Source: Desulfobacula sp.
GTDB lineage: Bacteria > Desulfobacterota > Desulfobacteria > Desulfobacterales > Desulfobacteraceae
NCBI RefSeq assembly: GCF_014237455.1
Contig: NZ_JABZFL010000041.1
Coordinates: forward strand, 1-64,000
Length of the DNA stretch: 64,000 bases
Direction: 5' to 3'
The number at the start of each line of letters is the position of its first letter. Within the stretch, counting starts at the first letter, position 1. Both the position numbers and the translations under genes were made by a program. The notes under the pieces were generated by a model. That model searched no databases. It had not been told where the DNA came from and saw nothing but the letters and a program-made list of their open reading frames with translations. Below are positions 1 to 64,000 of the stretch, piece after piece.

Positions 1-401
1 TACGTCCAGCCCCTTGTTCCGTCGCCTCTGGCGCCAGAACAAGGAACTGGACCGGTCACCGCACACCGATCAATCAAACTACGTTTGCTTGATCGGCGCA
101 CGGCGCCGGTCAGCACCGCATTAGCGTTCTTGTTGCTGTGTATCATGTATTCACGCAAATTATAGGAAGAATGTGTGCCCCGGTGCAAAACATTAATTGG
201 CATTCAAATCATTATACGGACATAAATTTATTGACTTTTCCCAAACCCAGCAATAATAGTTCATAATGGAAAGACGACGAATTTGCTGTTTATGTATGGC
301 CGGATACTGTGAAAAAATTTCAATAAAATGACAATGTGGTTTGACCAAACAACCATGTAGTTGTTTAACATGGCTTTAACAGAAGAAGCTGAAAAGAGGT
401 T
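1..401. other. Gene-free left edge with nested inverted repeats
   Basis: No convincing gene is present before 402. The first 130 bases are GC-richer than what follows and are full of dyad symmetry. Positions 12-19 (CCTTGTTC) pair with 37-44, and a longer interrupted dyad spans 36-130. From about 140 on the DNA is AT-rich and unstructured up to the start of the LicD-type gene. Confidence 0.6.
36..130. repeat. attC-like imperfect dyad (possible integron cassette recombination site)
   Basis: Three pairs of arms are nested: AGAAC (36-40) with GTTCT (126-130); CTGGACCGG (47-55) with CCGGTCAG (106-113), the left arm carrying one extra G; and CCGATCAA-T-CAAAC (66-79) with GTTTG-C-TTGATCGG (83-96). 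Outer box, spacer, inner box with one unpaired G, then a variable central hairpin is how attC sites are built. Against it, the outer boxes do not fit the RYYYAAC/GTTRRRY consensus and no integrase gene is in view. It could be another folded repeat. Confidence 0.35.
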
Positions 402-1067
402 ATGATGGAAGAAAAACAATTAAGTTGGTGGGGCGATGTAACGACCGGTAATAAAAAAGAAACCATTAAAAAGAATAAAGAAATAATTGGCGAACGATTA
501 GAATTGTTTCGGATAATCAAAGGAGTTTTGGAAGATGCCGACATTGAATTTTTTTTAGAGGGCGGAACCTTGCTGGGAGCGTACAGAAACGGTCAATTCA
601 TTTATCATGATAATGATATAGATATTGGCTGTGTCAACAAAGAGTTTGTCAAAGTACGCGAAGTCTTAGATCGCAACCTGCCGGATACGGTGACATATTA
701 TCACAGAACAGACATCGGGGGTTGTCTTACAAATGCAGTGGGCTGTTTTCCGAAAGACGGGGAAAAAATTGTTGATTCTTACGGTCAGGAATGGCCTTTG
801 AATATGGTAGATATTTACAATTACATTTATAGCGAAGAAGAAAAATCCTTCCGATTGGATCACGATAGGGTCGGGCGTGATCCACAAGGGAATCCGAAAT
901 GGATTCCGGAAGATGTGATTTTCCCATTAGGTTCTATTATGTTTGAAGGTATCAAATGTCCTTGCCCGAACAAACCAAAAGAGTTCGCAGAAATTGAACA
1001 AGGTTACATAGGCGAGGATTTTGAATTTGATCAGGAAACTCAGTTGTTTATTAAGAGGCGTTCATAG
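402..1067 (+). CDS. LicD-family phosphotransferase / nucleotidyltransferase-fold protein
   Basis: A 221-aa cytoplasmic protein. Around residues 53-75 it has the family signature GGTLLGAYRNG followed by HDNDIDIG, in which the acidic cluster is the expected metal-binding site of the nucleotidyltransferase fold. LicD and fukutin-related proteins transfer phosphocholine or similar groups onto surface glycans. The substrate cannot be read here, and there is no choline kinase or glycan locus next to it. The protein is near the usual length, with a start at ATG-ATG behind AAGAGG. A short inverted repeat (AAACAAT/ATTGTTT, 1076-1093) follows the stop. The gene stands alone between repeat-rich, gene-poor flanks, which suggests an accessory insertion. 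Confidence 0.75.
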   Translation: MMEEKQLSWWGDVTTGNKKETIKKNKEIIGERLELFRIIKGVLEDADIEFFLEGGTLLGAYRNGQFIYHDNDIDIGCVNKEFVKVREVLDRNLPDTVTYYHRTDIGGCLTNAVGCFPKDGEKIVDSYGQEWPLNMVDIYNYIYSEEEKSFRLDHDRVGRDPQGNPKWIPEDVIFPLGSIMFEGIKCPCPNKPKEFAEIEQGYIGEDFEFDQETQLFIKRRS

Positions 1068-1558
1068 TGGCATGAAAACAATAATGATTGTTTGTGGCCC
1101 AATTCCCGCTGACAAGATAGAGTTGACATCCATGCATGACCAGATTTTGATAAATCCAGTTGTGATATGGATAAAAAATGTTCATTGGATAATAAAATGA
1201 ATTGGGTGCTTAGACAATTGGAAACAGCGGTTTAAAATCCAGCCAAAATCACCGTTTTAAAACCAGCAACCCAAATTCATGAACGCACCTGGGCGGCGTT
1301 GGCAATAAACCAAAGTCAAAAGTCCCCCTTTTTAGGCCCAAACAGAATGGTCCTACTTGTTTTTAATCATTTTTTTATAGTTTCTTTCGATAGCTATCCC
1401 CCTCCATAATAAGGATATCAGACTTAGCTGTGATTTTTTTGGATGGCGAAATTTTCTATTTTCCCCAGTAATTGTCAGGAGAATTCCATAACGATGACTT
1501 GTATTCGATATACTCTCCATTTTCCAATAGCCCATGACTCAAAATATTGGGGTTGAGA
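1068..1558. other. Gene-poor spacer with large palindrome and decayed coding sequence
   Basis: About 490 bases separate licD from the stop of the MFS gene. The stretch holds the 84-bp imperfect palindrome at 1197-1280 and a stop-interrupted minus-strand frame at 1375-1559. No intact gene is supported. The 60-codon minus frame starting at 1535 has no family resemblance that I recognise. Confidence 0.55.
1197..1280. repeat. 84-bp nested imperfect palindrome downstream of licD
   Basis: The outer arms are ATGAATTGGGTGCT (1197-1210) and AGCAACCCAAATTCAT (1265-1280), complementary apart from two single-base gaps. The inner arms GGTTTAAAA and TTTTAAAACC abut the outer arm directly on the right side, while about 18 unpaired bases separate them on the left. 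This could be a miniature inverted-repeat element or a cassette-end structure. There is no U-run to suggest a terminator. Confidence 0.5.
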
Positions 1559-1559
1559 C
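1375..1559 (-). pseudogene. Possible decayed coding fragment
   Basis: Directly after the MFS stop, one minus-strand frame reads as plausible protein interrupted by a single in-frame TAG. Its last residues are DILIMEGDSYRKKL. That ending loosely resembles the C-terminus of IstB-type transposition helper ATPases, where a GESYR-like motif is common, but the upstream part does not support it. This is a guess from a short match and may be chance. Confidence 0.2.
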
Positions 1560-2749
1560 TAATTTTTTATAAAAGATTTCTTATCCACCAACGCCCAGAA
1601 AACAAGTGTTCCAAAAACCATGATAAGGGTTCCGCAGGGGAAAGACAGCCTTAAACTTAAAAAATCCATGGCAAGCCCAGCAGCCATGGAACCTGTCAGC
1701 ATCCCCAGGCTGTGTGCCACCGTTATGATGGACATGACCGATCCCATGGCCTTTTTTGTATCGCCTTTAATGACCGCATACGCCATGATTGCCGGCATGG
1801 AAACACCGCCTCCGAGTCCAAATATTGAAACGGCAATAACAAGGTCATAAAAAGAGGATGCCCAGAACGGCAGGATCATCCCAATGGCTGAAAGAATTCC
1901 CCCGAAAATGATCATCATATTTTTATTCACTCTATCTGCCGCATACCCCATGGGGAGATGAAGAAGTCCTGATACAAATACACCCAGCATGACCAGCACA
2001 CCGATCAAAGAACTGGACAGAGCAAACTCAGTATCTGCAAACACCGGAAGGAAACACCATATCACCCCGATACAGGCAGTATACGCATACCTGAATATAA
2101 AAATGGAAATTATCCCTTTGTCTTTTAAAAGATTTGACCATGGAATTATTTCGTTCTTTTTATTTTTTACTTTTTCTTGAGATGTTGCCGGCAAAAAAAA
2201 GATGCATAACAGGAGGCCAATGCCTGACAGCAAGCCCATACAAATAAACGCAGCATCAAGAGACCATACATCTTTTATCCCGCCTCCCATCAAAGGCCCG
2301 AGACTCAGGCTCAAAAACATGGACAGGTTAAACAATCCCATTGAATACCCTTCCGAACCTTCCGGGGTTATTTCCCCCACATAAGCCTGAACCACCGGCA
2401 TAATCATGGCAGATGCTGCCCCCTGGATAAATCGTAATAGTATCAAGGTCTCGATAGTGTTTGAAAATACAAAGGCAATGGAAATCAATGTGTAGGCAAA
2501 TAAGCCTGTCACAATAAAGGGTTTTCGCCCTTTTTGATCTGACAGTCTCCCGAACAGGGGCAAAAGAAGGGTTCTGGATATGGAAAATGATCCGAATATC
2601 AATCCTACATATATACCTGTAGCACCCAGATCATTAGCATAAACAGGCAGTAGCGGGACTACAATACCAACCCCTGTAACCGTTGTAAAAATGGCAAAAA
2701 ACAGGGTTAGGAAAATACCTTTATGATGAGTGGGGATCAGGATAAGCAC
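1559..2749 (-). CDS. MFS transporter, drug-efflux (DHA1/TetA-like) type
   Basis: A 396-aa inner-membrane protein with about 12 hydrophobic segments. The cytoplasmic loop after helix 2 carries the MFS signature as FGRLSDQKGRKP, and the second half repeats it weakly as PMGYAADRVNKN. The likely role is proton-driven export of a small molecule; the substrate is unknown. The frame starts with GTG at 2749 inside the last codons of the helicase gene (13-base overlap), so the two are probably translationally coupled. The AGGA just before the GTG is too close to be ideal, so the start is uncertain, but no ATG lies before the first helix. Confidence 0.75.
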   Translation of the reverse strand: MLILIPTHHKGIFLTLFFAIFTTVTGVGIVVPLLPVYANDLGATGIYVGLIFGSFSISRTLLLPLFGRLSDQKGRKPFIVTGLFAYTLISIAFVFSNTIETLILLRFIQGAASAMIMPVVQAYVGEITPEGSEGYSMGLFNLSMFLSLSLGPLMGGGIKDVWSLDAAFICMGLLSGIGLLLCIFFLPATSQEKVKNKKNEIIPWSNLLKDKGIISIFIFRYAYTACIGVIWCFLPVFADTEFALSSSLIGVLVMLGVFVSGLLHLPMGYAADRVNKNMMIIFGGILSAIGMILPFWASSFYDLVIAVSIFGLGGGVSMPAIMAYAVIKGDTKKAMGSVMSIITVAHSLGMLTGSMAAGLAMDFLSLRLSFPCGTLIMVFGTLVFWALVDKKSFIKN

Positions 2750-4599
2750 TCCTGAATTTGATCGATAAACCGGCTGGGTATTGCAAATTCACCTTTCCGA
2801 TAATTGGCGTGTGTCAGATATAAAAATCTTTCTGCCCTTGTCATTGCCACATACATCAGGCGTCTTTCCTCGAAAATCGCATTATCGCCCGCTTCAAGAG
2901 ACCGCCAATGGGGAAACAGGCGGTCTTCGCACCCCACAACAAAAACCGTATCATATTCCAGTCCTTTGGCCGAATGAATGGTGAGAAGGGATACGCCTGA
3001 TGAATCCTGTCCATCCTCATCTTCCTTGTCTTCCCTGATCAGGGCCGCTTCTTCAAGATATTCCAGAAGATCATCTTTCGCTCTTGCCGTATAAATCAAT
3101 TGTTCAATATTTTCTTTTTTTGAAATAAACTCTGCTTTTGTTTTTGTTTTTTTCTCCAGGTATTCAAAATAGCCGGTTCTTTCTATGACAACTTCCATGG
3201 CCCGGGCAGGAGCCAGATCCGTTATTTCATACAGGATCTCAAGAACCTGCGAAAGATTTTCATGGAGTTTCTTGCTTAAGACCCTGTCTTTGACCATGAT
3301 CCTTGCAGCATCCTGAAGACTTGTCCCTTCTGTTCGGATGTTTGCCATTCTTTTAATCATTGCCGGCCCGATGCCCCTTTTGGGTGTATTCACAACCCTC
3401 TCAAACGAGACATCATCATTGGGAAAAAAGGCCGCACTCAGATAGGAATTAATATCCAGGACTTCCATCCTTTCAAAAAACCCCTGTGATCCCTTCAAAC
3501 TATAGGGTATTCGGTATGATCTGAAAATCTTTTCAAAGGGAAGGGAACAAAATTTTGTCCTGTAGACCACTGCTATTTTATCAAAGCCTACGCCCTGGCC
3601 CTGCCGGTTTAATCCCTTAATCCTTCCGGCAACCCATTCGGCTTCATGGGAATCCGACATAAAATCATAAATTTCAACCACACCGCCTTTTTTTTGGGAA
3701 AAACATTTTTTATCCATCTTATCCGGGTTATAATCGATTAAATCATTTGCCACCTGGACAATTTCATTTGCAGATCGATAATTTTCCTCAAGTCGGAAAA
3801 TTTTTGAATTCCTGTATTTTTCAGGGAACCCTAGAAAATGGTTTACATTGGAACCCCTGAATCCATAAACAGCCTGCCAGTCATCTCCCACACAGAAAAG
3901 ATTCTGGTGCGCACCCAACAGCAGGTTGGTTAAATCCTCCTGAAGATTATTGGTATCCTGATATTCATCCACAAGAATATAGGAAAAATAATTTTGATAG
4001 TAATCCCGAATCTTAGTGTGATCCCTTAAAAGGTCCCTTGTCTTTAAAAGGATATTATCAAAATCCACACTGTTCATCTCTTTTAATCGTTCTTCATATT
4101 GAGCAAAGAGATCTTCAATTTTGATATTAAAAAAGACAGGCTTTAAATCAAAATATTTTCCCGGGTTACCAAAATTTTTAGCCCTTGAAATAGCGGATAA
4201 AATTTTATTGGCATGCTTTTTTTCAATATTATTTTTTACACAGAGTTCTTTGACCAGCTTTTGCTGTTGATAGACTGAAAACACCAGTATGGGTAGTGCG
4301 TATCCCAATTTTTCGCAATGGCGTTTTAAAATCATCAGACAGGCTGAATGATAGGTTCTTACCCATTGAAAACTTTGATACGGAAGACCGGTCATCTCAA
4401 TGAGTCGTGATTTCATCTCACCGGCGGCTTTGTTTGTAAATGTGATGGCGAGAATCCTTTTGGGATCATGGCCCAGATTCACAAGGTGTGAAAACTTGGC
4501 TGTCAAGGTTCTGGTCTTACCTGAACCGGCTCCCGCAACAACAAGTGCCGGGGAGCCGGTATGATTTACTGCATCCTGCTGCTGTACCGATAACTCCAT
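2737..4599 (-). CDS. UvrD/Rep-family (SF1A) ATP-dependent DNA helicase
   Basis: A 620-aa 3'-5' helicase. Motifs appear in the right order: Q-motif region at the N-terminus, Walker A AGAGSGKTRT near residue 22, Walker B VDEYQDTN, motif III VGDDWQAVYGFRG, motif IV EENYRS, motif V TIHSAKGLEYDTVFV and motif VI MYVAMTRAE. It is shorter than typical UvrD (about 720 aa) and lacks the C-terminal extension, closer to Rep/PcrA-like short paralogues. The likely role is DNA repair or removal of protein or RNA roadblocks. It precedes the MFS gene with overlapping ends and lies 42 bases after the mutase gene on the same strand. Which paralogue it is (uvrD, pcrA or rep) cannot be decided, so no symbol is given. 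Confidence 0.9.
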   Translation of the reverse strand: MELSVQQQDAVNHTGSPALVVAGAGSGKTRTLTAKFSHLVNLGHDPKRILAITFTNKAAGEMKSRLIEMTGLPYQSFQWVRTYHSACLMILKRHCEKLGYALPILVFSVYQQQKLVKELCVKNNIEKKHANKILSAISRAKNFGNPGKYFDLKPVFFNIKIEDLFAQYEERLKEMNSVDFDNILLKTRDLLRDHTKIRDYYQNYFSYILVDEYQDTNNLQEDLTNLLLGAHQNLFCVGDDWQAVYGFRGSNVNHFLGFPEKYRNSKIFRLEENYRSANEIVQVANDLIDYNPDKMDKKCFSQKKGGVVEIYDFMSDSHEAEWVAGRIKGLNRQGQGVGFDKIAVVYRTKFCSLPFEKIFRSYRIPYSLKGSQGFFERMEVLDINSYLSAAFFPNDDVSFERVVNTPKRGIGPAMIKRMANIRTEGTSLQDAARIMVKDRVLSKKLHENLSQVLEILYEITDLAPARAMEVVIERTGYFEYLEKKTKTKAEFISKKENIEQLIYTARAKDDLLEYLEEAALIREDKEDEDGQDSSGVSLLTIHSAKGLEYDTVFVVGCEDRLFPHWRSLEAGDNAIFEERRLMYVAMTRAERFLYLTHANYRKGEFAIPSRFIDQIQECLS

Positions 4600-4641
4600 A
4601 AAATGTGGTCCATAAGATTTTATACTATGAAATTTAAAATC

Positions 4642-6000
4642 TTATTTTGTCTCCTCTATAATGATTTTTAATACTGATTCAATTTCATTTCTTATTTCAT
4701 CCAGTCTTTTTGCGGTCAACGCTTCGAATCGAAGCACCAGGGCCGGCTGGGTATTGGATGCCCTGACAAGTCCCCATCCGTCATCATACACGGCTCTTAA
4801 CCCGTCAATGTCAATCAAATCCTGTTGTTTGGTTTTATAATGAGCAACAATTTTTTGAACGACATTAAATTTGATATCATCCGCGCAATCCACACGGATC
4901 TCAGGTGTTGTAAATGTTTTGGGAAGATCGGCAATGAGTTCGTCAACACCCAGGCCTGTATCTGCCATGATTTCAAGCAGGCGGCAGGTTGCATAGAGGG
5001 CATCATCAAATCCCATAAATCTGTCCTTAAAAAACATATGCCCGCTCATCTCACCGGCCAGGGCTGCATTTTCCTCTTTCATTTTTTGCTTGATCAATGA
5101 ATGGCCAGTTCGCCACATAATGGCATTGCCGCCATGGTTTCGAATATCGTCATACATGACCATGGAGCACTTGACTTCCGAGATAAAGGTAGCCCCGGGA
5201 TTTCGTTCAAGAATTTCCCTGGCATAAATCACCATGAGCTGGTCTCCATAGATCACCTCACCATTTTTGTCCACAACACCGATCCTGTCAGCGTCTCCAT
5301 CATATCCCACCCCCAGATCAAGGCCCTTTTCTTTCACCAGCTTTATCAGGTCGAGTACGTTCTTTTTCTGGGTGGGGTCAGCTTCATGATTGGGAAATGT
5401 TCCATCCATATCACAATAAATATCGTGCACCTCACACCCTAAATCTTTTAATACCGGGAGAGCCGTAATCCCACCGGTACCATTGCCGGCATCAATCCCG
5501 ATCTTGATGGGGCGCTTTATGTTGATATTATTTAAAATATATTCTTTATAAAGAGTGATGACATCTTTTCGGGTCACCGAGCCCTCGCCTTGAACAAACT
5601 CTTTTTTTTCAACAATACTGCGAATATCCTGTAATCCCTGGCTGTGAATGGAATCTGTGCCACTCAAGAGTTTAAACCCGTTATATTCGGGTGGATTATG
5701 GCTTGCCGTCACCATGGCACCGCCTTCAAGATTCAAATGCTGTATGGAAAAATAAAGTACTGGTGTGGGACAGATTCCAATATCAATAACATCGCACCCC
5801 GTAGAGGTGATTCCCTGGATAAACAATTGGGCAAATGTTTCAGATGTCTGCCTGCAATCTCTTCCAACAGAGACTATTTTTTTATTCTGCTGGTTTAAAA
5901 GACTGCCGTAGGCCTTGCCAATGCTCACCACATCCTTTCCCTCAATATCCCTGCCCGCGACACCTCTGATGTCATATTCTCTGAAAATCCCAGGATTCAT
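4642..6000 (-). CDS. Phosphomannomutase/phosphoglucomutase (AlgC/ManB type)
   Basis: A 452-aa alpha-D-phosphohexomutase that interconverts hexose 6- and 1-phosphates through a phosphoserine. Ser100 lies in TASHNPPEYNG. The magnesium loop DGDADRIG, the sugar-specificity loop GEMSGHMFF and the phosphate-binding RASNTQPALVLRFE follow in order. The length is standard for the bifunctional PMM/PGM group, which feeds GDP-mannose and UDP-glucose to surface polysaccharides. The ATG at 6000 has a textbook AAAGGAGG. It lies 10 bases after uppP, so the two form a cell-envelope pair. Confidence 0.92.
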   Translation of the reverse strand: MNPGIFREYDIRGVAGRDIEGKDVVSIGKAYGSLLNQQNKKIVSVGRDCRQTSETFAQLFIQGITSTGCDVIDIGICPTPVLYFSIQHLNLEGGAMVTASHNPPEYNGFKLLSGTDSIHSQGLQDIRSIVEKKEFVQGEGSVTRKDVITLYKEYILNNINIKRPIKIGIDAGNGTGGITALPVLKDLGCEVHDIYCDMDGTFPNHEADPTQKKNVLDLIKLVKEKGLDLGVGYDGDADRIGVVDKNGEVIYGDQLMVIYAREILERNPGATFISEVKCSMVMYDDIRNHGGNAIMWRTGHSLIKQKMKEENAALAGEMSGHMFFKDRFMGFDDALYATCRLLEIMADTGLGVDELIADLPKTFTTPEIRVDCADDIKFNVVQKIVAHYKTKQQDLIDIDGLRAVYDDGWGLVRASNTQPALVLRFEALTAKRLDEIRNEIESVLKIIIEETK

Positions 6001-6010
6001 GATGCCTCCT

Positions 6011-6838
6011 TTAGATAATTTTTGATAAAAGGACCAGTGACCCTATAAGCCAGCAATAAGGGGCAAATAGATGAAATTTGCCCGAATGAACCAAAGTCAA
6101 GAGCATTTTTAAAGCAATTAACCCGGTTATAAACGAAGCAATTGTAGCATATATTGTTACAGGATCAATGATTAGACCACTGCTTATCATATCTTTTATA
6201 CTCAAAACTTGCGCCCCCAATATTGCGGGAATTGATAACAAAAAAGAAAATTTAGCTGCCGTATGCCTGTCAAGTCCCATAAACATCCCGGCAGCAATAG
6301 TGCTTCCTGATCGTGAAATACCCGGGATGACGGCAAGCCCCTGAATTATCCCGATAAAAAACGCCTTTTTATTACCAAACCGGCTTTTTTTAGTGTCCGT
6401 GAAATAATAATTTCGGGAAACCCACAGGATTGTTCCTGTCAGGATCAACATCGATCCGACCAGAACCTCTGAGGTAAACAGAACATGCTCAAATTGTTTT
6501 AAGACAAGCCCGATGATGGCTGTTGGGATAGAACCGATCACAATCAAACCTGCCATTTGAAGGTTTTTATCTTCCTTTACCAAATGCGCGACCGGCTTAA
6601 ACGAAACTGCCTTAGAGAGAAATCCAAAAACAGAAGATATCATAGCTAAAATGTCAGAAGAATAAACTACCAGGACAGCCAGAAGTGTTCCCACATGAAC
6701 ACTGATATCAAAAGTCAGTTGGGATTGGGTAATTCCGAAAAAAGTCTGTCCCAATACAAGATGCCCGGAACTGCTTACCGGTAAAAATTCCGTAAGTCCC
6801 TGTAAAATGCCAAGAATGATCCCCTGATGGTATTCCAT
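6011..6838 (-). CDS. uppP: Undecaprenyl-diphosphatase UppP (BacA)
   Basis: A 275-aa polytopic membrane enzyme that dephosphorylates undecaprenyl diphosphate to recycle the lipid carrier for peptidoglycan and surface glycans. Both conserved membrane-re-entrant signatures are present: GLTEFLPVSSSGHL at residues 15-28, with the catalytic glutamate and serines, and PGISRSGSTI in the second half. The length matches the family. It is followed after 10 bases by the phosphohexomutase gene. Overproduction gives bacitracin tolerance in other bacteria. Confidence 0.95.
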   Translation of the reverse strand: MEYHQGIILGILQGLTEFLPVSSSGHLVLGQTFFGITQSQLTFDISVHVGTLLAVLVVYSSDILAMISSVFGFLSKAVSFKPVAHLVKEDKNLQMAGLIVIGSIPTAIIGLVLKQFEHVLFTSEVLVGSMLILTGTILWVSRNYYFTDTKKSRFGNKKAFFIGIIQGLAVIPGISRSGSTIAAGMFMGLDRHTAAKFSFLLSIPAILGAQVLSIKDMISSGLIIDPVTIYATIASFITGLIALKMLLTLVHSGKFHLFAPYCWLIGSLVLLSKII

Positions 6839-7035
6839 ATTTTATCAATTTTCTTATTGTTCATTCAGTTTCCATAAACAGCATTCGTATATAATTCTTA
6901 AGCCTTAATTGCAAGATAATAAAGAAACCTTGATTTCATGTCCATTTTTCTGTAAAAGATAGGTTAATATATTTTCGTTCAGATATTTTTTTAATAAAAC
7001 ACCTACATACACAACAACAAAAGGAGAAAAGAAAC

Positions 7036-8199
7036 ATGAAACTTTTAATTAGAGGTTTATTAACATTTTTTGCCTTCCTTTTTTTATTTGGATGCGCGCA
7101 AAAACAGATGAGTACCCTGCCGTCATTTGAAGCAGCACAATTTGATAAAAGTATGTACGCATCAAAAGTAGATAATTTCATGATACTGTTTGATGCATCA
7201 AGCTCCATGTCCATGTATGAAAAATTTGATATTGCACAGGCCCTTGTATACAGGATGAATGATTTGATTCCTGAAATGGGCCAAACAGCAGGCCTAAGAT
7301 CCTTTGGTCACTCTCCTAAAGTATCAAAAAATTCAACAGAACTCTTTTACGGGATGGAAAGATATTCTTCTCACAATTTAGAGACTAATTTTGAAAAAAT
7401 TACTGAACCGGGTGGAACCAGCCCGCTGTATAAAGCAATTAATGCAGCAGGGACTGACCTTAAAGGACTTTCAGGTGCTATGAATGCCGTTATTATCATT
7501 ACTGACGGACTTGATCTGCCCGGAGATATATTGGCTTCTGCACAAAACTTAAAAGATCTTTATGGCTCTTCCATCTGTTTTTATCCCATCCTCGTGGGGG
7601 ATTCAAAAGAAGGAGAGGCTCTTTTAAAAAAGGTTGCAACCATCGGAGGATGCGGTTTTTATTCAACTGCAGACCAATTGTCAACCAGCGCAGGCCTGGG
7701 AAGTTTTGTTGAAAAAGTATTCCTTGAAAAAAAGGTTGCTGCTCCTGCCCCTGCTCCTGCCGCCCCGGTTGTGGCACCAAAAAAAGACAGTGACAAAGAC
7801 GGAGTTTATGATGAGGATGATCAATGCCCTGGAACCCCGCTTGGTGCGACAGTCAATCCGGTTGGATGCTGGGTGCTTGACAATGTTCTTTTTGACTTTG
7901 ATAAAGATGTGATAAAACCTGCAGCCTATCCTTTATTGGATGATGTTGCCAAAATCCTTGAAAAAAATCCTGTCATGGGTGTTGAACTTCAAGGCCACTG
8001 CGACAATGTCGGTACTGACGCATATAACATGGATCTTTCCATGAGACGTGCCCATGCCGTTAAAAATTATCTGATTGGAAAAGGCATCCTAAAAAACAGA
8101 ATGGCAACCGAAGGATTCGGATTTACTAAGCCTGTCGCGCTAAACGGTACGGATACAGGCCGTTCATTAAACAGAAGGGTTGAACTTCACCCGTATTAA
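7036..8199 (+). CDS. Outer-membrane lipoprotein with VWA domain, TSP3 repeat and OmpA C-terminus
   Basis: A 387-aa exported lipoprotein. The signal peptide ends in the lipobox LFGC (Cys20). A von Willebrand A domain follows with an intact metal-ion site DASSS near residue 54. After a Pro/Ala-rich linker comes one thrombospondin type-3 calcium repeat (DSDKDGVYDEDDQCP). The last ~105 residues form an OmpA-like peptidoglycan-binding domain (FDFDKDVIKPAA; LSMRRAHAVKNYL). It probably tethers the outer membrane to the wall while presenting a metal-dependent protein-binding domain. It stands alone on the plus strand with SD AAAGGAG and strong hairpins after the stop. Confidence 0.85.
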   Translation: MKLLIRGLLTFFAFLFLFGCAQKQMSTLPSFEAAQFDKSMYASKVDNFMILFDASSSMSMYEKFDIAQALVYRMNDLIPEMGQTAGLRSFGHSPKVSKNSTELFYGMERYSSHNLETNFEKITEPGGTSPLYKAINAAGTDLKGLSGAMNAVIIITDGLDLPGDILASAQNLKDLYGSSICFYPILVGDSKEGEALLKKVATIGGCGFYSTADQLSTSAGLGSFVEKVFLEKKVAAPAPAPAAPVVAPKKDSDKDGVYDEDDQCPGTPLGATVNPVGCWVLDNVLFDFDKDVIKPAAYPLLDDVAKILEKNPVMGVELQGHCDNVGTDAYNMDLSMRRAHAVKNYLIGKGILKNRMATEGFGFTKPVALNGTDTGRSLNRRVELHPY

Positions 8200-8212
8200 T
8201 TGAAAGACAAAC

Positions 8213-8337
8213 CTGGGAAGGAACTGCTTTTTTAGCGAACAGTTTTTTTCCCATTCAGTTTATTTTCGGCCACAAAGAAATGTTACTTTCTTCAAAGTTC
8301 AAAGAAAGGGACTTTCTTTGTGGCCTTTTTTATTTTA
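8213..8337 (+). terminator. Tandem intrinsic terminators after the VWA/OmpA gene
   Basis: The main hairpin has a perfect 13-bp stem, GGCCACAAAGAAA (8268-8280) pairing with 8313-8325, followed directly by TTTTTTATTTT. A first, weaker hairpin (about 8216-8253, with G-U pairs and one bulge) precedes it. The T-run favours plus-strand termination; the convergent moeA-type gene ends at 8358. Confidence 0.85.
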
Positions 8338-8357
8338 AACTACTTTAAATGCGTTCT

Positions 8358-10316
8358 TTAACGTGTATTAAATTCGCCTGATGTATAAATCACTTCACCA
8401 GTATTTTGGGTGCTGTATCCCCCAAGGGACATGACCCGATCCTGAAACCCCCTGGTCTGGATGGTTTCAAGTAAAACCTGAATTTTCCGGGTCTTATAAA
8501 ACCTGTCCGGAATGACCAGATCATACTCTTCTGTCACAACCGGGATGAAATCAAGATCAAGTGCCCGGGCTGCCGCCTGGATACCAAGCCCTGCGTCCAC
8601 CCTTCCTGAAAGAACGGAAACAGCCACAGACATATGGGTGTATTCATCATTTTCATAGCCTTGAATATCATCAGGCGATAAACCAAGTATCTTCAGCTTA
8701 TAATCAAATAAAATTCTTGTGCCTGATCCCGGCTGGCGGTTGATAAACTGCAGGTCTTTGTTTTTTAAATCTTCAATGGATTGAATGTTTTCAGGATTTC
8801 CCCTTGGCACAATAAGTCCCTGATCCCTCATGACAAGATTGACCAGCCAAACCTTTTGATCCGACAGATATTTTTTAATATAGGATATATTATAGCTGCC
8901 GTCCTCAGGGTCCAAAAGGTGGGCACCAGCCATATGGCAGGCACCTTTTTTAACGGCCATCAAACCACCCATGCTGCCCACATGGCTTGATGAAATGCTG
9001 ACATTGCCGCTTACTGATTTTATCTGATCGGCAAGCAGATCCAGGGTATTATCATGTGAACCGGTAATCACGATGGTATTTTCAATGGAAGATAAGGGTC
9101 GTAACAACTGGGCCTGGACTTTCTCATTTTCTGATATCCCCTCAATATTTCGAGGTATCCTGATAATACCGTCCGCTTCAGTCAGGGTGGTGATACTTCC
9201 TGATCCTCTGGGCAATTGGGAAGACATAAGCTGTCCGTCCACCGAACCGATTTTCACCCTTAAAAACTCCTCCTGGCCAAGTTTTGAAGCAATTTTTCTT
9301 GCTGGGGAAACCAAAGCCTTTGTTATTTCTCTTTCAGGAAGCTTTTGCATTTTTAACAGCAAAGGGCCTGTAAACTGTTCAAAGGCAACAATGGCCGATA
9401 CAGGATAACCCGGGATGCCAAATATCGGGGTATCAAACACTTTGCCAAACAGTATGGGTTTCCCGGGCATCATGGTAATCCCGTGAACATAAACTTCACC
9501 CAGAGAGGAAATCACAGGTTTTGCAAAATCCTCAGACCCGGCCGAAGACCCGCCAATGATACAAATCAAATCATAATCCTGTTTTGCCGCTGTTTCCACA
9601 GCCCTTTTAATATTTTCAATATTATCCTTGAGCATGGGGTGACGGTCAAACTGGGCGCCATGATCTTCACAGAGCCCGCCCAGTACTGAAGAATTGGATT
9701 CCACCACATCCCCGGGTTTGAGCTGATCAATCCTGATCTCATGCCATTGTTTGAGTTCCGATCCGGTTGGGATAATCAGAACTTTAGGCTGTTTGTAAAC
9801 ATCCACTGTAAATATTCCACCCGACAATAGCGCGCCAAGGGAATAGGAATTAATCTGATGCCCTCTTGGAAACAGCAATTGGGTGGCCACAATATCTTCA
9901 CCCATTTTCCTGACATGCTGCCAGGGAAACACCGGTGCCTCAATCTCAACACTCTTTTCATCTATAATATTGAGATGCTCGATCATAATGACAGCGTTGG
10001 TGCCTTCCGGCATGACATGACCGGTATTGACCCACAAGGCATTTTTACCAGGGGAAAGGGTTATTGGAACTTCTTCACTGGCCCCAAACGTGACTTTTGC
10101 CTCCACGGCAATGCCATCCATGGCGGCTGCATGAAAATTAGGTGAAGATACGGCTGCGACAGCCGGTTTTGCTAAAACTCTGCCTTTAGCATTTGCCACA
10201 TCAAGGGTTTCAATTTTTGTCACCATATGGCCAAAATGTTCAAAGAGAATCTTTTTTGCCTCTTCAATACTTTTCATATCAAGATATACGTTTCTTTTGG
10301 AATTCATTGGTCCCAT
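8358..10316 (-). CDS. MoeA molybdopterin molybdotransferase fused to a periplasmic-binding-like (PBP_like) domain
   Basis: A 652-aa protein. Residues 1 to about 405 are a complete MoeA: AAAMDGIAV near residue 65, NTGHVMPEGTNAVIMIEH, and the MoCF-biosynthesis core IIGGSSAGSEDF and MMPGKPILFG. MoeA inserts molybdate (or tungstate) into adenylylated molybdopterin. Residues about 415-640 resemble the substrate-binding domain found in ModE/LysR-like proteins (SSSHVGSMGGLMAV; NRQPGSGTRILFDY). In this architecture it is thought to sense or bind a small anion or cofactor precursor; that is inference. ATG at 10307 has better SD spacing than 10316. A second, plain MoeA gene lies upstream, separated by a palindromic repeat. 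Confidence 0.88.
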   Translation of the reverse strand: MGPMNSKRNVYLDMKSIEEAKKILFEHFGHMVTKIETLDVANAKGRVLAKPAVAAVSSPNFHAAAMDGIAVEAKVTFGASEEVPITLSPGKNALWVNTGHVMPEGTNAVIMIEHLNIIDEKSVEIEAPVFPWQHVRKMGEDIVATQLLFPRGHQINSYSLGALLSGGIFTVDVYKQPKVLIIPTGSELKQWHEIRIDQLKPGDVVESNSSVLGGLCEDHGAQFDRHPMLKDNIENIKRAVETAAKQDYDLICIIGGSSAGSEDFAKPVISSLGEVYVHGITMMPGKPILFGKVFDTPIFGIPGYPVSAIVAFEQFTGPLLLKMQKLPEREITKALVSPARKIASKLGQEEFLRVKIGSVDGQLMSSQLPRGSGSITTLTEADGIIRIPRNIEGISENEKVQAQLLRPLSSIENTIVITGSHDNTLDLLADQIKSVSGNVSISSSHVGSMGGLMAVKKGACHMAGAHLLDPEDGSYNISYIKKYLSDQKVWLVNLVMRDQGLIVPRGNPENIQSIEDLKNKDLQFINRQPGSGTRILFDYKLKILGLSPDDIQGYENDEYTHMSVAVSVLSGRVDAGLGIQAAARALDLDFIPVVTEEYDLVIPDRFYKTRKIQVLLETIQTRGFQDRVMSLGGYSTQNTGEVIYTSGEFNTR

Positions 10317-10331
10317 CTCTCTTGTGTAGGC

Positions 10332-10395
10332 GGGGTCAGGCTTTCCTTATTGGCGTTATTGAGTACAACAACGCCAATAAGGAAAGCCTGACCCC
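10332..10395. repeat. REP-like perfect 26-bp inverted repeat
   Basis: The arms 10332-10357 and 10370-10395 are exactly complementary over 26 bases around a 12-base loop, with GGGGTCAGG at the outer ends. The GGGGTCAGG-ended palindrome resembles the repeats mobilised by Y1 (REP-associated, IS200-like) transposases, as I recall them. No transposase gene is in the window. It sits between the two moeA genes on the transcribed strand, so it forms a very stable RNA hairpin, but it lacks a T-run. Confidence 0.75.
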
Positions 10396-10412
10396 ATATG
10401 TTATACCATATG

Positions 10413-11639
10413 TTATAAAAGGATAATATCTACCATGGTATCTTTTTCCAGACCTTCAACATGATCGCCGATTTCAAGGAGTCCATCTGCATGAATCATG
10501 GTTCTGATCAATCCGGATTTGCCCAAAACCGGTTTTGCCAGCAGCAGGTTTCCCTTTTTTGCAAGCTCGACCCGGATAAAGTCCCTTCTGCCCTGTGCGG
10601 AGGATACATTCCGGGTCAATTTCGCGGGAATCCTGATCGTTCTGTCCCGGGTTTCAAGCCCTTTAAGCTTGTTTAAAAATGGTATGACCACAATTTTGAG
10701 GACCACCATGGCAGACACCACCTGGCCGGGTAGTCCCCATACGGGTTTCCTCCCGGACTTAGCAAGAATTGTCGGCTTCCCTGGGCTCACGGACATGCCG
10801 TGGACTAAAATATCTGTATCCGGTAAAGCCGATAAGACATCAATGGTAAAATCCCTTGTTCCCACAGAGCTTCCCCCGGAAATGAGCACCATGTCCGTTT
10901 CCTTGAGGGCTTTTGCAACGGCTTTTTTCAAGGCGGCAAGATCATCTTTGATAATACCGTAACAAACCGGTTTGGCATGAGCTTCCCTGATAAAGCCTGA
11001 CAGGGTATAAGAGTTGATATCCCGGATTTTACCGGGAACAGGTTCCTCTTCTATGGGAATGATTTCATCCCCGGTTGAAATGATGCCAACCTTTGGTATT
11101 TTATAGGTTTCAATTTGCGAAAACCCGAGTCCTGCTGCAAGGCCTTCTTCCTGTGGCCGGATAAAGGTCCCTTTGGATAAAACCGTCTCTTCTTTTGCAA
11201 AGTCTTCGGATGCATCAATCACATGCTGCAAAGGGGCCACACTTTTATAAATTTCAACGGAAGTGTCATCAATTAATTCTGTATGTTCCACCATGACCAC
11301 ACTGTCCGCCCCGTCAGGAAGCATTCCGCCGGTTGAAATTTTGACAGCCTGTCCGGACTGAAGAATAAAATCCGGAATGTCACCCATGAGAATGGTTCCT
11401 GCTATATCAAGCCAGGCAGGACTGAATTCAGATACACCGAATGTGGAACTCGCTACAACAGCGTATCCGTCCATGGTGGCCCTCTTGAATCCCGGCATAT
11501 CTTGTTTGGCAACCAGATCCCGGGCAAGGACCCTTGAGAAAGCTTCGGATACCAGTATTTTTTCAGATTCAACAGGAGAAAATTCTCCTGTCAATGCCAT
11601 CACCTCTTCAAGACTTTTCACCTTGAAAAAATAACTCAT
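10413..11639 (-). CDS. moeA: Molybdopterin molybdotransferase MoeA (plain form)
   Basis: A 408-aa MoeA. It has the N-terminal ATMDGYAV motif, then STGGMLPDGADSVVMVEH, the MoCF core SGGSSVGTRDFT and SVSPGKPTI, and the C-terminal beta-barrel domain. It catalyses metal insertion into molybdopterin-AMP. Its ATG overlaps the dapL stop by four bases (ATGA), so translation is coupled. Two MoeA-type genes in a row suggest a division of labour, for example tungsten versus molybdenum, or catalysis versus sensing in the PBP-bearing copy; this is inference. A bacterium rich in Mo/W enzymes is implied. Confidence 0.92.
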   Translation of the reverse strand: MSYFFKVKSLEEVMALTGEFSPVESEKILVSEAFSRVLARDLVAKQDMPGFKRATMDGYAVVASSTFGVSEFSPAWLDIAGTILMGDIPDFILQSGQAVKISTGGMLPDGADSVVMVEHTELIDDTSVEIYKSVAPLQHVIDASEDFAKEETVLSKGTFIRPQEEGLAAGLGFSQIETYKIPKVGIISTGDEIIPIEEEPVPGKIRDINSYTLSGFIREAHAKPVCYGIIKDDLAALKKAVAKALKETDMVLISGGSSVGTRDFTIDVLSALPDTDILVHGMSVSPGKPTILAKSGRKPVWGLPGQVVSAMVVLKIVVIPFLNKLKGLETRDRTIRIPAKLTRNVSSAQGRRDFIRVELAKKGNLLLAKPVLGKSGLIRTMIHADGLLEIGDHVEGLEKDTMVDIILL

Positions 11640-12880
11640 TTTACGTGTGACCTCCAGGTTAATGCCTCTTTAAGTCTATCCATAGCCTTTGTTACATTCT
11701 CAAGGCTATTAAATGCACTGATTCTAATATATTGTTTGCCGCATCTGCCGAAACCTGCGCCCGGTGTACACACTACAGAAGATTTGGTTAAAAGCAAATC
11801 AAAAAAATCCCAGGAATCCCTGCCTTTCCCATCCACCCAGATATATGGGGAGTTTTTCCCACCAATATAATCAAATCCGAGGGATTCAACGGTTTCCCTG
11901 ATGATATCGGCATTGTTCAAATAATAGGCAACCTGTTCCTTAATCTGGGCTTTTCCTTCTTGTGAATAGACCGCTTCCGCAGCCTTTTGAACCGGATAGG
12001 ATACCCCGTTGAATTTTGTTGTGTGCCGCCTGTTCCACATGGCATGGAGGGAAATTTTATCTCCCTTTGAATTAAAAATCATACAATCTTTGGGCACGAC
12101 AGTAAACCCGCATCGAGTCCCTGTAAATCCCGCTGTCTTTGAAAAACTCCTGAATTCAACCGCCACTTCTCTGGCCCCTTCAATTTCATAAATTGTTTTG
12201 GGAAGTTCTTCATCCCGGATAAAGGATTCATAGGCTGCATCAAATAAAATCAATGCCTTATTTTCTTTGGCATAATCCACCCACACCTTGAGTTCTTCTT
12301 TTGTAGCCGTGGAACCTGTAGGATTGTTTGGGAAACAAAGATAAATCAGATCCACTTTTTCATCAGGAAGCCCCGGAAGGAAATTGTTTTCTTTTAAACA
12401 ATCCATGTAAATAATCCTGTCATATCTGCCGTCCTCACACTCACCCGTTCGGCCGGCCATGACATTTGTATCCAGATATGCCGGATATACCGGATCAGGG
12501 ATAGCCACCTTGATATCGGTCGCAAACAGTTCCTGAAAATTTCCGGTGTCACATTTTGCCCCGTCACTGACAAATATTTCATCTGCTGAAATATCTGCAC
12601 CCCTGTTCTGGAAATCATTTTTTGCAATCTTTTCTCTTAAAAAAGCATATCCCTGTTCCGGTCCATATCCCCTGAATGTAGCATCATTGGCCATTTCATC
12701 CACCCCCTCATGGAATCCTTTAATAACCGAAGGAACCAGGGCCCTTGTGACATCACCAATCCCCAGGCGGATGATGTGTGCTTCCGGATTTTTAAGTTGG
12801 TATTCATCCACTCTCTTTGCAATATCTGAAAAGAGATAGGATGCTTTTAATTTGCTGTAATTATCATTTGCTCTGATCAT
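11636..12880 (-). CDS. dapL: LL-diaminopimelate aminotransferase
   Basis: A 414-aa class I/II PLP aminotransferase that makes LL-diaminopimelate directly from tetrahydrodipicolinate and glutamate, bypassing DapD, DapC and DapE. It starts MIRANDNYSKLKASYLF, contains IRLGIGDVTRAL near the N-terminus, FPNNPTGS, and the PLP lysine in SFSKTAGFTGTRCGF. The length matches DapL. The frame extends upstream to 12952, but ATG at 12880 has an AAAGGACG SD and matches the family's N-terminus. It lies 56 bases after rsmA and overlaps moeA by four bases. Confidence 0.92.
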   Translation of the reverse strand: MIRANDNYSKLKASYLFSDIAKRVDEYQLKNPEAHIIRLGIGDVTRALVPSVIKGFHEGVDEMANDATFRGYGPEQGYAFLREKIAKNDFQNRGADISADEIFVSDGAKCDTGNFQELFATDIKVAIPDPVYPAYLDTNVMAGRTGECEDGRYDRIIYMDCLKENNFLPGLPDEKVDLIYLCFPNNPTGSTATKEELKVWVDYAKENKALILFDAAYESFIRDEELPKTIYEIEGAREVAVEFRSFSKTAGFTGTRCGFTVVPKDCMIFNSKGDKISLHAMWNRRHTTKFNGVSYPVQKAAEAVYSQEGKAQIKEQVAYYLNNADIIRETVESLGFDYIGGKNSPYIWVDGKGRDSWDFFDLLLTKSSVVCTPGAGFGRCGKQYIRISAFNSLENVTKAMDRLKEALTWRSHVK

Positions 12881-12936
12881 AAAACGTCCTTTCAATTCAT
12901 ATATATAGAAGTTCTTGTATTCGTATTCGCCTTCCT

Positions 12937-13776
12937 TCAGCTTGTTTCCCATACGGCCCGGGAAAGAGATTTAAATTCCTCCACAGTCAGTGTTTCCGCC
13001 CGTCTATGAGCATCTATCCCGGCTAATTCCAATGCATGAACAACAAACTCTTTTTTAAACTCAAGCTCGCCGCCTGCCATTGAATTTTTTAATGTCTTTC
13101 TTCGTTTTGAAAAGGCGGCCTTAATTACATTAAATAACATTTTTTCCTGTTCTTTATTAAACTCTTTAGTTTCAAAAAAATTGAATTTTAAAATAGTAGA
13201 GTCTACATCAGGTCTTGGGAAAAAAGATGACGGCCCGATTTGGGCAACAAAACTGATATCAGCTGCATATTGAACCACTGCGGACAGTCTTGAATAATCC
13301 CTTCCGCCAGGAGGTGCGACAATCCTTTTTGCCAGTTCTTTTTGAAACATCAAAAATGCCTTCTCGATACAGCTTCTTTCTTCAATCAGTCTAATCAGGA
13401 TTTGTGATGAAATATTATAAGGAAGATTTCCTATGACTACAAGTTTTTTGTCTTTGGCTATTTTTTTTATATCAACTTTGAAAATATCCTTATTGATGAT
13501 CTCTACATTTTTTAAGTTTCCATTATCAAGCTCTTGCTGTAAAAGGGGTATCAGGCGGGAATCCTTTTCAACAGTCGTCACATGGGATGCTGTCTGTGCG
13601 ACAGGGATGGTAAGAGCGCCCAGGCCGGACCCAATTTCCAACACCCGAGTATCTGTTGATATCCCGATTTTTTCAACAATCATTCTTGCCGTACCGGGAT
13701 TTGAGAGAAAGTTCTGCCCCATCTCTTTGCCAGCATACAACTCTCTTTGTTTTAACAACTGCCCGGGATGTGTCAT
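12937..13776 (-). CDS. rsmA: 16S rRNA dimethyladenosine transferase RsmA/KsgA
   Basis: A 279-aa SAM-dependent enzyme that dimethylates two adjacent adenosines near the 3' end of 16S rRNA during 30S maturation. It shows GQNFLSN at residues 20-26, the SAM motif VLEIGSGLGALT, the catalytic NLPYNISSQ (motif IV) and a FFPRPDVDS-type target-recognition motif (motif VIII). The length is typical. It is first in a same-strand run with dapL and moeA, with 289 bases to the divergent gene at 14066. Confidence 0.95.
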   Translation of the reverse strand: MTHPGQLLKQRELYAGKEMGQNFLSNPGTARMIVEKIGISTDTRVLEIGSGLGALTIPVAQTASHVTTVEKDSRLIPLLQQELDNGNLKNVEIINKDIFKVDIKKIAKDKKLVVIGNLPYNISSQILIRLIEERSCIEKAFLMFQKELAKRIVAPPGGRDYSRLSAVVQYAADISFVAQIGPSSFFPRPDVDSTILKFNFFETKEFNKEQEKMLFNVIKAAFSKRRKTLKNSMAGGELEFKKEFVVHALELAGIDAHRRAETLTVEEFKSLSRAVWETS

Positions 13777-14065
13777 GTTATAACCCTTTAGATTCTTACT
13801 AATTTTTTTCTACGCAGCTTAGTAATAAAGTTTACTTAAATATACCTCACAAAAAATCACTACTTGACTTTCTTTACCCTTGCAAGTAGTTATTATATAT
13901 ATACTTCAACAAAAAATAAGATTCAACAACCAATACAAACTAAGCTGTTTTACCAGCGTTTCAAGCTTTATTTTTCTTTGTTTTCATATCAGTTGCATCT
14001 GGCGTTGATATTTTTAATATCTTTATTATGTCACAACAAACCTTTTTTGGGGAGGGGGGCTTATC

Positions 14066-14428
14066 ATGGTAGAAAAACCAGAACATGGAACCAATTGGGA
14101 AAATTTCATAAAAATGTTATTGGACAGGCTTGATATTCCGACAAAAGAAGATATTATCTCTTTACATGGCAGGCTTGACAAGCTGGAGCAATTGCTTTAT
14201 CAGAAGCAACCGGCTGATAAAAGCGGGAGAACAAGACCGGCAGGCAAAGGCAAAAGTGCTTCTTCCATTGTTCTCGATGTGTTTGCAAATCACCCTGAAG
14301 GCACTAATTTTAAAACGGTTAAGGCTGCCACGGGATTTGAGAAAAAAAAACTGAGAAATATCATTTTCCGACTGGATAAAATAAAGAGGATCAAACGGGT
14401 AAAACGTGGTGTTTACAAAAAAGTTTAA
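14066..14428 (+). CDS. Small protein with coiled segment and winged-helix-like C-terminus, unknown
   Basis: A 120-aa basic protein. Residues 1-45 are amphipathic (NFIKMLLDRLDIPTKEDI, then LHGRLDKLEQLLYQ), resembling the short coiled N-terminus of granule-associated or scaffold proteins. A Lys/Arg/Gly linker follows. Residues about 67-120 look like a compact wHTH (SIVLDVFANHPEGTNFKTV, then GFEKKKLRNIIFRLDKIKRIKRV). The start follows a very purine-rich GGGGAGGGGGG. It overlaps the next long reading frame, but the protease's better start lies just after the stop. A DNA-binding or regulatory role is only suggested. Confidence 0.65.
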   Translation: MVEKPEHGTNWENFIKMLLDRLDIPTKEDIISLHGRLDKLEQLLYQKQPADKSGRTRPAGKGKSASSIVLDVFANHPEGTNFKTVKAATGFEKKKLRNIIFRLDKIKRIKRVKRGVYKKV

Positions 14429-14444
14429 TGGGAAAAACAAAAAG

Positions 14445-17420
14445 ATGGAAATTATTGCATTTAAACCGGGGCAGGAACTTTGCGGATATACCATAAAAAA
14501 AATTACTCCGCTTGAAACTATAGATTCCGTGATGGTTCAGCTTGAACACATAAAGACAAAGACAAAACACATCCATATCTTAAATAAGGACAAGGAAAAT
14601 ACCTTTGGCGTGTTTTTCAGAACGGTTCCCACGGATTCTTCCGGTGTGGCCCATATCCTTGAGCATACCGTGTTATGCGGGTCAAAAAAATTTAATGTCC
14701 GCGATCCGTTTTTTTCCATGATCAAAAGAAGCCTGTCTACATTTATGAATGCCTTTACCGCGTCTGACTGGACCATGTATCCTTTTTCCACCCAAAATCA
14801 AAAAGATTATTATAACCTGATGAACGTTTATCTTGATGCTGCCTTTTTTCCAAAGATTGATGAATTAAGCTTTAAACAGGAAGGGCATCGCCTGGAAATC
14901 CTTGAAGCGGATGACACGGATATTGAACTTGAATACAAAGGCGTTGTCTACAACGAAATGAAAGGTGCCATGTCCTCTCCCGGTCAGGTTCTGGGAAGAT
15001 CCCTTCTCACAGCCCTGTACCCTGACACAACCTATCGGAATAATTCGGGCGGCGAACCATCTGACATCCCGACACTCACCTGGGAAAACCTTAAAGATTT
15101 CCATGCCAGATATTACCACCCGTCTAATGCGTATTTTTACACCTACGGCAATTTGCCTTTGGAAGAAACCCTTTCATTCATCTGTGAGAAAGCACTCAAC
15201 CAATTTGGAAAAATTGAGATAGACTCAAAAGTCCCCTCCCAACCCAGATGGGTCACTGCCCAAAAAGCCACGCAAGCCTATGCTTACTCCGACCCGGAAG
15301 ACGCTTCAAAGAAATACCAGGCCTGTGTGGCCTGGCTGACCTGTGATGTCAAAGATTTTTTTGAAGTCCTTGTCCTCACTGTTTTGGAACAGATTCTTCT
15401 AGGAAACTCTGCTTCTCCCTTAAGAAAAGCCCTGATCGACTCAACCCTAGGATCGGCCTTATCAGATTCAACCGGATTTGACTCAGATAATCGGGATACC
15501 CTGTTTGCCTGTGGTTTAAAGGATATCTCCAAAGATTCTGTTGAAAAAATTGAAACTATTATTTTTTCAACCATTCAAGAGATCGCAGACAAAGGGATTG
15601 AGCAGAACCTGATTGACTCGGCCATCCATCAGATTGAATTTCACAGAAAAGAAATCACCAATACCCCTTACCCGTTCGGTATAAAATTACTGCTTTCATT
15701 TGCCAGTACGGTTATCCATGATGGCGATCCTATATCCTGCATTAATATTGATGAGGACTTGGACAAACTAAAAGAAAATATAAAAAAAGGAGGGTTTCTT
15801 GAAAATAAATTAAAACAATATTTCCTTGAAAATCCTCACAGGGTCCTTTTCACCCTTGAACCGGATACAGATCTTGAGCAAAAAGAGATTAAAGAGACAA
15901 AAAAGGAACTCAAAAATCTTTTAAAGCAAATGACCAAACAGGACCTTGAACAGATCCGAAAAGATGCCAAAACCCTTGAAGCACTTCAGGAAAAAGAAGA
16001 AGATGTTTCAATCCTGCCGACTCTGGATCTTGTTGATATTCCTCCTGAAATAGAAATTATAAAACCTGACACTATCAAAAATGTTAGTCTTTCCACCTGT
16101 TATGACACAGCTACTTCAGGTATCTTCTATTTTACCTGCCCTGTGGGTGCCGGCAGCATCCCATCGGATCTTTTTGCCCTTATACCGTTTTTCTGCCAAT
16201 CGTTTACAAACAGCGGGACAAAGAAAAATTCCTATGACAAAATAGCAGAAATTATGGATCTTTATACTGGAGGGGTATCTGTCTCCCCGTTTTCAGGATC
16301 TTACTTTTCAAAAAAAGCCGAACCCCATTCATTCCTTGCCATCCAGGGAAAGGCCCTGGACCGGAATGTTGAAAAACTATTTGATTTGATAAAAGAGTTT
16401 ATTGAAGAATACAATTTCCAGGATTTTGAAAGGCTGAAAAGCCTTTTGTTGCAATACCAGGCTGGAATGGAAGCCTCCATTGTTTCAACCGGTCACAGGT
16501 ATGCCATCTCCCTTGCCTCCAGGCATCTTTCAAAAGCCTCGTATATTAATGAGCTCTGGCATGGTATTGCCCAGTATCAGCTCATCAAAGAGATTACCGA
16601 ACAATTCAACACAACCGGAAATAAAAACAACGTTCTTGAAACCCTTTCGGAAAACTTGATTAGAATTGCTCAATCTATTTTAAAAAGAGGAAATTTCAAA
16701 CCTGCTGTAATTGGTGATTCAGGTGCCATCATACGTGCGGACAAACAGTTTAACTCCATCCATGAAAATCTTTTAAATGATTCTCAACACTCTTTTTTTA
16801 CACCGGATATATCCTTTGAACAAGACCTGCCCTATGACGGCTGGTATACCAATACATCGGTCTCTTTCGTGGGGCAATCCTTTAAAACCGTTCGAATCAC
16901 CCATGAGGACTCCCCGGGACTGGCAGTGATCAGCAAGATACTCAGATCGTTATATCTTCACCGTGAAATCAGGGAAAAGGGTGGGGCCTACGGTGGATTT
17001 GCCATCTATAACACTGAAGAAGGGATTTTTTCATTTGGATCATACAGGGATCCCCACATTGCAAGAACCCTGGATGTCTATAAAAAGGCCTGCGACTTCA
17101 TTATAAATGGAGACTATACCCAGACCGATGTCAAAGAAGCCATATTACAGGTCTGTTCAGAAATCGACAAGCCTGAAACTCCCGGGCCGTCAGCAATGAA
17201 AGCCTTTTACAGGGATATCACAAAACTTGATGATGACATTCGCCGGCAGTTCAAGAATTCACTATTGCGACTTGACAAAAAAAGAATCCAGGACATTGCC
17301 AAAAAGTATTTCACCATTGATGAAACTCAAAAAGGGACAGCCATCATATCAAGCAGGACAAACCTTGAAAAAGCCAACAAGCAGCTATCGAAAAAACCCT
17401 TAGCCCTGTTTAAAATTTAA
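14445..17420 (+). CDS. M16C zinc metallopeptidase, presequence protease (PreP)-like
   Basis: A 991-aa protein with the inverted zinc motif HILEH in VAHILEHTVLCGS and a downstream glutamate in VVYNEMKGAM. The C-terminal half carries the R/Y pair of M16 enzymes (HREIREKGGAYGGFA). Four M16 domains in two halves make the peptide-degrading chamber, as in mitochondrial PreP and bacterial insulinase-family proteins. There is no signal peptide, so it is cytosolic, probably clearing short peptides. ATG at 14445 (MEIIAFKPGQEL) matches the family better than the upstream ATG at 14406 inside the previous gene. Confidence 0.9.
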   Translation: MEIIAFKPGQELCGYTIKKITPLETIDSVMVQLEHIKTKTKHIHILNKDKENTFGVFFRTVPTDSSGVAHILEHTVLCGSKKFNVRDPFFSMIKRSLSTFMNAFTASDWTMYPFSTQNQKDYYNLMNVYLDAAFFPKIDELSFKQEGHRLEILEADDTDIELEYKGVVYNEMKGAMSSPGQVLGRSLLTALYPDTTYRNNSGGEPSDIPTLTWENLKDFHARYYHPSNAYFYTYGNLPLEETLSFICEKALNQFGKIEIDSKVPSQPRWVTAQKATQAYAYSDPEDASKKYQACVAWLTCDVKDFFEVLVLTVLEQILLGNSASPLRKALIDSTLGSALSDSTGFDSDNRDTLFACGLKDISKDSVEKIETIIFSTIQEIADKGIEQNLIDSAIHQIEFHRKEITNTPYPFGIKLLLSFASTVIHDGDPISCINIDEDLDKLKENIKKGGFLENKLKQYFLENPHRVLFTLEPDTDLEQKEIKETKKELKNLLKQMTKQDLEQIRKDAKTLEALQEKEEDVSILPTLDLVDIPPEIEIIKPDTIKNVSLSTCYDTATSGIFYFTCPVGAGSIPSDLFALIPFFCQSFTNSGTKKNSYDKIAEIMDLYTGGVSVSPFSGSYFSKKAEPHSFLAIQGKALDRNVEKLFDLIKEFIEEYNFQDFERLKSLLLQYQAGMEASIVSTGHRYAISLASRHLSKASYINELWHGIAQYQLIKEITEQFNTTGNKNNVLETLSENLIRIAQSILKRGNFKPAVIGDSGAIIRADKQFNSIHENLLNDSQHSFFTPDISFEQDLPYDGWYTNTSVSFVGQSFKTVRITHEDSPGLAVISKILRSLYLHREIREKGGAYGGFAIYNTEEGIFSFGSYRDPHIARTLDVYKKACDFIINGDYTQTDVKEAILQVCSEIDKPETPGPSAMKAFYRDITKLDDDIRRQFKNSLLRLDKKRIQDIAKKYFTIDETQKGTAIISSRTNLEKANKQLSKKPLALFKI

Positions 17421-17471
17421 ACGGGCAGGGCAGGCCTGGATCCGGACCGAACCGGCTTTCCCCATGCCTGA

Positions 17472-19670
17472 TCACTGATTTGCGTGGCTTTTACGCCAAT
17501 CATTATACTGGCACATTCCCCAAAGCGCTTTAACCGCTCTTTCCGGCGAAGGGAAGAACACACTCTTATGTTCATATCCTTCAAGCCTGTAAAGGGTTCT
17601 GCTGATTTCATCGGTCAAAAGGCTTACACCCAGAACCGGTTTTTCATACTTCTGGGTTAATTTGATCACATACCGGGTATAGTCCTCTTCAAATTGCAGT
17701 ATTGCATCCTTAAAAACTTGTACCGCTTTCCTGTCAATATCAGGATCTGTTCTGAGCACCGATTCAATCATATTATTGACCAGCACCCTTTTTCCATGAA
17801 TACCAAGATGAATGACTGCATCGCATCCGTCCCATTTGAGCAGCTCTTCCAAACAGATTTTGGGAATATCAGGATCATCTTCCCCCACAATATCAACAGG
17901 ATTTCCGTGACTCCAGAATGGTGGCAGAATCCTGTTGAGCCGTTCAATAATATTCCTGGAAAGCTTTGGGACCTCAAGTCCGTGTTCCGCACAAAGATCT
18001 GTTGTGATCACTCCCCAGCCGCCCCCAAGGGTCATTATGGCCACCCGGTTTCCCTTTGGCAGGGGCAGGGATGAAAACACGGCAGACAGATCCAGAAGTT
18101 CCATGGGTTGATCTGCCTGAATAATACCGGCCTGCCTACAGGCGGCATCAAATACTTTTGTATCCGAGGCCATGGCCCCGGTATGGCTTGCCGCAGCCCT
18201 TTCACCCCTGCTGGTCCTGCCGCCCTTTAAGACAACCACAGGTTTTTTTCGGGAGACTCTTGCTGCACTTTTAAAAAATCTTGAACCGTCTTTTACACTC
18301 TCAATATAAAGCACCACCGTTCTTGTCAGATCATCAATTTCAAAAGCCTCCATATAATCTTCAATGGTAACCATGGCCTCATTTCCCGACCCTGAAAAAG
18401 CCCGGATACCAATATCCTGCTGCTCGGCAAACGCCAGAAGCTGGGTCCCCATATTTCCTGACTGGCATACAAGGGCGGTAGAACCCGGTAGCGGATAAGC
18501 ATGGGCAGCACAACAATAAAAATCAATATGGGGATTGCATACTCCCATGGTGTTGGGCCCAAAAATTAATACTCCAGCATCATGAGCAACTTTCACCAGT
18601 TCTTTTTCTAATTTTGCCCCTTCTTCACCCACCTCCCTGAACCCGGAAGTGATTAACAACATCCCTTTGACATGTTTCTTTTTCAAATCCGGTATCAGAT
18701 CAATCACTTTGTTTGCCGGAATGGTCACCACTGCCAGCTCAACATCCTCTTCAATTTGGGTGACGGATTTATACACATGACGCCCGGTTATTTTCCCGCC
18801 CTTGGGATTTACCAAAAAAACCTTGCCCTTATAATCCCGGGACAAGGTATTGGTTAAAAGCATATGCCCCCATTTCCCGGGGGTGGCAGATGCCCCGATA
18901 AAGGCGATGGACTTTGGATAATAACAGGAACCCAATACACTTAAATCAATATCATAGGCCTTGTATTTTTCTTCTTTTATCTCTTCCAGGACAATCAGAC
19001 CGTCCACGGCAAGAGGAGAACCGTCCGGTTGAATAATCAGAGGGTTGATATCGATCTCCCTGATATTTGGGTATGTTAAAGCAATATCTGACAGTCCTTT
19101 TAGAATTTTCTTGACTGCTTCTTTATTGACTGCTTTTTCACCCCTGAACTCGTTTAAAAGTTTTTTTGAAGATAGTTGCTCAAACATATCATCCATATCC
19201 GCATCATTTAACGGAGCAATTTTAAAGACAATATCTTTTAATGCCTCGGTCAATATCCCACCCAGACCGAACACAATGACCGGGCCAAACTGGGAATCTT
19301 TAAACATACCGGCAACAAATTCTCTTTTCCCTGATACCACAGGTTGTATGAGAAAGGCCTCAATATCATCTTCAGCAAACTTTTTCATTTCCCTGACAGC
19401 ATCACACACCTGATCCTCAGTGTTTAATCCAACACGAACAAGGCCTGATTCCGTCTTATGTAAAATATTTGCACCAATGCCTTTTATCACCACAGGGAAA
19501 CCTGTTTTTTGGCAGGCCTCCAGGATCCGGTTTACATCTGTTTCCCGCTTTTCTTCCACAATCGGGATATCAAACAATTTAAATATTTTTTTAGCCTCAT
19601 CTTCAACCAAAACTTTTGAAGATGTCAGCAATCTTTCATTGATCAGTTTTTGAACATCTGTCAGTTTCAT
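17472..19670 (-). CDS. ADP-forming acyl-CoA synthetase, fused beta-alpha
   Basis: A 732-aa protein. The N-terminal third (about 1-230) is an ATP-grasp domain (VIKGIGANILHKTE; VFGLGGILTE). From about residue 245 follows a CoA-binding Rossmann domain (SIAFIGASATPGKWG). Two succinyl-CoA-ligase-like flavodoxin domains come next, with the phosphohistidine loop SHTGAMA near residue 495. The reaction is acyl-CoA + ADP + Pi to acid + ATP, giving substrate-level ATP from acetyl-, propionyl- or branched acyl-CoA. No GNAT domain is present, so it is not a Pat-type acetyltransferase. It is the last gene (124-base gap) of the run that starts at potB and could conserve energy from products of that pathway. 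Confidence 0.9.
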   Translation of the reverse strand: MKLTDVQKLINERLLTSSKVLVEDEAKKIFKLFDIPIVEEKRETDVNRILEACQKTGFPVVIKGIGANILHKTESGLVRVGLNTEDQVCDAVREMKKFAEDDIEAFLIQPVVSGKREFVAGMFKDSQFGPVIVFGLGGILTEALKDIVFKIAPLNDADMDDMFEQLSSKKLLNEFRGEKAVNKEAVKKILKGLSDIALTYPNIREIDINPLIIQPDGSPLAVDGLIVLEEIKEEKYKAYDIDLSVLGSCYYPKSIAFIGASATPGKWGHMLLTNTLSRDYKGKVFLVNPKGGKITGRHVYKSVTQIEEDVELAVVTIPANKVIDLIPDLKKKHVKGMLLITSGFREVGEEGAKLEKELVKVAHDAGVLIFGPNTMGVCNPHIDFYCCAAHAYPLPGSTALVCQSGNMGTQLLAFAEQQDIGIRAFSGSGNEAMVTIEDYMEAFEIDDLTRTVVLYIESVKDGSRFFKSAARVSRKKPVVVLKGGRTSRGERAAASHTGAMASDTKVFDAACRQAGIIQADQPMELLDLSAVFSSLPLPKGNRVAIMTLGGGWGVITTDLCAEHGLEVPKLSRNIIERLNRILPPFWSHGNPVDIVGEDDPDIPKICLEELLKWDGCDAVIHLGIHGKRVLVNNMIESVLRTDPDIDRKAVQVFKDAILQFEEDYTRYVIKLTQKYEKPVLGVSLLTDEISRTLYRLEGYEHKSVFFPSPERAVKALWGMCQYNDWRKSHANQ

Positions 19671-19794
19671 TTATGTGCTTACCCCGTTGAATACAATGTT
19701 TGTGATGCCGATTGACACCTCGTCAATATCAAAACGGTAGGTAACACTTACTCACAAAAAATTCAAGGATGATCAATCTGTGGAAAGGCCTGGT

Positions 19795-20460
19795 TCAGAT
19801 TCTAAACAGGGACAGAGGCGACGGGCAGAGCTCATCCATTATAGCCAAATCTTTGGCCGCACAATACCCCTTGGAAAGATATCCCTGTTCAAGTCCTTTC
19901 TGGGTAATGATCTGAAGATGAGTATGGTAAAACCAGTTCCCGTTTTCATGGAAATCCCCGATACAGGAGAAGGCTTCTCCGGGCCCAAAATTGGTACCGA
20001 TGACAGGAAGCTTTCCTTTGTTCAAATGGCCGTAAAAGCTGTAAAAAGTTTCAAAATATGGGCTTTCATGCATTAAAAGGACATGGCCACCGTAATTTCC
20101 TTCGCCCGCCTCATATCCGCTTTCCATGACCCTTGCATCCAAAGGGGCATGCAAGGGGGTTCCCAGAGGAACAATAATGTCAAGCCCCAGATGATAAAAC
20201 CGTTGTTCTTCAACCATCTGAGGGCATTGTGACAGGACAATTTCCCGGTTTTCAAGATAGGATGAAACGCCCCAACCGTATTGATCTTTCATCATGTCAT
20301 CCAGAAGCTTTTGAAACCCTTTTTGATCCCTGACATTAATGATATCAAAAAGGGGGGAGTCAACCGACATGTCTACTATCAGGGGATCACCCGCCAGATT
20401 TTTAAAAACAGGATGAATCTCAATCTTTTCACTGTAAGCAATATAGGGGTATCTCATCAT
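19795..20460 (-). CDS. M23-type (LytM-like) metallopeptidase-fold protein in the potB-kamA operon
   Basis: A 221-aa protein without a signal peptide. The M23 zinc motifs are present: HLGLD (H-x3-D) followed by IIVPLGTPLHAPLDARV, then FYGHL, then HTHLQ (H-x-H). M23 enzymes usually cut peptidoglycan in the periplasm; a cytosolic copy 12 bases behind a radical SAM gene is out of place. In some bacteria cytosolic M23-like domains are fused with aminotransferase and phosphotransferase domains (from memory), which points to small-molecule chemistry. I infer a role in processing the compound imported by the operon. Confidence 0.75.
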   Translation of the reverse strand: MMRYPYIAYSEKIEIHPVFKNLAGDPLIVDMSVDSPLFDIINVRDQKGFQKLLDDMMKDQYGWGVSSYLENREIVLSQCPQMVEEQRFYHLGLDIIVPLGTPLHAPLDARVMESGYEAGEGNYGGHVLLMHESPYFETFYSFYGHLNKGKLPVIGTNFGPGEAFSCIGDFHENGNWFYHTHLQIITQKGLEQGYLSKGYCAAKDLAIMDELCPSPLSLFRI

Positions 20461-20472
20461 TTTTATCTTTAC

Positions 20473-22938
20473 CTATGAAACAGGGAACCTGTTTGCTTTT
20501 ATGAGCCCCTGGATCGGCACCACAGGAGAGTTATCCTCTGTAGTAATTCCTTTTGGAAGCACAAAATTTTTATCCATGCCTTTATAATAGGATACGTCAT
20601 AACAGCCAAGCTTTATGTTTACCTGACCATTGTCGTGAACAAAAGATGACGTCAAACCATAATCCACCTCACCCAGCAACGTTGAAATAATATATCGCGG
20701 GATTTCCCTTCCAGATCCTTCTCTTCTGACTTTTGTGGCAATATCAATTACATCGTAGGAATCCACGGGATGGTCGATGTTCCAGTTTTGCTGAATGGGA
20801 AGCCCTGCGACATAGAGGTGATGAAATTCGATCCCTGCTTTTCGCACACTATAGGCAAGGGAATGGATGTGTTCATCAGAATCATTTACACCCCCTAAAA
20901 GGGCCGTGTTGCAATACACGGTTATTCCCTTGTTGTTCAGCCTTCTGGCAAGTTTTTCATGCTCATTTGTTATCTCATTGCCTAAGGTAAACCAGGTTTC
21001 GATTTCCAGCCTTAAGGGATTCACCACACGAAGCGTATTCAAATCCCCAAGAGTATTGATCACGGCCCTTGTATATGCTTCGGGTTCAGAGTTAAACTTC
21101 ATGCTGAACAGCCGGACAGCATTCACATGGGGAATATCCTTTAAATTTTTAATGAGTTGTTTAATGTAAAAAAGAGACTCTACGGCATCCGTTGATGAGG
21201 ATATGATCACATCACTAATCCTGTCATCTGATCTGATGTAATCGATCTCGCTTGCGGAAGCCCTGGCATCAATCTCAACCCTTGTTTCGTGGAGCCTCAA
21301 GAGTTTTTCAAAACCCGTGCCCACAATGGACGGCCCTATTTGCCTTTCATTGATTAATATGGATTTAAGTTTTTCAATATCATTTGTTGAAGCAGATGTT
21401 TTTTCTTTGACGACTCTTTTGGGACGGAGCCCATGAAGAAGAGATTCATCTCCGATCTGTGCCATATACTGAATATCAATGGTGCCCTCATCATTTACCC
21501 TTATATTGGTAAGCTCATTGGCAAGAGGGGCAAAGGCTTTAAAATAATCCGGTGTATAAGGGGTCCTGATCCAGACAAAATTTTCATTGTCTTTCACCTT
21601 TTCCACGGCCCATCCGCTGGTATACCAGTCCATTTTTCCTATGGGGGTTGCCGTGCAGATCCTAGGTATGACCCTGTCAGACAGGTGGGCACGAAGATGA
21701 TTGGCAATTCCTATCCCTTCTGACAGGGAGCTCCAGTAAATGCTGTTCCCGTGGATGGGGCTGCAGGGAATATAAATATAATGAAGTTCTGCGCCGGCCC
21801 CCCGCAACAGGCCAAAAAGTCTTACCAGTTCAGGGCCTTTGTCATTGCAGTCACTCAAAAACGGAGTCTGGATATACACGGCAATCCCATTGTTGACAAG
21901 ATCGGATATAATATCAAGGCTTTCAGGAGACACTTCATCCGGATGAATAAAATGAGTGGCCACTTCCATCCTTTTTCCGTGCTGCTGAAGTTCAAGGTTT
22001 TTTTGCTTAAAATATTTGAGATAAGCGGCTTCATTTTCAAGGAAAAGATCCGGATAATAAGCAATGGATCGTGTGGCAAGACGCAGCGTCTGAACATGGT
22101 CCACCTGCATAAGCCCGTCTATGGCAGCTGCCATATTGGCCCGGTTCATGAAGGGATCACCTCCGGTAACAACAATCTCTTTGATGGATGGAGAATCCTT
22201 TACATGCTGGACTGCTTTTTGAACACCCGGCACTGTCGGATTTTTTTCATTCCTGGAATCTTTATGTTTTCTGAAACAAAACCTGCAGTAAACCGGACAA
22301 CTCATGTTTAAGAGAAAGATGACCCTATTCTGGTACATCTGTTCCAGAAGGCCGTCATGGAACTGGCCAATCCAGGTGTTGGTATGACCGCCCGTATCCA
22401 GTTCTTCAATAAACGGCAAATACTGATAAGCCACATCCTTTGATACCAGCATCTGACGAATGGTATGGCGTGACAACCTTACCGGGTATGTTTCAATCAC
22501 CTGCTGGAGTCCGGCACGGTCCTTCTCAGGAACTTCAATATGAGTGGCTTTCTCAAGCTGATGGGTATCTTTAATGGAAATATATCCATGTCCCGGCAAG
22601 GCCTGCTCAAGGATGACCACAAGCATAAGATGAGGAATCTCAATCTGATTTACTCTTATTTTTTTCATTTCCCCATTAACAATAGCGGAGAAAATTTGGG
22701 TAAAAAACCCTTCCGGGTCATTGGGGTATCCTGCTTTTTCCAAAAGGTTTGAAAATTTGTGTACCCCATCGCCCTCTTTTGTGATCCTGCAGAATTGTTT
22801 TCCTGCAAGCGTTATCGTCCCATAGATATCAAAAAATTCAATCACGGTTTTTGTCAAAGCGGCAAGACCGACTTCTACTTTTTTCCCTGAATGCTTGAAC
22901 ACTATGTTTATTGAACGATCGTAACTTTCCATTTCCAT
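20473..22938 (-). CDS. Twin KamA-like radical SAM protein (lysine 2,3-aminomutase family)
   Basis: An 821-aa protein, twice the length of a lysine 2,3-aminomutase. The first barrel has the radical SAM cluster Cys214-x3-Cys218-x2-Cys221 (CPVYCRFC), VTGGDP at 258-262 and a family-like EVATHFIHPDE. The usual PGGGGK PLP lysine motif is absent; TPIGK (Lys435) lies at the corresponding place. From about residue 545 a second KamA-like barrel follows (EFHHLYVAGLP; RYIISTLLGEVDYG) without any CxxxCxxC and with Glu where Lys is expected. I infer migration or elimination of an amino group on a substrate other than lysine. ATG at 22938 or 22932; AAGGA precedes both. Confidence 0.85.
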   Translation of the reverse strand: MEMESYDRSINIVFKHSGKKVEVGLAALTKTVIEFFDIYGTITLAGKQFCRITKEGDGVHKFSNLLEKAGYPNDPEGFFTQIFSAIVNGEMKKIRVNQIEIPHLMLVVILEQALPGHGYISIKDTHQLEKATHIEVPEKDRAGLQQVIETYPVRLSRHTIRQMLVSKDVAYQYLPFIEELDTGGHTNTWIGQFHDGLLEQMYQNRVIFLLNMSCPVYCRFCFRKHKDSRNEKNPTVPGVQKAVQHVKDSPSIKEIVVTGGDPFMNRANMAAAIDGLMQVDHVQTLRLATRSIAYYPDLFLENEAAYLKYFKQKNLELQQHGKRMEVATHFIHPDEVSPESLDIISDLVNNGIAVYIQTPFLSDCNDKGPELVRLFGLLRGAGAELHYIYIPCSPIHGNSIYWSSLSEGIGIANHLRAHLSDRVIPRICTATPIGKMDWYTSGWAVEKVKDNENFVWIRTPYTPDYFKAFAPLANELTNIRVNDEGTIDIQYMAQIGDESLLHGLRPKRVVKEKTSASTNDIEKLKSILINERQIGPSIVGTGFEKLLRLHETRVEIDARASASEIDYIRSDDRISDVIISSSTDAVESLFYIKQLIKNLKDIPHVNAVRLFSMKFNSEPEAYTRAVINTLGDLNTLRVVNPLRLEIETWFTLGNEITNEHEKLARRLNNKGITVYCNTALLGGVNDSDEHIHSLAYSVRKAGIEFHHLYVAGLPIQQNWNIDHPVDSYDVIDIATKVRREGSGREIPRYIISTLLGEVDYGLTSSFVHDNGQVNIKLGCYDVSYYKGMDKNFVLPKGITTEDNSPVVPIQGLIKANRFPVS

Positions 22939-23021
22939 ATTCCTTTAAACAAAAATTTCATTTCCAAGCCGTCCGGAAACATCCACATTACGGATCTTTT
23001 TCCTAACGGGTTCCATCAAAC

Positions 23022-23357
23022 TCAATACAACCTCTTTTCTGCCTTGTACAAATAGTATACAGTATCTTTTGGAAATCCGTATCCCATAACTTTTCCCAAT
23101 GCTTCATCTTCATTTCCCGGATCAATTTGTATGACCAGGTATTCTTTTGAGTCTTTGGAATCATAAACCTTTTTCCAGGCATAATTTCCCTTTTTTAAAT
23201 ATTGATATGCGATAAGGGATTCGGAAAAAATAGAAAGAAGCTGTTTGGTTAAATCATTTTCAAAAATAATATAGCTCATTGAAGGATCAAGATGTTTCTT
23301 AATCCAGCCAAAACTTTTTCGGATCATTTCATGCCCTGAAAAATCTATCGTCATCAA
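23022..23357 (-). CDS. Unknown 111-aa protein between potA and kamA genes
   Basis: A small soluble protein with no recognised family, start MMTIDFSGHEMIRKSFGW. Secondary structure looks alpha/beta: an N-terminal helix, a SYIIFEN strand, a helix, and a C-terminal YLVIQIDPGNEDEAL strand-loop-helix. Its start overlaps the potA stop by four bases, and kamA follows after 83 bases, so it is certainly in the operon. An accessory or chaperone-like role for the radical SAM protein is conceivable but unsupported. Confidence 0.6.
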   Translation of the reverse strand: MMTIDFSGHEMIRKSFGWIKKHLDPSMSYIIFENDLTKQLLSIFSESLIAYQYLKKGNYAWKKVYDSKDSKEYLVIQIDPGNEDEALGKVMGYGFPKDTVYYLYKAEKRLY

Positions 23358-24457
23358 ATTTTAAGTAACCGGCAATGTTCATGCATAACTTTCATACACA
23401 CCTCATCACCCCGCCGATATGGAGATCGTTTGACAAAGTTTATTGCATGCAGCACAAGCTTGTTTTCAAGTTCTATAAAATAACTGACTTCTCCTCCCAT
23501 ATAACTGCGATCCACAATCTTTCCGAAAAAAACATTCTCCCCTTGTTCCGGAACATGGTCGGCTCTGTAACCCAGGTTAAATTTTTGCGCCCGGATTACC
23601 ATTTCCACCTTGTCCCCTTTGTTAAATGTTCCCGCCGGAATAGCAAGGCAGGTAGAGTTGTCTTCCAGGGTTACACTCAAACAATCGCCTTGTTGCTCAT
23701 TTACAACGGCATTGAGAAAATTGGAATGCCCTAGAAAATCTGCAACGAAATGGTTGACCGAGTTGTTATAAACCTCTTCAGGATCACCTTCCTGCTGAAC
23801 AAAACCGTCTTTCATAACCACAACTTTATCTGACATGGACAATGCCTCTCTCTGATCATGGGTAACAAAGATAGTGGTCACTCCCAAAGCCTGCTGGAGA
23901 TTGTCAATCTCTCTTCTCATATCTTCCCTTAAATTTTCATCAAGAGCAGATAAGGGTTCATCCATCAACAAAACATCCGGTTCAATAACAATGGCTCTTG
24001 CAAGGGCAATACGCTGTTGCTGGCCACCGGATAACTGGGATGGCATCCTGTTCCCGACTCCGGGAAGCCGGACTGTTTCCAGGGCTTTTTCAACTTTTTC
24101 TTTCATAATGGCTTTTGACGCACTCCTGTACTTGAGTCCAAACGCCACATTATCAAAAATGGTTTTATGGGGGAAAAGTGCATAGTTCTGAAAAATGATA
24201 CCCAGGTTTCTTTTGTGAATGGGTGTGTCATTAATCCGTTTACCCTTGATAAAAATATCACCATGGGTTGGTTCCTCCAAGCCTGCAAGCATTCGCAAAA
24301 GTGTTGTTTTGCCGCATCCAGAGGGACCCAGAAGTGTTACCAGAGACCCTTCTGGAATTTCAAGGTCCATCTTTTTAACTGCAACAACTTTGCCATACCG
24401 TTTTTCAATCCCGGTAAATTTTACAAATGCAGGGTCTTTTTCCTGTTTCAAAGCCAT
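23354..24457 (-). CDS. potA: ABC transporter ATP-binding subunit, spermidine/putrescine (PotA) type
   Basis: A 367-aa ATPase of an importer. It has Walker A GPSGCGKTT, Q-loop FQNYALFPH, signature LSGGQQQRIALARA, Walker B VLLMDEPLSALD and H-loop FVTHDQREAL. The C-terminal ~120 residues form a TOBE/OB regulatory domain. The group transports polyamines and related cationic or amino compounds; the real substrate here is undetermined. It follows the binding-protein gene across a hairpin and overlaps the next gene by four bases. Confidence 0.88.
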   Translation of the reverse strand: MALKQEKDPAFVKFTGIEKRYGKVVAVKKMDLEIPEGSLVTLLGPSGCGKTTLLRMLAGLEEPTHGDIFIKGKRINDTPIHKRNLGIIFQNYALFPHKTIFDNVAFGLKYRSASKAIMKEKVEKALETVRLPGVGNRMPSQLSGGQQQRIALARAIVIEPDVLLMDEPLSALDENLREDMRREIDNLQQALGVTTIFVTHDQREALSMSDKVVVMKDGFVQQEGDPEEVYNNSVNHFVADFLGHSNFLNAVVNEQQGDCLSVTLEDNSTCLAIPAGTFNKGDKVEMVIRAQKFNLGYRADHVPEQGENVFFGKIVDRSYMGGEVSYFIELENKLVLHAINFVKRSPYRRGDEVCMKVMHEHCRLLKI

Positions 24458-24501
24458 ATGCTCCCAAATTATCCATTAAAGTAATCTTCGGGCAAATTAA
24501 T

Positions 24502-24542
24502 CTTCAGGCCCCGGCCAGGCCAGGGTCTGAAGACATTTGTGA
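24502..24542 (-). other. Intercistronic hairpin between potD and potA
   Basis: CTTCAGGCCC (24502-24511) pairs with GGGTCTGAAG (24533-24542) at 9 of 10 positions, with extra GC pairing in the loop. It begins six bases after the potD stop and has no T-run. Such hairpins behind binding-protein genes commonly protect the upstream mRNA, so binding protein would exceed ATPase; this is inference. Confidence 0.5.
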
Positions 24543-24547
24543 TTAAC

Positions 24548-25708
24548 TTACTTGCCGGCCATAATCCTGTCCCATTTTTCAGCCCAGTCAAGTTGATGGG
24601 CATTCCAATATGCAGGATCTGCAAACTTATACCCCTCTAACTTGCCTGTAGGGTCAAATGCCGGTAATTTTTTGATTTCATCCGGCATGGCAACTTTTGT
24701 CGGGTCAAGACTTGGCGGATAGCCCATGCCTATGGAAACCGCTTTTATCGCCTCGGGTTCAAGCATAAAATTGAGTAGCTTTTGGGCCACGTCAAGGTCT
24801 GTCCCCTTAAGGACATACATGTATTCCATCCAGGAATAAGTACCTTCCGGTGCAAGATATCCAATTGGATGACCCTCTTTCTGCAATAATCCTACCCTGC
24901 CTGACCAGGCAACCGTTGCATAAATATCACCATTTCCCAGAAGACTCATCAGCTCAGAACCGGATGCCCAATATTTTTTAATCATGCCTCTTTGTTCTTT
25001 CAAAGCTGCAAAGACTGCTTTCTCGTCTTTGATAGCATTTGGGTCCTGTCCCGTATGAAGCGCTGCATACCACATGTTGGTGATGTGATCTCCCCCCCAT
25101 GATCCAAGTTTTCCATTAAGGCTCTTGTCGTATAATAAAGATGCACCAAGTTTTTCAGCTTTTTCCTTGGATATTTTATCCGTATTATAGGCAATACCTG
25201 TCTGACCTAAATCATAAGGCACTGCAGAAAGAGTTCCCTTGCTGATTCCTTTCAGGGTGTTCGTCATTTTGCTCATTACATTCTTGAGATTTGGTATTTT
25301 ACTTTCATCCAATTCAACACCAAACCCGAGATCTGTGTAGCGGGCATAATCATAAACAGCACTTAAATGGGCGATATTAAATTCTCCGCCGGGTGGATAA
25401 GAGGCTTTTACCTGTGTTAAAAATGCAGCCATTCCCGTAAATGCAGCATCAATCACTTTAACTCCAGTGGCTTTGGTAAAAGGATCAAAGGCAAATTTTC
25501 TTAATGCTTCAGAGGTTGACCCGCCCCAGGAATGTAAGGTAATTGATTTTGCAGCAAATGCGTTTTGTACAAGCCCAAAAGGACCGCCAATCAGTCCCAA
25601 TGCAGCGCCGGAAATGCCAAGAAATTTTACAAAATCACGTCTTGAAATGTTGCCTTGCTGATAACTTTCATAAACATCATCAAACTTTCTCTTCAAATCT
25701 TTTCCCAT
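24548..25708 (-). CDS. potD: Periplasmic binding protein of the Pot-type ABC importer (Tat-exported)
   Basis: A 386-aa extracellular solute-binding protein. The N-terminus carries a twin-arginine signal, SRRDFVKFLGISG at about residues 22-34, then a hydrophobic stretch ending NAFA, so it is probably exported folded by Tat. The mature part matches the PotD/PotF fold (ITLHSWGGSTSEALR; LSAVPYDLGQTGIAYN). It captures the substrate and hands it to PotB/PotC. SD is AAGGAG. The symbol reflects the family, not proven polyamine specificity. Confidence 0.85.
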   Translation of the reverse strand: MGKDLKRKFDDVYESYQQGNISRRDFVKFLGISGAALGLIGGPFGLVQNAFAAKSITLHSWGGSTSEALRKFAFDPFTKATGVKVIDAAFTGMAAFLTQVKASYPPGGEFNIAHLSAVYDYARYTDLGFGVELDESKIPNLKNVMSKMTNTLKGISKGTLSAVPYDLGQTGIAYNTDKISKEKAEKLGASLLYDKSLNGKLGSWGGDHITNMWYAALHTGQDPNAIKDEKAVFAALKEQRGMIKKYWASGSELMSLLGNGDIYATVAWSGRVGLLQKEGHPIGYLAPEGTYSWMEYMYVLKGTDLDVAQKLLNFMLEPEAIKAVSIGMGYPPSLDPTKVAMPDEIKKLPAFDPTGKLEGYKFADPAYWNAHQLDWAEKWDRIMAGK

Positions 25709-25777
25709 TCTTTTTCTCCTTTTTCCTTAGAATTAAACTAATAATATTATGTGCCGCCTTGATACTTAAACCTTTGT

Positions 25778-26578
25778 TTATTTTCCTGTTCCTTTTGCAA
25801 ACTTTCTTGAGATATATCCTGCAAGAAGAGGAGTCGAAACCGTCAGAACAATCATGACTGCACCAAGGGCGTTAATTTCAGGACTTATGGAATTTCGCAG
25901 CATACCGAATATTTTCACAGGAACGGTCTGGTTCTGTGCCGTGGCCCAGAAAAGCGTTGCTGTTACATCATCAAAGGAAATGGTAAAGGCGAACAGCATC
26001 CCCGCTAATATCGCAGGCGCCAGCAAGGGAAACGTAATTTCCCTGAATGTTTGAAATGGGTTTGCACCAAGGGATAATGCGGCTTCCTCATATTCCTTCT
26101 TAATTCCTACAAGCCTTGCCTGGACAATAAGAAGGACATAGGGCAGGGTTAAAACCACATGACCAATGAGCAGCAGGGCAAAACTCTTTGGTTGTTGCAG
26201 CCACCTGATAAATAACAATAAAGCAACCCCCAATACAACCTCCGGAATCATGATGGGCGCAATTAAAAGGGTGTTTAAAAATTCCTTGCCCCTAAACTCA
26301 TATCGAATAAACGCCATGGCGGCAGGCACGCCAAAAGCAGTGGCCAATACCGCTGTGCAGGACCCCAGCACCAGGGAATTTTTAAAAGCATCCAAAATAG
26401 TTGAATTATGCGAGAGCTTTACATACCACTTGAAACTGAACCCCTCCATTGGGAATGATCCAAACTGTTGGGGATTGAATGAGAGAATGACAACGGCAAT
26501 AATCGGGGTAAACATCCAGACATAAACCAGGAATGTAAATATTTTTATCAATGACCATCCTGAAATAAATTTTTTCAT
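25778..26578 (-). CDS. potC: ABC importer permease, PotC type
   Basis: A 266-aa inner-membrane permease with six predicted helices. It has the EAA loop that docks the ATPase (EYEEAALSLGANPFQTFREITFP) and the family-typical MEGFSFKWY near the N-terminus. It pairs with PotB to form the channel. It follows potB after 12 bases and precedes potD by 69 bases. Confidence 0.88.
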   Translation of the reverse strand: MKKFISGWSLIKIFTFLVYVWMFTPIIAVVILSFNPQQFGSFPMEGFSFKWYVKLSHNSTILDAFKNSLVLGSCTAVLATAFGVPAAMAFIRYEFRGKEFLNTLLIAPIMIPEVVLGVALLLFIRWLQQPKSFALLLIGHVVLTLPYVLLIVQARLVGIKKEYEEAALSLGANPFQTFREITFPLLAPAILAGMLFAFTISFDDVTATLFWATAQNQTVPVKIFGMLRNSISPEINALGAVMIVLTVSTPLLAGYISRKFAKGTGK

Positions 26579-26590
26579 ATTTCTTACCTG

Positions 26591-27460
26591 TTACGATTCA
26601 TTGCTTAAAGTTTTAAATATCTGGTTGATCCCCATATACCGGTTGTAGGTGTAGACAATGACCATCAAAAGCAACATCAGAATAGTACTGATAGCCGAAC
26701 CAAACGGCCAGTCAAGGGTTCCGATTATCCGCTTGAAGATCAGGTTTGCAATCATTTCATTTCCGGGACCGCCTAGAATCATCGGGGGAAGGTATGTCCC
26801 GCAGGTCAACACGAAAACAAGCAGGCACCCGGCACTCACCCCGGGCAGGCTTAAAGGAAGTGTCACCTCTTTGAACGCTTGCCATTCTGTGCATCCAAGA
26901 CTTTTTGCCGCTTCAGCCAGGCTTTTATCAATGCCGTCAAGACTGACGTAAATATTTAAAATCATGAAAGGCAGAAGGTATTGTAAAAGGCCCATGATGA
27001 CGGCCCCTTCGTTATACAGCATGGCCAAAGGAGTGGAGATGATATTATACTTCAGCAGAAGGTGATTGATCAACCCGGAATCTCCCAGGATGTTTATCCA
27101 GCTTAAGGTCCGGATGATAAAGCTGATCCAGAATGGCAGCATGACCAGTATCATGAGAAAGGGTTTGAACCGGGATTCCGTCTTATAAAAAAAGTATGCT
27201 GGGATGTAGCCCAGGATCAGGCATAAAATAACCGTTTCAAGGGCAACACGAAGTGTATTTAAAAGGATGGACGGATAAAAAAAATCTGCAAAAAATTTAG
27301 CATAATTACCAAATTGAAAGGCCGGTATATCCTGCCCGCTTGGGGCTCTGAGCCAAAAACTATATACAACCACAAAACAGATAGGGATAACCAAAAGGAG
27401 AAAGACGGCTGTCAAAGAGGGGGATAATAAAATCCAGGGCTTCCAAGATTTATTTTTCAT
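26591..27460 (-). CDS. potB: ABC importer permease, PotB type
   Basis: A 289-aa permease with six predicted helices and the EAA loop LAEAAKSLGCTEWQAFKEV. It is the first gene of the operon. SD AGGA lies seven bases before ATG. Upstream, about 65 bases from the ATG, is a sigma-54 promoter, so the whole run potB-potC-potD-potA-(111 aa)-kamA-like-M23 should be transcribed on activation by the adjacent PAS/AAA+ regulator. Confidence 0.88.
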   Translation of the reverse strand: MKNKSWKPWILLSPSLTAVFLLLVIPICFVVVYSFWLRAPSGQDIPAFQFGNYAKFFADFFYPSILLNTLRVALETVILCLILGYIPAYFFYKTESRFKPFLMILVMLPFWISFIIRTLSWINILGDSGLINHLLLKYNIISTPLAMLYNEGAVIMGLLQYLLPFMILNIYVSLDGIDKSLAEAAKSLGCTEWQAFKEVTLPLSLPGVSAGCLLVFVLTCGTYLPPMILGGPGNEMIANLIFKRIIGTLDWPFGSAISTILMLLLMVIVYTYNRYMGINQIFKTLSNES

Positions 27461-27523
27461 TCAACCATCCTGTAACTTTTACTCGTTCATTACGATTTTA
27501 GCTGCATTTAAAACTTTAAGTTA

Positions 27524-27540
27524 TTGCAATTCTTGTACCA
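27524..27540 (-). promoter_or_regulatory. Sigma-54 promoter for potB
   Basis: Read on the minus strand the sequence is TGGTACAAGAATTGCAA. It fits TGGCAC-N5-TTGCA with exactly ten bases between GG and GC. Transcription would start near 27514, leaving a leader of about 55 bases. The neighbouring activator gene encodes a sigma-54-contacting AAA+ domain. Confidence 0.8.
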
Positions 27541-27624
27541 TATATTAAATTGTTTTATTAACTAACTGAAAATAAAAAGGATTTTAATGGATGAGAAGTT
27601 TTAAAAATTATATAAAATCAGATT

Positions 27625-27642
27625 TGATTCACATATGAATCA
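27625..27642. promoter_or_regulatory. Activator site 1 (18-bp palindrome)
   Basis: TGATTCACATATGAATCA has perfect 7-bp arms around CATA. It is 85 bases upstream of the sigma-54 promoter and is the best of three copies. Confidence 0.7.
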
Positions 27643-27684
27643 TCAATAATAGCTTAACTCCCTAAAATAATTGAATATATAATA

Positions 27685-27702
27685 CGATTTAAAAATGAAT
27701 CA
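27685..27702. promoter_or_regulatory. Activator site 2
   Basis: CGATTTAAAAATGAATCA matches site 1 at 14 of 18 positions and lies 60 bases from it, close to six helical turns. Confidence 0.65.
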
Positions 27703-27749
27703 AATTAATTTACATTGAAATGCTTAAAAGAAAGGCTCGCTTGGCTGTT

Positions 27750-27767
27750 TGATACAAAAATGAATCG
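27750..27767. promoter_or_regulatory. Activator site 3
   Basis: TGATACAAAAATGAATCG matches site 1 at 13 of 18 positions, 65 bases beyond site 2 and just past the 3' end of the regulator gene. Confidence 0.6.
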
Positions 27768-27770
27768 ATA

Positions 27771-29177
27771 TTATTTTGTTGTAATACTAATCCCATGCTT
27801 TTTAAATTTTCTGACCACAGAGGGCTGACTGATCCCCAAAAATCCGGCAGCTTCCCGGGTGGTACGGCATTTCATCGCTGCCTGCACCAACATTTCCTTT
27901 TCAACCGCCCGAATCTTATCCGCCAGACTGCTGTTTTCTTCCATTGGCTGCGCTTTTATTCCAAAGGGCTTGGTCTTGCTTAATGCTTTTACCAGGTAAT
28001 CATCCAGAGACCGTCTGTCACACATGACAATGGCCTGCTTAATGATATTGACCAATTCCCGGACATTCCCCGGGAAATCATAGGTTTGAAGCTTGTCAAA
28101 GGCCTTGTAACCGATCCTTGCTCTGCGATTGTACTGCTTGTTATATTTTTTAAGGGTGATTCGAACCAGTTCAAAAATATCCTCAGGCCGGTTTCTCAAT
28201 GGCGGGATCAAAAGTGTAAAAGTATTAAGCCGATGAAAAAGATCCAGCCTGAACTTCTTATTGAATGTCCGGGTGTCAAGGTCCCGGTTGGTGGCGGCAA
28301 TAATCGAGCAGTCTATTTTTTTGGGGGTAATACCGCCAATGGGCATAATTTCGTGATCATCCAGATACTTCAACAGCTTGGCCTGTACCCCAATGGACAT
28401 TTCCCCGATTTCATCAAGGAAAAGCGTCCCCCCGGATGCCAATTCAAACAATCCAATCTTCCCCTTTTCACTGGCTCCGGTAAACGCTCCCTTTGTATAT
28501 CCAAACAGTTCAGCCTCTAGAAGGTTTTCAGGCAGAGCCGCACAATTGATCTGAATAAACGGCATTTTACTGCCGGCCCTGTGTTTGTGAATGAATTTTG
28601 CCAGCAACCCTTTGCCTGTCCCGGATTCTCCCTGGATCAGAATATTGGAAGCGTTAATGGCAGATAGTTTCAAGGCCAGTCGAAGTGTCTGCTTCATTGA
28701 ATCGCTCTGGGCCACGATATTGTTCTCTTTTAATTCAAGCAGGGTCAACTCGGTCAGTTCATCTTTTATCTTTTCAGACTCCTGCCTTACAAGTGCAAGC
28801 TGTTTTCTCATGCCTTCGATAAGAGAAATATCCCGTTCATTTACAACAACAAAAGACAGATTATGGTGATCATCAAAAACCGGGGTTCCTGTCACCAGTA
28901 AAGTGTATTCTGACCGTGGTGTCGTCTGAATTACACTGACCTGGCGTTTTGTTTCAAGGACTTCCTGGGTGGCTGACCTGTCAATCTGCCCTTCTTTTAC
29001 AAGAGTTCTAACATCTTTTCCCAACACCTCGGATGCCTTTACCCCGTTTAAGATTTCAGCCGCCTTATTAAGCTTTAGAATTTTCCCTTCAGCATCACAA
29101 ATCATCAAACCATCAGCCGATCGATTAAAAATCGTCTCAAGATATGTCATGATCATCTGTGATGAATTATCTTTCAT
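27771..29177 (-). CDS. PAS-domain sigma-54-dependent transcriptional activator
   Basis: A 468-aa bacterial enhancer-binding protein. It has an N-terminal PAS domain (about 10-115), a short coiled segment, then an AAA+ domain with Walker [14 protein letters not shown], the sigma-54-contacting GAFTGA loop and Walker [13 protein letters not shown] Fis-type HTH ends the protein ([20 protein letters not shown]). There is no receiver domain, so the signal is probably a ligand or redox state sensed by PAS. The frame opens upstream, but ATG at 29177 has GGAAGA seven bases before it. It overlaps the amidohydrolase stop by 11 bases. Its probable targets are the palindromes just downstream. Confidence 0.88.
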
Positions 29178-30777
29178 GGACAATTCTTCCATCAAAAAGG
29201 GTTATATCGACTTTTGTATCTGCGATCCCATCAGGATCAATCTTAAAGATATCCTGGTCAAGAACGATCATATCCGCAAGCTTGCCTTTCGAAATGGACC
29301 CCAATTGATCGCCTGTTCCTGATGCCGCAGCAGGGGTAATCGTATACCCTTTTACCGCCTCTTCAACACTGAGTGCCTGCTCCATATACCATCCCTGTTC
29401 CGGGGTCTTATTCATTCTTTTTCTTGTAACAGCAGAATAAATCCCTGCCAGAGGATTGGGGTCTGCCACAGGGGCATCAGAACTGAGCATCAGGGGAACA
29501 CCTGTTTTTAAAATACTTTTCAGGGTATAGGCATACTTTCCCCTAAGCCCTGCACAGGAATCAATCATGGAAATATCAAGACTTAAATTGTTGGGCTGGC
29601 AGGAGACAGCCATGTTTTTCAACGCTGAAAGTTTTTCAAGATCTTCAGGCAGAACCATCTGGACATGCTCGATTCGATGGGGAATTATACACCGGGTCAG
29701 TGCTTTGCTTTCAATCCTCTGGAACATGGCTATAATTTCTTTGTTGGCCCGATCACCAACAGCATGCACCATAACGCTTAGTCCAGCCTGATCGGCTTTT
29801 AACACAGCCCTTTCAATATCCGCAACCGAGGTCAGGGCCATGCCAAATCCCGCATCAAGATATTTTTTGGTCATCCAGCCGGTCCTTGCGCCCATGCCGC
29901 CATCGGAAAAAAACTTTAAATAACCGATCTTTAAGAGATCATCCCCAAACCCTGTACAAATCCCTAAATCAATGGCCTGGTCTGTCATTTCCCCGGGAAG
30001 AGCCACATGACAACGAATATGAAGCCTGTTTTCCCGATGAAGCTGTTGCCATGCCTTTAACGCATCTGCGCCGTCAAGTCCTCCCATGAGCCGGATATCA
30101 TGAATGGATGTAAGTCCAAGTTTATGGGCATCACCTACGGCTTTTTGCATATTTTCAAGCACGGTTGCCCGGGAAGGTTCGGGCAGGACATTCCTGATCA
30201 GGTTTGAGGCAAGCTCCTTTAGAACACCTGTGGGACGGCCGGATGCATCCTTTGCAATCACACCGTCTTTGGGATCAGGGGTTTCAGAATCGATTTTGGC
30301 AAGCCTTAAGCCAAGAGAATTGGCAACAGACAAATGAAGGTCACATCTCCAGATACAGACCGGGTTATTGGGTGCAATCCTGTCAAGATCATACCGATCC
30401 GGTATTTTATTTTCAGGCCAGTCCGATTCATTAAACCCCTGGCCCAACACCCAGTTACCAATGCTCGCGGCCAGGGCCTTCTTTGAAACAGCGTTTTCCA
30501 TTTCCTTAAACGAGCCGACCCGTGAAAAATCGATACTGTCATAGTTCAACGCCCACTCATAAAAATGAAAGTGGGTATCAATAAATCCCGGTAATACCAA
30601 TCTGTTATCAAGATCAATCACTTGTGTGTGGTTTGAAGCCAACCCCAAGATATCCCTGTCAGACCCGATACTTAAAATCCTCTTGCCTGATATGGCAACG
30701 GCCCGGGCCTTTGGATGAAAATCATCCTGGGTTTGAATATTGCCATTATGCAAAATAATGTCTGCCACTGTTTTCAT
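29167..30777 (-). CDS. Amidohydrolase, YtcJ/AepA-like
   Basis: A 536-aa metal-dependent hydrolase of the amidohydrolase superfamily. It has the strand-1 metal motif GFIDTHFHF, a histidine in MVHAVGDRAN, HRIEHVQ, and the C-terminal aspartate in LSSDAPVADPNPL. The family hydrolyses amide or formamide bonds on small molecules; the substrate is unknown. It is translationally coupled at both ends: TAATG with the upstream racemase-like gene and an 11-base overlap with the regulator. Co-regulation with the racemase suggests a shared substrate class, for example N-acylated amino acids. Confidence 0.85.
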   Translation of the reverse strand: MKTVADIILHNGNIQTQDDFHPKARAVAISGKRILSIGSDRDILGLASNHTQVIDLDNRLVLPGFIDTHFHFYEWALNYDSIDFSRVGSFKEMENAVSKKALAASIGNWVLGQGFNESDWPENKIPDRYDLDRIAPNNPVCIWRCDLHLSVANSLGLRLAKIDSETPDPKDGVIAKDASGRPTGVLKELASNLIRNVLPEPSRATVLENMQKAVGDAHKLGLTSIHDIRLMGGLDGADALKAWQQLHRENRLHIRCHVALPGEMTDQAIDLGICTGFGDDLLKIGYLKFFSDGGMGARTGWMTKKYLDAGFGMALTSVADIERAVLKADQAGLSVMVHAVGDRANKEIIAMFQRIESKALTRCIIPHRIEHVQMVLPEDLEKLSALKNMAVSCQPNNLSLDISMIDSCAGLRGKYAYTLKSILKTGVPLMLSSDAPVADPNPLAGIYSAVTRKRMNKTPEQGWYMEQALSVEEAVKGYTITPAAASGTGDQLGSISKGKLADMIVLDQDIFKIDPDGIADTKVDITLFDGRIVHER

Positions 30778-31814
30778 TACATGATAAATCCTTGTTGAAA
30801 GGGATCTTTTTCTTCAACAATAAAATGATGAACACCGGTTAAGTAAGCCATGCCTTTAATCTGCACAATAAACCCGTCCACAGGCCCGATTTTTTCCTTT
30901 TTTACAAGCATGGCCTCAAACGACGTACCCAAAGGACTGTGATTGATATATCTCTGATTCATTTTAATTTTCCCATAATGATGAAGAAGCGTCAGTTTTG
31001 CAGCCGTGCCCGTGCCGCAGGGAGACCGGTCTGCATGGGATTCCCCGTAAATGACCATGCCTTTGCCAAAGGCGTTGCCCTCATCGTATTGCGAATCATA
31101 AAATTCTGTGACATCAATGGTTCTGACATCCAGTCTGACAGGATGAGATACGGTAAGCTGTTCATTGGCAGCATCAATAATCTTCATGCCCAGATCCGTT
31201 AAAAATTCCTTATTTTCCAAAACCGGCTCCATTCGAATTTGACGTGAATCGACCATGGCAAAAAAACCGCCTGTACAGACAAGATCCACTTTTATCGTTC
31301 CAAATCCTTCAACCTTAATCTCTTGACCTGTAGCATAAACAAAGGAAGGCACCATATTGATGGCCACAGCATCGAGCGTATCTTCTTGAACAAACACTCT
31401 GGCCTCCATCAGCCCTGACGGGGTATCCACAAGCACAGAATTTTCCCCCTGTTCAAGCACAAGGAAACCTGCTCTTGCAAGGGTTGCCACAGCACCAATG
31501 GTTGCATGCCCGCAAAGATAGGGATATCGTTTGGCATCCATGTATATCAGTCCGAACTTTGCATTAGGAGTGACATTCCCGGTCACAAGAGCTGCCAGAA
31601 TCTTGGGACCCCTGGGTTCTTTTGTCAAAAGACACCGGATATGATCATATCGGGATTTAAACCATTCAAGCTTATCCATCATGGTTTTTCCTTTGATGTC
31701 CTCCAAACCATTGATGATCAGACGCGTGGATTCCCCTTCAGTATGGGAATCAATGGTTGTAATGCATTTATCAAACCCCTTTGAAAAATTTGAAAAATCA
31801 TTAAAAAATTCCAT
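30777..31814 (-). CDS. Proline racemase / 4-hydroxyproline 2-epimerase family enzyme
   Basis: A 345-aa PLP-independent epimerase. Both catalytic cysteines are present, Cys101 in YLCGHATIG and Cys266 in SPCGTGTAAKL (numbered from 31814). This argues for a racemase or epimerase, not the trans-3-hydroxyproline dehydratases that carry Thr at the second position. The frame extends to 31844, but ATG at 31814 follows AAGGA while the first ATG has no SD. The amidohydrolase begins in the stop codon (TAATG). Proline, hydroxyproline or a related imino acid is the likely substrate. Confidence 0.85.
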   Translation of the reverse strand: MEFFNDFSNFSKGFDKCITTIDSHTEGESTRLIINGLEDIKGKTMMDKLEWFKSRYDHIRCLLTKEPRGPKILAALVTGNVTPNAKFGLIYMDAKRYPYLCGHATIGAVATLARAGFLVLEQGENSVLVDTPSGLMEARVFVQEDTLDAVAINMVPSFVYATGQEIKVEGFGTIKVDLVCTGGFFAMVDSRQIRMEPVLENKEFLTDLGMKIIDAANEQLTVSHPVRLDVRTIDVTEFYDSQYDEGNAFGKGMVIYGESHADRSPCGTGTAAKLTLLHHYGKIKMNQRYINHSPLGTSFEAMLVKKEKIGPVDGFIVQIKGMAYLTGVHHFIVEEKDPFQQGFIM

Positions 31815-31968
31815 TAGAAAAAGATCCTTAGAAAAAGGCTGCATAATATTTACAATAAAGAACTTTCTTTAACTTAAACCAATTAGTTTTATTATTCAAA
31901 CATAAGGTTTTATTCTTTAAAAAATATCCACCAAAAATATTTACTTATCACAGACAAACTGGAATAAT

Positions 31969-31999
31969 GGGCTCCAAAATAATAAACTTGAGGGAGCCC
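31969..31999 (+). promoter_or_regulatory. SD-sequestering hairpin before the PLP dehydratase gene
   Basis: GGGCTCC (31969-31975) pairs perfectly with GGAGCCC (31993-31999). The right arm contains part of the ribosome-binding site (GAGGGAG) for ATG at 32004, so folding would hide it. This suggests translational control; there is no T-run. Confidence 0.55.
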
Positions 32000-32003
32000 A
32001 CCA

Positions 32004-32951
32004 ATGTTTAACAGAATCATCAAGGCCCGGAAGAGATTAGAGGGCTATGCCAATATAACACCCACTATGACATCCGGGACATTGAACAACCTTGTGGGTG
32101 CCGATGTTCATTTAAAGTGTGAAAATTTTCAAAAAATGGGTGCGTTTAAGTTTCGGGGTGCGTTTAACAGTATTTCAAAGCTCTCCGCCGAAGAAAAATC
32201 AAACGGAGTCATTACCTATTCATCCGGGAACCATGCCCAGGCTGTGGCCCTGGTGGGAAAGATGCTCAATGTTAAAACAACCATTGTCATGCCCGGTAAC
32301 GCCCCTGCCATAAAGCTTGCCGCAACAAAAGGCTATGGCGGCAATGTAATTGAATATGACCCTCAAACCCAAAGCCGGGAAGATATTGCGTTAAAAATCC
32401 AGGAGGAACAAGGGCTGACAATGATCCCTCCATTTGACCATCTGGATGTCATCGCTGGTCAGGGAACCGCTGTTTTGGAATTATTTGACCAGGCAGCAGG
32501 CCCCCTTGATATGCTGTTAACCCCCTGTGGCGGCGGAAGGCTTTTAAGTGGCAGTGCCATTGCTGCAAAGGGTGTGAATCCTGACTGCACCGTTATTGGC
32601 GTAGAACCGGAACTTGCAGATGATGCCTGCAGGTCGTTTAAAACCGGGACCCTTCACACGGTGAAAAATCCCGCTACCATTGCCGACGGTACAAGAACCT
32701 CGTCCTTAGGAAAAATCACCTTCCCCCTAGTATTGGAACATGTTGACGATATGGTAGCGGTTTCGGAAAAAGATATTATCCATGCGGTACAATTTCTATT
32801 CTTTCGAATGAAGCTTGTAGTAGAGCCCTCTGGTGTCCTTGGCCTTGCAGCCCTTTTCAGCAAAAAGATTGCGCCCCGAAAAAAGACCGGGATTATTTTA
32901 AGCGGGGGAAATATTGATGCGAAAACCATGGGCTTTATCATGAATCAATGA
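32004..32951 (+). CDS. PLP-dependent threonine/serine dehydratase-family ammonia-lyase
   Basis: A 315-aa fold-type II PLP enzyme. The Schiff-base lysine is Lys49 in GAFKFRGA, the substrate loop is SSGNHAQ (73-79) and the phosphate-binding glycine loop is CGGGRL (175-180). It lacks the C-terminal ACT domain of biosynthetic IlvA, so it is a catabolic type: threonine or serine dehydratase, threo-3-hydroxyaspartate lyase or serine racemase. It diverges from the racemase-amidohydrolase-regulator unit and is a good candidate partner in amino-acid breakdown. Its last 14 bases overlap the convergent gene. Confidence 0.85.
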   Translation: MFNRIIKARKRLEGYANITPTMTSGTLNNLVGADVHLKCENFQKMGAFKFRGAFNSISKLSAEEKSNGVITYSSGNHAQAVALVGKMLNVKTTIVMPGNAPAIKLAATKGYGGNVIEYDPQTQSREDIALKIQEEQGLTMIPPFDHLDVIAGQGTAVLELFDQAAGPLDMLLTPCGGGRLLSGSAIAAKGVNPDCTVIGVEPELADDACRSFKTGTLHTVKNPATIADGTRTSSLGKITFPLVLEHVDDMVAVSEKDIIHAVQFLFFRMKLVVEPSGVLGLAALFSKKIAPRKKTGIILSGGNIDAKTMGFIMNQ

Positions 32952-35900
32952 CCGGGATGTCATTCATTGTGTCATCCGGCTCATCGTTTTTATAGGGCAT
33001 CAATACTGCCAGTGATGTCTTCCCATCCACCAGAATTTTTATAGGGTTTTCAAATTTTATATGTTTTAGATACTTTGTTGTGTTTTCACAGGCCTGGCAC
33101 CTGAAAAATTCATAATCAATAAAATCATCTCCCTTATCTGATATGGTAATATAACTGATACCAAGGGAAGTGATATTCTGGAAAAAGTGGGATCCCTGGG
33201 AAGGGTCGGCCTTAATGCTTTCAATGGTGGTTTCCAGCATCACCCCCACATTTGAGATATCATTCCAGACCACGGGAATCCCCAGCCACCGGTCTGATGA
33301 TCCCCACCGGCCAGGTCCAATCAAAACGTATTTTCTGTTATTTTCATTAAACAGGGCATTGATTTTGTTTATTTCTGCAGCTATTTCAATTGTTTTTCCA
33401 GAATCAAAGGTTTCAGGGTCCACATACACCACATCATAGATATCCTTATATTCACCATTTCCCAGTGACAGCGTAGAATAACAAAAAGCCTCCTTAATTT
33501 CTTTTTTTCCTATTTTAACCCTGAGATTTTGTTTATACCGCCCCATGGGCCTGATTTGAAGTAACGAGAATTGAGGGTTCCGACTCTTATCCTCCGGTAA
33601 ATTAACTGCAAATTCGACTTCAACAGAAGACCCCATCCATTTGCTGCCGATTCTGGTGACCTCTTCAAGAAGTTGGGCCAAGGGAAAAGAATTGTATTTT
33701 AAAATATTGGCAAAGGTTAATACGGGAAAGCCTTTATTGGAAAAAGAATCCCTGATCCTGTTATCCTGGACATAAAAGGTGGAGGATAAAAACCTGACAA
33801 TCGGATGATCGGTTGCATCACTTAAATCAAGTTTTGCAAGGGTTGAGTCTTCAGTGGAGCCGGATATAAATTTATCGGCGTCCGGAAATTCGTCGAGTTT
33901 CAGCGCATAAAAATATTTTTGGGAATTTTCAAGGATATCATCTACAATAGAAAACTGGGGTAAGAACTGGGGATATTTAGGGCAGAATCTTAAGGTCTTA
34001 CCGCCTTCCATGACAATCTTTCCAAGCCCCATGGCAATATAGGAAATACCCTCTTCTGCCTTTAAATGGGAGATGGGATAAAAATTATAGGACTGGGCCA
34101 CGCCTGAAACTGTAGGATAAAAAAAGTTTTTATGGACCGTACCGGTCAATTGCTGGAGAATTACAGCCATTTCCTCATCTTCGGTTCGATGCATGGTTGA
34201 TTTTGCATAGGATCTTGGCGCTTTGAGGTAGGTAGAGGCATATACCAGCTTAACTGCTATAATCAGCCGTTCAAGCCGTTTTTCAAGATTTGGATGTGAA
34301 TTGGGGAGCATATAGGTATTATAAAGTCCGGCAAATGGTTGATAATGCGCATCTTCAAAAAGAGAGGAGGACCGGACGGCAATGGGATATCTGACACTCT
34401 GTAAATAGGTTTGCAGGCTTTTCTTCAACCAGTCAGGAAACCTGGCTTGAAGGAATTGCTCAACAATCTGATCGTCTTCCAGTTTCTCATCAGATTCAAG
34501 AAACGTTGCCAGTTCATTTTCCTCGATAAATGTTTTAAACCCTTCCGTTGAAATCACAAAGGTCTGGGGGATACTAATGTCCACGTCCGGAAACATATCA
34601 CGCAAAGAAGAATCCCGCCTTATCTGGGATGCCATAAAAGCCAGTCCCCTGGCCTTTCCGCCAAGAGACCCGTTCCCGATTTTCATAAAATCCGTATCTG
34701 AATCAAACTTTTCAGAATCAAAATCAATGATCTGCCCCTGTCTTGATCCCTTCCGCCTGGCATGAATACTCTCAACTAAAAATTTCTTCATATCCTGAGG
34801 GTCTAGAAAGTCACTGATCTTATAAGGCTTGAGCTTAAGTGCAAAATTAATTTCACTTCTGGCCATGAACCATCTTGAAAAATCATCGTTCATGGCATGA
34901 TAGACAATGGATTCATCGGGAATTTCGGGCAGCAGTTTTTCAATGGCCCTTAAATCACTGGCCCTGGCAATCTCCTCCCCATTGGGCAGCCGGAAAACAA
35001 AGGCACCAAACCCGAGATATGATACAAAAAAATTCTTAATCCGGTCATTTAACGTACTTGAATTCTTATTAATAAAGACCGCCGGGATATCCACCACCTT
35101 TTCCTTATTACGATCCTCTGTACTCAGAATCAATACCGGCAGATCCGGAATTTCCTTTTTAATCTTTGTGAGAAGCTTATATCCTGCAGATTCATCCTCC
35201 ACTCCGTTTCTGGGATACCGCATATCTGAAAAGACTGACAACAGGTATGGTTTATACTTTTCATAAAGGGCAATGGCCTCTTCATAATTATGGGCAACCA
35301 ATACTTTGGGCCGGCCCCGCATTTTTAACAGCCGGTGTTCTTCATTAATGGAGTCCTCGATAACAGACTGGGTCTGCATCACAATCTGTTTGTAAAGCAC
35401 CGGTAAAAAAGAAGAATAATGATAGGGTGAATCCTCCACCAGAATAATCACCCTGACGTTGGCATTCTTGGTATCAAAGGCAACATTCATTTCATCTTCA
35501 AAATTCTTGATAATCGCCAGCAAAAGGTCTGCATTCCCCCCCCAGATGTATGTCCGGTCAATAGCCGTTGAATGATTCACGCTAATATATTTATCAATAT
35601 CGCAGGTATTATGCAGCAGCATGAAAAAGGGCAGGTCGGAATATTTTGCCTTTACTTGTTCGCCAAAGGAATATACATCCATTCCATCCAGGCTCGGCAT
35701 GGCAAGAATCAAATCGAATCTCTTGCTTTCCAGCATCCCAAATGCCTCTAATGCCGAAGACACCCATGTAAGTCTCGGGGGCTTTGAAAGGTTAAGCCCT
35801 TTGTACTCATTAATAATCCTTGTTGAAAGGCGGCCTTCCTCCTCCATGATAAATGCATCGTACGGGCAGGATACCAGGAGGATGTCACCCACCTTGTTGG

Positions 35901-35961
35901 CCATTAATTCATGATATATTTTAAGCGTCGGTGCTTTGGTCGAACTATAGAGAGTGTCCAT
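32938..35961 (-). CDS. Receiver-domain plus PEP/pyruvate-binding-domain protein
   Basis: A 1007-aa protein. The N-terminal ~330 residues contain two receiver-like domains; the second shows VILVEDSPYHYSSF, VFSDMRYP and LPVLILSTED. After a linker comes a PPDK_N-type ATP/PEP-binding domain (about 430-780) with GSLGGKARGLAFM and AVRSSSLFEDA. It ends with LIGPGRWGSSDRWLG. The phosphohistidine swivel and PEP barrel of real PEP synthase are missing, so it is not a PEP synthase. A phosphotransfer signalling role is inferred. ATG at 35961 has AAAGG nine bases before it; the open frame reaches 35979 only with TTG. Confidence 0.8.
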   Translation of the reverse strand: MDTLYSSTKAPTLKIYHELMANKVGDILLVSCPYDAFIMEEEGRLSTRIINEYKGLNLSKPPRLTWVSSALEAFGMLESKRFDLILAMPSLDGMDVYSFGEQVKAKYSDLPFFMLLHNTCDIDKYISVNHSTAIDRTYIWGGNADLLLAIIKNFEDEMNVAFDTKNANVRVIILVEDSPYHYSSFLPVLYKQIVMQTQSVIEDSINEEHRLLKMRGRPKVLVAHNYEEAIALYEKYKPYLLSVFSDMRYPRNGVEDESAGYKLLTKIKKEIPDLPVLILSTEDRNKEKVVDIPAVFINKNSSTLNDRIKNFFVSYLGFGAFVFRLPNGEEIARASDLRAIEKLLPEIPDESIVYHAMNDDFSRWFMARSEINFALKLKPYKISDFLDPQDMKKFLVESIHARRKGSRQGQIIDFDSEKFDSDTDFMKIGNGSLGGKARGLAFMASQIRRDSSLRDMFPDVDISIPQTFVISTEGFKTFIEENELATFLESDEKLEDDQIVEQFLQARFPDWLKKSLQTYLQSVRYPIAVRSSSLFEDAHYQPFAGLYNTYMLPNSHPNLEKRLERLIIAVKLVYASTYLKAPRSYAKSTMHRTEDEEMAVILQQLTGTVHKNFFYPTVSGVAQSYNFYPISHLKAEEGISYIAMGLGKIVMEGGKTLRFCPKYPQFLPQFSIVDDILENSQKYFYALKLDEFPDADKFISGSTEDSTLAKLDLSDATDHPIVRFLSSTFYVQDNRIRDSFSNKGFPVLTFANILKYNSFPLAQLLEEVTRIGSKWMGSSVEVEFAVNLPEDKSRNPQFSLLQIRPMGRYKQNLRVKIGKKEIKEAFCYSTLSLGNGEYKDIYDVVYVDPETFDSGKTIEIAAEINKINALFNENNRKYVLIGPGRWGSSDRWLGIPVVWNDISNVGVMLETTIESIKADPSQGSHFFQNITSLGISYITISDKGDDFIDYEFFRCQACENTTKYLKHIKFENPIKILVDGKTSLAVLMPYKNDEPDDTMNDIPVIDS

Positions 35962-36565
35962 CTGTATGAGCCTTTGCAAATAATTGATATATATTTCAGT
36001 TCAAGATCTTTTTTGTATTAAACTATATTAAAAACAACCATAGAATGCAATGGAAGAGAGCCCCTGCCTTGCCCAAAGATTATTTAAAGTCTGGTTGAAT
36101 GTGGGAAAATGCCCAGGGATGACACCCCTGACTCATACCAGCGGAATTAAAAACAACAATTTGAAAAACTCCAGATTTTGAATACATATGCTCGCTCCCG
36201 AATTTTGTAACACCCTAAGCAATTACACAACAAGCCAACGCCCAAGAGAGGCACGTACACGTTTAATTTTCAGTTTCGTTTTAACCTTGAATGCCCAAAA
36301 TGTTCTCATGATTTTTATAGTTTGGTAAGTGTATGGAATATGGTAAGTATGACACACTTAGGTTGAATCTTGATTTCTATTTTATTTGATATTAATATGG
36401 ATTTACTATATTCTGTTCTGTAGAGATTTTTTTCTGGTAATGGATCTTCATCTCATTTTTATCTCAATTGCTAAACATTTCTTGTTCTGGTGATGTCACT
36501 CACTATCTCGTTTAGAATAATGCTACAACAGATTGTATTTTCATAAATACATCCAGGAGGTAATT
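35962..36565. other. Gene-free spacer
   Basis: About 600 bases lie between divergent genes. No RNA gene, terminator or coding remnant is convincing. There is an imperfect repeat TGGTAAGT...TATG near 36325-36355 and AT-rich sequence before the binding-protein gene, which presumably holds its promoter. Confidence 0.5.
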
Positions 36566-37687
36566 ATGAAAAAATTATATATTTTCGGTATCTTGTGGTT
36601 AATCGGGATATGTTCTTTTCCTGTTATGGCAGCCGAGCCTGTTAAAATCGCTGCTATTATTGCAAAAACAGGTATTTCAGCTGAGGAAAATGCTCCTTAT
36701 GTTTTAATGATAGAACTTGCTGTCGAGGAACTCAATAGTCAAGGTGGATTGCTTGGGAGACCTGTAGAATTAATTATTATTGACAATAAAAGCACACCGA
36801 TTGGAGCAACTTTAGCCGCTAAAGAGGCCTTGCAGCTTCAGGTAACAGCGGTTATTGGAGCCAGCTGGAGTTCTCAAGCTTTGGCAATGGCGCCCATCCT
36901 TCAGCAGGAAGGAATTCCCATGATAACCCCGCTTGCTACCAACCCAAAAATCACTCGTGTCGGAAATTGTATCTTCCGGGTATGTTTTACCGACTCAATC
37001 CAAGGAAAAGCTATGGCACGATTTGCCTATACAGAACTCGGAGCTCAAACAGTGATTGTTTTGAAAATATTAAACGAAATATACAGTCTGACACTTGCTA
37101 AATCTTTTGTTAATTCTTTCCAGCAGTATGGTGGCAAAGTGCTTTTTGAAGGAGGCTACACGAGAAAAGCAGTAAATTTTAAAGACATTTTGAAAAAAGC
37201 ACAAAATTTAAATCCTGATGTTGTTTTTGTTCCTGGATTTTCAAGAGATAGTGGGTTATTAATCAAACAAGCTGTTTCAATGGGAATAAGAACGACTTTT
37301 CTCGGAGGAGATGGTTTTGTTCAAATTCATGATTATGGAGGTAATGCAGTAGAAGGAAGCTATTATTCTACCTTTTGGCATCCTGATGTCCCATCTAAGA
37401 AAAAAAATCATTTACAGAATATATATAAACAAAAATACAAAAAAGAGAGCACCACTATAGATGCACCATTGGTGTATGATGCAGTTATGGTTTTAGCCGA
37501 TGCTATTCGTCGTGCTGATTCTCTTGACCGAGCAAAAATAAGAGAAGCACTGGCTGAAACAAAGGAATTTGAAGGTGTAACAGGGCCCATCACATTTGAT
37601 GAACAAGGCGACCCATTAAACAAACCAGTAGTCATTATTAAATTGGAAAAGAAGGATCAAGTGTATTTTAAAAGTATAAAACCTTAA
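36566..37687 (+). CDS. Solitary branched-chain-amino-acid-type periplasmic binding protein
   Basis: A 373-aa type I periplasmic binding protein (LivJ/Peripla_BP_6 family). The signal peptide MKKLYIFGILWLIG... is cleaved near VMAAEP. It has KIAAIIAKTG, LLGRPVELIIIDNKS and IGASWSSQALAMAPI. ATG at 36566 has AGGAGG; the longer frame from 36533 has none. No permease or ATPase gene is nearby, so it either borrows a transporter or presents ligand to a sensor. It is a relative of the protein at 45746, which is likewise alone. The gene is unusually A/T-rich in third positions. Confidence 0.85.
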   Translation: MKKLYIFGILWLIGICSFPVMAAEPVKIAAIIAKTGISAEENAPYVLMIELAVEELNSQGGLLGRPVELIIIDNKSTPIGATLAAKEALQLQVTAVIGASWSSQALAMAPILQQEGIPMITPLATNPKITRVGNCIFRVCFTDSIQGKAMARFAYTELGAQTVIVLKILNEIYSLTLAKSFVNSFQQYGGKVLFEGGYTRKAVNFKDILKKAQNLNPDVVFVPGFSRDSGLLIKQAVSMGIRTTFLGGDGFVQIHDYGGNAVEGSYYSTFWHPDVPSKKKNHLQNIYKQKYKKESTTIDAPLVYDAVMVLADAIRRADSLDRAKIREALAETKEFEGVTGPITFDEQGDPLNKPVVIIKLEKKDQVYFKSIKP

Positions 37688-38004
37688 TCAATCTTTACCG
37701 GTTATGATTTTAAAAAGGCAGGACTGGCAGAAGCAATGTGAGGAGTCTACCATTGAGGAGTGGGCGAGCTTTATAACGTGAAGCCCTTGCTTTTTTAACA
37801 ATTTACTAACCACCTTATCTATTGTGTTTGATTTTTCTAATTCTCAACTTTGAAATTTTTTCTGAAAGATACCAGTTTTAGCGGGTTAGCGGAACTTAAA
37901 TTTAGACATTGTAGAAAGTTCAATCGGATGGTTGCAATCCATGCCCCGGCCGGGTTAAAATCAAACTGATATTTTAAATATTTAAACCCGGGACAAATAA
38001 AAAT
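37688..38004. other. Spacer with remnant-like sequence and a hairpin
   Basis: No gene is supported here. A short open stretch follows the binding-protein stop. CCGGGTT (37950-37956) pairs with AACCCGG (37985-37991) just before the ctlX-like start at 38005; without a T-run it may be a leader hairpin. Confidence 0.45.
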
Positions 38005-38970
38005 ATGGAAATAAAAATTACCAGAACGGCGGATACTATCCTCATGGTCAGGCCCAAAGATTTTGGGTATAATGTAGAAACCGGGATTGACAATGAATTC
38101 CAGAACAAACCGGATATGAGCCCGGAGTTGATTAACAAAAAAGCCAATCAAGAATTTCAAGCCATGGCGGATGGCCTTCGCAGCAAGGGGATAACCGTGC
38201 TGATTCTGGAGCCGCCTATCAGCCAGGATATTACAACACCGGATGCTATTTTCCCTAACAACTGGTTTTCCACGGAACACGACGGCACCATTCTGACCTA
38301 TCCCATGATGGCAAAAAATAGAAAGGCCGAAAGAAGGCTTATGGAAATAGAGAAGCTTCTTAATAAAAACGGATATATCATTCGTAACTGCATTAATGTA
38401 GGAAGGCTTGATGAACAAAAAAAGTTTTTAGAAGGCACGGGCAGCCTGATCATAGATCCTGTGGATGAAGTGGTGTATGCCGCCCGGTCCGAGCGATGTG
38501 ACCCTGATCAGTTTGACAATTTTATCCGTTTAAGATTTTACCTTGAAGGGATTTTGTTTGATACAAAAAGTTCTTTGGGAAACCCGATCTACCACACCAA
38601 TGTCATGATGAGTCTTGGAGAAAAATATGCTGTTATCTGTTTGGAGTGCATACCGGATAAAAAACAGAGGAACCATGTCCTTGCGACTTTAAACAAATCC
38701 TTTGATGTCATGGAAATAACCCTGGACCAGATGGAAAACCATTTTTGCGGCAATATTCTTGAAGTGAGAAACCAGAAAAATGACGCCTTTATTGTAATGT
38801 CTGAAAATGCGCGGCAGGGATTTACAAAGAACCAGAAAAGGTTTCTGGAACAATATGGGCAAATCTTAAGCTTTGATCTGACTGTCATTGAAAAAATCGG
38901 TGGCGGCAGTGCCAGGTGCATGATGGCGGAAATCTTTTCTGTCAGGGAAAAAAGAAAGACATACAACTAA
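38005..38970 (+). CDS. ctlX: CtlX-like arginine deiminase/amidinotransferase-superfamily hydrolase
   Basis: A 321-aa protein of the guanidino-group-modifying superfamily, beta/alpha-propeller fold. The acidic residue is in DAIFPNNWFSTE, the histidine in YHTNVMMS and the nucleophilic cysteine in GGGSARCMMAE near the C-terminus. This fits the citrulline-utilisation hydrolase group (CtlX); deimination or hydrolysis of arginine, citrulline or ornithine derivatives is expected. It stands alone. Its codons near 38818-38839 contain a 22-base sequence repeated exactly at 40372-40393. Confidence 0.8.
   Translation: MEIKITRTADTILMVRPKDFGYNVETGIDNEFQNKPDMSPELINKKANQEFQAMADGLRSKGITVLILEPPISQDITTPDAIFPNNWFSTEHDGTILTYPMMAKNRKAERRLMEIEKLLNKNGYIIRNCINVGRLDEQKKFLEGTGSLIIDPVDEVVYAARSERCDPDQFDNFIRLRFYLEGILFDTKSSLGNPIYHTNVMMSLGEKYAVICLECIPDKKQRNHVLATLNKSFDVMEITLDQMENHFCGNILEVRNQKNDAFIVMSENARQGFTKNQKRFLEQYGQILSFDLTVIEKIGGGSARCMMAEIFSVREKRKTYN
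38818..38839 (+). repeat. 22-bp direct repeat, copy A (inside ctlX)
   Basis: This sequence, beginning GGATTTACAAAGAACC, is identical over 22 bases to 40372-40393 in the same orientation. It encodes GFTKNQK in ctlX. Confidence 0.7.
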
Positions 38971-39092
38971 TCTATCAATAAAATAATTTGAGATATCGCT
39001 GAAAAATGTATTTTGCTTGTTGCCGGATGTATCATCCTATCCCGATGGGATTAAACAAGATATCCCTTAATCTCAGTTTTTTGTTCTTAATT

Positions 39093-39674
39093 TCAGGATC
39101 TAACAAATTCAAGCAACTGAGAATAATCATGCTCATCTGCCAGTTTTAAAGCTTTAATATATTTTTCTCTGGTTTTATTGTGGTTCGCTATACTCTGTCC
39201 TCCCCAAGAGAAAACTTCTGTGGTGAATAATTTTTCAAGAATCAAATCTGCCATAAGCCTTGCATGCCTGCCATTCCCATTCGAAAATGGATGAATGAAG
39301 ACTAATCTGTGGTGAAATCTGACCGCGAATTCATCGGGAGGATAAGTATCATACTCTAACCATGCTTGTGAATCATCACATAATTTTTGTAATTCCACTG
39401 CAATCTGAATATATGGAATTCCAATATTTTTCTTGGATTTCCTGAATTTTCCTGCCCAGTTCCAGACATTGGAAAACATTTTTTTGTGAAGTTTACAAAT
39501 AAATTCGATATTTAAAATATCATTAGTTTTTAGATTTTCACTCCAAATGATCGCCTGATTGATATTTTCCATTTCTAAAAAATCGAGTTCGCCACGGGTT
39601 GTAATATGTGTCGGCAAAAGCCCTTTGAGTTCTTCATAATCGAGAGGAGTTGCACCATCAGCATACTCTACCAT
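39093..39674 (-). CDS. Fic-domain protein, 'mobile mystery protein B' family
   Basis: A 193-aa Fic protein with an intact catalytic motif HPFSNGNGRHAR (128-139). It should transfer AMP or a related moiety onto a target protein. The N-terminus (MVEYADGATPLDYEELKGL) matches my recollection of the mobile-mystery B family, which is found on plasmids and integrated elements. Its start touches the stop of the XRE gene by one base, so the pair is translationally coupled, as in toxin-antitoxin modules. Fic would be the toxin; whether the partner neutralises it is inference. Confidence 0.88.
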   Translation of the reverse strand: MVEYADGATPLDYEELKGLLPTHITTRGELDFLEMENINQAIIWSENLKTNDILNIEFICKLHKKMFSNVWNWAGKFRKSKKNIGIPYIQIAVELQKLCDDSQAWLEYDTYPPDEFAVRFHHRLVFIHPFSNGNGRHARLMADLILEKLFTTEVFSWGGQSIANHNKTREKYIKALKLADEHDYSQLLEFVRS

Positions 39675-40150
39675 TATTTATCTTTTTCCCACAACATAGA
39701 AGGCGAATCGATTATTTCTTCCACCATATTATTAAAAGCTTTTTTAGTATTTTTCGATGAAAGCCCTTGATCTTCCAAATTCATAGTGTGCATAAGCCTG
39801 TTCATTCGTCTTTGAGTAACAATCAAGGCTTGTTTTCTGACAGTATCGTCTAAGCTTGTCCGAGGTACAAATCCATAAACAAAAATACAATCAAGCTCAT
39901 CCGCAACCCGATTCATGGTTTTAAGGGTAAGGCTTCCTGTAATCTCATCCTGCTCTATCCTGGGGATTCGAGATTTACTGACTCCAAGCCGGTCGGCAAA
40001 TTGTCGCATACTCATACCCAAAGCATCTCGTATGGCACGAATCCAGCCTTTCATCGGCCTGTTTAACGGGGCAATACTTGAAAAACGACTTAAAGTGTCA
40101 TCCAATTGTTCTCGAATTATTTTTTTTTGTTTTTTCTGCATATCGTTCAT
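39674..40150 (-). CDS. XRE-type HTH protein, 'mobile mystery protein A' family
   Basis: A 158-aa DNA-binding protein. Residues about 35-95 hold an XRE helix-turn-helix (LGMSMRQFADRLGVSKSRI, then QDEITGSLTLKTMNRVA). The rest is helical. It is the usual partner of the Fic-type B protein and probably represses the pair. No SD is visible before either ATG (40150 or 40141), so translation may be weak or start near the transcript end. The upstream DNA is packed with short palindromes. Confidence 0.85.
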   Translation of the reverse strand: MNDMQKKQKKIIREQLDDTLSRFSSIAPLNRPMKGWIRAIRDALGMSMRQFADRLGVSKSRIPRIEQDEITGSLTLKTMNRVADELDCIFVYGFVPRTSLDDTVRKQALIVTQRRMNRLMHTMNLEDQGLSSKNTKKAFNNMVEEIIDSPSMLWEKDK

Positions 40151-40212
40151 AATTATATATACGTCAAATAGTTATTAGTATACATATATATAAACGATTA
40201 TCGATTGTCAAG

Positions 40213-40258
40213 ACATATATATGTGTACACATAGCAGTAATTAATTCATATATATATG
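40213..40258. promoter_or_regulatory. Palindrome cluster upstream of the mystery A/B pair
   Basis: Three perfect 12-bp palindromes occur: ACATATATATGT (40213-40224), ATGTGTACACAT (40221-40232) and CATATATATATG (40247-40258). They precede the XRE gene by 60-110 bases and are plausible autoregulatory operators. Low complexity makes the AT-only copies weaker evidence. Confidence 0.45.
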
Positions 40259-40371
40259 CACGGTTTTCGATTTTTTATTATAAACGCAAAAAAATTGGAT
40301 TCTCAGTTTTTAATTTATAATCAGTTTGTTCGCATGGTGAACACCCAGTATTTGAATATTTAATTGAGCAA

Positions 40372-40393
40372 GGATTTACAAAGAACCAGAAAA
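40372..40393 (+). repeat. 22-bp direct repeat, copy B
   Basis: Exact copy of 38818-38839, outside any gene, 1554 bases away. A short frame runs through it (EHPVFEYLIEQGFTKNQK), sharing GFTKNQK with CtlX. The pair encloses the ctlX 3' end and the Fic/XRE module. Confidence 0.7.
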
Positions 40394-40404
40394 AAGAGCC
40401 TTTG

Positions 40405-40572
40405 CTAATCTATTCCCATCTGTTTTTCAACTTTGGCAATCTCCTTTAATAAACTTTCTTTTTCTTCAGGTGTTAATCCTTCGGAAGAAAGCCTTTTTTG
40501 CAGCCCTAAAAGGATCATCTCCTCCCTGTACTCGGTGCAGGTATATTGTCCACTGGTTTTTGGATTTTCCAT
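40405..40572 (-). CDS. Small 55-aa protein, unknown
   Basis: A short gene reads MENPKTSGQYTCTEYREEMI and ends KVEKQMGID. The composition is coding-like, with charged alternating helices (LTPEEKESLLKEIAKVE) typical of small accessory proteins that follow metabolic genes in related bacteria. It starts 24 bases after the stop of the RlmL-like gene behind AAAGAGA. No function can be assigned. The second 22-bp repeat ends 12 bases past its stop. Confidence 0.65.
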   Translation of the reverse strand: MENPKTSGQYTCTEYREEMILLGLQKRLSSEGLTPEEKESLLKEIAKVEKQMGID

Positions 40573-40596
40573 ATCTCTTTAGTTCTCAAACTATTA

Positions 40597-41802
40597 TTAA
40601 TATAATTCGTATTTTACAAGTTTACCATCAAGACCGCCAATTTTCAAAGGCCGTTTCCAGGATGGGGAAAGGGGAACCCTCTTAATGTACTTAGGCTCTC
40701 CAAAATAGATAAAGGCTGTTGATTTGCTGCAGTTGTTTTTTAAAAAAAAACCAAAATTTTGATAGAACTTATTAAGATTCTGGTCTTTCCCCATTCGGAT
40801 ACCATAGGGAGGGTTGGTGACGATCACACTGTTTTCTATGGATTCGATATCCTGAAAGTCTTTTTGTTCAATGGTAATTTCGCTGCCAAAATGAAGTCCC
40901 ATAATATTTGTTTTTACGGCATTAACCGAATGTTCAGACACATCGCTTCCGGAAATCATATTTTTTTTCAATTCCCTGAAATTATCCCGGGACTCTTTTT
41001 TAATCTGCTCCCATAAACCGGCATCAAAATCAGGCAGTCTTTCAAATCCAAACCCGGTTCGAAAAACTTGTGCCGGTATCCGGCAATACTTCATGAGCGC
41101 TTCTATCAAAAGAGTGCCTGATCCGCACATGGGATCATACAATGGTACTTTGCCATCCCATTCAGACAGATGAATAATGGATGCGGCTATGGTCTCCTGC
41201 ATGGGGGCGGATACAGATTCTTCCCTGTAACCGCGTTTGTGCATCGGCCCGCCTGAGGCATCAATACCAAGGGTTGCCAGATTTTTATGAAGATGAAGAT
41301 TGATGATGATATACGGCTCTTTTGCATCCACATTCGGTCTTTTGTTGGTCCTGTCCCGGAAATAATCTGCTATGGCATCTTTGACCCGCAAGCCGGCAAA
41401 ATTGGAATGGGTAATTTCCGACTCAGACACATTGGCTGCAATGGAAAAGGTTTTTTTAGGCGTTAAAAACTCTTCCCATCTTATTTTTTTGGCAGCCTTA
41501 TACAAATCATCCTTGTCATGACATTCAAACGTAACAAGAGGCGCAAGTATCCTTGAAACAAGCCTTGAAAAATAAGTGACCCGATAAAAATCCTTTTTGG
41601 ATGCCTTGAACCATACCCCTCTGAAAACCGGTTTTAAATCATAGGCGCCAAGCTCTTTGATCTCTTTTATGGCAATGTCTTTTACACTTTCGGCAACCTG
41701 GGCAAAATACAATGATTTTTTTTCATACAGATACTCAAGCTTTGCCTGTTTTCTTGTCTTGCCTTTTCCTTTTTGAAGGATACTTTTCTTTCCTGTATTC
41801 AA
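40597..41802 (-). CDS. THUMP-domain 23S rRNA guanine-N2 methyltransferase, RlmL-N/YcbY-like
   Basis: A 401-aa SAM-dependent RNA methyltransferase. The THUMP RNA-binding domain occupies about residues 30-190. The Rossmann domain follows with DPMCGSGTLLIEA (SAM site) and the catalytic NPPYG. This corresponds to the N-terminal half of E. coli RlmL, which makes m2G2445; the m7G half is absent, as usual outside enterics. The start MNTGKKSILQKGKGK is basic. Confidence 0.88.
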   Translation of the reverse strand: MNTGKKSILQKGKGKTRKQAKLEYLYEKKSLYFAQVAESVKDIAIKEIKELGAYDLKPVFRGVWFKASKKDFYRVTYFSRLVSRILAPLVTFECHDKDDLYKAAKKIRWEEFLTPKKTFSIAANVSESEITHSNFAGLRVKDAIADYFRDRTNKRPNVDAKEPYIIINLHLHKNLATLGIDASGGPMHKRGYREESVSAPMQETIAASIIHLSEWDGKVPLYDPMCGSGTLLIEALMKYCRIPAQVFRTGFGFERLPDFDAGLWEQIKKESRDNFRELKKNMISGSDVSEHSVNAVKTNIMGLHFGSEITIEQKDFQDIESIENSVIVTNPPYGIRMGKDQNLNKFYQNFGFFLKNNCSKSTAFIYFGEPKYIKRVPLSPSWKRPLKIGGLDGKLVKYELY

Positions 41803-41831
41803 TTTTTTTATCCCGCCTTACTATTTTCAGG

Positions 41832-42719
41832 CTATACTTTTTTTGTTCCTATTTTCAAAAGATTGGCAATGTTGGCATTTGCATCGAGTACCGGTTCAAT
41901 TAAAGGTGTTGAACAGGTCAGCAACGTGGCTATGCCAGGCCCATGGCCTGCGAGCAGGCAATCTGAATGAACCACAATACCGATACTGACCGCACCTTTT
42001 ACAAACGCCCTGCCATAAGAATTGTCATGGTCAAGCAATGCCACAAAATCACCGAATTTGAGCCTGTCCAATTTATATTCTTTTACAGTGTCGGAATCAC
42101 TGGTCATCACATCGTAATCTCCGACTGCAACATGGGCGGACCCAAGACCTGATCCCATGCACCGGGCCGGCACTACGGTTGTAACAGGCACTTTGAGTCT
42201 ATTGCCTTTTATTTTTTTAATTTTCATTTTTTTCAAAAGACCGGGATCAAGATTAAACAGCTTGATATCCGGGTAATCCATCAATTTCAGGCCCTGACCT
42301 TTTGTCCGAATCATTATTTTGTCATCATAGGTCAGCTGTTTTAAAACCTTTTGGGGAAAATCAACAATCACATGCTCTGATCCGCCATGATGACCGATAA
42401 CGGTTCCTTTTTCACCTTTCATATCTCCGGATACGATAATGGCCTCATTGCCTACACAGGAAAGAAGCTGGAGGGAATTATTGGGAAACTCAAAGGGTTT
42501 TTCCGCATTTGCCGAGCAACTGACACCAGGTTCTATATGGTCTCCGGCAAGTCCGAAAGCAGAATCTCCCACCTGAATATTTAAAGTAATACCGCCAATA
42601 CTCGGAAGAATAAAGGGCTTGCCTTCATGATCCACCTTCCAGCCGGGCCTGATCCTGGGAGGCCCGGGTTTGCACTGCATGGCCAATACAACAAGTCTGT
42701 CTTCATTGGTTTTTAACAT
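41832..42719 (-). CDS. DUF4438-family protein, unknown function
   Basis: A 295-aa protein that I recognise as the DUF4438 family of anaerobes and archaea. It has [13 protein letters not shown] near the N-terminus, a [20 protein letters not shown] segment, and a Gly-rich C-terminal part ([13 protein letters not shown]). Function is unknown. ATG at 42719 has GGAG six bases before it; the frame opens at 42731 within that SD. It shares a strand with the RlmL-like gene (29-base gap) and the MFS gene (15-base gap). Confidence 0.75.
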
Positions 42720-42734
42720 CATTATCTCCATATT

Positions 42735-43889
42735 TTAATGATACGTTTTAGTGCCAAGTTTTAATAAAAACGGAATCGCAGTAAACCCGATTAAAGCACT
42801 CACAATAAACATATTCTCAAGCCCTGCCATATCGCCGATTATTCCTGCAAGAACGACTGCAATAGATCTGGCAGCAAAAGAGACCATCATAAACAGGCCA
42901 TTGGCTGCCGAAGGGTTGTGCTCTGCATTTTCCTGGATAATTGCCAGCATGACAGGGGTGGTTGAAAGGACAGTAAACCCTGTAACAGCCAGCATAAGAA
43001 TTTTTAAAATCCCTGTTGAAAAAACAAAGATCAAAATGGCGACAGGTGCGACTATCAATACCCAGAACAATACTCTTTGTCTTCCCAGCCAGTCACTGAA
43101 GGTTCCCGCGCATAACACACCCGCTACCCCAAAGCCCTCATACAAGGCAAGGGCAGCACCCCCAAACCAGAGGCTTCCGGTCTCTCTTTCCACAAAGACC
43201 GTGAGAAAAACTCCCATGGACGCATGCATAAAAGATCGTGCCGTTAAAATACCGGACAAGGGAATCAGCACATGTTTAATTTCATGAAATGCCGCTTTTA
43301 AAGACCCGTTTCTTTTAATAGATGTCTTTTGTTCCTCTTTTTCAAGGGTAAAATAGAGCAGCACGGATGTTAATATGGCAAATCCCATAACAACATAAAA
43401 ATGATCTTCCCCTAGAAATGATACAGCAGCGACGGCAAATATGGGCCCAACAGTTCTGGCAGATTCCCCGCCTGTCATAAAAATGCTCATGCCGCGGCCC
43501 TTTCTATCCCCGGAATACTTTGCAATCAGAACAGGTGTCGGGACATGATATACTGCCACGCTGATACCTGCCAAAAAGAGAAGAACCAGCAATACATAAT
43601 AGGAGGATGCACTTAAAATAAGGCTCATGAATATGGCCGTGAACGTTGGTGAAAGGATGACCAGCCATCGAGCAAGGCCTTTGTTGTCTGCAAACAGCCC
43701 GATAAAAGGGTTTAGCAGTGCGGGAATCTGCATAACAGTAGATAAAAGTCCTGCCTGGGTTAAGGTCAGGGAGAGCTTCTCTATAATTAAGGGCAGTAAA
43801 GGCGCCAGAAAGCTGGTATACACATCATGGATAAAATGGGAGAAGGCGACAAGCGTTACCCTGCCAGTCTGGAATTTTTGAGTTTTCAT
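42735..43889 (-). CDS. MFS transporter, fosmidomycin-resistance (Fsr)-like
   Basis: A 384-aa membrane protein with 11-12 hydrophobic helices. The start MKTQKFQTGRVTLVAFSHFIHDVYTSFLAP-type N-terminus is characteristic of Fsr-like exporters. GLFADNKGLARWL is the loop 2-3 signature. The open frame reaches 44129 but would overlap the divergent reductase gene and adds a non-family N-terminus, so ATG at 43889 is used; its SD is weak. The substrate is unknown. Confidence 0.78.
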   Translation of the reverse strand: MKTQKFQTGRVTLVAFSHFIHDVYTSFLAPLLPLIIEKLSLTLTQAGLLSTVMQIPALLNPFIGLFADNKGLARWLVILSPTFTAIFMSLILSASSYYVLLVLLFLAGISVAVYHVPTPVLIAKYSGDRKGRGMSIFMTGGESARTVGPIFAVAAVSFLGEDHFYVVMGFAILTSVLLYFTLEKEEQKTSIKRNGSLKAAFHEIKHVLIPLSGILTARSFMHASMGVFLTVFVERETGSLWFGGAALALYEGFGVAGVLCAGTFSDWLGRQRVLFWVLIVAPVAILIFVFSTGILKILMLAVTGFTVLSTTPVMLAIIQENAEHNPSAANGLFMMVSFAARSIAVVLAGIIGDMAGLENMFIVSALIGFTAIPFLLKLGTKTYH

Positions 43890-44063
43890 CCCGGCATAAC
43901 TATCAGATTTATTTGAGAAAGTAAAAATGTTTCTGCCAAACGTATTCCACCCGATTTCAAACAATTTTAAAAAAAAATGGGATATCCCATGAAATTCTGA
44001 TAGATTAATATTTACAACCCCTATTAAAGTCTTCCAATCATTAATATTATAAGGATGGCGCAC

Positions 44064-45056
44064 ATGGATAATTTTTCGTACAAAGCATTGACTGTTGAAG
44101 AACCTGAAAAAAATAAATTTATTCAGCAAATTAAAAATATTAATATTAAGGACCTGCCAAAAGGAGATGTTCTCGTTCGGGTTAAGTATTCTTCCTTAAA
44201 TTATAAGGATGCCTTATCCGCCACGGGAAATCGCGGTGTCACAAGGCAATATCCGCATACACCAGGGATTGATGCGGCAGGGATTGTTGAAGAAAGCCAT
44301 ATTGACACAGTTAAAAAAGGAGAAAAAGTCATTGTTACAAGCTATGACCTTGGCATGAACACGGCAGGAGGCTTTGGGCAATATATCCGTGTGCCCGGGG
44401 AATGGGTGGTTAAACTGCCGGAAGGGCTTAGTCTGAAACAGAGTATGGTTTTTGGAACAGCTGGATTTACGGCAGGAATGTCAATTTTTAAACTGACTCA
44501 AACCATACGCCCCGAGCATGGAGATATTCTCGTCACCGGTGCTACCGGCGGTGTGGGAAGCCTTGCTGCAGGAATTTTGTCCCACCTTGGATATTCAGTA
44601 ACTGCTGTCTCCGGAAAAACAGATACCACCTTACTGAATAATCTGGGCGTTAAAACCGTCATTGACAGGAATGATTTTCTTGAAAACACGAAACCGCCCA
44701 TTTTAAAACCCCAATGGGCAGGCGTCATTGATACGGTGGGAGGAAAAATTCTGGCAACAGCTATAAAATCAACGAAACCGAATGGCATCGTAACCTGCTG
44801 CGGCAATGTGGCATCTCCAGATCTGCCCATTAATGTGTTCCCGTTCATATTAAGGGGCATCTCTCTTCTCGGGATAGATTCACAGAATTGTCCCATGGAA
44901 TTTCGGTCAAACGTCTGGGAAAAACTGGCCGTGGAATGGAAATTTGACATGCTTGAAAGCATCTATGATGAAATTTTTATAGATCAATTAAATGATAAAA
45001 TCGAGCGCATATTAAAAGGAGAGCTGAAAGGCAGAACCCTGGTAAATTTAGATTAA
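44064..45056 (+). CDS. YhdH/AcuI-type zinc-independent MDR oxidoreductase (acrylyl-CoA reductase-like)
   Basis: A 330-aa medium-chain reductase. The N-terminal GroES-like domain has VKYSSLNYKDALSATG and YPHTPGIDAAGIV. The NADPH Rossmann motif is VTGATGGVGSLAAGIL, and QWAGVIDTVGG follows. No structural zinc cysteines are present, matching YhdH/AcuI, which reduce acrylyl-CoA to propionyl-CoA with NADPH. ATG at 44064 has AAGGA eight bases upstream; ATG at 44055 overlaps that SD. Confidence 0.85.
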   Translation: MDNFSYKALTVEEPEKNKFIQQIKNINIKDLPKGDVLVRVKYSSLNYKDALSATGNRGVTRQYPHTPGIDAAGIVEESHIDTVKKGEKVIVTSYDLGMNTAGGFGQYIRVPGEWVVKLPEGLSLKQSMVFGTAGFTAGMSIFKLTQTIRPEHGDILVTGATGGVGSLAAGILSHLGYSVTAVSGKTDTTLLNNLGVKTVIDRNDFLENTKPPILKPQWAGVIDTVGGKILATAIKSTKPNGIVTCCGNVASPDLPINVFPFILRGISLLGIDSQNCPMEFRSNVWEKLAVEWKFDMLESIYDEIFIDQLNDKIERILKGELKGRTLVNLD

Positions 45057-45070
45057 ATCTTTAATTTATC

Positions 45071-45099
45071 TTGACAATGATGACAAATTAATCTTTAAT
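45071..45099 (+). promoter_or_regulatory. Sigma-70 promoter for the small zinc-ribbon gene
   Basis: TTGACA (45071-45076), 17 bases, then TTTAAT (45094-45099). The gene starts about 45 bases downstream of the expected transcription start. Confidence 0.65.
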
Positions 45100-45150
45100 T
45101 TTTAATGGAACTCTCGTTCCAGCAATCAAATCTAAAAAAAGGAGGATATT

Positions 45151-45333
45151 ATGACAACTCCAGCACATTGCCCAGGTTTTGAGCAATTTAAAAATTTAAA
45201 ATCTTTTACCTGCAATTGCCCTAAATGCAATGCGACAAAGGAAATTTTCTCGGATGAATTTGAAAAAACCCATAAATGCGACAAATGCGGCGAGGAAATA
45301 GATTTCACCTCATGCACCTATGATGCAGGCTAA
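45151..45333 (+). CDS. Small zinc-ribbon protein, 60 aa
   Basis: A 60-aa protein with two close Cys pairs, CNCPKC and CDKCGEE, spaced to bind one zinc ion, plus an extra Cys near each end. It reads MTTPAHCPGFEQFKNLKSF at the start. SD AAAGGAGG is strong and a consensus-like promoter precedes it, so it is likely well expressed. The role is unknown; small rubredoxin-like or zinc-ribbon proteins of this kind occur in sulfate reducers. A 14-bp hairpin follows. Confidence 0.7.
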   Translation: MTTPAHCPGFEQFKNLKSFTCNCPKCNATKEIFSDEFEKTHKCDKCGEEIDFTSCTYDAG

Positions 45334-45745
45334 TAAGCCTGTCATTACGAACCCTATAACATCCTGGTTTTTACCTGTAGTCTAATTTCCCGACTTAAAT
45401 TATAAAAAACCAGGATGTTTGCTATTGAAACCGGCGGTTAAAAAATAATACTACTCTCTTGACCCGTCCTTCCAACTCATGTATCAATATCTATAATGTG
45501 CTTAAATTACGCCGTATCTTAAGTTGAATATCCAAATTTGAACATGATTTAACCCCATCCTCGAACTATCAGATGCTTCTCCTTCTTTATGCTTAAGAAC
45601 TTGAAGATAATAAACATATCTAATACCTATTGAATCTTCTCGATGCTTTGAACCATCAATGGTGTAATCGCAAAATATGACAGCACACTATTGGTGGGAG
45701 ATATAAAGAATCAAACGTGGCAGGAATGGAAAAACGGAGGGGGTT
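45334..45745. other. Spacer with terminator-like hairpin, otherwise nothing recognised
   Basis: About 410 bases without a gene. The hairpin at 45359-45418 lies at the start. TTGACC (45459-45464) and TATCAA (45482-45487) are 17 bases apart and could be a weak promoter about 250 bases before the next gene. Confidence 0.45.
45359..45418 (+). terminator. Hairpin after the zinc-ribbon gene
   Basis: ACATCCTGGTTTTT (45359-45372) pairs perfectly with 45405-45418 across a 32-base loop. The following T-run is short (TTTG), so it is a moderate terminator candidate. Confidence 0.5.
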
Positions 45746-46858
45746 ATGAAAACTATAATTTTTGGAAGCCTAATAGGCGCATTTATATTGATAGCTTGTG
45801 GAATTGCTGCGGGTCAGGCCGAGATTAAGATTGGTATCGCCGGGCCTTTGTCCGGCAGCTCACTCGCTATTGGTGAGCAGCAGGAAGTCGGCGCCCAAAA
45901 GGCGTTCGAGCATCTGAATGACAAAGGCGGCCTCCTTGGTAAAGAGATTGTCGTTATTTCAGTAGATGATAATTGTGAACCGCGACAAGCCAAGGCAGTG
46001 GCGCGGCAACTGGTGAGTGAAGGCGTAATTCTCGTTGTCGGGCACCTTTGTTCCGCCTGTTCCCTTGCTGTCAGCAAGATCTATGAAGAAGCCGGGATCA
46101 TAATGATCACGCCAGCTTCGACCAATCCCAAGGTCACCGATGAAGGGGGACCCAATGTATTTCGGGTGATAGGCCGAGACGACCAGCAAGGAACGATCGC
46201 AGCCAACTACCTGGCCGACAATCACAGCAAAAGCAATATTGCGATCATCCATGACAGTCAGGCCTATGGTTTGGGCTTGGCAATGTTTACAAAGAGCCAG
46301 CTGAACAAACGAGGCATTACCGAAGTGATGTTAGGCAGTTACATAACAGATCAAAAGGACTACAGGTCGATTGTAGACAAACTAGTCTCTAAACAAACTG
46401 ACGTTCTCTACGCCGGTGGTTATTCTGGCGATATTGGAATCATTCTGCGCCAGGCCAAAAAGGAGCTACCCAATCTTCGTTTGTTTTCCGGCGACTCGCT
46501 GGTAAATGCCCAGTTCATGTTCGTCGCGGGCGAAGCAAGTGAAGGCACCTATTTTACCTTTGGCCCGGATATGCGCTTGAAGCCGGAGGCCGGAGACGTC
46601 GTTGCTGCCATTCGGGAAGAAGATGCCTACGAGCCAGAAGGTTATACCTTGTATAGTTATGGCGCTGTGCAGGCCTGGGCACAGGCAGTTATCATAGCGG
46701 GCTCCTTGAAACCTGAAGCTGTCATTAATTCCTTGAAAACAAACAGCTTTGACACCGTGCTGGGTAAGATCGGCTTTGATGAAAAGGGTGACGTTACGGG
46801 TATCAGCACCTTTGTTTGGTATGTCTTCGACAAGGAAGACTACTCGCTGGCTAAATGA
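45746..46858 (+). CDS. Branched-chain-amino-acid-type binding protein next to a cyclase
   Basis: A 370-aa type I periplasmic binding protein with a cleavable signal (MKTIIFGSLIGAFILIACG; possible cleavage after GQA, and the ACG could also act as a lipobox). It has KIGIAGPLSGSSLAIGEQ, VSVDDNCEPRQAKAVA and ITPASTNPKVTDEGG, typical of LivJ/LivK. SD GGAGGGGG. There are no transporter genes; the next gene, 79 bases on, is a membrane cyclase. I infer that the liganded protein is read by the cyclase's periplasmic domain. Third positions are GC-richer than in neighbouring genes, suggesting later acquisition. Confidence 0.88.
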   Translation: MKTIIFGSLIGAFILIACGIAAGQAEIKIGIAGPLSGSSLAIGEQQEVGAQKAFEHLNDKGGLLGKEIVVISVDDNCEPRQAKAVARQLVSEGVILVVGHLCSACSLAVSKIYEEAGIIMITPASTNPKVTDEGGPNVFRVIGRDDQQGTIAANYLADNHSKSNIAIIHDSQAYGLGLAMFTKSQLNKRGITEVMLGSYITDQKDYRSIVDKLVSKQTDVLYAGGYSGDIGIILRQAKKELPNLRLFSGDSLVNAQFMFVAGEASEGTYFTFGPDMRLKPEAGDVVAAIREEDAYEPEGYTLYSYGAVQAWAQAVIIAGSLKPEAVINSLKTNSFDTVLGKIGFDEKGDVTGISTFVWYVFDKEDYSLAK

Positions 46859-46937
46859 GCGGATTGAATAGTAGCTCACCCAGTTCCATATAGGTGCTGT
46901 AATCCATCGAGATGCTGACCACGGGAATTTATGACGA

Positions 46938-49316
46938 GTGAATGAACCATACAAATTTGCATCAATGGGTGTTCGAGGGCGGCTGCTGCTTGCGTTTCTG
47001 GGAATCTCTATGTTCTCACTGGTCGCTGCGGCCTCCGGTTTGTATTCCCTAACGCAGGTTGGTAGCGCACTCAACAAGATAACTGAGCAACGCGTGCCCG
47101 AAGCTTTGTCTTGGTTGGAGCTGTCACGGCGCGTGGAAAGTGTCGTGCACGCGGCACCTGCCTTGCTGGCAGTGAACACCGATAGCGCACGGATAGAAAT
47201 TTCGAAAGAAATCACCTCACAAATTTCTCAGCTTGAGCCGTTTCTGCATCAAAGCAGAAGCTATGAGACAGAAGATGAAAAGACAGCAATGGCTAATGTC
47301 TTGAATTTGTTTGCCGATATGGCTCAAAATCTCTTAAGCCTGGATGAGCTTGTAAAAAAAAGGCTTACCATTGTCGCGTTCAAAGGAAAACGGATTCGCG
47401 ACCTATCAAGGGCCAATAGTATAGCCAAGCGAATGCTGGCACCTGGTGAGCGAATACTCGATGCCCAGATGGCGGATTTGAACAGGATTCAGGAAGCGGC
47501 CGAATCAAACAAATTATCAACCGAAAAGTCAGATCTTGTGAATTCGATAATCAGCTTAATTCCACAACAAAGGGCCGTGCTTCTGGTCGACTCAATTCAC
47601 AACAACCTCCTGAAAATCACAGACGCTGACACCACTGAACGGATTGATGTCTTGATATTTCCTCTGAAAAAATATCTCAAGGAACTGTATGAGGTTTCTC
47701 TAGTAGTTTCAAAACAAGCGAAAAGACGTCTGGCGAGGAAAGTCGCTTTACTTGAGGACCTGACATTCGGCCAAAAGAGTCTCTCGGAGATCAGAAAGAA
47801 TGAATTGACCGTCATCGCCCAAGCCGAAGCGCTCTTGGCTGTCAACGTGAAATTGTCAAACTTTTTGACTAACAGGGTAGACTTCCTGGTAAATAGTGCG
47901 AGTTCGGATATTGAGAAATCGAACATTCAAGCTGTAGCGATCCAGGTGCTCAACCGAAATATTTTGATCGGCATCGCCGCTCTGAGTCTCTTAAGCTCTT
48001 TCCTCATCGTGTGGCTCTATGTTGGGCGTAACCTGATTGCCAGGCTAACAGCACTCAGTGATAGCATGCTCGCGATTGCCGGAGGTAACCTCAAAGCGCC
48101 TTTGCCGGATTCCGGCAGCAGTGACGAGATCGGCCGGATGGCAGAGTCTCTGGTCGTCTTTCGTGATACTGCGATCGAAGTTAAAGAAAACAATCTGCGC
48201 AACATTGAAACGGCGCGTCGAAGGCTGGTCGATGCCATTGAAAATTCATCTGAAGGCTTCGCGTTCTTTGATCCTGATGACCGTTTGGTGCTTTGTAACA
48301 CCAGGTATAAGGAAATACTTTTCCCGAATACGGACATCGACATTGAACCGGGAACGGCGTTTGAAACTATCATTCGAAGATCTGCCGAAAATGGAAACAT
48401 TGTTGACGCAGAGGGCCGTATAGACGAGTGGTTTGCAGATCGTATGGCGTTTCATCATGACCCTGGTGAACCAAGGATTCAGCAACGTAGTGGTGGTCAG
48501 TGGATTCTGATCACTGAACGCAAAACCGGGGATGGCGGAATTGTTGCAATTTACTCCGATATTACAGACCTGAAGCGTCGCGAGGAGGAGCTCACCACTA
48601 AGTCAAACGCTTTGGAAGAAACCAACGAGAGACTAAAAAAAGCTCAAGTACAAATCTCGAAGTACATTGATCCGCATGTGACGGAAAAAATATTTAAAGG
48701 TGAATTTACCGCTGAGTTATCTCACCAGCGAAAAAAGCTGACCATGTTTTTCTCCGATATCAAGGATTTCACCCAATTTACCGACGCTGCCGATCCTGAA
48801 GACGTGGCAAAGTTGCTAAATGAATATTTAGGGGAGATGGCCCAGATAGTTCGTACATGGGGTGGAACCATCCCGCAATTTACCGGGGACAGCATTTATG
48901 CAATCTTTGGGGCACCGGATTCAAAGGGAGAGCGAGAAGATGCTTTAGCGTGCTTACGTATGGCGTTGGAGATGCAAAAGAAAATGAAATCTATTCGAGA
49001 GAAATGGTGGAACCAGGGTGTCCAATTTCCCTTCGAAATTCGCTGCGGCATTCATACGGGTATGGCCAATGTGGGCAATTATGGTTCTGAAGGATTTATG
49101 GAATATTCAGCCATCGGCCTTAATACAAATCTTGCTTCTCGCTTGGAACAAGCCTGTCAACCAGGTGAGATATATCTATCACATGCCTCGTGGGCCTTGG
49201 TTAACGATGAGATCCTTTGCGAGGAAGTCGGCACTATTGAGGTTAAAGGGTTCCACTATCCCATTCAGACTTACCGTGTTCTACAGCCTGAAGTGGAAAT
49301 AGCTCCTGAATCTTGA
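46938..49316 (+). CDS. Membrane HAMP-PAS class III adenylate/guanylate cyclase
   Basis: A 792-aa sensor. TM1 is at about residues 12-35, followed by a ~300-residue helical periplasmic domain, TM2 at about 340-360, HAMP (about 360-412), PAS (about 428-540) and a class III cyclase domain (about 595-780). Both metal aspartates are present (FFSDIKDFT; FTGDSIYAIFG), as are the transition-state Asn and Arg (NLASRLE). The substrate-selecting positions are unusual: Gln replaces the usual Lys in IPQFTGD, and Leu replaces the usual Asp/Thr in AIGLNTN. GTG at 46938 is the assumed start; ATG at 46965 also works and neither has a good SD. Confidence 0.88.
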   Translation: MNEPYKFASMGVRGRLLLAFLGISMFSLVAAASGLYSLTQVGSALNKITEQRVPEALSWLELSRRVESVVHAAPALLAVNTDSARIEISKEITSQISQLEPFLHQSRSYETEDEKTAMANVLNLFADMAQNLLSLDELVKKRLTIVAFKGKRIRDLSRANSIAKRMLAPGERILDAQMADLNRIQEAAESNKLSTEKSDLVNSIISLIPQQRAVLLVDSIHNNLLKITDADTTERIDVLIFPLKKYLKELYEVSLVVSKQAKRRLARKVALLEDLTFGQKSLSEIRKNELTVIAQAEALLAVNVKLSNFLTNRVDFLVNSASSDIEKSNIQAVAIQVLNRNILIGIAALSLLSSFLIVWLYVGRNLIARLTALSDSMLAIAGGNLKAPLPDSGSSDEIGRMAESLVVFRDTAIEVKENNLRNIETARRRLVDAIENSSEGFAFFDPDDRLVLCNTRYKEILFPNTDIDIEPGTAFETIIRRSAENGNIVDAEGRIDEWFADRMAFHHDPGEPRIQQRSGGQWILITERKTGDGGIVAIYSDITDLKRREEELTTKSNALEETNERLKKAQVQISKYIDPHVTEKIFKGEFTAELSHQRKKLTMFFSDIKDFTQFTDAADPEDVAKLLNEYLGEMAQIVRTWGGTIPQFTGDSIYAIFGAPDSKGEREDALACLRMALEMQKKMKSIREKWWNQGVQFPFEIRCGIHTGMANVGNYGSEGFMEYSAIGLNTNLASRLEQACQPGEIYLSHASWALVNDEILCEEVGTIEVKGFHYPIQTYRVLQPEVEIAPES

Positions 49317-49503
49317 AATTTTCTATATCGGTCAGATTGGAGTAACTTCTCCATCATAATTGACCACCTTTGATCATTTCACTAAATTCTGATTGGGATC
49401 CATCAATACCCTTTCTTCGTTTTGATTTATGATATAAATAGAGATGAAAAAATATTTCAATTTACATGCGATTGATCTGAAATAGCAAAGAACTTGTCTT
49501 GTC

Positions 49504-49532
49504 TTGACAATAAAGCAGGAATCTAATAAAAA
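49504..49532 (+). promoter_or_regulatory. Promoter of the FecB-type transporter operon
   Basis: TTGACA (49504-49509), 17-base spacer, TAAAAA (49527-49532). The start would fall near 49540, giving a leader of about 125 bases. Confidence 0.55.
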
Positions 49533-49541
49533 TAATAAAAC

Positions 49542-49559
49542 TTTTGTCTGAAGACAAAA
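49542..49559. promoter_or_regulatory. Operator-like palindrome
   Basis: TTTTGTCT-GA-AGACAAAA is a perfect 8+8 inverted repeat directly at the expected transcription start, where a repressor would block initiation. Confidence 0.5.
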
Positions 49560-49590
49560 AATAAAATTGTAAAAATATAATATTAAAATT

Positions 49591-49655
49591 AAGCCATGAA
49601 GGCTAGTAATTCCTTTTTTAGAGGGATTATACCTTTGTGGCTTTTTTATTTTTAG
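49591..49655 (+). terminator. Attenuator-like terminator before the FecB-type gene
   Basis: AAGCCATGAAGG (49591-49602) pairs with CCTTTGTGGCTT (49632-49643) over 12 positions including two G-U pairs. An inner stem TAATTCC/GGGATTA closes the loop. TTTTTATTTTT follows. It ends about 12 bases before the start codon and downstream of the operon promoter, so it should attenuate the operon unless relieved. Confidence 0.65.
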
Positions 49656-49666
49656 AGGAGAGGACG

Positions 49667-50776
49667 ATGAAAAAAATATATTTTACCCCATTATTTACTT
49701 TTCTGTTTTTGGCTGTCTTTACGTGTCTTGCCATTGCTCAGCCGTTAAGACAGGTAACAGATGCCAACCTGCGAGTAGTCAACTTACCCCAGAAAATTGA
49801 CCGGATAATCTGTTCCGGCCCAGGAAGTTTAAGGCTGATCACCTATTTCGATGCCCAGGATCTTGTTGTGGCTGTTGATGATATGGAAACAAAAAAGAGG
49901 AAATTTGATGCCCGCCCTTATTTTCTGGCCAATCCACAATTTAAAGAACTTCCTGTTTTCGGGGGATTCAGAGGGTATGATGATCCTGAAAAAATACTGG
50001 GATTAAAAAATTTCCCCCAGGTTATTTTTAAAACATACGCCACCATGGGATATGATCCGGTTGAGCTTGAACAAAAAACCGGGATTCCAGTTGTCATCCT
50101 TGAATATGGCGACCTTTTCAAAGGCAGGAAAAAATTTTTCAATGCACTGAATATCATCGGTCAGGTATTGCAAAAAGAATCCCGGGCTAAAGAATTGATC
50201 TATTTTTTTAATGAACATATTCATGAGCTTGAAAATAGGACTAAAAATATTGCTGATAAAAAGACCTGCTTTATCGGGGGAATTGCATTCAAGGGTCCCC
50301 ATGGGTTTCAATCCACAGAGCCCTCTTACCCTCCTTTTCAATTTATCAATGCAAAAAATATTGCCTCAACCGGAGATATGACAGGTAAAAGTTTCCATCA
50401 CAGCAACTTTTCCAAAGAAAAAATACTACAGGCTGACCCTGATATCCTGTTTCTGGATCTATCCACCCTTCAGATGGGAGAAGATCATGGCGGTCTTCAT
50501 GAACTCAAAAATGACCCGGTTTACAAGGGACTGACTGCTGTAACCACTAATAATGTATACGGCGTACTTCCCTATAACTGGTACACTCAAAATTTTGGAT
50601 CTATCCTTGCGGATGCCTGGTATATTGGAAAAATATTATATCCTGACAGGTTTGCCGATACAGACCCTGAAAAAAAAGCTGATGATATCTATGAATTCCT
50701 TGTTTCAAAGCCTGTTTTTGATTCAATGAATTCCTTGTTCAAAAACATGGTTTTTAAACCCGTGGATATAAATTAA
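49667..50776 (+). CDS. Periplasmic binding protein, FecB/BtuF-like (metal or cofactor importer)
   Basis: A 369-aa type III (helical-backbone) binding protein with a signal peptide MKKIYFTPLFTFLFLAVF... cleaved near AIAQP. It has VNLPQKIDRIICSGPGSLR at the domain start and PDILFLDLST. ATG at 49667 has AGAGGAGAGG; the frame opens at 49637 without SD. The permease follows after 12 bases. The substrate could be cobalamin, a siderophore, or molybdate/tungstate as in the BtuCD-like MolABC systems. The adjacent FmdE gene favours Mo/W and the B12-riboswitch gene downstream favours cobalamin; undecided. Confidence 0.8.
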   Translation: MKKIYFTPLFTFLFLAVFTCLAIAQPLRQVTDANLRVVNLPQKIDRIICSGPGSLRLITYFDAQDLVVAVDDMETKKRKFDARPYFLANPQFKELPVFGGFRGYDDPEKILGLKNFPQVIFKTYATMGYDPVELEQKTGIPVVILEYGDLFKGRKKFFNALNIIGQVLQKESRAKELIYFFNEHIHELENRTKNIADKKTCFIGGIAFKGPHGFQSTEPSYPPFQFINAKNIASTGDMTGKSFHHSNFSKEKILQADPDILFLDLSTLQMGEDHGGLHELKNDPVYKGLTAVTTNNVYGVLPYNWYTQNFGSILADAWYIGKILYPDRFADTDPEKKADDIYEFLVSKPVFDSMNSLFKNMVFKPVDIN

Positions 50777-50788
50777 AGGCTGCAAACA

Positions 50789-51859
50789 ATGCATTTTGAA
50801 AATGGTGAGATATCAGAGGAATATTCTGCTTATATAAGAAAAAAAACGGTGTTTATTTTCCTGGTTTTTATTGTCCTTATCCTGATGATTATTATCAGCA
50901 TATCTCTTGGGTCAGTCCATATAGGCTTTATTGAAGTTATTAAAACTCTTTTGAACAATTCCGATTCCAGGCAATTTGAGCTGATCATCTGGAACATAAG
51001 ATTGCCCCAGACCCTGACAGCCGTGGTTGCCGGTGCAGGTCTTGCCGCTTCCGGTGCTGTCATGCAGTCTGTCTTGAGAAATCCTCTGGCATCACCTTTT
51101 ACCCTTGGCATTGCCCATGCCGCTGCATTTGGTGCTGCCTTTTCCGTCATGATCCTTGGGACGGGTGTAATGGCAAGCTCTTTAAATGATGCCTTAAATA
51201 TTTCAAACCCCGTGATTACCTTATCATCTGCCTTTTTCTTTTCCATGGTAACGGCCTGCATTATCACCTACATCTCAAAGATCAGGGGATCTTCTCCGGA
51301 AATCATGGTGCTGACGGGGATTGCATTAGGCTCACTTTTTATGGCCGGAACCATGCTCCTTCAATTCTTTGCCGATGATGTTCAACTTGCTGCCATGGTG
51401 TTCTGGACATTTGGAGATGTTGCCAGGGCAGACTGGAAGGATTTTTACTTCCTTTCCGGGGTAACCTTCTGTCTTTTGGTCTATTTTCTGGCCAACACAA
51501 AAAATTACAATGCAATGGATATGGGAGATGAAACAGCTAAAGGACTGGGCGTAAAGGTTGAAATGGTAAGGCTTTCAGCCATGATGGCGGCATCTCTTGC
51601 TACATCTGTAATCATCTCTTTTATCGGTATTATCAGTTTTATAGGGCTTGTGGCCCCACATATTGTCCGGCGGGTGATCGGTGATGATCAAAGGTTTCTC
51701 ATGCCGGCCTCCATTCTTGTGGGTGCTTTGATCTTGCTGTCTGCTGATATTGTGGCAAGGCTGGTCCTTTTACCCCATGTACTTCCTGTTTCTATTTTTA
51801 CCTCATTCCTTGGAGCGCCCGTGTTTATTTATCTCATCATCAAAGGATATAGAAAATGA
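50789..51859 (+). CDS. FecCD/BtuC-family ABC permease
   Basis: A 356-aa inner-membrane permease with about 10 helices. It shows RLPQTLTAVVAGAGLAASGAV, NPLASPFTLGIAHAAAFGA and GLVAPHIVRRVIGDD, all hallmarks of the type II importer permeases for B12, haem and siderophores. It overlaps the ATPase gene by four bases. Confidence 0.9.
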   Translation: MHFENGEISEEYSAYIRKKTVFIFLVFIVLILMIIISISLGSVHIGFIEVIKTLLNNSDSRQFELIIWNIRLPQTLTAVVAGAGLAASGAVMQSVLRNPLASPFTLGIAHAAAFGAAFSVMILGTGVMASSLNDALNISNPVITLSSAFFFSMVTACIITYISKIRGSSPEIMVLTGIALGSLFMAGTMLLQFFADDVQLAAMVFWTFGDVARADWKDFYFLSGVTFCLLVYFLANTKNYNAMDMGDETAKGLGVKVEMVRLSAMMAASLATSVIISFIGIISFIGLVAPHIVRRVIGDDQRFLMPASILVGALILLSADIVARLVLLPHVLPVSIFTSFLGAPVFIYLIIKGYRK

Positions 51860-52626
51860 TTCTTAAAGTGAATGATCTTGAATTTCAGTATAATAGCCAT
51901 AAAACCCTGAAAAATGTCAGTTTTTCTATTCAACGGGGTGAAACAACCGTGATTCTCGGGCCCAATGGTGTTGGCAAGACAACCCTGCTTAAATGCCTGA
52001 ATTCCATCCTTACTCCCCAGAACGGGGATATCCTTGTTAAGGACAAAAACATCAGGGCAATGGATATTAACCAAATCGCAAAAGAAATCTCCTATGTGGC
52101 ACAAAAGAATGAAACGGCAAGGATTACGGCATTTGACGCCATTCTCCTGGGAAGACATCCCCATATCCGTTATAAAACAAGGCCCGATGATTTAAAAAAA
52201 GTAGATGCCGTCATAAAAAGGCTGGATCTTTCCCATCTGTGCCTGAAATACCTGGATCAGATGAGCGGGGGAGAACTGCAGAAAGTATCCATTGCAAGGG
52301 CCCTTGTCCAACAGACAGACCTTCTGTTGCTGGATGAACCCACAAGCAGTCTTGACCTGAAAAACCAGACAGATATTCTCGGGTTGATAAAACATATTGT
52401 AAAAGGACATAATATTGCTGCGGTAATGACCATGCATGACCTGAATACAGCCTTGCGGTTTTCAGATCAGTATTTATTTTTAAAGGATAAAACAATTTAT
52501 GGGGCTGGAAAAATAAATAAAATCTCCGCAAAAATGATAGAAGCCGTTTATGGCGTCAGCGTTGAAATCGTTTATCACAAAGGATTCCCCCTGGTCATCC
52601 CCATTGAGAATAAAAAAGCAGCCTGA
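51856..52626 (+). CDS. ABC importer ATPase, BtuD/FecE type
   Basis: A 256-aa ATPase with Walker A GPNGVGKTT, Q-loop YVAQKN, signature MSGGELQKVSIARAL, Walker B LLLLDEPTSSLD and H-loop MTMHDLNTAL. It is the energy subunit of the binding protein-permease pair before it. FmdE follows after 22 bases. Confidence 0.92.
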   Translation: MILKVNDLEFQYNSHKTLKNVSFSIQRGETTVILGPNGVGKTTLLKCLNSILTPQNGDILVKDKNIRAMDINQIAKEISYVAQKNETARITAFDAILLGRHPHIRYKTRPDDLKKVDAVIKRLDLSHLCLKYLDQMSGGELQKVSIARALVQQTDLLLLDEPTSSLDLKNQTDILGLIKHIVKGHNIAAVMTMHDLNTALRFSDQYLFLKDKTIYGAGKINKISAKMIEAVYGVSVEIVYHKGFPLVIPIENKKAA

Positions 52627-52648
52627 ATTGAAAAAAAGGAGATTACAA

Positions 52649-53266
52649 ATGACGTGTTCAATTAAAAAAGAAGTGATTGAAAAAACGATAGAGTTTCACG
52701 GCCATAGTTGCCCTGGCCTGGCTATAGGCATTCGGGTATCCGAACTTGCAATGGAAAAACTTGATATCCAAAATGCAAAAGCACCTGTATGCGTTACTGA
52801 AACAGACATGTGCGGTGTGGATGCCATCCAGTTTCTGACAGGATGTTCTTATGGCAAGGGCAACCTGATCCACAAAGATTACGGCAAGTCCGCATTTACC
52901 TTTTATGACAGAGATTCTCAAAAAGGTTTTCGAGCCGTATTCATGGATAATTTTGCTGATGATGAAAAGCAAACGGATGACACAAGAGTATTAATGAAAA
53001 AAATGATCCAAGGCAATGCCACAAAGCAAGAAGAAGAACAGCTTCAAAAATTACGGAACGACCGAATCAACCGGATACTTCAGGCTGATTTAAAAAATAT
53101 TTTTTTGACAGAAGATGTGGACACCCCTCCGGTAAGACCTGCCCGGATTCTGAAAAGCATTCAATGTGACTCCTGTGGTGAAACAACGATGGAATCCCGC
53201 ATCCGGCTGTTTGATGACAAAAACCTGTGTATCCCCTGCTTTCAGAATGTGGAACAAAAAATTTAG
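52649..53266 (+). CDS. FmdE-family protein with C-terminal zinc finger
   Basis: A 205-aa protein. The N-terminal FmdE domain has IEFHGHSCPGLAIGIRVS near residue 12 and ETDMCGVDAIQFLTGCS, with Cys and His positions that bind a metal in FmdE structures. The C-terminal ~35 residues form a TraR/DksA-like zinc finger (CDSCGE ... CIPC). FmdE was named from the formylmethanofuran dehydrogenase locus but is not a catalytic subunit. Here it is the last gene of the importer operon, so it may bind or chaperone the imported metal. ATG at 52649 has AAGGAG; the longer frame lies inside the ATPase gene. Confidence 0.85.
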   Translation: MTCSIKKEVIEKTIEFHGHSCPGLAIGIRVSELAMEKLDIQNAKAPVCVTETDMCGVDAIQFLTGCSYGKGNLIHKDYGKSAFTFYDRDSQKGFRAVFMDNFADDEKQTDDTRVLMKKMIQGNATKQEEEQLQKLRNDRINRILQADLKNIFLTEDVDTPPVRPARILKSIQCDSCGETTMESRIRLFDDKNLCIPCFQNVEQKI

Positions 53267-53281
53267 TTTTACAAAAAAATA

Positions 53282-53310
53282 TTGACTTGATCTCCTTTGT
53301 TTTGTAAATA
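53282..53310 (+). promoter_or_regulatory. Sigma-70 promoter of the riboswitch-cobT transcript
   Basis: TTGACT (53282-53287), exactly 17 bases, then TAAATA (53305-53310). Transcription would start near 53317, just before the aptamer. Confidence 0.7.
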
Positions 53311-53326
53311 ATTATCGTAATTTTTT

Positions 53327-53482
53327 ATGGTTGCCTTGGCCAACGGAATACGGTGAAACTCCGTGACGGTCCCGCCGCTGTGATCGGAAACATCTGTTTT
53401 TTGCTATAGCCACTGTGAAAGCGGGAAGGCCAAAAAAACAGATTTAATGCCGGAAGTCAGAAGACGAGCCAGGTAACAATCT
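53327..53482 (+). ncRNA. Cobalamin (B12) riboswitch
   Basis: The conserved elements occur in order: an ACGGTGAAACTCCG stem, GACGGTCCCGCCGCTGTGA, GCCACTGTGAAAGCGGGAAGGC, and the closing GCCGGAAGTCAGAAGACGAGCC. The aptamer binds adenosylcobalamin and represses B12-related genes. A terminator follows, so control is by transcription attenuation of cobT. Confidence 0.93.
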
Positions 53483-53499
53483 TTGTGAAACCCAATGGC

Positions 53500-53541
53500 A
53501 AAGGGTTTTGTAAGAATTCATCTCTTGCAAAACCCTTTTTT
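53500..53541 (+). terminator. Riboswitch expression-platform terminator
   Basis: AAAGGGTTTTGTAAG (53500-53514) pairs with CTTGCAAAACCCTTT (53524-53538; one G-U pair) and runs into T residues. An alternative hairpin, CTCTTGCAAAA (53522-53532) with TTTTGCAAGAG (53544-53554), uses the same right arm. Confidence 0.8.
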
Positions 53542-53573
53542 GATTTTGCAAGAGGTCCAATAGCGAGGAGACT

Positions 53574-54635
53574 ATGACAGTATTAGAACAGACCATCCAA
53601 TCTATCTCTAAAACACTCAATGAGGACGCATTCCATGCGGCCAAGGAACGACTTGCCAACCAGGCCAAGCCAGCCGGAAGCCTGGGAGTCATGGAAGATA
53701 TCTCTGCAAGGCTTGCAGCCATCAAAGGCACCATTGATGTGAAACTTTCCAATAAGAGAATCGTTACCTGTGCCGGTGACCACGGGGTGACCCAGGAAGG
53801 GGTCAGTCTTTTCCCGTCTGAAGTCACCCCTCAGATGGTATATAATTTTGCAAACAACGGAGCATCAGTCAATGTGATTGGAAAGCATGCTGGAGCCATT
53901 GTAAAAGCAGCTGATCTGGGGGTTAACCATGACTTTGAACCCGACCTTCCCATATTTCATAAAAAAGTAAGATATGGGACAGCCAATTTTACAAAAGAAC
54001 CTGCCATGACCCGGGAAGAGGCTATTTTATCCATTGAAGCGGGGATTGAAATTGTAAATGAACTTGATGCAGAGACTCCTGTTGATCTCCTGGGAACCGG
54101 TGACATGGGGATCGGCAACACAACCCCGTCTTCTGCCATCATTGCAGCCTTTTCCGGCATTGAAGTTGAAAAACTTACGGATCGCGGCACCGGCATAGAT
54201 GATCAGGCCTTGAAAAACAAAATTGCCGTTATAAAAAAAGGCCTTTCCCTTCACCAGCCTGATCCCGATGACCCCATTGATGTTCTGTCAAAAGTCGGCG
54301 GCCTTGAAATCGGCGGCATTGCCGGTCTTGTCCTGGGAGCTTCTGCCAGAGGCATTCCCGTCATCTGTGACGGGTTCATCTCCACTGCCGGGGCCTTGAT
54401 TGCCTGCGAACTTGCACCTGCTGCAAAAAAGTATCTCTTTGCCAGCCACAAATCTGTGGAAATGGGTCACAGGTTCATGCATGAAAAACTTGGACTTGAC
54501 CCCTTGATTGATTTAAAATTCAGACTGGGAGAAGGAACGGGTGCTGCGGTCTGCATGGAGCTTATGGATCTTTCTACAAGAATTCTGGCAGACATTAAAA
54601 CCTTTGAAGAAGTGGGAATCAATGACGCCCAATAA
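53574..54635 (+). CDS. cobT: Nicotinate-nucleotide-dimethylbenzimidazole phosphoribosyltransferase CobT
   Basis: A 353-aa enzyme that makes alpha-ribazole phosphate from a lower-ligand base and nicotinate mononucleotide in the last steps of cobalamin assembly. It has KPAGSLGVMEDI near residue 31, GDHGVTQEGVSLFPSEVT, GDMGIGNTT, and the catalytic Glu in RLGEGTGAA near the C-terminus. Length is standard. SD is GAGGAG. It is a single-gene unit under its own riboswitch. In anaerobes the base attached may be another benzimidazole or a phenolic. Confidence 0.96.
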   Translation: MTVLEQTIQSISKTLNEDAFHAAKERLANQAKPAGSLGVMEDISARLAAIKGTIDVKLSNKRIVTCAGDHGVTQEGVSLFPSEVTPQMVYNFANNGASVNVIGKHAGAIVKAADLGVNHDFEPDLPIFHKKVRYGTANFTKEPAMTREEAILSIEAGIEIVNELDAETPVDLLGTGDMGIGNTTPSSAIIAAFSGIEVEKLTDRGTGIDDQALKNKIAVIKKGLSLHQPDPDDPIDVLSKVGGLEIGGIAGLVLGASARGIPVICDGFISTAGALIACELAPAAKKYLFASHKSVEMGHRFMHEKLGLDPLIDLKFRLGEGTGAAVCMELMDLSTRILADIKTFEEVGINDAQ

Positions 54636-54671
54636 GAATTAACAGTATCAAGCCATGGCAATGTCTGTCAT

Positions 54672-54688
54672 GGCCTGATATTCAGGCC
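54672..54688. terminator. Hairpin between convergent cobT and hydrolase genes
   Basis: GGCCTGA-TAT-TCAGGCC is a perfect 7-bp stem ending one base before the hydrolase stop. GCCATG/CATGGC pairs just upstream. No clear T-run exists, so it may be a weak bidirectional terminator. Confidence 0.5.
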
Positions 54689-55495
54689 TTAATTACCCCT
54701 GGCCTTTAATATAAAATCGTGGATTTTCCCCTGAAGGATCTTTTCTCCTGTATCCATAATATCGTTATGCCCGCAATCTTTTATCTCAACCAGTTCTTTT
54801 TCTCCTTTGAAATTCAAAATTTGCTGACGGGCAAAATGAATCGGAATAATATCATCATTAATGCCATGAAAGAGGATGGCCGGTGTCCGGGTTTGTCCGG
54901 CCCAGGTGTGAGCTAAAAATTTATGTTTCATTAAAAATTTAACCGGCAGCCAGAAATAATGATGCTGGCCAACCTGTGCAATGGAGGTATATGGAGAAAT
55001 AAGAATCAAACCTTTGATATCGGTTCGGGTTGCTATCCATGTGGCCACTCCGGTTCCCAGGGACTCCCCCATAAGATATACGGACAGGTTCTCCTGATCC
55101 TTTCTTTTGATATGAAAAATCAGCTCAAGCGCCTGTTTAAGAAAAATGGCTTCACCAGGCGTATTTAAATCTTTCCCATAGCCAGGGTATTCAAATACAA
55201 CCAGATTGGAATTAAACTCCTTTAAAAAATCCAGAAAATAGACCCTATCGCATGCGTTGCCGGCATTTCCGTGGAAAATGATAATCCAGGAGTCAGGATC
55301 TGATTTTGTCTTAAGATAGTAACGGATATCCCCGACTGTTTCTGCCCTGGCATTGCGCTGCTCCATTTCAGGGCAGTTCCCAAATGGGGTGGGGCCGGGG
55401 AAAAATAAAAGTTTGTCCTGAAAAAAATAGAGTACAACCAGAATAAGACTGTAGCACACGATGCCAAAGCTGATTACCTGTATGATTAATTTCAT
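54689..55495 (-). CDS. Membrane-anchored alpha/beta hydrolase (BEM46/ABHD13-like)
   Basis: A 268-aa protein with one N-terminal transmembrane helix (residues 5-25) and the KLLFFPGPTPFGN-type linker of this group. The catalytic serine is in GESLG, the acid in GINDDIIP and the histidine in CGHNDI. HGNAG supplies the oxyanion hole. It probably acts at the membrane as an esterase or lipase; the substrate is unknown. It stands alone. Confidence 0.85.
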   Translation of the reverse strand: MKLIIQVISFGIVCYSLILVVLYFFQDKLLFFPGPTPFGNCPEMEQRNARAETVGDIRYYLKTKSDPDSWIIIFHGNAGNACDRVYFLDFLKEFNSNLVVFEYPGYGKDLNTPGEAIFLKQALELIFHIKRKDQENLSVYLMGESLGTGVATWIATRTDIKGLILISPYTSIAQVGQHHYFWLPVKFLMKHKFLAHTWAGQTRTPAILFHGINDDIIPIHFARQQILNFKGEKELVEIKDCGHNDIMDTGEKILQGKIHDFILKARGN

Positions 55496-55578
55496 TTACA
55501 ATTTCTATTGCAATCATAGCCGTGTTGTCAACAAGGATTTAAAACCATTTAACCCTGCCATCAAAAAAAATAATTATT

Positions 55579-56259
55579 TCATGCAAAGCATTCTCCGTCC
55601 TGGACCTTGATACTTCTGGTTGCATAGGCCTTAATGTCCTGATTATGGGTTACAACAATAACCGTATGCCCGTCTTTATTTAAAGATTGTAACAGCAGCA
55701 TAATCTCTTCGGCAGTTTTTGAATCCAGATTTCCTGTGGGTTCATCTGCCAGGATAATGGGAGGTTTGTTGACAATGGCCCTTGCAACAGCCACTCTTTC
55801 CTGCTCTCCGCCTGACAGTTGATCCGGCAGCCGATGGGACTTGGCCCCAAGCCCGACCCGGTCAATCATTTCTAAGGCCATCTGGTTTTTGATCTTCTTT
55901 TTCTGACCTGTGACCGCCATGGGAAGTTTAACATTTTCCAGCACTGTCAGATAGGGTATGAGCTGAAAAGACTGAAAAATAAATCCAATATACTCACTCC
56001 TGAAATCAGCCCGCTGTTCAGCGGTTAAAGAATAGAGATCAAGGGAATCCACAAGGATCTGGCCCTCTGTCGGGTGATTAAGCGCCCCCATGATGGATAA
56101 CAGCGTACTCTTACCTGAGCCGGACTGTCCCATAATGGCAATGAATTCCTCATCATCAATAAAAAAATCCATCTGTTTAATGGCATCTACTTTGATGTCG
56201 CCACTTTGATATATTTTTTTCAATCCGTGAATTTCGATTAAATGATTAACCTGTGTCAT
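55579..56259 (-). CDS. LolD/MacB-type ABC ATPase of the metal-associated operon
   Basis: A 226-aa ATPase with Walker A GQSGSGKSTLLSI, signature LSGGEQERVAVARA, Walker B IILADEPTGNLD and H-loop VVTHNQDIKAY. This class powers FtsX-fold permeases that move lipoproteins or drugs, or drive extracytoplasmic mechanics, and does not import. It is last in a five-gene operon with its FtsX-type permease 20 bases upstream. Confidence 0.9.
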   Translation of the reverse strand: MTQVNHLIEIHGLKKIYQSGDIKVDAIKQMDFFIDDEEFIAIMGQSGSGKSTLLSIMGALNHPTEGQILVDSLDLYSLTAEQRADFRSEYIGFIFQSFQLIPYLTVLENVKLPMAVTGQKKKIKNQMALEMIDRVGLGAKSHRLPDQLSGGEQERVAVARAIVNKPPIILADEPTGNLDSKTAEEIMLLLQSLNKDGHTVIVVTHNQDIKAYATRSIKVQDGECFA

Positions 56260-56279
56260 TTTTATTTTCTTTCTAATTT

Positions 56280-57440
56280 TTAAAGCGCTCTTAATGCCTC
56301 GCTCGGGTCCATGTTACTGGCTTTAAAGGCAGGGTAAAGGCTTGCCAGAAGGCTTAAAGCCACAGCCATAAATATGGAGACGATCCCTAAGTTTGCGTTA
56401 ATTCCGGCAAACGCACCATCTTTGATCATAACGGGAATAATACCGTATGCAATCAGGTTTCCGATGACAAATCCCAGGATACCGCCAATGATACCCAGCA
56501 GCATAGCTTCCAGCAAAATAATCTGCATAACATGCCCACTTCTGAACCCGATGGCCCTGAAAATTCCGATTTCCCTTGTTCTCTCGTTAACCGATCCCAT
56601 CATGGTGACCAGGACCAGCAATGAGCCGATGAGAATCACAATAATAGATACACCCAGGCTGAAGGATTTAAACATATCAATGGACTGCATTTTGGACATG
56701 ACGGCCTGCTTCATGGCGGTCACTTTTGCATTGGGAAATTTTTCTGCAATCTGTAATGTCATTTCCGAGATGGGACATCCCTGGCAAAAGGCAGATATCT
56801 CAACCATTGAGAGCTTGTCCTCTTTTCCTAAAAGTCTCTGACTGGCACCTAAGCTTGCAATAATGGCATCATCCTCTGAAGCACCTGTGGGTTTTAAAAT
56901 CGTTGCCACTTTAAAGGAGTTGCCTGAAAGATTTATGATACCACCTGTTTTAAACCCCAAAAGGGTTGCTATCTGAGACCCCAGCATTACCTCGTTTTCT
57001 TTTTCAGGAAAGGTGCCGCCGGTTTTATGCCACCAGGTTTTCAAGGCCAGTTCTTCTTCAAACAACACTCCCATTAACAGAACGTTTTTACCATTTACCG
57101 TGACAGGCCCCAAAACTTTAGGCGCTATAATAGAAAGGTTTTTATAATTTTTTATGGTTTTGATGTCCTCCAGCTGTTCCTGGTCAAATTCTCGGACCTT
57201 GTAACTGACACCCCCCACATCAATACCACCGTAATTGAGTGACAGGTTCTCACTTTTAGGAACCATGACAATATTGGCGCCGAACTGATTGAGACGCTCC
57301 TCAATATTCCGGGTCATGGTTTGGGTAATGGAAAGAAGAGTGACAACCGTTGAAATACCGATCACAAGACCCAACACCAGAAAAAACATTTTTCCTTTTC
57401 TACGTTTAATATTTCCAAAAGAGATATTATGAAGCTTCAA
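56280..57440 (-). CDS. FtsX/MacB-type ABC permease
   Basis: A 386-aa protein with an N-terminal TM, a ~220-residue periplasmic MacB-core domain and three C-terminal TMs (FtsX fold; NERTREIGIFRAIGFRSGHVM is the conserved coupling region). The periplasmic domain contains CQGCP, a Cys pair that could bind metal. It overlaps the preceding gene by 14 bases and works with the downstream ATPase. Confidence 0.88.
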   Translation of the reverse strand: MKLHNISFGNIKRRKGKMFFLVLGLVIGISTVVTLLSITQTMTRNIEERLNQFGANIVMVPKSENLSLNYGGIDVGGVSYKVREFDQEQLEDIKTIKNYKNLSIIAPKVLGPVTVNGKNVLLMGVLFEEELALKTWWHKTGGTFPEKENEVMLGSQIATLLGFKTGGIINLSGNSFKVATILKPTGASEDDAIIASLGASQRLLGKEDKLSMVEISAFCQGCPISEMTLQIAEKFPNAKVTAMKQAVMSKMQSIDMFKSFSLGVSIIVILIGSLLVLVTMMGSVNERTREIGIFRAIGFRSGHVMQIILLEAMLLGIIGGILGFVIGNLIAYGIIPVMIKDGAFAGINANLGIVSIFMAVALSLLASLYPAFKASNMDPSEALRAL

Positions 57441-57867
57441 GTTCTTCCTCCTCTTTTTTCATTGTATTCTGATGCTGACGATGGTTGACCTGATTGAGCA
57501 GGGTTACATTCAAATTAGGCTGCTCAAACTTTGCCGTGATCTTGGAAAGGTTGACCAGACGCCGATCATAGGTAACAACAAGACGTGTGGTATGCTTGTT
57601 TGTAACCGTGTTTTTCACCCCTTGAATCGTATTGATCCCTGTAATAACACTCTCAGGCCAGGTTGAATCCGATTCCAGCTTAAAAATCGCATCATCCAAA
57701 TGACGCGTAGCCATATAAGAAATTGCCTGGGGAACCGTCACAACACTCAGTCCCACGATAATAACCAAAGATACGATCACTGCGATGGTGCCAAATCCCA
57801 AGCCTCTTTTCCTTATCCCAAGGACTTTCTCTCTTTTCTCTCGATATTTTTCCGGATCATATGCCAT
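57427..57867 (-). CDS. Membrane-anchored HMA-like small protein without CxxC
   Basis: A 146-aa protein with a basic N-terminus, one TM (about 26-48) and a ~70-residue periplasmic domain whose pattern (WPESVITGINTIQGVKNTV, then TTRLVVTYDRRLVNLSKI) fits the beta-alpha-beta fold of heavy-metal-associated domains. The metal-binding CxxC is absent. It overlaps the permease gene by 14 bases and so is translationally coupled. It may be a structural adaptor between the permease and the CxxC protein encoded at the operon's start; inference. Confidence 0.6.
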   Translation of the reverse strand: MAYDPEKYREKREKVLGIRKRGLGFGTIAVIVSLVIIVGLSVVTVPQAISYMATRHLDDAIFKLESDSTWPESVITGINTIQGVKNTVTNKHTTRLVVTYDRRLVNLSKITAKFEQPNLNVTLLNQVNHRQHQNTMKKEEEELEAS

Positions 57868-57893
57868 ATAAACACCCTTTATCTAAGCCATTT

Positions 57894-58036
57894 AGTGCCT
57901 GATCGAAAATTTGAAAATTTTTCCGAGTACAAGGCGGGCTTTTAATTTTTACCGGAGGAATACATTTAGTATTTCGAGGATAAAAATTAAAAGCCAACGC
58001 AGTAATCGGGGAAATTGGCGATTTTCGATGGGCACT
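57894..58036. repeat. 143-bp miniature inverted-repeat element
   Basis: The ends are near-perfect inverted repeats: AGTGCCTGATCGAAAAT (from 57894) against the complement of ATTTTCGATGGGCACT (to 58036). A central stem GGCTTTTAATTTTTA pairs with TAAAAATTAAAAGCC around GGAGGAATACATTTAGTATT. Arms of this kind recur in deltaproteobacterial genomes as I recall. The right end overlaps the TAG stop of the DUF2318 gene, so the element lies inside the operon and is transcribed. Confidence 0.75.
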
Positions 58037-58505
58037 ATTTATACTTGCAATACCATGCGTTAGTATTAATATCCTGCATAGAGATCACAAGATTATCCCC
58101 ATCGACCACCCGCATTAACGGAGCCGGGTTGCATCCGCCTTTGACTTCATTGATCCTGTCCGTGGCAAACCGTCTGCCGCAATTGGTACAGACCATGACA
58201 TTGCCATCCTGGACATATCCTTTACCGGAGCGATAGCAGACATCACAGGAATCAATGGCAGCACGGATTACCCCATCAGTACTTTGAACCAGAAAAAAGT
58301 CTACCAGGGTCCCGTCATCTGACTTTGTTTTAAAATAATGCGCCTTTCCGTCATTCACTTCATTTATAGGAATATAGACATTTCCATCTTTGGGCTTCAA
58401 GGTTTTGAATTTGCTCCCAAAAAGTGCATAAGCATTTGAACCTGCTAAAAGCAGTATCAAAAGGATCATAAATCCAGCGAGTATTTTCTGATATAATTTC
58501 ATCAT
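58035..58505 (-). CDS. DUF2318-family exported metal/Fe-S protein
   Basis: A 156-aa protein with an N-terminal membrane anchor or signal (about 7-27) and the DUF2318 core. Cys87 and Cys90 (CDVCYRSGKGY), Cys106 and Cys109 (CTNCGRRF) and Cys125 (GGCNP) form the metal site. DUF2318 proteins accompany FTR1/P19-type iron uptake and FtsX-type ABC genes in other bacteria; FTR1 and P19 are absent here. Its stop codon overlaps a repeat element. ATG at 58505 (MMKLYQ) has AAGGA; the longer frame to 58565 lies in the upstream gene. Confidence 0.85.
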   Translation of the reverse strand: MMKLYQKILAGFMILLILLLAGSNAYALFGSKFKTLKPKDGNVYIPINEVNDGKAHYFKTKSDDGTLVDFFLVQSTDGVIRAAIDSCDVCYRSGKGYVQDGNVMVCTNCGRRFATDRINEVKGGCNPAPLMRVVDGDNLVISMQDINTNAWYCKYK

Positions 58506-58519
58506 TCTTTTCCTTAGGA

Positions 58520-59029
58520 TTAAAGAGTTTCTGTTGGTTGAGAAACGCCCGGAAGTGAACAGCATGAGCCGGAAGGCGGTGCTATCCGGCCGGGTGAACC
58601 TTGATTGTTATTGCTGTTTGGAGGGAGCCCACCGGCACTGCAGCAACTGCCGCCGCCAGATGAAAACCCGGTTCTTTTGGATTCAATATAGGCAAAAGAT
58701 TCTTTTTGTGAGATGGCATCAACCGTTTCCAGTTTCCCAGGATAACCGATGTCAAAAAGTGTCTGGGTTATTTTCTCAGCCGTTAACGGTGCGACAAAAT
58801 CTACTGCAATCAATTTTCTGAATAAATTTGCGCCCATGCCTGAATACCCTTCCAAAGGCGTAAGCCCTGCATTGATCGTGGGAAAGCATCCCCCGCAGGA
58901 CAGACTGTCTATTTTCAGAACTACCCGGCTTAAATTTCGGATCTGGGATTTTTCTGCCATGACCCATCCTGCCATTAAAACCAGAGCCAATACAACAGAA
59001 CAAAAGATAATACGCTTTGTTTTTTTCAC
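58520..59029 (-). CDS. Exported heavy-metal-associated (HMA) protein with Cys-Cys tails
   Basis: A 169-aa protein with an N-terminal signal (IIFCSVVLALVLMAGWVMA). An HMA domain follows with the metal-binding CGGC at 45-48 in DSLSCGGCFPTINAGL. The C-terminal third is Gly/Ser/Pro-rich and carries two Cys pairs (GGSCCSAGG; SGSCCSLPG) that could bind extra soft metal. GTG at 59029 has GGAGG five bases before it and is taken as the start; the frame opens at a TTG at 59041 inside that SD. First gene of the operon, 14 bases before the DUF2318 gene. Confidence 0.8.
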   Translation of the reverse strand: MKKTKRIIFCSVVLALVLMAGWVMAEKSQIRNLSRVVLKIDSLSCGGCFPTINAGLTPLEGYSGMGANLFRKLIAVDFVAPLTAEKITQTLFDIGYPGKLETVDAISQKESFAYIESKRTGFSSGGGSCCSAGGLPPNSNNNQGSPGRIAPPSGSCCSLPGVSQPTETL

Positions 59030-59081
59030 ATTATCCTCCAAGTGTTTAAGTGTTTTTTTAGCAATCTACTTCCACCTATAA

Positions 59082-59097
59082 ATCAAGACCCGTGCCA
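59082..59097 (-). promoter_or_regulatory. Sigma-54 promoter of the HMA-DUF2318-ABC operon
   Basis: Read on the minus strand: TGGCACGGGTCTTGAT. TGGCACG-N4-TTG is the full consensus except A for C after TTG. Transcription would start near 59071, about 42 bases before GTG. The adjacent two-component system has a sigma-54-type regulator. Confidence 0.78.
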
Positions 59098-59196
59098 ATG
59101 GTTCAATTTGATTGGATTAAATTCTAACAGATTGAAAAGATAAGAAATTATTTGATTGTGAGCGAGAAAAGCCCACCTAAGAAAAAATTGATTCGA

Positions 59197-59228
59197 AGAC
59201 TATTCCACATACAAATGTAGAATAGTCT
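59197..59228. promoter_or_regulatory. 32-bp inverted repeat between regulator and metal operon
   Basis: AGACTATTC (59197-59205) pairs perfectly with GAATAGTCT (59220-59228); ACAT/ATGT extends the inner stem. It is about 125 bases upstream of the expected start of the operon, a good enhancer distance. It also lies seven bases after the regulator's stop and could be its terminator (T-run eight bases further on). Both are possible. Confidence 0.5.
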
Positions 59229-59234
59229 ACAATC

Positions 59235-60575
59235 TTACAGGCCATACTTTTTCAGTCGGTATAAAAGAACGTGTCTGGGAATTTTTAACAATCTGGCAGC
59301 TTCCGACCGATTTTGCCCAGCCTTTTCAAGGGCTTTTAAAATATAACTTTTTTCAATATCCTCCAGAGCAATCCCTTCATTAGGAATTACAGGAGTAAGG
59401 GGTAACACCAATGATTTATGATCAAGCAACTGAAGATCTTCAGGCTCAATCACCGTCTTTTTCCTTAAAATAATACATCGTTCGACAATATTCTGCATCT
59501 CCCTGATATTCCCCGGCCATTGATAAGCATTTAGTACCTCCAGGGCTTTGGGAGAGAAAAAAACATCCCGGGGCGCATCAAATTTCTTTAAAAAGTGCTT
59601 TACCAGAGCAGGAATGTCTTCGATTCGCTCCCTTAACGGCGGGATAAATAAAGGGATCACACTCAACCTGTAATATAAATCCTCCCTGAATTCTCCCTGG
59701 ACAATCTTTTTTTGAAGGTTTAGGTTAGTGGCTGCAACAATCCTGATATCTAGAGTCTTTACCCTTTCCGATCCCACGGGCTGGACTTCTTTTTCCTGAA
59801 TAGCCCTTAATAATTTGACCTGGATATCGGTTGCCAGCTCTCCTATCTCATCTAAAAAAAGTGTCCCGCCGGAAGCAGTCTGGAAATGGCCTTTCCTGTC
59901 TTTTATGGCACCGGTAAAAGATCCTTTCACATGACCAAAAAGCTCACTTTCTAATAATCCTATCGGAATAGCCGCACAATTGACAGCAACCATGGGGCCA
60001 TTACTTCGGGGGCTGTTCTGATGAATCAACCGTGCCAGAACTTCTTTACCGGTACCGGATTCACCGGTAATTAAAACCGTTGCCTCACTGTTTGCAGCCC
60101 TGGATGCCGTATCCAGCAACTCTTTCATGACTGAACTGGCTGACACAATGCCTTCCGTACCGGTAAGGCGATTAATTTCATTTGCCAGCAGCTTTGTTTT
60201 TGAACGTAACTTCTTAAGTTCCAGTGCCTTCTTACAGGACAAAATAAGGGTATCCCGATCAAACGGTTTGGTGATAAAATTAAAAGCGCCCTTATGCATA
60301 GCCTGAACAGCCATTTCAATGGATCCGAATGCCGTCATGATAATCACTGGGATATCGGGTGCGTCTTCTTTTATTTTTCCTAGAATATCAAGCCCGTTCA
60401 TATCCCCTAATTTAACATCAGTCACCACAAGATCCGGAGAGGTTGTTTTAAAATATTCAAGCCCCTGTCCGCCCGAAGCTGCTGTTACAACATTAAACCC
60501 TTTTTCGGTCAGGTTGTATTCTGTGACCCGTCTTAAACTTTGATCATCATCAATTAATAATATGACTTCAGACAT
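59235..60575 (-). CDS. NtrC-family sigma-54-dependent response regulator
   Basis: A 446-aa regulator with a receiver domain (LLIDDDQ at the N-terminus; phospho-acceptor Asp in LVVTDVKLGDMNG; FITKPFDRD). The AAA+ domain has Walker A GESGTGKEVLARL, the sigma-54 loop as GSFTGA, and Walker [12 protein letters not shown]. The Fis-type HTH ends NRSEAARLLKIPRHVLLYRL. ATG at 60575 overlaps the histidine kinase gene by eight bases; the open frame to 60656 has a non-family N-terminus. The expected target is the metal operon immediately downstream. Confidence 0.9.
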   Translation of the reverse strand: MSEVILLIDDDQSLRRVTEYNLTEKGFNVVTAASGGQGLEYFKTTSPDLVVTDVKLGDMNGLDILGKIKEDAPDIPVIIMTAFGSIEMAVQAMHKGAFNFITKPFDRDTLILSCKKALELKKLRSKTKLLANEINRLTGTEGIVSASSVMKELLDTASRAANSEATVLITGESGTGKEVLARLIHQNSPRSNGPMVAVNCAAIPIGLLESELFGHVKGSFTGAIKDRKGHFQTASGGTLFLDEIGELATDIQVKLLRAIQEKEVQPVGSERVKTLDIRIVAATNLNLQKKIVQGEFREDLYYRLSVIPLFIPPLRERIEDIPALVKHFLKKFDAPRDVFFSPKALEVLNAYQWPGNIREMQNIVERCIILRKKTVIEPEDLQLLDHKSLVLPLTPVIPNEGIALEDIEKSYILKALEKAGQNRSEAARLLKIPRHVLLYRLKKYGL

Positions 60576-61701
60576 GTTTGATACTCTCATTATTTCCAAG
60601 TGTTTTTTCAGGCAAAAATATTGAAAAAGCTGCACCGCCAAGGGTTGATTCTTCAATAAATATTTTTCCCCCTAAGCTTTCAACTATCCTTTTTGAAATA
60701 GAAAGTCCAAGCCCTGTTCCCTCTTCCTTGAATGTCACAAATGACTGGAACACCTTTTCAAACAAGCCTTCATCTATCCCGGGTCCATCATCTGAAATAC
60801 GAATGAGACACCCCCTTTCATATTTACCAAGTTCAATAATGATTCTGCCGTTTTTTTCAACGGCATCAACGGCATTGATCATAATATTCATCAAAACTTG
60901 AATCATGGCGGCTTCGTCTGTCACAAACTCCTTCTCTTCGGGTTCCGTCTGAATGGAAACCCGGATGGATTTCTCCTCCAGTCCCGCTTCAAGCAGTAAG
61001 ACCACCTGGTTTATAATTTTTCCAACCGGTTCCTTTCTCACTTTGTCATGTTGCTGTTGGCCCCTGCAATATTTCAGGACATCTTCCACTGAATGATTCA
61101 GCCTTGAAATTTCAGAGCGCATAATTTCAATAAATTCATGTTTTGGATGATTCTCAGGCACCTCATCTGCCAGGATTTCAGCTGCCCCCTTTATGGAAGC
61201 CAAAGGGTTTTTTATTTCATGGGCAAGAGATGCCGACACATGGGCCAGCAGGGAAAGCTTTTGACTTTCTCCCAATTGTTTTTCTGCTTCTACAAGCTGG
61301 GAAGCCTGATCGTGAAGACGTTTATACGATCCAGCCAATTTTTCCGAAAGATTCTTATATTTTCCCTTTAATTTATTCTCCCTGCTTGAAATAAGCCCGA
61401 TCACAACCCCGGCAGCAAGATAAAATAATATTTCCGACAATTCACTGTAGTAAGCTTCCGGTCCCCTTGCCCAGAACATGTAAAGATGAGGGACAAATGC
61501 CATACAGGAAAGAACAGCAAGACAAATCCCTCCCCGTAAACCATACAAAATGGCACCGATAGCAATGGGAAAATAGCATAGCCTCCGATAAGTATCATGG
61601 TAAAAAATCATGTGTCCAGGGGTAAGGGTGTGAAGGACACCAATCACCACAACAAAAACCAGCAGCAAAAAAAATAAGAGGCGTTTCATATTTGGTTTCA
61701 T
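60568..61701 (-). CDS. Membrane sensor histidine kinase, NtrB/ZraS-like
   Basis: A 377-aa kinase. Residues 1-105 hold about four hydrophobic helices with little periplasmic loop. A coiled segment follows, then HisKA with the phospho-accepting His in SLAHEIKNPLASIKG, and the HATPase (NIMINAVDAVEKNG; SDDGPGIDEG; GTGLGLSISKRIVE). The signal is probably sensed in or near the membrane. It is translationally coupled with the regulator. The genomic partner suggests metal or envelope stress; inference. Confidence 0.9.
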   Translation of the reverse strand: MKPNMKRLLFFLLLVFVVVIGVLHTLTPGHMIFYHDTYRRLCYFPIAIGAILYGLRGGICLAVLSCMAFVPHLYMFWARGPEAYYSELSEILFYLAAGVVIGLISSRENKLKGKYKNLSEKLAGSYKRLHDQASQLVEAEKQLGESQKLSLLAHVSASLAHEIKNPLASIKGAAEILADEVPENHPKHEFIEIMRSEISRLNHSVEDVLKYCRGQQQHDKVRKEPVGKIINQVVLLLEAGLEEKSIRVSIQTEPEEKEFVTDEAAMIQVLMNIMINAVDAVEKNGRIIIELGKYERGCLIRISDDGPGIDEGLFEKVFQSFVTFKEEGTGLGLSISKRIVESLGGKIFIEESTLGGAAFSIFLPEKTLGNNESIKHV

Positions 61702-61888
61702 AATAAATCCAAGGGGGTCAAAGTCGTATTATATTTATCAAATATGAACTTTTCAAGAACCAATTTATATTTTTCCTTAATAAAAAGCTGTTATTTTATT
61801 CTCAGAACATCCAAAATAACTGGAATTAAAACAATAATACTGTTAAAAAAGAACTATAACAAATAACATTTAACCCTCAAGGAGGCAG

Positions 61889-62470
61889 ATGATGAAATTG
61901 ATTAAACTAAGCTTATCTTTGTTCTTTGCTATTCTTTTATTATTCGTTCCAAACAATGCAATGGCAGACAAATATTCAGATGCCATTAACGTGTTTAATA
62001 AGTCGGATGCTGTAAAACCATTTTTTAATAAGGCATATGGATATGCCGTGTTTCCAACTGTTGGAAAGGGTGGAATTGGTTTGGGGGGCGCCTATGGTTC
62101 AGGCAGAGTATACAAACAGGCAAAAATTTCAGGTACAGCCACGCTGATGAAAATAAGTATTGGTTTCCAACTGGGAGGACAGGCCTTCAGTCAAATCATT
62201 TTCTTCCAGGATAAACGCGCCTATAATGAGTTTACAGGCGGAAACTTTGAATTTGACGGTTCTGCGTCTGCCGTCGTCATCACAGCGGCAGCCCAGGCAC
62301 AGGCAAGTACCCAGGGTACTACAGCCGGGGCAAGCATAGGACCCGCCACCGGCACCCAGGCAGAAACCAAATACACTAAAGGAATGGCCATATTTGTCCA
62401 CACTCTGGGGGGGTTGATGTATGAAGTATCCATTGGCGGACAAAAATTCTCATTTACGCCCATAAATTAA
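61889..62470 (+). CDS. Exported SYLF-domain (YSC84-like) lipid-binding protein
   Basis: A 193-aa protein with a signal peptide ending NNAMA. The SYLF domain follows: KPFFNKAYGYAVFPTVGKGG, GIGLGGAYGSG, then QAFSQIIFFQDKRAYNEF. SYLF domains bind phosphoinositides in eukaryotes; in bacteria the exported form is of unknown role, probably envelope-associated. The segment 130-160 is Ala/Gln/Thr-rich. SD AAGGAGG favours the second ATG (61892). It diverges from the histidine kinase gene. Confidence 0.85.
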   Translation: MMKLIKLSLSLFFAILLLFVPNNAMADKYSDAINVFNKSDAVKPFFNKAYGYAVFPTVGKGGIGLGGAYGSGRVYKQAKISGTATLMKISIGFQLGGQAFSQIIFFQDKRAYNEFTGGNFEFDGSASAVVITAAAQAQASTQGTTAGASIGPATGTQAETKYTKGMAIFVHTLGGLMYEVSIGGQKFSFTPIN

Positions 62471-62504
62471 GTTAACCTATTTTATCCGCTACCCTGACCG
62501 GATA

Positions 62505-63605
62505 GTGAAAGACGTATTATTCCATCTGAAACAACAAACAGACATCTGCCGGTTTCAAGCAAACCTTGCAAAATGGTATCAGGTACATCATCGAAAGCTT
62601 CCCTGGCGGGAGAGCCATGACCCGTACCGTATCTGGATATCAGAGGTCATGCTCCAGCAGACCCAGGTCAAAACGGTAATCCCCTATTTTTTAAATTTTA
62701 TCGATCATTTCCCCACCCTTCAGGATCTGGCTGAATCTGATCTTGGAACGGTTCTCAAAATGTGGGAAGGACTAGGGTATTATGCCCGGGCCAGAAATTT
62801 TCATAAAGCTGCTGCTATCATCACAAATGACTTAAACGGTGCCATCCCGGATGACTTTTATCAGTTTAAAAAGCTGCCCGGAGTAGGGGACTATATTGGT
62901 GCGGCTGTCCAGAGTATTGCTTTTGGTCACCCATTTGCTGTGGTGGATGGAAATGTCAAACGGGTTTTAGCAAGACTGTATTGTATCAAATATCCTGTCA
63001 ATAAACCCTCTTCCCATAAACAGTTCAAAGATTATGCCGACAGTCTTCTTGATAAAAACGAACCGAGAACATTTAACCAGGCCATGATGGAGCTGGGCGC
63101 ATTATTATGCACTCCAAGGAACCCACAATGCAACACCTGTCCGGTTTCTGAATTTTGCAAAGCAGTTTTGTCTGATAAAGTGAATGCGTTCCCCAGGCGG
63201 GTTAGGGCCAAAAAGGTTCCCACCTATCATATTGCCGCTGGAATTGTCCGGAAAAATGGAAAAATCCTGATCACCCGGCGAAAGCTTGAGGGTCTTTTAG
63301 GAGGATTGTGGGAATTTCCAGGGGGAAAACTTAAAAAACATGAAGATGCCTCATCTGCCTGCATCCGAGAGCTACAGGAAGAAACCGGTATTACCACCCA
63401 AATAGAATCTCATCTGACAACCATACACCATGCCTACACCCATTTTAAAATTCAAATGGACATTTTCTATTGCCGCTATATCTCCGGCAGGATTCACTTA
63501 ACCGGACCCATTGATTTTAAATGGATCAGGCTCAAAGATATTGATACTTTTGCATTTCCAAAAGCCAACTTAAAGTTCATTCCCATGATTGAAGAAGAAC
63601 AGTGA
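62505..63605 (+). CDS. mutY: A/G-specific adenine glycosylase MutY
   Basis: A 366-aa DNA repair enzyme that removes adenine mispaired with 8-oxoguanine. It has LPWRESHDPYRIWISEVMLQ-type N-terminal residues with the catalytic Glu in SEVMLQQTQ, the helix-hairpin-helix LPGVGDYIGAA and Asp in VVDGNVKR. The 4Fe-4S cluster Cys are C-x6-C-x2-C-x5-C (CTPRNPQCNTCPVSEFC). The C-terminal NUDIX-like domain recognises 8-oxoG (GGLWEFPGGKL; RELQEETGI). It starts with GTG at 62505, 34 bases after the SYLF gene; no strong SD. Confidence 0.95.
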   Translation: MKDVLFHLKQQTDICRFQANLAKWYQVHHRKLPWRESHDPYRIWISEVMLQQTQVKTVIPYFLNFIDHFPTLQDLAESDLGTVLKMWEGLGYYARARNFHKAAAIITNDLNGAIPDDFYQFKKLPGVGDYIGAAVQSIAFGHPFAVVDGNVKRVLARLYCIKYPVNKPSSHKQFKDYADSLLDKNEPRTFNQAMMELGALLCTPRNPQCNTCPVSEFCKAVLSDKVNAFPRRVRAKKVPTYHIAAGIVRKNGKILITRRKLEGLLGGLWEFPGGKLKKHEDASSACIRELQEETGITTQIESHLTTIHHAYTHFKIQMDIFYCRYISGRIHLTGPIDFKWIRLKDIDTFAFPKANLKFIPMIEEEQ

Positions 63606-63638
63606 TCACCTGTAGATTTAAAAAAACCACAGGTGATC
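63604..63638. terminator. Hairpin between convergent mutY and autotransporter genes
   Basis: GATCACCTGT (63604-63613) pairs perfectly with ACAGGTGATC (63629-63638), beginning within the mutY stop codon. T-runs are poor on both sides, so termination strength is uncertain. Confidence 0.55.
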
Positions 63639-63685
63639 CCACCGGCCAGATGTTGAATTTATAGGGTTTTTCTGTGCTCATTCTT

Positions 63686-64000
63686 TTAAAACTCATAGCG
63701 GATCAGGAAAAACACTTCCTGTGCCATGTAACCATCTCGGAACTCGGCTGTATACTTGATCGGGAAAGATAGACCGTTTTTATAAAAAAATGTGGCCCCG
63801 GCTTCGAGCAAAAGGCTGTTTGAGTCTATATTCTGGCCATCAATTGAAAACTTGGTACCAGGTGCACCGGCAAATGCCCCGGTGATGACCTGGTCATCAA
63901 TGGCAAAATCATGCTTCCAGGCCAGGCGAAGCTCCGGCATCAGTTCAAAGTTCTCGTACGTCAGTCGTCTGGCCGCTACAGCACCTATCTGGAAAAATAA
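63686..64000 (-). CDS. Autotransporter-like outer-membrane beta-barrel, 3' end only
   Basis: This is the C-terminal ~104 residues of a protein that runs past the window edge. Beyond the ATG at 63940 the frame stays open to 64000 (QIGAVAARRLTYENFELMPE), so that ATG is not the start. Alternating hydrophobic/polar strands, ELRLAWKHDF, and a terminal RYEF with a final aromatic residue are typical of autotransporter barrels inserted by the Bam machinery. The passenger domain cannot be seen. Confidence 0.7.
   Translation of the reverse strand, partial: LFFQIGAVAARRLTYENFELMPELRLAWKHDFAIDDQVITGAFAGAPGTKFSIDGQNIDSNSLLLEAGATFFYKNGLSFPIKYTAEFRDGYMAQEVFFLIRYEF

Follow-up and report, generated by a model that had tools for sequence, protein, structure and literature searches.

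The 64,000-nucleotide window analysed here, from a contig of a Desulfobacula sp. (NZ_JABZFL010000041.1), contains a minus-strand gene at 20473-22938 that starts with ATG and encodes an 821-residue protein with two KamA-like halves, hereafter the twin KamA protein. NCBIfam KamA models matched two stretches of the protein, and a genome search found a single matching locus. An extra N-terminal segment (residues ~1-111; 22606..22938) precedes the part resembling lysine 2,3-aminomutase (LAM). The first half (residues ~112-514; 21397..22605) comprises a KamA-like radical-SAM barrel (~195-470) and a tail, and the second half (residues 515-821; 20476..21396) comprises a KamA barrel without the cluster (strands ~546-757) and a tail; these features and the motifs below all lie on the minus strand. 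A first-pass annotation made from the sequence alone had described the [4Fe-4S]/SAM cluster motif CPVYCRFC, with Cys214, Cys218 and Cys221, and a TGGDP motif in the first barrel. Both were found at the places it gave (residues 214-221, 22276..22299, and residues 258-262, 22153..22167, respectively), the latter corresponding to the SAM-binding GG(D/E)P. It had also read a KamA C-terminal pattern in the second half, where EFHHLYVAGLP at residues 704-714 and RYIISTLLGEVDYG at residues 748-761 are indeed present, and had noted that this half lacks CxxxCxxC, which is true of the ORF and of 71/71 second halves of the family. As annotated, PGGGGK is missing from both halves, and the first half carries TPIGK with Lys435, the candidate PLP lysine (within TATPIGK, residues 429-435, 21634..21654). 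The codon at 20668..20670 encodes Glu757, the residue of the second half whose position matches Lys435.

Gene neighbourhood and distribution

The twin gene lies near the end of a series of minus-strand genes, which begins with a proline-racemase-family protein (30777..31844) containing both catalytic cysteine motifs (LCGHATIG and SPCGTGT), an amidohydrolase (Amidohydro_3, YtcJ-like; 29167..30777) and a PrdR-related PAS/sigma-54 activator (27771..29195). A candidate sigma-54-type promoter, TGGTACAAGAATTGCA (27525..27540, minus strand), is located between the activator gene and an importer operon, 64 bp before the permease gene. The operon encodes an ABC importer with PotB-like (26591..27460) and PotC-like (25778..26578) permeases, a PotD-like solute-binding protein with a Tat signal (24548..25708) and a PotA-like ATPase (23354..24457). 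These are followed by a 111-residue protein without a family match (23022..23357), which is conserved immediately before the twin gene at ~26 loci, the twin gene itself and, about 12 bp after it, a gene for an M23-like protein of 221 residues (19795..20460). The M23-like protein has HxxxD and HxH but no evident signal peptide, and in NCBIfam it best matches a part of the larger fusion model PRK06148; this suggests a cytoplasmic role involving a small molecule. Two other minus-strand regions of the window were noted in passing: two adjacent MoeA-type genes of molybdopterin biosynthesis at 8358-11639, one of them fused to a PBP-like substrate-binding domain, and, at 32938-35979, a protein of 1013 residues that has a PPDK_N nucleotide-binding domain and weakly matches response regulators.

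Much of this neighbourhood recurs in relatives. Among 35 ortholog loci with enough flanking sequence, the importer ATPase was found in at least 31, the amidohydrolase in at least 27, the M23-like protein in at least 24 and the racemase in at least 14, all lower bounds given the short flanks. A site of the TGG(C/T)A(C/T)-N5-TTG type precedes the first permease gene by 37-102 bp in many relatives. In another group of loci, the same genes are divergent from the twin gene and are accompanied by an IclR regulator. A racemase of the same family is a stable member of the cluster, as in the gene clusters of proline racemases and 4-hydroxyproline epimerases, but the survey of those clusters makes no mention of radical-SAM, aminomutase or amidohydrolase neighbours, nor of the twin cluster (PMC4113996). 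A search with TIGR03261 did not indicate the substrate of the importer. In two loci (L068 and L084), a polar-amino-acid importer (SBP_bac_3), for which the best curated models were cystine- and Lys/Arg/Orn-binding proteins, takes the place of the Pot-type importer. This replacement suggests that the imported compound is an amino acid. By eye, one twin cluster (L089) also contains an ornithine-aminotransferase-like gene, and genes for MttB-family corrinoid methyltransferases are found in the same cluster (2-5991) and at the end of another (L091); these neighbours are possible hints of a methylated or proline/ornithine-type substrate.

An ortholog (roughly at least 50% identity) was present in 62/193 genomes of relatives, the closest named relatives being Desulfobacula and other Desulfobacteraceae. 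A public genome collection yielded 74 twin loci, nearly all from Desulfobacterota; two outliers bear the titles Sphaerochaetaceae and 'Bacterium UASB270'. A search of a plasmid collection for the twin gave no matches. A second, distant group of twins (40-47% identity) keeps both halves, often stops near residue 766 and has different gene surroundings. Because 89 distinct near-full-length homologues keep the architecture, it is neither a chance product nor an assembly fusion, as judged from the sequences. Cys214, Cys218, Cys221, Arg219, Arg223, Gly260, Pro262, Ala430, Gly434 and Lys435 are invariant in all 89. Selenocysteine was considered for three divergent relatives with one in-frame TGA and was rejected: the TGA is a plain gene end in two of them (L113 and L123) and similarity ends there in the third (L117), so no selenocysteine is indicated. 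A frame of 3165 residues in one genome (G042) proved to be masked N sequence. The KamA search also listed many KamA frames of about 600 residues, and a 797-residue frame (L136) appeared by eye to join an ordinary KamA to an ATP-grasp ligase.

The first half and its likely chemistry

The first half retains the features of a radical-SAM enzyme and, probably, those for PLP. Like the lysine 2,3-aminomutase KamA/AblA (Clostridium subterminale, PDB 2A5H; TIGR03820), it contains CxxxCxxC, GGDP, the arginine for the substrate carboxylate and a candidate PLP lysine. The first-pass annotation had made much depend on the conservation of Lys435, and this residue was found in 89/89 sequences. The loop that replaces PGGGGK, TPxGK, is two residues shorter, and it is not unique to the twin, since DTPYGK occurs in two ordinary KamAs of our sample. 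Tyr202, Arg205 and Arg223 are also kept. On this sequence evidence, the first half is very probably a PLP-dependent 2,3-aminomutase, which would move an alpha-amino group to the beta carbon. Cys214, Cys218 and Cys221 would hold the [4Fe-4S] cluster and GG(D/E)P would bind SAM, with Arg223 placed for the substrate carboxylate and Lys435 placed to hold PLP.

The twin nevertheless differs from LAM at the positions expected to define the substrate. Two aspartates, present at both positions in the ordinary KamAs sampled, recognise the side-chain amine of lysine in LAM; in the twin, one is S/H393 and the other, an active-site aspartate (for this position see also PMC9850924), is Ala430 in 89/89 sequences. 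Because the active-site aspartate of LAM is alanine in every relative, the twin is not an AblA equivalog. The changes at the two lysine-recognising positions lead us to expect a substrate that lacks the terminal amine of lysine or is bound differently. In the mechanism we propose, lysine in its usual binding mode is probably not the substrate, the aspartate located between PLP and SAM in LAM being the invariant alanine; the substrate would more probably be another amino acid, which the importer, racemase and amidohydrolase encoded nearby would bring in or process. When LAM was converted into an alanine 2,3-aminomutase, the decisive substitution replaced the aspartate at the position of Ala430 by glycine or histidine (PMC9850924).

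The twin missed all curated KamA cut-offs, scoring 160.8 bits against 199.2 for the KamA subfamily model TIGR00238 and 161.2 against 525.4 bits for the AblA equivalog model TIGR03820. It scored 147.5 against a cut-off of 650 in the comparison with glutamate and arginine 2,3-aminomutases (TIGR04368, TIGR04468), which differ from it in having a single barrel, although a relative of theirs has a short DTPYGK loop. By these scores, the twin is a KamA-family relative beyond the curated limit of TIGR00238. Sixty-nine columns hardly vary among the sampled ordinary KamAs, and the first half retains only 29 of them. Together with the missed cut-offs and the changes at both putative lysine side-chain aspartates, this would suit a radical-SAM enzyme catalysing a reaction other than PLP-dependent aminomutation. 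We regard such a reaction as unlikely, however, given the invariant Lys435, the retention of Tyr202, Arg205 and Arg223 and the recurrent pairing with AblB, in some genomes without another detectable KamA.

AblB, the beta-lysine N-acetyltransferase (TIGR03827, matched above its cut-off), is encoded directly upstream of the twin gene or within its cluster in a number of relatives (L063/G494, L068/G153, L078/G160, L079/G176, L083/G155, L084, L094/G498, L098/G490, G101, G113 and G140; paired L and G names apparently denote one genome under two handles). Across the 193 relatives, the twin was present in 16/19 genomes with AblB and in 46/174 without it (Fisher p 1.2e-6, not corrected for descent). 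Three AblB-containing genomes (G113, G140 and G006) had the twin as the only KamA protein found, and a canonical AblA above its cut-off was detected in only 1 of 14 twin-bearing genomes tested (G490/L098). In that genome (Desulfonatronum; L098, 7997-14449), a canonical AblA-AblB pair lies two genes downstream of the twin gene, and a single cluster thus holds aminomutases of both kinds. The known AblA-AblB pathway produces N-epsilon-acetyl-beta-lysine in methanogens and Pelobacter (PMC3543383). In twin relatives, the twin seems to replace AblA, and an importer, a racemase, an amidohydrolase and an aminotransferase are added. The simplest reading of this gene association is that the twin supplies a beta-amino acid that is acetylated by AblB, and in many relatives the beta-amino product would probably be handed to this AblB-type N-acetyltransferase. 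The acetylation step would not be general, because AblB was not found in the genome to which the window belongs.

Origin and conservation of the second half

The first-pass annotation held that the C-terminal half should adopt a KamA-like barrel, and this is what was predicted. An AlphaFold model of the second half alone had a pLDDT of 94.1 and a pTM of 0.91. Its best match among solved structures was LAM (Z 19.6 over 240 residues, 3.4 A, 24% identity), followed by RlmN (Z 11.7). In profile searches, the isolated second half matched NCBIfam KamA models with E-values of 2.4e-16 to 4.8e-10, the best models being the glutamate and arginine 2,3-aminomutases named above, and 69/71 second halves of the family matched KamA models. 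Residues 565-786 aligned to residues ~246-470 of the family's first halves with 24-26% identity (E ~1e-10 in a small database). The twin has a LAM-like predicted fold in both halves at double the length of LAM.

The second half has lost the parts of this fold that serve catalysis. It lacks the N-terminal domain as well as the cluster, and the cluster loop is missing from the alignment, in which its '...LLRLHET' faces '...CPVYCRFCFRKHK' of the first half. The second half also has no GGDP loop, Gln357 of the first half is replaced by Asn677 (70/71), and the position of the PLP lysine is occupied by Glu or Asp in 70/70 sequences with a residue there. Arg548, the counterpart of Arg223, is kept in 70/71 second halves, and further conserved polar residues are Glu645, Glu647, Asn677, His707, Gln716, Arg744 and Glu757. 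When we searched 297 genomes of the phylum with a second-half profile for a stand-alone KamA without a cluster, the readable best matches other than twins all carried CxxxCxxC. In pairs with the gene of the window, the first barrel had a dN/dS of 0.03-0.07 and the second barrel one of 0.08-0.14; the N-terminal segment, the least constrained part of the protein, had 0.17-0.32. For the second barrel, a value of 0.29 was obtained in a further pair of relatives. By these ratios, the second half is maintained by purifying selection, and since they are low in both halves, the dead half must be kept for a function. The proposal that one half became a pseudo-enzyme thus gains from three observations: the cluster and Lys435 are invariant in the first half, they are lost in all second halves, and both halves are under purifying selection.

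In trees of 133 and of 76 barrels, first halves, second halves and other KamAs were each set apart by a branch, with supports in one of the trees of 95/92, 100/100 and 100/99, respectively. Seven residues occur in both halves but in none of 59 other KamAs (the pairs H225/H550, E325/E645, Y355/Y675, R379/R699, R422/R744, T431/T753 and Y465/Y784), compared with four positions common to second halves and other KamAs and not first halves. A second-half profile gave its own first half 109.7 bits and the best other KamA 86.6 bits. The tree and the seven shared-derived residues support a single, old internal duplication, as the sequences are read here, and the predicted fold is in line with the same proposal in the first-pass annotation. 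The duplication is older than the split of the twin groups, because both groups have both halves. The fusion of two different KamA genes would be a different origin for the same architecture. The KamAs used for comparison belong to the same phylum, some branches were flagged as long, and the three sequence groups leave the tree unrooted, all of which leaves room for a fusion. Forced grouping of the second half or the first halves with the closest-scoring ordinary KamAs was rejected, however (AU p 0.0255 and 0.008, respectively), and the seven shared-derived residues and the best match of the second half to its own first half also speak for duplication. We therefore consider a fusion highly improbable.

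Arrangement and role of the two halves

The full-length AlphaFold model had a pLDDT of 91.7 and a pTM of 0.93, and the relative placing of the halves is therefore predicted with confidence. Its closest solved structure was LAM, which aligned to this model with Z 30.7 over 336 residues (2.5 A) between model residues 106 and 813, a range that gives only the first and last aligned residues. The extension of the range into the second half is a hint from the model that the halves may interlock.

The reading that we judge probable, with real room for doubt, is that the twin is an active 2,3-aminomutase to which a pseudo-subunit is tethered; the single chain would be a pseudo-dimer whose halves both descend from one ancestor of the KamA type. 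The second half would be the same barrel, from which the loops for the cluster and GGDP and the PLP lysine have been lost, and would stay permanently attached as a partner. It would shape the active half or control it, acting either as a scaffold that replaces the partner subunit of KamA or as a ligand-sensing half. These two roles are sharper versions of the same explanation. As a scaffold, the second half would stand in, without a ligand and in the same chain, for the partner subunit of the KamA oligomer. This agrees with the tetrameric state of LAM (PMC9850924), with the fixed arrangement implied by the pTM of the full model and with the reach of the LAM alignment into the second half. The alignment range gives end points only, however, and such a strict set of polar residues would not be expected of a pure scaffold; we see this role as quite possible, at somewhat less than an even chance. 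As a sensor, the emptied barrel would use conserved polar residues (Glu645, Glu647, Asn677, His707, Gln716, Arg744 and Glu757) to bind the substrate, the product or another metabolite and would switch the active half allosterically. The many invariant polar residues kept, none of them needed for radical chemistry, the universal Glu/Asp at the former position of the PLP lysine and the purifying selection are consistent with this, but Glu645, Tyr675 and Arg744 are common to the first half and may be mere core residues, and no ligand is known. A sensory role is accordingly on the unlikely side.

The conserved Glu, His, Asn, Gln and Arg residues could also belong to a second enzyme, in which the barrel performs chemistry independent of a cluster on an intermediate that a neighbouring enzyme could deliver. 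This is very doubtful, because the best family and fold matches of the second half are radical-SAM barrels, KamA first, and the cofactor-binding residues of the fold are lost. The tethered pseudo-subunit remains our preferred reading. A more specific proposal, which we put forward as speculative and rather improbable, is that the cluster-less sister barrel is an intramolecular metabolite sensor, whose emptied active site would bind a metabolite of the pathway and gate the radical chemistry of the live half. The enzyme would belong to an anaerobic route not yet described, which would run from the import of an amino acid or derivative, through racemisation or opening, to a beta-amino acid, possibly acetylated.

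Other enzyme classes offer well-known cases of pseudo-enzyme partners, and Dph1-Dph2 has paired paralogous subunits with unequal roles, an analogy to the twin in the way it works only. Dph1-Dph2 is a radical-SAM-type heterodimer of paralogous subunits (PMC10669111), and unlike the twin it consists of separate chains, with a different fold and chemistry. A literature search for tandem or pseudo radical-SAM/KamA proteins returned nothing relevant; we found no description of a pseudo-enzyme partner fused inside a radical-SAM enzyme in the searchable literature, nor of an amino-acid uptake and conversion cluster that holds the twin. The interpretation in the first-pass annotation stands with the support described above, and the gene context and the AblB link are additions to it.

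If the dead half controls the live half, the twin would represent radical-SAM chemistry with a tethered allosteric subunit, and truncating the protein would be a simple way to dissect it. The change that occurs naturally at the specificity position of LAM resembles the one in engineered LAM that gave alanine 2,3-aminomutase activity (PMC9850924). Furthermore, the gene context points to an unassigned beta-amino-acid pathway in many sulfate-reducing Desulfobacterota.
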